From a virus, in IMG/VR virus record IMGVR_UViG_3300031236_000041, positions 1 to 24,058 of that record: a stretch of DNA of 24,058 nucleotides. One strand, given 5' to 3'. The position numbers and the translations under genes were made by a program. Under the pieces are notes generated by a model. The model saw only the letters and a program-made list of their open reading frames with translations, made no database searches and was not told the origin of the DNA. The stretch's first letter is position 1. Every line of letters starts with the position of its first letter. Below are positions 1 through 24,058 of this stretch, piece after piece.

Positions 1-1
1 T

Positions 2-187
2 GCCGGCGCCACGGCGGCGGAAGTGTCCTTCGAAGGCCGCATGTATCGAGCCCAGACCGCGGATGAGATCCGCAACCGCATCACCTATTTCCAGGCGCTA
101 TACCCCACCGCCTCAGACGCGCCTCCTAATCCCGTTCCGAAAACCAGGACGTTCTATCTCTTCGGCGGTAAAGGCATCGGCTGGTAA
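2..187 (+). CDS. Head-to-tail joining protein, gpW-like (partial, 5' end missing)
   Basis: The frame is open from base 2 and ends at TAA 185-187, leaving about 61 C-terminal residues. They include VSFEGRMYRAQTADEIRN, a short beta-strand pair followed by a helix, which is the layout of the small gpW family (about 70 residues in lambda). In lambda, gpW sits in the portal channel after DNA packaging and makes the platform on which FII and the tail assemble. The position directly before a lambda-type portal is the canonical W-B order. The stop overlaps the portal start by one base (TAATG), so the two are probably translationally coupled. The family call rests on this short stretch plus synteny; the start lies outside the window. 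Confidence 0.65.
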   Translation, partial: AGATAAEVSFEGRMYRAQTADEIRNRITYFQALYPTASDAPPNPVPKTRTFYLFGGKGIGW

Positions 188-1812
188 TGCCCGGCTACTT
201 CAAAACTCTCGCGGCAGCCCTCACCGGCCGCCTGACCGCCGGTAGCAGCTACATCTATCCTGCCGGCACGTCGGGCTACAACAGCGCCGCCATGGGCCGC
301 CGCACGGTCACCATCGGCAGCTCCACGCGCGGTGTCAGTTCACTCGCGCTCTCGGACGGCCCGCTGCTCACCGCTCGCGCACGCAAGGCGACCATGGACA
401 ATCCCCTGGCCGCCAACGGGGTCACCTCGTTCATCGCCGAAGTGGTCGGCACTGGTCTCCGTCCGCATTCGAGGCACTCCGACGCTGTCATCCGGCGCGC
501 ACTCGAAGCGGAGTTCGCTCTGTGGGTCCCGCAGGCCTCCGCCACCCGTCGCATCGGTCCGGACGGAACTCCCGACAGCCTGCAGGATTTCTACCTGCTG
601 CAATCGCTGGTTTGCCGCAACGTGGTCGAGGCCGGCGAGGCCTTCGCCCGCTTCCGCCCGCGCATCGCATCGGATCTGTCGCCTACCGGACTGCGCGTGC
701 CCCTGCAGATCGAGCTGATCGAGCCGGAACAGTTGCCCTTCTGGAAGATGTCCGGGCAAATGTCATCGCCCACCAACCTGGTCCGCGCCGGCATCGAGTT
801 CGATCAGGTTCATCAGCGCGTGGCGTATCACTTCTACCGCGACCATCCGGGCGACTCCACCATCTGGCCGAATGCTTTCGAGGTGGTGCGCGTCCCCTCG
901 CCGAGCGTGCTGCACATCATGGAATTCATCCGCGGCAACCAGATCCGCGGCATCACTTCACTTGCACCCATCCTGATCCAGCTCGCGGACCTGGATGATT
1001 ACGACGATGCCGAGCGATTGCGTCAGAAGCTCGGCGCCTACATGTTCGGCTGGAAAAAGTCTCTCACTCCGGACGATCCGCAGCTCAATCAGTTGACCAC
1101 GGTCGCGAACGACCAGGCCCCCGCGGGCGTGGCCTATGTGGAAGCGCAGCCGGGCACCATGACCATGCTGGATACCAACGCCGGCGAAGAGTTCGGCTTC
1201 TACAATCACCCTGGGGTCCAGAACACCTACGAGGTGTTCATGCGGGTCCAGAGAGAGACGATCGCCACGGCGCTGCGCGTCTCCTACGACATGTTGACCG
1301 GCGACATGAACCAGGTCAACTATTCGAGCGCGCGCATCCGCCTGATCGGTCTGAGGCGCATCTGGAAACAATACCAGCACGCCGTCCTCAAGCATCAGTT
1401 CTGCCGGCCGGTATGGCGCGCCTGGCTGGACGCGGCAGCCCTGGCAGGCGTCATCGATGCCAAGGATTATCGCAAGCGGCCGCAAGAGTATCTGAATGTC
1501 GAATGGCTGGCTCAGCCGTGGGAATATGTCGACCCGGTCAAAGACATTACCTCGGTCCGCATGGAAATCGAATCCTGCCTGGACTCCCGCGAAGCAAAGA
1601 TCGCCGAGAGAGGCGGCGTACCCGAGGAGGTCGACGAGGCCATCAAGCGGGATCACGACCGCGAGAAGCTGCTGGGCATTGTTCCCGTGTATGGGAATTC
1701 GAGGGTAACCGAGACGGTTCCGCCCGGACAGAACGAGGACCTGGCTGGAACTGAACCGGCCCCGCCCGACTCCGGGGCTCCGCAGGCGCCACCTTCCAGG
1801 AAGGGCAAATGA
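187..1812 (+). CDS. Phage portal protein, lambda gpB family
   Basis: This 541-residue protein is close in length to lambda gpB (533). It should form the ring at the capsid vertex through which DNA is packaged and ejected. The N-terminal third carries RARKATMDNPLAANGVTSFI and VVGTGLRPH, typical of lambda-type portals in which a helix of repeated Arg/Asn leads into the wing domain. The middle contains ETIATALRVSYDMLTGDMNQ (about residues 357-376), the best conserved portal motif, followed by NYSSARIRLIGLRRIWKQYQ in the stem/crown region. The C-terminal tail is rich in Pro, Gly and Glu and probably disordered. The start at 187 overlaps the W-like stop. The stop TGA (1810-1812) is itself the first three bases of the octamer palindrome that follows. 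The family call is secure. Confidence 0.95.
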   Translation: MPGYFKTLAAALTGRLTAGSSYIYPAGTSGYNSAAMGRRTVTIGSSTRGVSSLALSDGPLLTARARKATMDNPLAANGVTSFIAEVVGTGLRPHSRHSDAVIRRALEAEFALWVPQASATRRIGPDGTPDSLQDFYLLQSLVCRNVVEAGEAFARFRPRIASDLSPTGLRVPLQIELIEPEQLPFWKMSGQMSSPTNLVRAGIEFDQVHQRVAYHFYRDHPGDSTIWPNAFEVVRVPSPSVLHIMEFIRGNQIRGITSLAPILIQLADLDDYDDAERLRQKLGAYMFGWKKSLTPDDPQLNQLTTVANDQAPAGVAYVEAQPGTMTMLDTNAGEEFGFYNHPGVQNTYEVFMRVQRETIATALRVSYDMLTGDMNQVNYSSARIRLIGLRRIWKQYQHAVLKHQFCRPVWRAWLDAAALAGVIDAKDYRKRPQEYLNVEWLAQPWEYVDPVKDITSVRMEIESCLDSREAKIAERGGVPEEVDEAIKRDHDREKLLGIVPVYGNSRVTETVPPGQNEDLAGTEPAPPDSGAPQAPPSRKGK

Positions 1813-1905
1813 GCGGGCGAGCCGGAGAGGGGGCGAGCGGGCGAAAAAGCAACAGTGTCGCGCGGCAGAATCGCCCGCTCGCCCCATCGCCCCCTCGCCC
1901 GCTCA
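1810..1905. repeat. Octamer-built palindromic element, copy 1
   Basis: Two 35-base arms (1810-1844 and 1871-1905) are inverted copies of each other, matching at 31 of 35 positions around a 26-base loop. Each arm starts with TGA and is then four octamers: GCGGGCGA, GCCGGAGA, GGGGGCGA, GCGGGCGA on the left; read from the right end, GCGGGCGA, GGGGGCGA, TGGGGCGA, GCGGGCGA. The element lies between the portal and protease genes, and its first TGA is the portal stop codon. A second copy lies at 13532-13627. The transcript would fold into a very stable hairpin, which could affect transcription or mRNA decay in the late operon. No U-run follows, so it is not a standard terminator. Confidence 0.85.
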
Positions 1906-1921
1906 GCCCCAAGGACCCCAA

Positions 1922-3517
1922 ATGATCGCACTACCCAGACTCGCCGGCCGCATCTTCGGCGTTCCTCTCGCCATCGAGCGCGGCAAGCTCGATGTGATTG
2001 TGGCCGCGGTCGCGCCGCGCCTGCTCGGAGGAAGTCTCGCCATGTGGGACGGCGACGACGATCCCCCGCCAAAGGCTAAGACTTCCAACATCACCCAGGA
2101 CGGAATAGCCGTCATTGACATTCAAGGCACCCTGGTGAGTAAGTCGACCGGCATGGACGCGGCCAGCGGCTTGACCACTTACGCGCAGATCGCCACCGAT
2201 TTCCTCTCCGCTGTAGCCAATCCGTCCGTGCGCGGCATTCTGCTGAACATCGACTCGCCCGGCGGCGAGGTCCAGGGCATGTTCGACCTGGCGGACGCCA
2301 TGCTCGCAGCCCGTGGCAGCAAACCAATCTGCGCATTCGCCGGCTCGGCATTTTCAGCCGCGTACCTTCTTGCAAGCACCGCCGACTGGATCGTCGTGCC
2401 GCGCGATGCCGGCGTGGGCAGTGTCGGCGTCATGATGCTGCACCTGGATGAATCCGGCGCCGACCAGAAAGCCGGCCTCAAATACACAGCCATCTTCGCC
2501 GGCGATCGCAAGAACGACGGCAGCCCGCATGAACCGCTGACTGACTCAGCCCGCGCGCGCATGCAGGAAAGGGTCGATACGGTCTACGGCCTTTTCGTCG
2601 CTTCCGTGTCACGCGGCCGCGGCATGACCGCGGAAGCCATAAAGAAGACCCAGGCACTCACTTACACGGGACAAGCCGGCGTGGACGTTGGCTTCGCCGA
2701 TTCGGTCGGCACTCAGTCCAACGCTCTCGCGTCAGTTAAACACGCCGTACGTACCAACAAGAAAACCATTTCCGCGGCAGCAGCCGCACAACTAGGAGAA
2801 CGAATGATGGCAGCTATCGCAAAACACCACACCGCAACCTCGGACGCCCCTTGGGATCCCGCCGAGAATGTGAAACGGCTTCCGAGCGAGCAAAAGCCGC
2901 TAGAAGGAGCGCACGCCTGGGTCGATCCGGCCGGCAACGCGGACAGCAAGGCGAGTTACAAGTTCCCACACCACAATGTCAGTGACGACGGCAAAGTAGG
3001 CGCCGCCAATCTGGCAGGTGCCACTGCCGGCATAGAGGCACTGAACGGAGCCGAGGGAAAGGCCATGCCCGCCGCGGATCGGCAGGGCGTGCATGACCAC
3101 CTGGCCGCGCATTTGAAAGACGCTGGCAAGGAAGTACCCGAGCTGATGGACCTGGATGGTTCAGCAGCAGCAGCCGCGCCGCCGCTCCATGCCGGCACAG
3201 CGATCGATCTGAATGCCATCCGCGCCGCCGCTCGCGACGAAGTCCGCGCCGATATCGATCTGATCGTCGATATGTGCGCCATCGCCGGCAAGCCCGCCCT
3301 GGCCGCGAAATTCATTGTCGAGAAGACCACCGCCGCCGACGTGAGCAAGCAACTGCTCGCCGCCAAGGTCGCGGAAAACGGTCCGGAGTTGGACAGTTCA
3401 GTAATGCCGGGCGCCGATGCACACAAGCCTGGCAAAGGTGCAGCACCCAAGGGCAAGGCAAAACCCTGGAAAGAAATCATCGCCGGCGTCTGCGGGCGAA
3501 AGGAGAAACAAAACTAA
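1922..3517 (+). CDS. S49 capsid assembly protease fused to scaffold domain (lambda gpC-like)
   Basis: The protein has 531 residues. The N-terminal part is an SppA/ClpP-fold S49 peptidase: LLNIDSPGGEVQGMFDLADA at about 108-127 is the oxyanion-side motif. Ser145 in GSAFSAAYLL is the likely nucleophile, and Lys197 in AGDRKNDGSP is the likely general base. As in lambda gpC, it should cut scaffold and portal tails during prohead maturation. From about residue 295 comes a scaffold-type region with YKFPHHNV and GVHDHLAAHL motifs, an Ala/Gly-rich linker, a helical stretch and a basic C-terminus ending GRKEKQN. The start ATG has AAGGA six bases upstream. A second in-frame start within the gene is listed separately. 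Confidence 0.92.
   Translation: MIALPRLAGRIFGVPLAIERGKLDVIVAAVAPRLLGGSLAMWDGDDDPPPKAKTSNITQDGIAVIDIQGTLVSKSTGMDAASGLTTYAQIATDFLSAVANPSVRGILLNIDSPGGEVQGMFDLADAMLAARGSKPICAFAGSAFSAAYLLASTADWIVVPRDAGVGSVGVMMLHLDESGADQKAGLKYTAIFAGDRKNDGSPHEPLTDSARARMQERVDTVYGLFVASVSRGRGMTAEAIKKTQALTYTGQAGVDVGFADSVGTQSNALASVKHAVRTNKKTISAAAAAQLGERMMAAIAKHHTATSDAPWDPAENVKRLPSEQKPLEGAHAWVDPAGNADSKASYKFPHHNVSDDGKVGAANLAGATAGIEALNGAEGKAMPAADRQGVHDHLAAHLKDAGKEVPELMDLDGSAAAAAPPLHAGTAIDLNAIRAAARDEVRADIDLIVDMCAIAGKPALAAKFIVEKTTAADVSKQLLAAKVAENGPELDSSVMPGADAHKPGKGAAPKGKAKPWKEIIAGVCGRKEKQN
2794..2806 (+). promoter_or_regulatory. Internal ribosome-binding site and start for nested scaffold
   Basis: AGGAGAACGAATG is a strong Shine-Dalgarno core with five bases between AGGAG and the ATG, inside a coding sequence and in frame with it. 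It marks the boundary between peptidase and scaffold regions and probably sets the ratio of scaffold to protease. Confidence 0.7.
2804..3517 (+). CDS. Nested in-frame scaffold protein (Nu3-like) from an internal start
   Basis: Inside the protease gene, the in-frame codon pair ATGATG (2804-2809) is preceded by AGGAG at 2794-2798, five bases away. This is as good a ribosome-binding site as any in the window. Translation from here gives 237 residues beginning MMAAIAKHHT, which is the scaffold region without the peptidase. In lambda, Nu3 is made in exactly this way from an internal start in gene C, giving excess free scaffold over protease-scaffold fusion. The site lies in the linker just after the peptidase domain, where such a start is expected. 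Use of this start is inferred from sequence and family precedent. Confidence 0.7.
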   Translation: MMAAIAKHHTATSDAPWDPAENVKRLPSEQKPLEGAHAWVDPAGNADSKASYKFPHHNVSDDGKVGAANLAGATAGIEALNGAEGKAMPAADRQGVHDHLAAHLKDAGKEVPELMDLDGSAAAAAPPLHAGTAIDLNAIRAAARDEVRADIDLIVDMCAIAGKPALAAKFIVEKTTAADVSKQLLAAKVAENGPELDSSVMPGADAHKPGKGAAPKGKAKPWKEIIAGVCGRKEKQN

Positions 3518-3518
3518 C

Positions 3519-3911
3519 ATGCTTATCTACGAAGATCCCCGCATCGGCGACGTACTCCTGTACCAGTCCGGTGAGGTGGTCAATTACGTCATCGACACCG
3601 TGACCGTCGAGTCCGGAACGCTGGCGTGCACCATCGGCCAGGTCATGGGCAAAGTCACTGCGACCGGTAAATTCACTCAGGTGGCCACCGCCGCCGTGGA
3701 CGGCTCCGCGGTTGCCGCGGGCGTGCTGCTGGAAATGATTCCCGCCACTCTGACCGCCGATGCCCAGTTCAACGTGCTGACCCGCGGACCCGCGGTGGTC
3801 AAGAGCACGGGGCTGGTGTTTACGACCGGCATGACCGGCACTCAGATCACCGCTGCCGAGGCGCAGCTTCTCGCACTCGGAATCAAAACCGAGCTCGCAT
3901 TCGGCGTGTAA
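3519..3911 (+). CDS. Head decoration protein, lambda gpD family
   Basis: This is a 130-residue beta-rich protein. The start at 3519 is chosen because AAAGGAG (3499-3505) precedes it and because it begins one base after the protease stop; the frame is open further upstream, but that would overlap the protease gene. The core VAAGVLLEMIPATLTADAQF followed by NVLTRGPAVVKSTGL is the usual signature of the D/HDPD family, in which a trimeric cement protein binds the outside of the expanded capsid at three-fold sites. LALGIKTE near the end also fits. The place between protease and major capsid protein matches lambda order C-D-E. The protein is slightly longer than lambda gpD (110). Confidence 0.85.
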   Translation: MLIYEDPRIGDVLLYQSGEVVNYVIDTVTVESGTLACTIGQVMGKVTATGKFTQVATAAVDGSAVAAGVLLEMIPATLTADAQFNVLTRGPAVVKSTGLVFTTGMTGTQITAAEAQLLALGIKTELAFGV

Positions 3912-3945
3912 AGGACGCCCCACTCTCAGCAAAAGGAAAACTCAC

Positions 3946-5007
3946 ATGGGTATAGACATTCTCAATGTATTCACTCAGGACGCTTTCGGCGTCGTCGCCC
4001 TGAGCGAAGCTGTTAACGACATCACGCCGCAATACGGGCGCCTCGGCGCCATGGGCCTGTTCAAGGACGAGGGCGTGAATCAGCGCACCGTCGCCGTGGA
4101 CTTCGACCCCATCACCAACCAACTGCTCCCGCAATCCCGCTGGGGCGGACCCGGCGTGGCCAACAAGACGCAGGTTGCGCGCACGCACAGCTATGCACTG
4201 CCGCACTTCCCCATCAACGATCAGATCCTCGCCGGGGATCTGCAGGGCCGCCGCCGGCCGGGTTCCGACGAAGTCCAGGACGCGCAATGGCTCCTGGGCA
4301 AGAAGATGAAGGAAATGCGCCTGAAGCTCGAGCAGACCATCGAGTGGATGAAATTGGGCGTGCTCAAATCCGGCAACATCACCGACGGTTTGGGCAACGT
4401 GATCCTGAATATCTACACCGACTTCGGGATCACGCAGGCCGTCACTTCGCTGGCCCTCGCTACGTCCACCACCGACGTCATGGGCGCGATCGCGAAACAG
4501 AAGCGCACGGTGCTGCTCAACCTGCGCGGCGAGCTGATGAGTCAGTTCATCGGCCTGTGCTCGGATACCTTCTACGATGCGCTGGTCTCGCATCCCAACG
4601 TCAAAGTGGCGTTCACCTATTACCAGAACAACGGCCAGAACCTGGCCGGCGACTATTCGGGCGCCAACGAGCAGCCCAACGCCGCGGGTATGACCAATCA
4701 GGGCGTGCGCGGGTTCACCTTCGGCGGCGTCACCTGGGTCAACTACACCGGCGCGGTCACCGATTCGACCGGCGCCAGTCAGCCGCTGATCGATGCCGGC
4801 TCCTCGTATCTCTTTCCGCTCGGGACCTCCATCTTCAAGACCTTTTACGCTCCCGCGGACTACATGGAGACGGTCAACACCGAGGGCCTGCCCTTCTACG
4901 CCAAGCAGCGGCCGCTCGACTACGACAAGGGCATCGAGATGGAATGCCAGACCAACCCTCTGCCCATCTGCCTGAAGCCGCTGGTCATTCAGAAGTTGAC
5001 CCTCTGA
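3946..5007 (+). CDS. Major capsid protein, lambda gpE family
   Basis: The protein has 353 residues against 341 in lambda gpE. It opens with MGIDILNVFTQDAFGVVALS and continues QYGRLGAMGLF, then ALPHFPINDQILAGDLQGRR, all standard landmarks of the E-type HK97-fold capsid protein. The C-terminal part contains FAPADY-like YAPADYMETVNTEGLPFYAK and ends with CLKPLVIQKLTL. This subunit builds the icosahedral shell, with the upstream decoration protein on its outer face. An AAAAGGAAAA stretch lies just before the ATG. The fold and role are secure. Confidence 0.95.
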   Translation: MGIDILNVFTQDAFGVVALSEAVNDITPQYGRLGAMGLFKDEGVNQRTVAVDFDPITNQLLPQSRWGGPGVANKTQVARTHSYALPHFPINDQILAGDLQGRRRPGSDEVQDAQWLLGKKMKEMRLKLEQTIEWMKLGVLKSGNITDGLGNVILNIYTDFGITQAVTSLALATSTTDVMGAIAKQKRTVLLNLRGELMSQFIGLCSDTFYDALVSHPNVKVAFTYYQNNGQNLAGDYSGANEQPNAAGMTNQGVRGFTFGGVTWVNYTGAVTDSTGASQPLIDAGSSYLFPLGTSIFKTFYAPADYMETVNTEGLPFYAKQRPLDYDKGIEMECQTNPLPICLKPLVIQKLTL

Positions 5008-5014
5008 GCCTCCC

Positions 5015-5338
5015 GTGGGCAACTTCGCCACTCTGCTGGCAACGCTGAATAGCGGCGCCATAGGTGTGTTCGGGACCGCGGCGACTTACCAGCCGCCCGC
5101 GGGGCCCGCCATACAAATCCAGGGGATCATCCTCGCTTCCGGGATGCCGGAATCCACGGCGCCGGGATATTACTGTGACTTCTTCGTTTCCGTGGGGCCG
5201 GCAACGGGAAATTTGCCGGTCGCGCCGGTCCGCTATTCGACGGTGATCTTGAATGGCGTGGCTTATTACGTCAACGACGTCGTCGCGGACAAAGTGGGGA
5301 ACGGTTACCGCCTCATCCTCAACAAGAATTTTCCATGA
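5015..5338 (+). CDS. Head-tail connector, FII-like
   Basis: This 107-residue protein starts with GTG seven bases after the capsid stop and has no clear Shine-Dalgarno site, so it probably depends on translational coupling. The region FGTAATYQPP aligns in character with the GTSATI segment of lambda FII, and GVAYYVNDVVADKVGNGYRL with the beta-hairpin near the FII C-terminus (length 117 in lambda). FII docks on gpW at the portal and accepts the finished tail. Location directly after gene E supports this. Similarity is visible only in pattern, so another small connector family is possible. The stop overlaps the next ATG by four bases (ATGA). Confidence 0.6.
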   Translation: MGNFATLLATLNSGAIGVFGTAATYQPPAGPAIQIQGIILASGMPESTAPGYYCDFFVSVGPATGNLPVAPVRYSTVILNGVAYYVNDVVADKVGNGYRLILNKNFP

Positions 5339-5874
5339 CAAATAAACAGGGCGAAAAACCTCAACAGCTTGCAGAATTAAAATCCGTCGCTGAATGCGAA
5401 GAGGCCATGCACCGCCTGCTGGAGTTCTCCACCAGGCGCGAAGAGCTGGAAGCCGAGCGAGACCGGCTGATGGGCGATACCAACCGGATGTATGCGCCGG
5501 GCATCGCCCTGCTTGCCGGCCAGGCGCAGAGTCTCGAATTGCAGTTGCAGCAATACTATCTGGCTCACGCCGCGGAGATCGAGAAGGGCGGTGCGAAAAT
5601 CCTAAAGCTCGCGGCCGGTGTCATTGGCATGCGTTTGACGCCGCCGTCGCTGAAGCTGCTCAACAAGAAGTGGACCTGGGAGTCCGTGCGCGCCGCGCTG
5701 CATCAAGTCTTCGGCGAAAAGTACGACAGCATCAAGCCTCCAGAGCTGGACAAACGGGGTGTTAAGAAGGAACTCCCACTCGATCAGCTCAAAGAATACG
5801 GGCTCAAGCTCGACCAGGAAGAGATCTTCTACGCGGAGCCGCTGCGCCCGGCCCGCTCATCGCAAGCGGCTTAA
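5335..5874 (+). CDS. Mu Gam-like host-nuclease inhibitor / DNA-end-binding protein
   Basis: The 179-residue protein has a long N-terminal coiled-coil half (about 15-80, many Glu/Arg/Leu) containing YAPGIALLAGQAQSLELQLQ, followed by KGGAKILKLAAGVIGMRLTP, PSLKLLNKKWTWESV and a C-terminal QEEIFYAEP. This order of helix pair, TG(V/T)IG-RLTPPS strand, then EEFYIEP-like end is the pattern of the Mu Gam family, Ku-like proteins that bind double-stranded DNA ends and block RecBCD-type exonucleases. Family length (about 175) agrees. It overlaps the FII-like gene by four bases and abuts the next gene (TAAATG), so it is expressed with late structural genes, which is unusual for Gam. Function is inferred from the family; a structural reuse of the fold is possible. 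Confidence 0.75.
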   Translation: MTNKQGEKPQQLAELKSVAECEEAMHRLLEFSTRREELEAERDRLMGDTNRMYAPGIALLAGQAQSLELQLQQYYLAHAAEIEKGGAKILKLAAGVIGMRLTPPSLKLLNKKWTWESVRAALHQVFGEKYDSIKPPELDKRGVKKELPLDQLKEYGLKLDQEEIFYAEPLRPARSSQAA

Positions 5875-6408
5875 ATGATCAGTGTCGAAGTATCGAGAGC
5901 CGCGCGCCTGGCCGTCGCAGCCGATCTCACCGCCTTCTTTCAGGCCAACCTGACTCAGGCGTCCACCGATTTCGGGGTACCCGGCTTCACTATCAACTTC
6001 GCCGGCGAGTCCGACCAAGGCATCGCCTTCGTGCAGGCCAAGCTGACCCGCGAAGATCTCTTCAAACTACTCAAGCCGCAGACCACCTGCATGGCCCTCT
6101 GGTCGGACGAGCTCGAAGACCAGAATTGGCAGCACCCCAATATCTTTTCGGGTTCGGTGACGGTCGCCGGCGAAGTTCATCGCTGGGTCTTGGTCGATCA
6201 GCTCGCCGACCTGGCCAACGGCGAAGACTATTTGGACGCCATCAAAACGGCGCTCATCGAGACTTTCAACGGGCCCGCTTCCGAGATCAACGGCGGAGGC
6301 GTTTGGTACAACCACGCCCTTCGCATCGAGAACACGGAGTGGACCTGGTTTAAGGATGGCGTCGTCGCCACCGTGCATTTCCAACTTTTATTTGAGGTCA
6401 CCACATGA
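5875..6408 (+). CDS. Probable tail terminator / tail completion protein (gpU position)
   Basis: The protein has 177 residues. It starts with helix-rich VSRAARLAVAADLTAFFQAN, then a beta core including HRWVLVDQLADLAN and a helix DYLDAIKTALIETFNG. It ends with VVATVHFQLLFEVTT, a strand typical of tail terminator proteins, where input parameters to a small alpha/beta domain end in a measured-value strand. It lies between connector and tail tube genes, the place of lambda gpU, which caps the finished tail and joins it to the head. The family is not recognised with certainty from sequence alone; the call is mainly synteny plus fold impression. Its stop overlaps the next start (ATGA). Confidence 0.5.
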   Translation: MISVEVSRAARLAVAADLTAFFQANLTQASTDFGVPGFTINFAGESDQGIAFVQAKLTREDLFKLLKPQTTCMALWSDELEDQNWQHPNIFSGSVTVAGEVHRWVLVDQLADLANGEDYLDAIKTALIETFNGPASEINGGGVWYNHALRIENTEWTWFKDGVVATVHFQLLFEVTT

Positions 6409-6686
6409 CATATCGTTTTCTGGGCACGCAGACATTGATTCTCGGCCCCAATCCACTGAGGCTCAACCGCTTCGGACAGAAGTTCGAGCTGACGGAAGAG
6501 CAGCTCCCGGACGTCCTCCACGAGCGAGGCATCGCGGCCATTCCGGAAGAGGCTTTCTGCGAGATCTTTCCCGAAGGGAAAGTGGATCCCAAAGCGAAGG
6601 ACTTCGCCGATCAGAAAAGCCGCGCCCTCGCCGTGCTATTCGAGCTGAGGAAGCCCCCGAGCGACACACCAAAGGAGGCCGTGTAA
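6405..6686 (+). CDS. Small hypothetical tail-region protein
   Basis: This 93-residue protein overlaps the previous gene by four bases and ends four bases before the tail tube gene. The N-terminus MTYRFLGTQTLILGPNPLRL suggests two short beta strands. The middle QKFELTEEQLPDVLHERGIA and IPEEAFCEIF looks helical, and the last third is charged and rich in Lys/Pro. No domain is recognised. Its tight coupling to terminator-like and tail tube genes suggests a structural or assembly role in the tail. AAAGGAG at its own 3' end serves as the ribosome-binding site of the tail tube gene. Confidence 0.7.
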   Translation: MTYRFLGTQTLILGPNPLRLNRFGQKFELTEEQLPDVLHERGIAAIPEEAFCEIFPEGKVDPKAKDFADQKSRALAVLFELRKPPSDTPKEAV

Positions 6687-6690
6687 CAAA

Positions 6691-7707
6691 ATGGCCAATC
6701 AACCGTACACTAGACTCCAGTTAAGTTTCCCGGTGATCGAGGCGACCTACGGCATCGTGCCGGCGTCGCATCCCGTGAATGCCGACTGTTGCCTGATCAC
6801 GACCCTTGCGGACGACGCGAAAAACCCCGAAATCGTACGTCCCGACAAGACCGGAAGCTTCGGTGAAATCCTGGGCATCATGGGCCGGCGGTCTGCCACC
6901 TGGTCCGCCACGCTCTCTGCCGCCGGAAACGGCGTTAGGGGCGTCAAGCCGGATTGCGACGAATACCTGCAGCTCGCTTTCGGCCAGGCCTCCGTCGCGG
7001 TCGCCAGCACCTCGGTGACTTACACGATGAACGAGACGGGCTGCCCCACGGCCTCGATCTTCGACTACAACGCGCCGGGCACGGTCACCCAGTTCGTCGC
7101 TTTGGGCTGTCTCTGCAGCAAGTTCGGCGCCTCGTTCGGCGGCGACGTTCCCATGCTCACCTTCTCCGGCGAGTGCATGTGGGTATATGACACCATTCAG
7201 GCCGCGGATGCCAATACCGACGCTACCGCCAAGGGCGGCCTGGCCACTTTCCCGGCGCAGCCCACCGCTCCCGTAACCAACGGCGCGCCGCCGCAAGGCT
7301 TCTCTGGCGTCATCTCGCTCGATGGCAACACCTTCACCACGCTGCGCACCGGCTCGATCGACATGACCCTGGCCCGCGAGCTGGAGAAGGACGGCTTCAG
7401 TGTGTACCCGATCGCGCCCGGCGCCGGATTGTACTCCGTCTCTTTCTCGTGCGAACTCTATGACGATGACTCGACCATCCTGAACACTCTCAAAACGGCT
7501 GCGACGGATCCGCTGGGCCCGGTCATCACCATCAGTTTCCAGATCGGCACGATCGCCGGCAACATCTGGACTTACACGCTGAAAAATTGCCGCGTCGTCA
7601 TGCCTACCTATGACAAACAGCAGGCCCGCCGGACAGTGAAGTTCACTGGCAAGGCGCATGACACCTCGATAGGCTCGGCGGACGCTTTCGTTCTAGTGAT
7701 CACTTAG
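6691..7707 (+). CDS. Major tail tube protein (gpV-like role)
   Basis: This is a 338-residue, beta-rich protein with an AAAGGAG site about 12 bases upstream. Features fitting tail tube proteins are an early DKTGSFGEILGIMGRRSATW block, repeated beta-hairpins, GSIDMTLARELEKDGFSVYP in the second half, and a C-terminal TVKFTGKAHDTSIGSADAFV stretch like the last strands of tube subunits. It would polymerise as hexameric rings around the tape measure protein. The position before the G/GT chaperones and tape measure is that of lambda gene V. It is larger than gpV (246), so it may carry an extra surface domain. The stop TAG is overlapped by the stop of an opposite-strand gene. Confidence 0.75.
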   Translation: MANQPYTRLQLSFPVIEATYGIVPASHPVNADCCLITTLADDAKNPEIVRPDKTGSFGEILGIMGRRSATWSATLSAAGNGVRGVKPDCDEYLQLAFGQASVAVASTSVTYTMNETGCPTASIFDYNAPGTVTQFVALGCLCSKFGASFGGDVPMLTFSGECMWVYDTIQAADANTDATAKGGLATFPAQPTAPVTNGAPPQGFSGVISLDGNTFTTLRTGSIDMTLARELEKDGFSVYPIAPGAGLYSVSFSCELYDDDSTILNTLKTAATDPLGPVITISFQIGTIAGNIWTYTLKNCRVVMPTYDKQQARRTVKFTGKAHDTSIGSADAFVLVIT

Positions 7708-7922
7708 GCCGGGGTGTTCGTTACCGCTGCCGGCGTTTTAGCTGGCGCGGCTGGAATGCTGGCCAAAATCAGATCCAGCTTTTGCTCGATCACATCTAGC
7801 CGTTTGCTGAGTTGGGCGTACAACTGAAGCCCCCAGTCCATCTTGGGCGGAAAGCCGGGCGAAGCCGGATCCGGCAGTTGTGCCGCGATGGTTTCTGCCG
7901 CCGCGATTTTTTCAGGTGCCAC
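7704..7922 (-). CDS. Opposite-strand 72-residue coiled-coil protein, possible moron
   Basis: This is the only credible minus-strand gene. It reads from GTG at 7922, directly after an in-frame TAG, to TAA at 7706-7704, and overlaps the tail tube stop by four bases. The plus strand has no coding frame here. Codon use is protein-like and varied, giving AAAETIAAQLPDPASPGF, then an amphipathic helix WGLQLYAQLSKRLDVIEQKL with heptad spacing, then an Ala/Pro-rich tail. No family is recognised; the helix could mediate self-association. There is no clear Shine-Dalgarno site upstream of the GTG, which lowers confidence. A gene running against a late operon is the usual look of a phage moron expressed from its own promoter in the lysogen. 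Confidence 0.5.
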   Translation of the reverse strand: MAPEKIAAAETIAAQLPDPASPGFPPKMDWGLQLYAQLSKRLDVIEQKLDLILASIPAAPAKTPAAVTNTPA

Positions 7923-7948
7923 TTTTAAAGTCTACCAGCCGCAACAAT

Positions 7949-7990
7949 ATGAACTACGAATCTGGAAAAACAATAACGAAAGGGATTCCA
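7949..7990 (+). pseudogene. Remnant duplicate start of the downstream G-like gene
   Basis: The sequence from 7947 to 7971 matches 8344-8368 at 21 of 25 bases. It encodes MNYESGKTITKGIP, against MNYESRKTFTSTSIP at the real gene start at 8346. After about 14 codons the resemblance ends and the frame runs out of phase over the next gene. There is no Shine-Dalgarno site before this ATG. It looks like a partial duplication left when the gene at 7992 was inserted between the two copies. The Shine-Dalgarno site of the gene at 7992 lies within it. Confidence 0.6.
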
Positions 7991-7991
7991 A

Positions 7992-8339
7992 ATGAGTTGG
8001 CTTACGAATTTATTCAAAGACGTCGGGGGTTTCTTTACCTCCTCGAAAGCAGAAGCAGCCGAGAAAGAAATAGTGGCGCTGGTGCCCGCGGCGTTAAGCA
8101 TCGTACAGGACATCAACGCCATAGCGCCCAGTCGGACGCTGGCAGAAATCAACACGGTGGCCACTAAGTACGGTGTTCCGGCCATCACCGCGGTCGCCAA
8201 CGATCCAACCAGCACCGGCAACGTGCTGTTGAATCTTGCGACCACAATTCTCCAGAAGAACCACGCGCCTGCGGCCTCCGTGTCTCTGCTGAACACGACG
8301 GTCCAACTGGCAGTGATCGCTGCGCAGACTTCAGCGTAA
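7992..8339 (+). CDS. Small hypothetical protein inserted before the tail chaperone gene
   Basis: The protein has 115 residues. The start is preceded by GAAAGGGA seven bases upstream. The N-terminus MSWLTNLFKDVGGFFTSS is an amphipathic helix. It is followed by EKEIVALVPAALSIVQDINA, a segment LAEINTVATKYGVPAITAVA, and a C-terminal hydrophobic helix VSLLNTTVQLAVIAAQ. The whole is helical and Ala-rich with no cysteines and no convincing membrane-spanning segment. I recognise no family. It ends six bases before the G-like gene, so it is transcribed with it. Flanking by two copies of the G-like start suggests it was acquired as an extra cassette. A membrane-active or holin-like role cannot be excluded but is not supported. 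Confidence 0.7.
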   Translation: MSWLTNLFKDVGGFFTSSKAEAAEKEIVALVPAALSIVQDINAIAPSRTLAEINTVATKYGVPAITAVANDPTSTGNVLLNLATTILQKNHAPAASVSLLNTTVQLAVIAAQTSA

Positions 8340-8345
8340 ACCGAT

Positions 8346-8978
8346 ATGAATTACGAGTCGCGAAAAACGTTCACATCCACGTCCATACCCGAAGTTTCGT
8401 TCACGTTGCTCAAAATCAATGTGAAACGGAGACTCGCCTTCAATCTCCTGATGGCCAAAAAGTTCGAAGCGCTGCGTGAGATCTACAAGCGCCGCAAGCC
8501 GTTCGATGAGGCATATCAATCGGCCCTGAAAGCTGCGCGCGAGAAAGCGCGGCCGGAGATCGAGGCGCTGATGGAAGCGGAAAGCATCAGCCGCGAAGAG
8601 GCCACCAAACGCTCCAAGGTGACGCTGGAGTTTCCGGAAGACCAGCTCGAGCAGATCATGGCCATCACCCAGGAAGCGCAGGAATACGATGCCCGCGAAT
8701 GCACGCCGGACATGGTGAAGTTCTTCCTGCAGAAGATCGAAGGCCTGGAGATCGACGGCGCGCCGGCCACGGCTGACTCACTGATCGATGCTGGGCCCGA
8801 CGATCTGTATCAAGAAATAGCGCAAGGCATCTCCGGCCAGCTCGGCCTGACGAGTACGGAGAAGGAAAATTTGGAATTAGCTGGCACTTCAGAGCCTCCG
8901 GTGGGTGGACCAGCGAATCCGGAGCCGGCGGACTCACTTACGACTGTGGAGACTGTCGCGAGCGCGGCGACGACCTGA
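8346..8978 (+). CDS. Tail assembly chaperone, gpG-like (zero-frame product)
   Basis: This 210-residue protein follows the tail tube and precedes the tape measure, the place of lambda gpG. The N-terminus SFTLLKINVKRRLAFNLLMA is followed by strongly helical, charged segments (RRKPFDEAYQSALKAAREKA; EDQLEQIMAITQEAQEYDAR). The C-terminus is a Pro/Ala/Thr-rich, low-complexity tail ending VETVASAATT. Near its end, AAATTTG at 8867-8873 lets some ribosomes shift to the -1 frame and make a longer GT fusion. In lambda, G and GT wrap the tape measure and recruit tube subunits and are absent from the virion. Sequence similarity to gpG is not evident; the call rests on position, frameshift and composition. 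Confidence 0.7.
   Translation: MNYESRKTFTSTSIPEVSFTLLKINVKRRLAFNLLMAKKFEALREIYKRRKPFDEAYQSALKAAREKARPEIEALMEAESISREEATKRSKVTLEFPEDQLEQIMAITQEAQEYDARECTPDMVKFFLQKIEGLEIDGAPATADSLIDAGPDDLYQEIAQGISGQLGLTSTEKENLELAGTSEPPVGGPANPEPADSLTTVETVASAATT
8867..8873 (+). promoter_or_regulatory. -1 programmed frameshift heptamer AAATTTG
   Basis: In the zero frame the bases read A AAT TTG, a perfect X XXY YYZ heptamer. Slipping back one base pairs the two tRNAs with AAA and TTT and moves the ribosome into the open T frame. G-to-GT frameshifts of this direction are conserved in long-tailed phages. Confidence 0.7.
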
Positions 8979-9316
8979 CCCGCAACTGCCGCAAGTTTCA
9001 CGCCGCGGACATGGATCCCGATCGCGGCCGCTGCTGGGAAGCGCGCTACACGGCCGGCAGCGGAAAGCACCAGGTGGAGTACTTCGTCGATTGCGAAACG
9101 ACGGAGTGCCCGGTCGGCTTAATTTCCATAGACACCCTCCAGCTCATGCAGACAGTGGACTCCGCGCGTGTAGTTCGCGAAGGCGGCGGAGGTGTGCTTT
9201 ATGGCGCGGACTCTTCGAAGTGGCCGTGCTGGTATGCGGACGCTGTCGAGGTAGTGGAACTTGCGCGCAAAGCGGAACACTACGCCGGCATGAAAGCGAT
9301 CAATTCGCGGGAGTGA
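8873..9316 (+). CDS. T domain of GT fusion, reached by -1 frameshift
   Basis: After the slip at 8867-8873, the -1 frame continues for 147 residues beginning GISWHFRASGGWTSESGAGG and then LTYDCGDCRERGDDLTRNC, to TGA 9314-9316. Joined to 176 residues of the G-like part, it gives a fusion of about 323 residues. The segment before the first ATG in this frame (9011) is clearly coding: it has a Cys-rich CxxC...C pattern (CGDC, NC, CW) that continues smoothly into ECPVG and WPCWYADAVEVVELARKAEH. The ATG at 9011 has no ribosome-binding site, so independent translation is unlikely. The six or more cysteines suggest metal or disulfide stabilisation. In lambda, the T domain binds the tail tube protein. 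Confidence 0.7.
   Translation, partial: GISWHFRASGGWTSESGAGGLTYDCGDCRERGDDLTRNCRKFHAADMDPDRGRCWEARYTAGSGKHQVEYFVDCETTECPVGLISIDTLQLMQTVDSARVVREGGGGVLYGADSSKWPCWYADAVEVVELARKAEHYAGMKAINSRE
8880..8914 (+). promoter_or_regulatory. Stem-loop stimulating the frameshift
   Basis: GCTGGCAC (8880-8887) can pair with GTG (8905-8907) and CCAGC (8910-8914), with a two-base bulge (GA). The stem starts six bases after the slippery heptamer, the spacing usual for a frameshift-stimulating structure. Folding was judged by eye, with no energy calculation. Confidence 0.5.
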
Positions 9317-9317
9317 A

Positions 9318-9785
9318 ATGGCAGGCTTCAAAATCACGATCAAGCGCTCCGTCCGGATCAACGCCCCGGTGGCCACACGCGCCCAGCGTCTCGCATTAGG
9401 TCAGGTCGTGTTGCAGACGGTCAGGGGCCGGATCAAATCCGCCGTGGACGCGAACGACGCGCCCGCCAAACCCCTCAGCGCCATCCGTCCGCGGCACGGG
9501 GGCACATCCTACGCTGTGCAGAAACAGATGCGGACCGGCGGCCGCGCGGTGCGTGACTGGACCCTGACGGGAGCGCTGCTAGGTTCTCTGCGAGTGAGCA
9601 TCGCCACACAGAAGAGAATTGTCATCTCTCCCGCTGAGGACCAACGCGGCAAGATGGCGGGCAATCAGGCGCTCTGCGAAATGTTTGCATTCAGCCCCAA
9701 AGACGAGGCCGTAACTCAAGAGGCCATGGATCATCTAGTCCAGCGGATGATTTCCCTCATCGTAGCCAACTCAATCAGCAGATAG
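9318..9785 (+). CDS. Minor tail / tail completion protein, gpZ or HK97 gp10-like
   Basis: The protein has 155 residues. The N-terminal part is basic (FKITIKRSVRINAPVATRAQ). A long helix RLALGQVVLQTVRGRIKSAV leads to the motif DWTLTGALLGSLRVSIATQK, then RIVISPAEDQRGKMAGNQAL, CEMFAFSPKD and a C-terminal helix. The combination of helix, DWTxTGxLLxSL strand and FGFSPKD-like turn is common in gp10/gpZ and virion morphogenesis proteins at the head-tail neck. In lambda, Z lies before U; here the gene sits between the GT chaperone and tape measure, so the order is rearranged. The start is two bases after the upstream stop. The exact family needs a profile search. Confidence 0.55.
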   Translation: MAGFKITIKRSVRINAPVATRAQRLALGQVVLQTVRGRIKSAVDANDAPAKPLSAIRPRHGGTSYAVQKQMRTGGRAVRDWTLTGALLGSLRVSIATQKRIVISPAEDQRGKMAGNQALCEMFAFSPKDEAVTQEAMDHLVQRMISLIVANSISR

Positions 9786-9788
9786 GTC

Positions 9789-12776
9789 ATGGGAAAGAAC
9801 ACCACCACTTTAGAACTGACGCTCGAAGACGGGCAGGTCGTAGGCGCGACGACTCGTGTCAACGCTGCGTTGAAATCGATCGAAGACAACTCCAAGCACC
9901 TCGGCGAGAATACCGGCTTCGACAAGTTTGCGGAAGGCGTTAAATCGCTCATCGAAGATCCGCTCGGGTCGGCCGGCAACATGGCCGAGAAGTTCGTGAG
10001 CAGCATGGGGCCGGTGGGAGTGTCGCTGGCAGCCGGCGTCGGGGCATTTGCTGCGTTCGGTATGGCCGCCTTTGAAGTCACCGAGAAACTGGGCGCGCTG
10101 GCCCTGCAATATCAAAACCTGTCCACTCGCACGGGCATCAGCACGGCTGACGTCGGAGGCTTCGCATTTGCGGCCAAGATGACCGGGAACGACGTCTCGA
10201 TATTTGAGACGATCATGCGCCGGCTCTCGCAGGGCATGGACGAGAACTCGGAAAAGGGCAAGGCTTGCCGCGAGGAACTGGCGCGCATGGGTATCACCGT
10301 CCGGGACATCCACGGCGTGCTGATGCCTACCGCGGATATCTTCAATCAGATATCGGTGGCGCTGAACAAGATGGGCTCGGCCGCCGAGCAAGACGCGGCC
10401 ATGATGAATATCGCCGGGCGGGCCGGAGTAGAGGCTCTACCGACGATGCTGGAGCTTGCTAAGAACCTGCAGATGGCCAGGGATCTCGGACTGTCTCCCA
10501 CCAAGGCCGAGATAGAAGAGTGGAAGGGCTACCACGAGCAGCTCACCATAGCGGCCGCTCAATGGGATGCGATATGGCGCAAGATCGAAGGGGCCACGGC
10601 CGCCACGTTCATGTTTTGGTTCGCCTATAGCACAGGCTCTGGTGGCCCAACAGGGAAAAAGCCAGTCGCGCCCACCCCAATACCGGGGATGCAATATGCG
10701 GGCCTGCTGGAGATGCAGCCCACCATATCCCTGGCGGATCAGTATCGCATTCAGGCCAATGATCGTGCGGTAGCCGCGCTCAAGATTGGCAGCCCCGAAC
10801 AGCAGTTGTCAGAAGCAAAGAAGAATCTGACTGAGCTTCAAGGCAGCCTGAAAACCGGTGTGCTGCCGGAAGTAAATACGAAGACTGAGGCGGACATTAC
10901 CACCGCCAAAGCGGACGTGGCGCGCCTGCAGGCGCAGGTGGATTCACTGAAGAAAGGCGAAGCCGACGCCAAGAGCCGCGCGGCACAGCTTGCCAAAGAT
11001 CAAGCCACCACGATGGCCATCATCGATCACCGCGGCATCATGGCGGGCCTTGCGTTATCCGGGCAGCGAGTTGATGAGATCGTTCCTTACGACAAAGAGG
11101 GTACGGCGGCCTCGCAGCACGGCATGACCGAGAACGTGGCCGTGTTTCGCAAGGCGCTGGAGCAAAAGGACAAGCAGTTAGAGGCGGAAATCGCAGAACT
11201 GAAGAAAGCCATCTCCGAAGGCGATATAGCCTCGCGTGGAGAAATCGAAAAGCAGGCCAGCGGCATCGAAACGGGAGCCGGACAGCAGGTGCAGCTCGCC
11301 GGCGCCCGGCATCAGTTGGCTGGCGTTGGCAAACAAGATGACGGCGAAGTGGCGCTGGCGCAGCAGGAGTTGGCCATCCGCATGAAAGCCCTCGATAACG
11401 AATTGGCCATCAAAGCGGCGCGCGCCGATCTTTTTGACATGGTCAAAGAGCAGGATGACTATGAGAATCGGGCGCAGGCGGCGCAGTTCGATTTGCAATT
11501 GAAGATCCTGGATCTAAAGAAGCAGGTCCTGGAACAAGATCAGAAGGACGCGGACACATTCGGCAAGCTGGTGGCGGAATTCTCGAATGCCGCGCAAACA
11601 GGTGGCCACCGTGGGATCTCGCAGTTCTTCCGCGGCCAGGCGCACGGCCTGGAAGACACGATGATTGGCAACGTGGCCTCCACTGCCTTTAAGAACTTCG
11701 GCAGCAACATAGTTCCGCACATGCCAGAAGGTCCTCTAGGGGATCTGTTTAAGGGGACGCCATTCTCTCCCAAGTCGTCCGACTCGAAGATGCTGCAGGA
11801 CGCCACCCTGGAGAATACCCTGGCCACCCGCGATAACTCGGCCGCAATACGAGCAATGGCGATGTCCCGATCGGGAGGCGGAGGCGCCTTCGTGCCTGGT
11901 GGTGGCGGCGGCCTCGATCTCACCAGCGGCGCATGGGGCAGCGTGGGAAGCGTGCCCGGCTCAGGATCCGGCGCGGACATGGGCGACCCGTTCAACATCA
12001 CCGGGGGCGTTGGCGCGGGCATGCCCGGTATCGGAGATGCCGGAGGCGGCACAGCCGTATTCTCGCCGGCAGCTCTGGTCAAGCTGGGCGCTTCTCCCAC
12101 CGTCGCAGCTCAACTCAGCGGAATGATGGCCTTGTCCGCCAAGCTGAAAAGCGTAAGCTCCAGCATGGGCGGCTTCATGACCGGCGTGGGGCAGGGAATG
12201 TCGGATCCGGTCGGGATGCTCTTCGGCTCAACCGGTCCGGACGGAGGCTATGAGGGCTCACTCACTACCGCACAGGGCGTGGGCGCCGGAGTAGGCATTG
12301 CCGGCGCGGGCATGGGCACTTACATGGGCATCTCGCAGATGGCCAAAGGCGGCGCGCACAATATTACGGCCGGCATCGGAACCACACTGATGTCCGTGGC
12401 TCCTCTCACCGGGCCGGCGGCGCCGTTCGTCGAAGCGGCTGGAATGGTGGCATCGGTGGTCAGTATGATCCTGGGCGATCCCAGGGCGCAGCGCGGCACA
12501 CAAATCACCAACTGGACGGCGCAGAACGCTTACACCGGGCCGGATCCGGTTTCGTATGCGAGGAACATGTCCGGGGAAACCGTGGGCAGCGATATGTTCG
12601 GGAACAGCAGGCAGGTCGGAAATCAGACGACCGTCACAATAAATGCGATGGACTCCGAGAGCTTTGGGACTTACCTGCAGAACCGCCCAACCCAGTTGGA
12701 CAACGGGCTGTATAACCTGATCCAGAATGGCAGTAAGTCCGTGCCGGCGCTCCGCCAGCAGCTCCTGGGTGGCTAA
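9789..12776 (+). CDS. Tape measure protein (gpH-like)
   Basis: At 995 residues this is one of the longest genes and follows the GT chaperone as expected. Tape measure protein sets tail length and is ejected with the DNA; at 1.5 angstrom per residue it predicts a tail near 150 nm. A hydrophobic Gly/Ala segment lies at 73-95 (GPVGVSLAAGVGAFAAFGMA), followed by a helical region to about 260 with LSTRTGISTADVGGFAFAAK. Coiled-coil stretches lie near 337-400, 450-490 and 525-592. A Gly-rich hinge occupies about 693-755, and further hydrophobic segments lie near 830-893. The C-terminus VTINAMDSESFGTYLQN is the usual tape-measure ending. The stop TAA touches the next start GTG. Confidence 0.9.
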   Translation: MGKNTTTLELTLEDGQVVGATTRVNAALKSIEDNSKHLGENTGFDKFAEGVKSLIEDPLGSAGNMAEKFVSSMGPVGVSLAAGVGAFAAFGMAAFEVTEKLGALALQYQNLSTRTGISTADVGGFAFAAKMTGNDVSIFETIMRRLSQGMDENSEKGKACREELARMGITVRDIHGVLMPTADIFNQISVALNKMGSAAEQDAAMMNIAGRAGVEALPTMLELAKNLQMARDLGLSPTKAEIEEWKGYHEQLTIAAAQWDAIWRKIEGATAATFMFWFAYSTGSGGPTGKKPVAPTPIPGMQYAGLLEMQPTISLADQYRIQANDRAVAALKIGSPEQQLSEAKKNLTELQGSLKTGVLPEVNTKTEADITTAKADVARLQAQVDSLKKGEADAKSRAAQLAKDQATTMAIIDHRGIMAGLALSGQRVDEIVPYDKEGTAASQHGMTENVAVFRKALEQKDKQLEAEIAELKKAISEGDIASRGEIEKQASGIETGAGQQVQLAGARHQLAGVGKQDDGEVALAQQELAIRMKALDNELAIKAARADLFDMVKEQDDYENRAQAAQFDLQLKILDLKKQVLEQDQKDADTFGKLVAEFSNAAQTGGHRGISQFFRGQAHGLEDTMIGNVASTAFKNFGSNIVPHMPEGPLGDLFKGTPFSPKSSDSKMLQDATLENTLATRDNSAAIRAMAMSRSGGGGAFVPGGGGGLDLTSGAWGSVGSVPGSGSGADMGDPFNITGGVGAGMPGIGDAGGGTAVFSPAALVKLGASPTVAAQLSGMMALSAKLKSVSSSMGGFMTGVGQGMSDPVGMLFGSTGPDGGYEGSLTTAQGVGAGVGIAGAGMGTYMGISQMAKGGAHNITAGIGTTLMSVAPLTGPAAPFVEAAGMVASVVSMILGDPRAQRGTQITNWTAQNAYTGPDPVSYARNMSGETVGSDMFGNSRQVGNQTTVTINAMDSESFGTYLQNRPTQLDNGLYNLIQNGSKSVPALRQQLLGG

Positions 12777-13529
12777 GTGGCCGGCGCATTCCCGAACATC
12801 AGCGGCGCCTATCCGGTCCGTTTCCCTTATACCCATACGCTGCTGATCCGCTCTTCGTGCATGAGTTTCTGGAGCGGCACAAGCCAGCGGTATGCCATCA
12901 CCGGCCTGCTGAATTCGTTCAAGTGGAACTATCGGCGGATCAGTTACACCGATCTGCAAACGCTCGAAACATTCTGGACCGCGCAGAAAGGCGAATACGA
13001 CTCCACCTGGTCGATCTCGCTGCTCGATCCGAGCACGATGGCGATCCGCTCTTATGCCGGCATGGCATTCGACCAGGACATCTTCGGCTATACCGAATCT
13101 CCGCCCCAATGGTTCGCGCTCGGCTTGGATGCCGTGCAGACGGTCTCGGAAGCGGTCACGGTCGCCCCGAACACGACCTATCCGACCATCAACGGCGGCG
13201 TGCTGGTGCAGATTCCGTTCGGCACCGCGCCTTCGTTCAAGACGCTCAAGAACGATCTGGACTCCGGCCTGCGGATATCGTATTACGCCTGGACCGCCCC
13301 GCTGACGAAATGGCAACTGAGCTACCCGGCCATCACCAACGCCGAGGTGCAGACTCTGGTCAAATTCTATCTGGCCAATGGCGGACCGGTGAATCCGTTC
13401 TCGTTCTCCGATCCAAACACCAGCGTCGTCCACCCGCTTTGTTACTTCGGAGCGGACGGGATTCAGCTTACGCGCATCTCGACGAACCTGAACAGCGTCG
13501 CGTTGTCGATAGAAGAGTACGCGGCTTGA
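12777..13529 (+). CDS. Distal tail / minor tail protein, DUF2460-like, with internal duplication
   Basis: This 250-residue protein starts with GTG directly at the tape-measure stop. Two related segments are visible. One starts at residue 49 (KWNYRRISYTDLQTLETFW, then SISLLDPST). The other starts at residue 178 (KWQLSYPAITNAEVQTLVKF, then PFSFSDPNT). Each is a strand, a helix around QTL, then an (S/F)-strand with DP(S/N)T. The second continues into IQLTRISTNLNSVALSIEEY. This is the layout of DUF2460 and related distal-tail proteins that form the ring between tail tube and tip, equivalent to lambda gpM. The duplicated half could give a pseudo-symmetric ring. An octamer palindrome follows the stop by two bases. 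Confidence 0.65.
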   Translation: MAGAFPNISGAYPVRFPYTHTLLIRSSCMSFWSGTSQRYAITGLLNSFKWNYRRISYTDLQTLETFWTAQKGEYDSTWSISLLDPSTMAIRSYAGMAFDQDIFGYTESPPQWFALGLDAVQTVSEAVTVAPNTTYPTINGGVLVQIPFGTAPSFKTLKNDLDSGLRISYYAWTAPLTKWQLSYPAITNAEVQTLVKFYLANGGPVNPFSFSDPNTSVVHPLCYFGADGIQLTRISTNLNSVALSIEEYAA

Positions 13530-13531
13530 AG

Positions 13532-13627
13532 TGAGCGGGCGAGGGGGCGAGCGGGCGAAACGGCGAAAGTGCAGCCGTACAGTGCAGATTTGTCGCCCCC
13601 TCGCCCCCTCTCCCCTTCGCCCGCTCA
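13532..13627. repeat. Octamer-built palindromic element, copy 2
   Basis: The left arm TGA + GCGGGCGA, GGGGGCGA, GCGGGCGA (13532-13558) faces a right arm (13593-13627) that, read from its end, is TGA + GCGGGCGA, AGGGGAGA, GGGGGCGA, GGGGGCGA. The arms differ by one octamer. The loop (13559-13592) shares only scattered short matches with copy 1. Like copy 1, it sits just after a gene (two bases after the TGA stop) and is 96 bases long. It fills most of the 125-base gap before the tail hub gene. No promoter or U-tract is seen next to it. Confidence 0.85.
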
Positions 13628-13654
13628 GCCGCTAAGCACCCAGCTTTAACCGTC

Positions 13655-16600
13655 ATGAGCTTCACCATCGACCAAGCCAAGGAACTGGTCGCGTCCTACC
13701 TGCCGGTCGTTTTCTACGACTTCGTCTTCAATAACATTCCGGTGTGGACCGGAAGCGTCGCTTACTCCCTGAACTACCAGATCTACGACGGAACCAATGT
13801 CGAAATGGTGACTACGGCCGGAATCTCGGGGGGCTCTACGCCTGCCTGGAACCCCACCGTAGGCGGGTCGACCACGGATGGGAGTGTCGTCTGGAAGAAC
13901 CTGGGGCCCTCCACCAGCAGCGAATTACTGCATCTGTGCCGGCGGAACATCACCTGGCCAGGCAATCCCGTTTACGGCAGCACGGCTTATCTGGGCCGGG
14001 TCGAAAACGACGATATCGATGTGGTGGCCATGCTGGACGCGAGCGGCGTGGACATTCCGCCGCGGCTGACACTGTCGCTCGCCGACAGCGACAGCTATCT
14101 GTTCACCTACTATGAGCAGGGCGCCGGCCGCGGATTCCGCGGCGCCATCGTCACTGTCACTCTCGTTTTCTATGACGTGCTCGGCCAGCAATTCTCGACG
14201 GACTACGCGGTGCGCTATGTCGGCATCTGCGACGCCGCGGCGTTAGTCGACGATTCGCATTTGTCCGTTCGCACGAATTATAAAGCCCTCCTGCAGCAGA
14301 AGCAGCTTCCCTCCGCCTTGATCCAGCAATACTGCTGGAAAATGCAGCCGCAGACCACCACACAGTTCGCGCTGGCCACCCAGGACCACAACCAGTTCTG
14401 GTGGTGCGGCCTGACCGCGGCCGACTTTACCGGGCAGTGCGGCTACACGCGGTCCGGCTGCAGCGCCAACAACCACCTCGCCTATTTCGCCGGCGTAGAT
14501 TTCCAGGTCACCAATTCCATGGGCGGCCTGGGCGAGAACTATGTCTCCGGCGCCAAAGTCCAGCTCTATAACATCGGCGCCACGCTGATGTACGGGGATC
14601 CTTTCCCCATGATCTTCGGCGCCGGCTGGATCAACTGCCCGATCCTGAACATGCGTCAGGACGGCAACTACACCTATGTCGACGTGGCGCTGTGCATCGA
14701 TCAGATCGATACCGGGCTCACGGCGACCAGCGCCATGAAGGTGGTCTGCAACGGCGAGCTGATTCCCCCCGCCGGTTATTATCCTGTCGATCCGGTGACG
14801 CACGTCATCGTCGCCGGCGGATACGTGGCCCTTCCCGCGGGAAACGTAGGCTGGTGGAATTGGATTAACACGGGCACGCGCACGGGACCGACCGCCGCGC
14901 GTCCGGGAATGAGCGGACTGAGCACGCCCTACGGCAGTTGCGTGGTCATCCAGGTGACCGTCCCCAACAGCATCGCCGGGGGACCTTCCCTGCCTTCGGT
15001 GACGGTGCTCTATGCCGGGCCGGCCCTGCGCGTCTATAGCTCCCCGACCGCTTTTACTTATCAGTGGCCTTCGCAGATGTCGCTCGCCAACACCACGGGC
15101 GCCTTTACGGCCAACCCGGCATGGGTGCTGATGTACCTGCTGACTCTGGCCGGGTTCAATTACACCGATCTGGACATCCCGTCGTTCATTCAGGCCTCCA
15201 TCGATTGCGCGGAGCAGATCACGTACACCTCGCAATACAGCGGCTATGGGCTGACCCAGACGGTCACGTCGATCAGCGTCACGGCACAGGGCAGCGGCTA
15301 CAACAATGCGACCAACCTTTTCCCGCCTACGGTCAATATCACGGGAGGCGGCGGATCCGGAGCCACGGCCATCGCGCTGGTGAGTCCCAACGACAGTAAT
15401 GGGAACGGCGGCCATATCTACCAGGTGCAGGTCACCAATCCGGGATCGGGATACACCAGCGCGCCCTCAGTGACTTTTACGCCCGTGGGCGGCCATGGCA
15501 GCGGCGCCGCGGCGACTGCTTACATCGACTCGACGGCCATGCACCAGCGCTACATGTGCAACCTGATCGTGCCCAATCGCCGGCAGACCGGAGACATCCT
15601 CCAGGGCGTGCGGCGCACCATGATGGCGCTGCTGCAGCCCAACTCCGCGGGCCTGCTCGCGGTCCAGGTGAAAGGTCCGCTGGCCATCGAACAGCCGGGC
15701 CTCCCGGACGGAAGCAACTACACACTCCCCGTGGCCAGCGTGCTGCGCACCGGAGACCCCAGCAACGGCTATGTGGCGTACTCGTTCTCCGAAGACACCG
15801 CCATCTCGATCAAGGGCATCGAGCGCCCCATCACCGACACCGCCAACTGCCTGCAGTTCACTTTTCAGGATTCCGAGAACGTCTATGCCGCGACGTCCGT
15901 TTCGATTGTCGATTCGAACGATAGCGAGCGCATCGGCCAGCAGATCAACAAGTCCATCGTCTTTGACGGCTGCCCCACCAACGATCAGGCCAACCGGCTC
16001 GCGGTGATCACCAACAAGGAAACCCTGTATGGGAATCCGTTCGGAGACACCCGCGGCACAATGTGGATCCAGATCACCACTTCCATCCGTGCGCTGCGCA
16101 TCGGCCTGGGCGCGCTGATCTTCGTTTCCTGGGTCAAGCTGAATCTGGTCGATCAGTTATTCCGGGTCATGTCGGTCAAAGGGCCGGCCCGGGATGGCAC
16201 GGTGACTCTTATCGCGGCATGGCACGAAGACAACTGGTACGTGGACAGTCAGAGCCAGAATCCGGATCCGGGGTATTCGAATCCGATGCGGAGCCAGCTC
16301 TCCCGCGCGCCCAATGCGCTCTGTCCGAACACCGCTTTCCCGCGCGCCGGCGATCCGTATTTTCAGGTCTCGGACGGAACGTTCGCATTAGTGCCGGTTT
16401 GGACCCTGGGCCCCGATGGCAAATGGAACGGTCAAATCCAGTTCACTACGGCCGTCGGCGTCAATAACCCAGGCACGGCGCAACCTCCGCAGCCGGTGCT
16501 GCAAGCCGATGTCAATCTCACCGGCGGCAGTATCGGAGCGGGCCAGTATTACATCGCCGTCTGCGCCAAAGACTCGGCGGGAAATTACTCTTACCCGTCG

Positions 16601-17836
16601 CTGATGAGCATGGTGTATGTCCCGTCCGGGACCACCAACAGCATCAATCTGCCGATCCTGTGGTGGGACCAGACGGCCGGCACAGGCACGGTAGGCTATG
16701 CCATCTTCGCCGGCAACACGCCTTACCGTCTCTCTTATCAAGGCGACGGCACTCACAATACGGATGCTACCGGGATAGCTGCCTCGGTCACCCTGACCCG
16801 CTTCAATGTCTGCTCCTGGGGCGCGCCGGATCAGGAGCTCGACGGCATCTTATCGCAAGTCAAATACGTCACTCACTCGGGGATTGCCGGCGTGCAGGTG
16901 CAAGCGGTGGCCACCGGGCAGATCACCATCGGCACACCCGGCACGGCCTGGGGCTCGAATGCCCTGGCCGGCTACGAATGCTCGCTGCTGGCTAAATGGA
17001 ATGACACGGCGCTGCCGATTCTGACTTATGAGATCACGGCCTCGTCGACCGCCGGCGTCCTGACCGTCACGCCGGATCCCATGCTCGACAGCCTGGCCGT
17101 GGGCGATGTGATCGTGATCCGTTCGAAGCCGGTATGGTCGGGCGGCGGGCAGACGGCCACCGATGCCAACTGGGTGAATCCCTTCGGGCCGGCCGGCATG
17201 TTGCCCTCGCAGGAGATCGGCCAGGTGGCCCTGATCATCGCCGGGACCGGCCGGGGCCTGAAGAATGCCATTACCGCGGCGACATCCACCAGCCATACGT
17301 TCGGCCAGCCCTGGCTGGTGACACCGGACACGACTACCCGCTATATCGTGGTGGACGCGAACTGGCAGCCTTACGAGACCATTTCGCACGCCATCAATAA
17401 CGCCAGCGCGGCGACCTCCAAGACGCTGACGTTCCCGATCACCAATCTGGCCGGCAAGACTATCCTCATCGGGCTCGACAGCCTGGATGGCAATGACAAC
17501 GAGGGGCATGAGGCGCTCATGCCGGTCCGGGAGTTCTATGTATTCGGGCAGCCCGAGCAGGTGCTGATGCTGGGGCCCAGCGGATCCGGGACTTACACGG
17601 CATCCCCCAGCGACCAGAACATCCTGGTGGATACCTCGCTCATGTCCTGGGTCATCACGCTGCCGCCGCGGGCGGCCATGCTTTCACCGAGTATCACGGT
17701 GAAGAAGATCAGCGCGGATTCCAATACCCTGGACGTCGCCACGGCCGCGGGGGAAAACATCGAGGGCAACTCCGCCTATTCGCTGCCCTCGCAGTGGAAC
17801 TACCTCAAGATCAGCAGGGTCAACAACAATGTCTAG
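13655..17836 (+). CDS. Tail tip hub protein: gpL-like and gpJ-like regions fused
   Basis: At 1393 residues it appears to merge two lambda tail-tip proteins. Residues about 15-300 resemble gpL/DUF2163: a beta-rich [20 protein letters not shown] region followed by cysteines C227, C251, C262, C269 in CWKM, WCGL and QCGYTRSGC; gpL relatives bind an iron-sulfur cluster through C-terminal cysteines. A fibre-type insert [20 protein letters not shown] lies at 53-72. The gpJ-like part includes [20 protein letters not shown] and [20 protein letters not shown] (632-651). Between these two lies a pair of GSGY repeats (about 540-624). An Fn3-like stretch lies near 951-1032, and the end carries [16 protein letters not shown], a fibre-tip module. 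The hub holds the central fibre at the tail tip. Confidence 0.8.
15272..15526 (+). repeat. Two GSGY-type repeats inserted in the hub protein
   Basis: Two units, [20 protein letters not shown] followed by a GGGGSGATA turn, and [20 protein letters not shown] followed by [11 protein letters not shown], interrupt the gpJ-like region between QYSGYG and RYMCN. The unit (GSGY, PP or AP, strand, Gly-rich SGA.A turn) is a beta-solenoid type seen in phage fibres. A related unit occurs in the last gene at 23776-23880. Confidence 0.6.
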
Positions 17837-20744
17837 CCCGGACTGGTTCATCGTCGCCCAGAACAACGCCTCCGCGACTACGCTGCCCCTGACAGTCACT
17901 TATTCCTTGGGCTTGGGCAACGTCGGCACTGCCTACTCGGGCGCGTTTACCGCGGCCGGCGGCGTGGGGCCGTACACCTTCGCGATTACCAGCGGCTCCC
18001 TTCCGCCGGGCCTGTCGCTGACCACGTCCGGCGCGAATGCCGGCCAGATCTCCGGGACTCCCACGTCGGCCGCCACCGTCCCCTTCGTCTGCGTCGCCAC
18101 GGACTCGGCCTCCCACACTGCGACCATCACCGGCTCGATCACCATTCTGCCCACCGGCGTGGGGCCGTTCACGGATGTAGTGACCGGCCTGACGATCACC
18201 GTGGTTTACCGGGCAACCGGCAACGGCAATTATGAATTTCAGGCGCAGGGCTCTTACACCATCCCCGCCCCCGTACTCGCCGACACTTCCTTTTCGTTCG
18301 TCACCGCGGGCATCTACGGTCACGGGGTCAGCCCGGCAACGGGCCAGGGATGGCTGCTGGGCAATATCCCGCCACCCACGCACGCCTGGCTGGGCGCCTG
18401 GATCGACGTCCCGGCTGCTTCGACGCAGTATGACATTTACGCCTGGTGCGTGAGTATCTACAACACACAAAGCACCGCCAGCGCCACCGCCACCATCACC
18501 GTCTCAATCGCGTTGGCGATGGCCTACCTGTCGTCGGGTGGCGTGGTCGTGGTGGGCGCGGAGATCCCCAACGGCACTTTAACCGGGGTCCAGGTTCAAT
18601 ACAACCTGACCGCGGACGGCGGCGAAGGCTATGTGGTAGTCGGCGCCGGCACGGTCGCAGCCGATCCCCGCGTGGCCGCCGAGCAGCTCATTCTGTGCCC
18701 GATTGCGTTGATCGCCGGGTACAACGGCACCGTCGGCGGCACCATTCCGGCAAGCGGTTCGCCGTTGAATGTGTATGTCTCGCCCTACAGTATCGCCGGA
18801 TCGTGCACGGTGGCTTCCGATGGCATCACGGTCACTGCAATCACCCCGGGCGTCGCTCCGGGCCTAGCCGGCAATTTCACCATTATCGCCGGCGTCATCT
18901 ATCAGGTCGCGAGCTGGGTGTCTGCATCGTCCGTCCTGCTCCTCGCCGGATCCGCGGCGCCTTCGGGAACGTCTAGTTGGTATTCCATCGAGTGCCGCTA
19001 TGGGATGTCACCCGGCGACATCATCCAGATCGACAACGAACAGTTCACTCTCGTAGGGCCTCAGGCCGGATATCTTCTCGACGAGGTTGTAGAGGTCGGC
19101 GGCACAGGAGTATCCGCGTGGGTGCTTGCCAGGATCACTGGGCAGACCTGGGTGTCGCACACTACCGGATCCGGGAAGCTCGCGACCGACGTATCGAGCG
19201 CGGCCGGAAATGTGGATGCCTATGCGGGGAGCATGCTGCCGGGCACGACGCAGTCTGTCAGCCCGCTTTATCCGATGGGCACTCCGACAGCCTACATCGC
19301 TTTTCTGGTGGCTGTCAGCACTCTGAATAAGCTGAATACCTGGCCCGTGTTCGGAGGCGCCGGGGCAACCCCGTATTACATCGTCGGAGCGATTGAAGCG
19401 CAGACTCCCGGAACCCTGTCGGCATCGCGGCTGGCCAGCACGGAGCTGGTCGGCTTCTCCGGCGGCAGCGGGTTTCCTCTGGGCCCGGGCAATCCGAACA
19501 GCGCCAATCTGGTTTTCAACGGCAATTTCAATGGCCTGCCATTGGGACAAAACTGGCTATTCGCTTTCGCCAGCGTGGTGGCCACCGGGGCCGCGCCGAC
19601 GCCCCACTCCGGTCTCTACGTTTGCGAGATGACGCCTCCAGGCGCTTCCGGCACCGGCTCTGTCCTGCAGGGCGAACTCCCCACGCAACCCATCCCATGC
19701 GAGCCAGGCGACGTGTATACGATGACCTGGTGGGTCACGAAGAACGGATCGCCGAACGGCACGCTGGTGGGGCGCATCAATTACTTTCTGAACGGCGCGT
19801 ACTCCGGATCGATGGTCAGCACGCCGACGATCACCACCGTAACCGCCTCCGCCTGGACGCAATACAACCTGACCGTCACCGTACCGGCGGGCTGTAATCA
19901 AATCGTTCCGACTCCGGCTGTCTGGACCGGAGGCACGACCGGATTTTATTACGTGGACGACGTGGTCCTGACGAAGGTCCCGGCGACCGCGGGCCCGGTC
20001 ACCGTCGACGCCTTGGGCAATCTCAACATTGGGGCCGCTTCGATCCTGCAGAGTCACATCGCCAACCTGGCTATCGGCAACGCTCAGTTGCAGGTGCTGG
20101 CCGTTCAGGCGGGCAACCTGGCTTCCGGCGCGGCGGCGAGTAACATCAACCTGGTCGCCAACAGCCTGAATGCGAATACGATCATCGCGCCGAATGCCGT
20201 CATCACCCAACTGATCGCAGGGACTGTAACGGCCTCTATCTCGTTCACCGCACCGACGATTGTTGCTAGCAAGGGCACCAGCCTGATCACCCTGAACAGC
20301 GGAGCGTTCGCGCTCGCGGTCTCTAATACGGCCACCGGCAACACCATAGACCTGACCAACGGCGAAGCCTATTGCAGCAGCAGCGGGGGCGGATTCTCAG
20401 AGAGCGCAACGCTGCAACCGGGTGATTGCACGGTCATAACAACTGAAACCAGCACCGGCGAATCCTGGACGTGCGAGATGGATGCAAGTTCAGGTTCGGC
20501 TCTGATCCAGGCATCGGAGAGCACCAGCAGCAATTCGGTCTCGCTGTCGGTTAGTTCGGCCGAAGCGGTGCTTCTCGTTTCCGGGAACGGCGGCAACTAC
20601 ATCAAGGCGCAAGCCACAAGCGCCGGATCGTGGATGGCAACCGTCTCTGATGCCCTGGATGCCAGCGCGCCACAAGGCTCGATCACTTACTACTCCGGCC
20701 ACTTCTATGCGAAGAATGCGAGCGGCTGGGTAGAGACACTTTGA
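17829..20744 (+). CDS. Tail fibre with Ig-like and carbohydrate-binding-like domains
   Basis: This 971-residue protein overlaps the hub gene by eight bases. Residues about 26-110 form a He_PIG-type Ig-like domain: [20 protein letters not shown] then [20 protein letters not shown] is its clear signature. Residues about 557-716 look like a CBM4/9 jelly roll: [19 protein letters not shown] at the start, [11 protein letters not shown] in the middle, and [12 protein letters not shown] at the end. The C-terminal third has [20 protein letters not shown] and short repeats of [20 protein letters not shown], like the C-terminal stalk of gpJ-type fibres. It probably binds host surface glycans as the central fibre or a companion to the hub. 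No catalytic motif is seen. It shares few features with database-defined fibres beyond these domains. Confidence 0.75.
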
Positions 20745-20769
20745 TCCGACAAACCAAAGGACTCACATT

Positions 20770-21186
20770 ATGATCTTCGCCCGCTCGCTCCTGATCGCCA
20801 CCCTCGCCTCACTCGCCTGCCTGCAGGCGGAAGACGTCCATTTCACCCTCGCCTTACTACCGCACGATTTCTGGCTATCCTCGATTCCCACTCTCGCGGT
20901 GGTTGCCCTGGTCCCACCGGGCGCGGATGAAATCACCGTGACGCTGGCGACTTCCGCGCTGGGCCAGCAGGCGGTAGTGACCAGACAGGCGGGCGAACTC
21001 TGCCGCATCAACCTGCTCCCTGGGCCGTTCAACGGAGGCCTCCAGGCCGCCTGCTTCCAGCCGTGGGCGCCGATCGATGCGCCGACCGTCGAGCCGGCTT
21101 TCGACTATGTGACGGTCGAGGTGCGGCGCGGGGCTGTCACCAGCTCGAAGAAAGTCACAGCGCCACAGCCGGGGAGTTATTACTGA
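20770..21186 (+). CDS. Small secreted hypothetical protein
   Basis: The protein has 138 residues with AAAGGA nine bases before the ATG. It starts with a textbook Sec signal peptide (MIFARSLLIATLASLACLQA, cleavage likely before ED at 21). The mature part has LLPHDFWLSSIPTLAVVALV and several short strands, with two cysteines (78 and 95) able to form a disulfide, and ends VTVEVRRGAVTSSKKVTAPQ. No lipobox, no catalytic motif and no known family are seen. The product should be periplasmic or extracellular. Between tail fibre genes it may be a fibre chaperone, a surface-modifying or exclusion factor, or a fibre accessory; the sequence does not decide. Its stop overlaps the next start by one base. 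Confidence 0.75.
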   Translation: MIFARSLLIATLASLACLQAEDVHFTLALLPHDFWLSSIPTLAVVALVPPGADEITVTLATSALGQQAVVTRQAGELCRINLLPGPFNGGLQAACFQPWAPIDAPTVEPAFDYVTVEVRRGAVTSSKKVTAPQPGSYY

Positions 21187-21410
21187 TGGCAAACGTCTAC
21201 ACGTTCACCGACGACGAGCGCGTCTGGGTCGCCGAAGCCCGCGCCGAATATGAGCGCCGCCTGATGGTCATTATCCAGATCCACAAGGTGCAAGGGAATC
21301 TGGGCCCCGCGCCGAACGGCAGCGGTATCGAGCCAGTGCCCACCCGCCCAGCTCCGCCGCTTCCCGACATTGAATTGCAACAACAGCCATCCAGAGTGAC
21401 GCGCGATTGA
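21186..21410 (+). CDS. Small hypothetical protein between tail fibre genes
   Basis: The chosen ATG at 21186 overlaps the previous stop (TGATG) and has GGGGAG eight bases upstream; upstream in-frame codons would overlap the secreted protein gene. The product has 74 residues: MANVYTFTDDERVWVAEARA followed by a charged helix EYERRLMVIIQIHKV, then a Pro-rich tail ending PSRVTRD. No signal peptide or membrane segment is seen and no family is recognised. Acidic N-terminal half and helix suggest a small cytoplasmic or virion accessory protein. Its coupling to a secreted protein upstream and a secreted tailspike downstream is worth noting. Confidence 0.65.
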   Translation: MANVYTFTDDERVWVAEARAEYERRLMVIIQIHKVQGNLGPAPNGSGIEPVPTRPAPPLPDIELQQQPSRVTRD

Positions 21411-21438
21411 AGTACCGCGAAGCCCCAAGAGGCTCATC

Positions 21439-24058
21439 ATGAAACGACTATTCATACTGCTCTTTTGTACAGTACCTCTCTTCGGTCAAACCACCACGGT
21501 CTCTCAGTCCGTATTAGGTCCGGATGGCCAGCCAGCCAACGGCCGGGTCTCCATCCAGATCTCCCAGGCCTGCCGCTCCTTCACCTCCTATGTCGGCATG
21601 AAGCCGATCAACGTCACCGTCTCAAACGGCGTCTTCAGCCAGGCCCTGGTCCCAAATGACTCCTGCGTTCCCTCCGGCACAAGCTATGCAGTCACCTGGC
21701 AATTGACCGGCGGAAACGGCTGGACCGAGACCTGGCTGGTTCCTACCTCCTCCATCCCGGTAACGGTCGATTCCGTCGTAACGCAGGTCGCACCAACGGC
21801 TTCGTATGTCATTCAGTGGGGACAGATGGGGCAGAACGGCGCCGCCATCGGAAACGCGCCGATCTGGAACGGAACGTCCTGGCTTCCAGGTGCGCCGACA
21901 TCCGCCGACTTAGTGCAGAACGTCTTCGGCCGAATCGGTCCGATCACCGCGCAAGCCGGGGATTACAACACTTCGCAAGTCACCGAGTCGCCGGGCGATC
22001 TCTACTTCACCAACGTGCGCGCGATCGCTGCTCTGGCAGGGCTGTACCAGACACCCATCATCGGCGCGCCGTCCACCTGGCCTGCATTTGCGACGGTGGC
22101 CACCACGGGCGCCTATGCCAGCCTCTCAGGCACGCCCACGATCCCGAGCACCACCACACAGATCGCGGAAGGCACGAATTTGTATTTCACGAATACGCGA
22201 GCGATCGCCGCGCTGGCCGGACTGTATCAGACTCCCATCATCGGATCGCCTGGTACCTGGCCTGCATTCGCGGCCGTGGCGACGTCCGGCGCATACTCCA
22301 GCTTGCTTGGCCTGCCTACGATCCCGAGCACGACGACGCAGATCGCTGAAGGCACTAATCTGTACTTCACGAACGTGCGGGCGATCGCGGCGCTGGCCGG
22401 ACTCTATCAGACGCCGATTGTCGGATCGCCTGGTACCTGGCCTGCATTCGCGGCCGTGGCGACTTCCGGCAGCTACACCGATCTTTTGAATCTCCCGACC
22501 ATTCCCAGCACGACATCGCAGATTTCCGAAGGTACGAATCTGTATTTCACCGCCCCGCGCGCCATCGCAGCCATGGCCGGACTGTACCAGGCACCGCTGG
22601 GCTTCACTCCAGTGAACGCTACCGCTGTGGGCGTGGCCAACGGTGTCGCGCCGCTCGACTTGAACGCGCTATTGCCAGTCGCCAACCTGCCCAATCCCAT
22701 CGTCACCGCTGGCGCCGGCGGAGTCACTCAAGGCTATCTCGTAGCGCGCGCCGTCACGAGCCCAGTCACTTACGTCGCCACCGGCGCGGGCGGCTGTGGC
22801 TCTGGCTTCGCGGCGGCGACTGTAGCGGCCAGCGCGACGTTTCAATTATTCTCGATGCCTGGCACGCTCATCTCTGGCGTGGCGGATAACACCATCACGG
22901 CGGGCGATGTTCTGATCGGCGGTTCAATAATTCCCGGCAGAGTGGCGGATAGCGGCTTCTCGGCGCGCGGCAGCGTGGGAAGCACCGTCTGCACCATTGG
23001 CATCGCTCAATCGAGCGCCGTGGCTGGCGGGACTGTGTCGGTGCTCTACGATGGCGCGGGCTCGTATGGCACCCTCGCGCAATACACCGCTCCGGGCACT
23101 GGCGCGGTGCTCGAAACCCAGGTCGCCAAGAACGCGCAGGCAATCAGCGTCAAAGACTACGGCGCCGTCGGCAATGACATTGCGGACGACACAGCGGCGT
23201 GGCTAGCGGCCGTTGCGGCCACACCACCCGGAGGCACCTTACTCGGCACCCCTGGAGCGATCTACGCCATCAAAACGCAGGCTGTTTATTCGGCGGGTGA
23301 CTCAACTCTGTGCAGCATCCCGCTGCCCAATACCATCCACATCGACCTGCAAGGGGCCACGGTAGACGCTACCCCGCTGCCCGCCAACACCGGCGGAGTC
23401 TTCTGCTACCTGCCCCAAATCACCGCGAATCACTACTACTACCAGCAGGCAGCTTATGCCGCCGCCAACATCAACCAGGGCGATACCACGGTCACTCTGG
23501 TCACTTCCGCGAACAGTTCCAACTTCGCGGTGGGCGACGTGGTCTACCTCGCCGGCGAAGCCACCGATTACAACGCGCGCGCCACCAATTTCGTGCAATA
23601 TATCTCGGGCGGGGTGCTCTCCCTGGCCTTCCCCACGGGCAAGAACTTCTGGCCGTTTCTCTCGGCTGTCAGCGGAGTCACCGGACTCACCGGCAGCTCG
23701 GGGACGTGTACTTTAACATTCACGACACCCACCGGCGGCAGCGCGGCGGTAGCCACCAGCCCCTACCCCTGGAGCACCTGGACCGTCACGGCCGGCGGAG
23801 CTGGCTATACGGTGGCATCCCCGCCGACTTCGGCAACCGCCAGCGCGCCATGCGGCGGAGGAACCGCAACGCTCACCAGCGTAATCTCGAGCCCCACCAT
23901 CTCCGACGTGCAAAGCGTCTCCGGGTTCGATTACTCCATCTCGAACGGTACGATCTTGCCGGGCCGGACCCAGGCCATCGCGTGGGAGCAAGGCGTGCGG
24001 TTCAAAGTCAGCCATCTGACCATCTACACCAACACTGCCGCGCACGAGCCCATCCAGG
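21439..24058 (+). CDS. Tailspike / tail fibre with signal peptide and pectate-lyase-type start (partial, 3' end missing)
   Basis: The frame is open from ATG 21439 (AAGAGG six bases upstream) to the window end, about 873 codons. Residues 1-16 are a likely signal peptide (MKRLFILLFCTVPLFG, then QTTT). Residues 20-115 form a beta-sandwich with GPDGQPANGRVSIQIS and a possible C45-C76 disulfide. VQNVFGRIGPITAQAGDYN (159-177) is a common tail-fibre motif and leads into tandem units of 60 residues with EGTNLYFTN, a trimeric-fibre type repeat. From about 571, VKDYGAVGNDIADDTAAW is the start of a Pectate_lyase_3 right-handed beta-helix, as in depolymerase tailspikes. A GAGY unit recurs at about 780-814. 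The active site, if any, is beyond the window. A fibre with a signal peptide is unusual. Confidence 0.8.
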   Translation, partial: MKRLFILLFCTVPLFGQTTTVSQSVLGPDGQPANGRVSIQISQACRSFTSYVGMKPINVTVSNGVFSQALVPNDSCVPSGTSYAVTWQLTGGNGWTETWLVPTSSIPVTVDSVVTQVAPTASYVIQWGQMGQNGAAIGNAPIWNGTSWLPGAPTSADLVQNVFGRIGPITAQAGDYNTSQVTESPGDLYFTNVRAIAALAGLYQTPIIGAPSTWPAFATVATTGAYASLSGTPTIPSTTTQIAEGTNLYFTNTRAIAALAGLYQTPIIGSPGTWPAFAAVATSGAYSSLLGLPTIPSTTTQIAEGTNLYFTNVRAIAALAGLYQTPIVGSPGTWPAFAAVATSGSYTDLLNLPTIPSTTSQISEGTNLYFTAPRAIAAMAGLYQAPLGFTPVNATAVGVANGVAPLDLNALLPVANLPNPIVTAGAGGVTQGYLVARAVTSPVTYVATGAGGCGSGFAAATVAASATFQLFSMPGTLISGVADNTITAGDVLIGGSIIPGRVADSGFSARGSVGSTVCTIGIAQSSAVAGGTVSVLYDGAGSYGTLAQYTAPGTGAVLETQVAKNAQAISVKDYGAVGNDIADDTAAWLAAVAATPPGGTLLGTPGAIYAIKTQAVYSAGDSTLCSIPLPNTIHIDLQGATVDATPLPANTGGVFCYLPQITANHYYYQQAAYAAANINQGDTTVTLVTSANSSNFAVGDVVYLAGEATDYNARATNFVQYISGGVLSLAFPTGKNFWPFLSAVSGVTGLTGSSGTCTLTFTTPTGGSAAVATSPYPWSTWTVTAGGAGYTVASPPTSATASAPCGGGTATLTSVISSPTISDVQSVSGFDYSISNGTILPGRTQAIAWEQGVRFKVSHLTIYTNTAAHEPIQ
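21976..22575 (+). repeat. 180-bp tandem repeats in tailspike gene
   Basis: Three full units (21976-22158, 22159-22338, 22339-22518) and a partial fourth repeat with a 180-base period, the first longer by one codon. Each encodes IAEGTNLYFTN, RAIAALAGLYQTPI, GTWPAFAAVATSG and LPTIPST. A segment of more than 40 bases is identical between units two and three, which suggests recent copying or conversion. Confidence 0.9.

Follow-up and report, generated by a model that had tools for sequence, protein, structure and literature searches.

Why should a tailspike-like protein, encoded among the late genes of a tailed phage, begin with a signal for export through the host Sec route, when the tailspikes and fibres of tailed phages are, to our knowledge, generally taken to be cytoplasmic proteins? 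The question is raised by the last gene of the window, i.e., the whole stretch of DNA analysed here, a 24,058-base IMG/VR virus fragment with tailed-phage late genes (Table 1). An earlier note on this DNA had pointed to a Sec-type start on the tailspike-like ORF; that start is real, and it is kept in homologues of other phages. We see about an even chance that the ORF encodes a late protein built of tailspike parts which is exported by Sec, cut by signal peptidase I, and then at work on glycans beyond the cytoplasm, either as an enzyme or as an adhesin.

Table 1. Positions and properties of features in the window and in the compared phage contigs
Feature	Position	Strand	Basis or remark
Lambda-type portal	187-1812		
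S49 protease	1922-3517		
Phage_cap_E capsid	3946-5007		
Putative tape measure	9789-12776		Size and position only; without Pfam match
DUF2460 protein	12777-13529		
Tail-tip protein	13655-17836	+	Signal-less; 73% identical in G004
971-aa tail-end protein	17829-20744	+	Signal-less; without Pfam or PHROG match
Second signal-bearing ORF, 138 aa	20770-21186	+	Starts MIFARSLLIATLASLACLQA, then EDV after the predicted cut; score 5.2; without known relatives
74-aa ORF	Between 20770-21186 and the fibre gene		
Shine-Dalgarno-like AAGAGG, just 5' of the fibre-gene ATG	21427-21432	+	Sequence
Fibre ORF	21439-24057	+	ATG start; 873 aa, still open where the contig ends
Sec signal peptide MKRLFILLFCTVPLFG	21439-21486	+	16 residues, predicted cut before Gln17; scores, conservation
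Mature N-terminal domain	21487-21891	+	Two conserved Cys, WTETW-x-VP motif; alignments
Tandem fibre repeats, EGTNLYFTN type	21961-22584	+	Sequence; relatives in ~80 phage fibres
Start of pectate-lyase-type tailspike domain	23143-24057	+	Runs into contig end; PF12708, PHROG, L085 alignment
GGCATGACTGAGCG-core repeats in G001	8681-8766, 19422-19501, 20925-21012		
GGCATGACTGAGCG-core repeats in G004	5355-5443, 9386-9440, 17683-17768, 51125-51213		
Signal-bearing genes of G004			Three consecutive; 674, 1504, 531 aa
Signal-bearing genes of G002			Three; 177, 867, 212 aa
Signal-bearing genes of G003			Three; 495, 249, 499 aa

The fibre gene sits in the tail module, behind the tape-measure and tail-tip genes and in synteny with the phage contig G004. 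Its AAGAGG is a usable ribosome-binding site, and the earlier note was right that no alternative start lies nearby, the two nearest in-frame starts after it being an ATG at codon 54 and a TTG at codon 89, with none before codon 54. The protein begins MKRLFILLFCTVPLFG, followed after the predicted cut by QTTT; three parts can be told apart, namely a short, positively charged n-region (MKR), the hydrophobic core, and a Gly-Gln junction with Leu at -3, such that n-, h-, and c-regions and a small -1 residue are all present by a crude Sec/signal-peptidase-I scorer that was written for this analysis and underlies all signal scores given here. The N-terminal domain that follows comprises 135 residues with Cys46 and Cys76, a further Cys10 lying within the signal; no Pfam or PHROG family matched it, and its predicted structure is of low confidence (pLDDT 47). 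The fibre repeats that the earlier note describes behind the N-terminus are indeed present, with the unit EGTNLYFTNxRAIAALAGLYQTPI spanning about aa 175-382. From about aa 534 onward, the protein matches PHROG families of tail and tailspike proteins (best E=1.3e-8), and the pectate-lyase-type region is 32% identical over 172 aa to the corresponding domain of the G004 homologue. That homologue scores above the cut-off for PF12708 (Pect-lyase_RHGA_epim; 42.3 bits vs 27), at profile positions 3-48 only, whereas the window protein reaches the first ~27 profile positions, below cut-off, before the contig ends.

The G004 homologue (L085) lies in IMGVR_UViG_3300031028_000001, a 53.5-kb contig with about 75-85% DNA identity to the window across most of positions 2-17634. 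It is full-length (1504 aa), 67% identical, carries collagen repeats, and starts MKRLFILLFCIVPLLA, then QTTT; at 14 of the 16 signal codons, it has the same or a similar residue as the window. Another homologue (L003), from a phage unrelated to the window (G002; IMGVR_UViG_3300048599_000866), is 25-27% identical and starts MKRLMLLVCLAAALASA, then QAHK. The N-domains of all three proteins contain two Cys each and share a TETW-x-VP motif, the second Cys being aligned throughout and the first being two columns off in L003. These two cysteines had been thought to suit export; they are conserved, but signal-less tail proteins of the same phage are also Cys-rich, and the argument is a weak one. Over the first 32 bases of the fibre gene (21439-21470), 31 match G004, silent sites included, against about 71% identity across the N-domain region; exchange, or selection on the mRNA start, may have kept the two gene starts nearly identical.

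With 1.4% of random peptides passing a score of 4.5 and 0.08% passing 7, the window signal on its own is moderate (4.7, attained by about 1% of random peptides) and the weakest of the set, which, together with its Leu at -3, counts against the main reading, whereas those of the homologues are strong (7.1 in L085, 8.6 in L003), and it is because of this conservation that we regard the window signal as secure. None of the 166 other called genes of the five contigs reaches 7, while four pass 4.5, some of these probably being spurious ORFs. The score of the window copy alone is what could be said for a chance hydrophobic start, a wrong start codon, or an assembly fault. Chance is ruled out by conservation in homologues from independent contigs and by signal-bearing neighbour genes, and a wrong start codon by the distance to codon 54, which leaves such an artefact scarcely credible. 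A lipoprotein signal was likewise rejected, as LLFC is not a lipobox and the homologues are cut before Gln in the prediction; so was a host gene misplaced in a phage contig, given that synteny with G004 runs from the portal region to the tail tip and that the fibre N-domain is common to both. Nor does the signal come with the repeat type: among testable fibres of other phages with EGTNLYFTN repeats, which otherwise begin in the manner of ordinary cytoplasmic fibres, 2 of 69 carry one (L003, L041), which rules it out as a general trait of this fibre class.

Homologues without the first 20 residues, which the earlier note had held would refute its proposal, came down to a single case (G001/L002), in which the signal and half of the N-domain have gone through a frame-breaking deletion, with seven bases only from the ATG to the first homologous codon. 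Because half of the N-domain is also missing and the frame is broken, we read this homologue as a gene in decay or the product of faulty assembly, and not as a clear case of a working form without a leader. On the upstream side, the broken gene adjoins two overlapping minus-strand ORFs (L002 3185-3747) that may form a toxin-antitoxin pair of the DUF5615/DUF433 type, which they resemble. Beyond the fibre gene and a segment at window 7738-7936, G001 and the window have little in common. This segment (~200 bases, 91% identical to G001 8780-8984, and 80% identical over 116 bases to G004 46801-46916) is overlapped by a minus-strand ORF at 7704-7922, and can be read as a small mobile or exchanged element. 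Dispersed intergenic repeats of ~85 bases with the core GGCATGACTGAGCG occur in G001 and G004, two otherwise different phages, and are possibly host repeats or exchange sites.

The fibre protein is one of a set and no isolated oddity. Close upstream of its gene lies the second signal-bearing ORF of the window, absent from the earlier note, and three such genes each are present in G004, in G002, and in the unrelated phage G003 (IMGVR_UViG_3300032893_000149). All nine signals of these three phages score >7 and all nine genes lie in late structural operons, while the portal, capsid, tape-measure, and tail-tip proteins have no signal. The phages concerned are few, the window, G002, G003, and G004 amounting to three lineages, two chosen for this feature. 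In the window, G004, and G002, the signal genes come last in the tail module; in G003, they fill the interval that separates the portal from the scaffold gene, which is not the usual place for fibres, and neighbouring genes there are a few bases apart or overlap by as little.

A gene that comes last in the tail module is also what would be expected if its product were an exported part of the virion, passing through Sec, folding and forming disulfides in the periplasm, and docking onto tails as the envelope breaks at lysis. The tailspike architecture with its PHROG tail/tailspike matches would agree with this, and among the homologues the N-domain is kept while stalks and β-helices are exchanged, as in receptor-binding proteins; this pattern is typical of virion-docked spikes and speaks against our main reading. 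However, every one of these phages has signal-less tail-end proteins besides, the G003 set is removed from the tail end, and the docking partner is only hypothetical, such that we consider a virion part, although the main rival of our reading, somewhat unlikely. In the window, the 971-aa tail-end protein is an alternative candidate for the virion fibre. Taken further, the idea would be that some tailed phages of Acidobacteriota finish their virions outside the cytoplasm, with receptor-binding spikes made as Sec precursors, matured in the periplasm, and attached late to tails; this wider proposal we deem unlikely.

The predicted cuts themselves bear on the anchor that had been offered as the alternative to export, i.e., a hydrophobic start left uncut and holding the protein to the tail tip, and on a like anchor in the host membrane. 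In another phage group (L143, L146, L147, L148), fibre-like proteins with an SRTTINNNF motif do carry N-terminal hydrophobic segments that look uncut, whereas in the set described here a short core leads into a typical c-region, and most members retain a small residue followed by Gln at the junction, across homologues and neighbours alike. An anchor is therefore disfavoured, and in our judgement very improbable. The positions concerned in L143 are 2708-3847 and 9549-13265; this phage also encodes a fibre-like protein of 1238 aa whose signal looks cleavable, and membrane-directed starts on fibres may recur.

Gln follows the cut in nine of the 11 signals of the window and G002-G004 by eye, and in eight by an automatic rule that looks for [AGS]Q close to the predicted cut, all cut positions being predicted. 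The Q-rule (Gln at +1) is presented in the literature as specific to Bacteroidetes (PMC5837995, PMC10653852), with no mention of Acidobacteria in PMC5837995. On 450 kb of the Granulicella tundricola plasmid pACIX901 (NC_015057.1, L109-L129), the same pattern is found in 34 of 58 putative signals (59%), as against 2 of 23 on 300 kb of a Caballeronia plasmid, and at the latter rate 8 of 11 would have a probability of about 4e-7. A Q-rule-like bias may thus extend beyond Bacteroidetes to Acidobacteriota. The two ends of G003, one of which carries a large serine recombinase, are parts of an NCS2 permease gene that lie adjacent with a 9-base overlap in pACIX901, and the joined 76-residue end peptide finds Granulicella as the best of 371 plasmid records (73%, next 61%). 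G003 is thus integrated in a gene closest to that of Granulicella, and among these phages it alone has direct evidence of its host, which these matches assign to the phylum Acidobacteriota and to no finer rank because the plasmid collection holds few members of it. For the window and G004, the signal style, a GC content of 0.60-0.62, and the Shine-Dalgarno-like sites point to an acidobacterial host, and the window phage, a soil phage, probably infects Acidobacteria.

Likeness to acidobacterial signals would equally be expected if the signal had been inherited from a captured host gene for a secreted protein and were now without phage function. The near-identical gene starts of the window and G004 hint at exchange, and the loss of the signal in G001 would fit as well; but well-formed signals recur on unrelated genes of unrelated phages, three in a row, and in late operons, and we hold such a relic to be improbable.

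The preferred reading, an exported late protein, would then run as follows. A late gene product in which a small N-domain with two Cys is followed by a fibre stalk and a β-helix directed at glycans would be made with a cleavable Sec signal and exported by its host, probably an acidobacterium; signal peptidase I would remove 16 residues and expose Gln; and the mature protein would work in the envelope, or outside the cell after further secretion or lysis, degrading or binding polysaccharide rather than joining a tail in the cytoplasm. Sec export and cutting by signal peptidase I are strongly suggested by the sequence, while action on glycans outside the cytoplasm is assumed by analogy with β-helix tailspikes, soluble depolymerases, and late phage proteins that are exported by Sec. 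The earlier note had suggested that the lysogen may export the protein: export is well supported by the conserved signal, the signal-peptidase-I-like site, and its recurrence, but its attribution to the lysogen finds no support as worded. Positions 20600-21700 contain no terminator and a single weak promoter-like match, and because the signal genes are packed in late operons, late lytic expression is likelier than a lysogenic promoter.

Among cultured phages, no relative was found for four of the signal-bearing proteins, and the N-domain had one weak match (E=0.2). Plasmids gave weak matches only, an acidobacterial plasmid gave none to the N-domain, and a genome-collection scan returned one spurious Vibrio match only. 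The leader DNA pattern recovered the known contig and antisense matches only, and scans with the tail-tip and 531-aa proteins the known contig only; the predicted structure of the 674-aa G004 protein is of low confidence (pLDDT 35). No precedent for signal-bearing tailspikes was found in open-licence PMC texts, so novelty is unproven.

Ultimately, the recurrence of host-style signals on tailspike-like genes leaves two readings, a release of glycan-acting proteins by these phages while infection is under way, or a completion of virions that takes place beyond the cytoplasm, and these soil phages probably send some fibre-like proteins out via the host secretion route. In soil-virus surveys, a pectate-lyase-like gene may be labelled as a tailspike or as an auxiliary metabolic gene, and the protein described here bears the marks of both.

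Known pectate-lyase-type tailspikes and depolymerases (PF12708, PHROG) are alike in fibre stalk, predicted β-helix, and placement in a tailed-phage late operon, and include soluble depolymerases that are released at lysis (PMC5380687), but the known ones are cytoplasmic and signal-less, whereas the present proteins have a two-Cys N-domain with a conserved Sec signal in front of it. Bacterial Sec-exported pectate lyases do combine a signal peptide with a pectate-lyase-type β-helix; the proteins described here differ from them in their fibre or collagen repeats and their phage structural operon. Endolysins of the Lys44 type are late phage proteins that use the Sec system of the host and have their signal cleaved (PMC6116005), and in this they are alike; those, however, are peptidoglycan hydrolases of the lysis system, and no peptidoglycan-hydrolase domain is among the Pfam or PHROG matches of the window fibre and its homologue. 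Phages of Porphyromonas gingivalis carry genes for Q-rule signal peptides: Gln is exposed at the predicted cut, as it is in secreted proteins of their host (PMC10367356). The exposed Gln is common to both cases, but the P. gingivalis genes are of unknown function and belong to Bacteroidetes phages, whereas those reported here are tailspike-like and lie in the late operons of probable acidobacterial phages.
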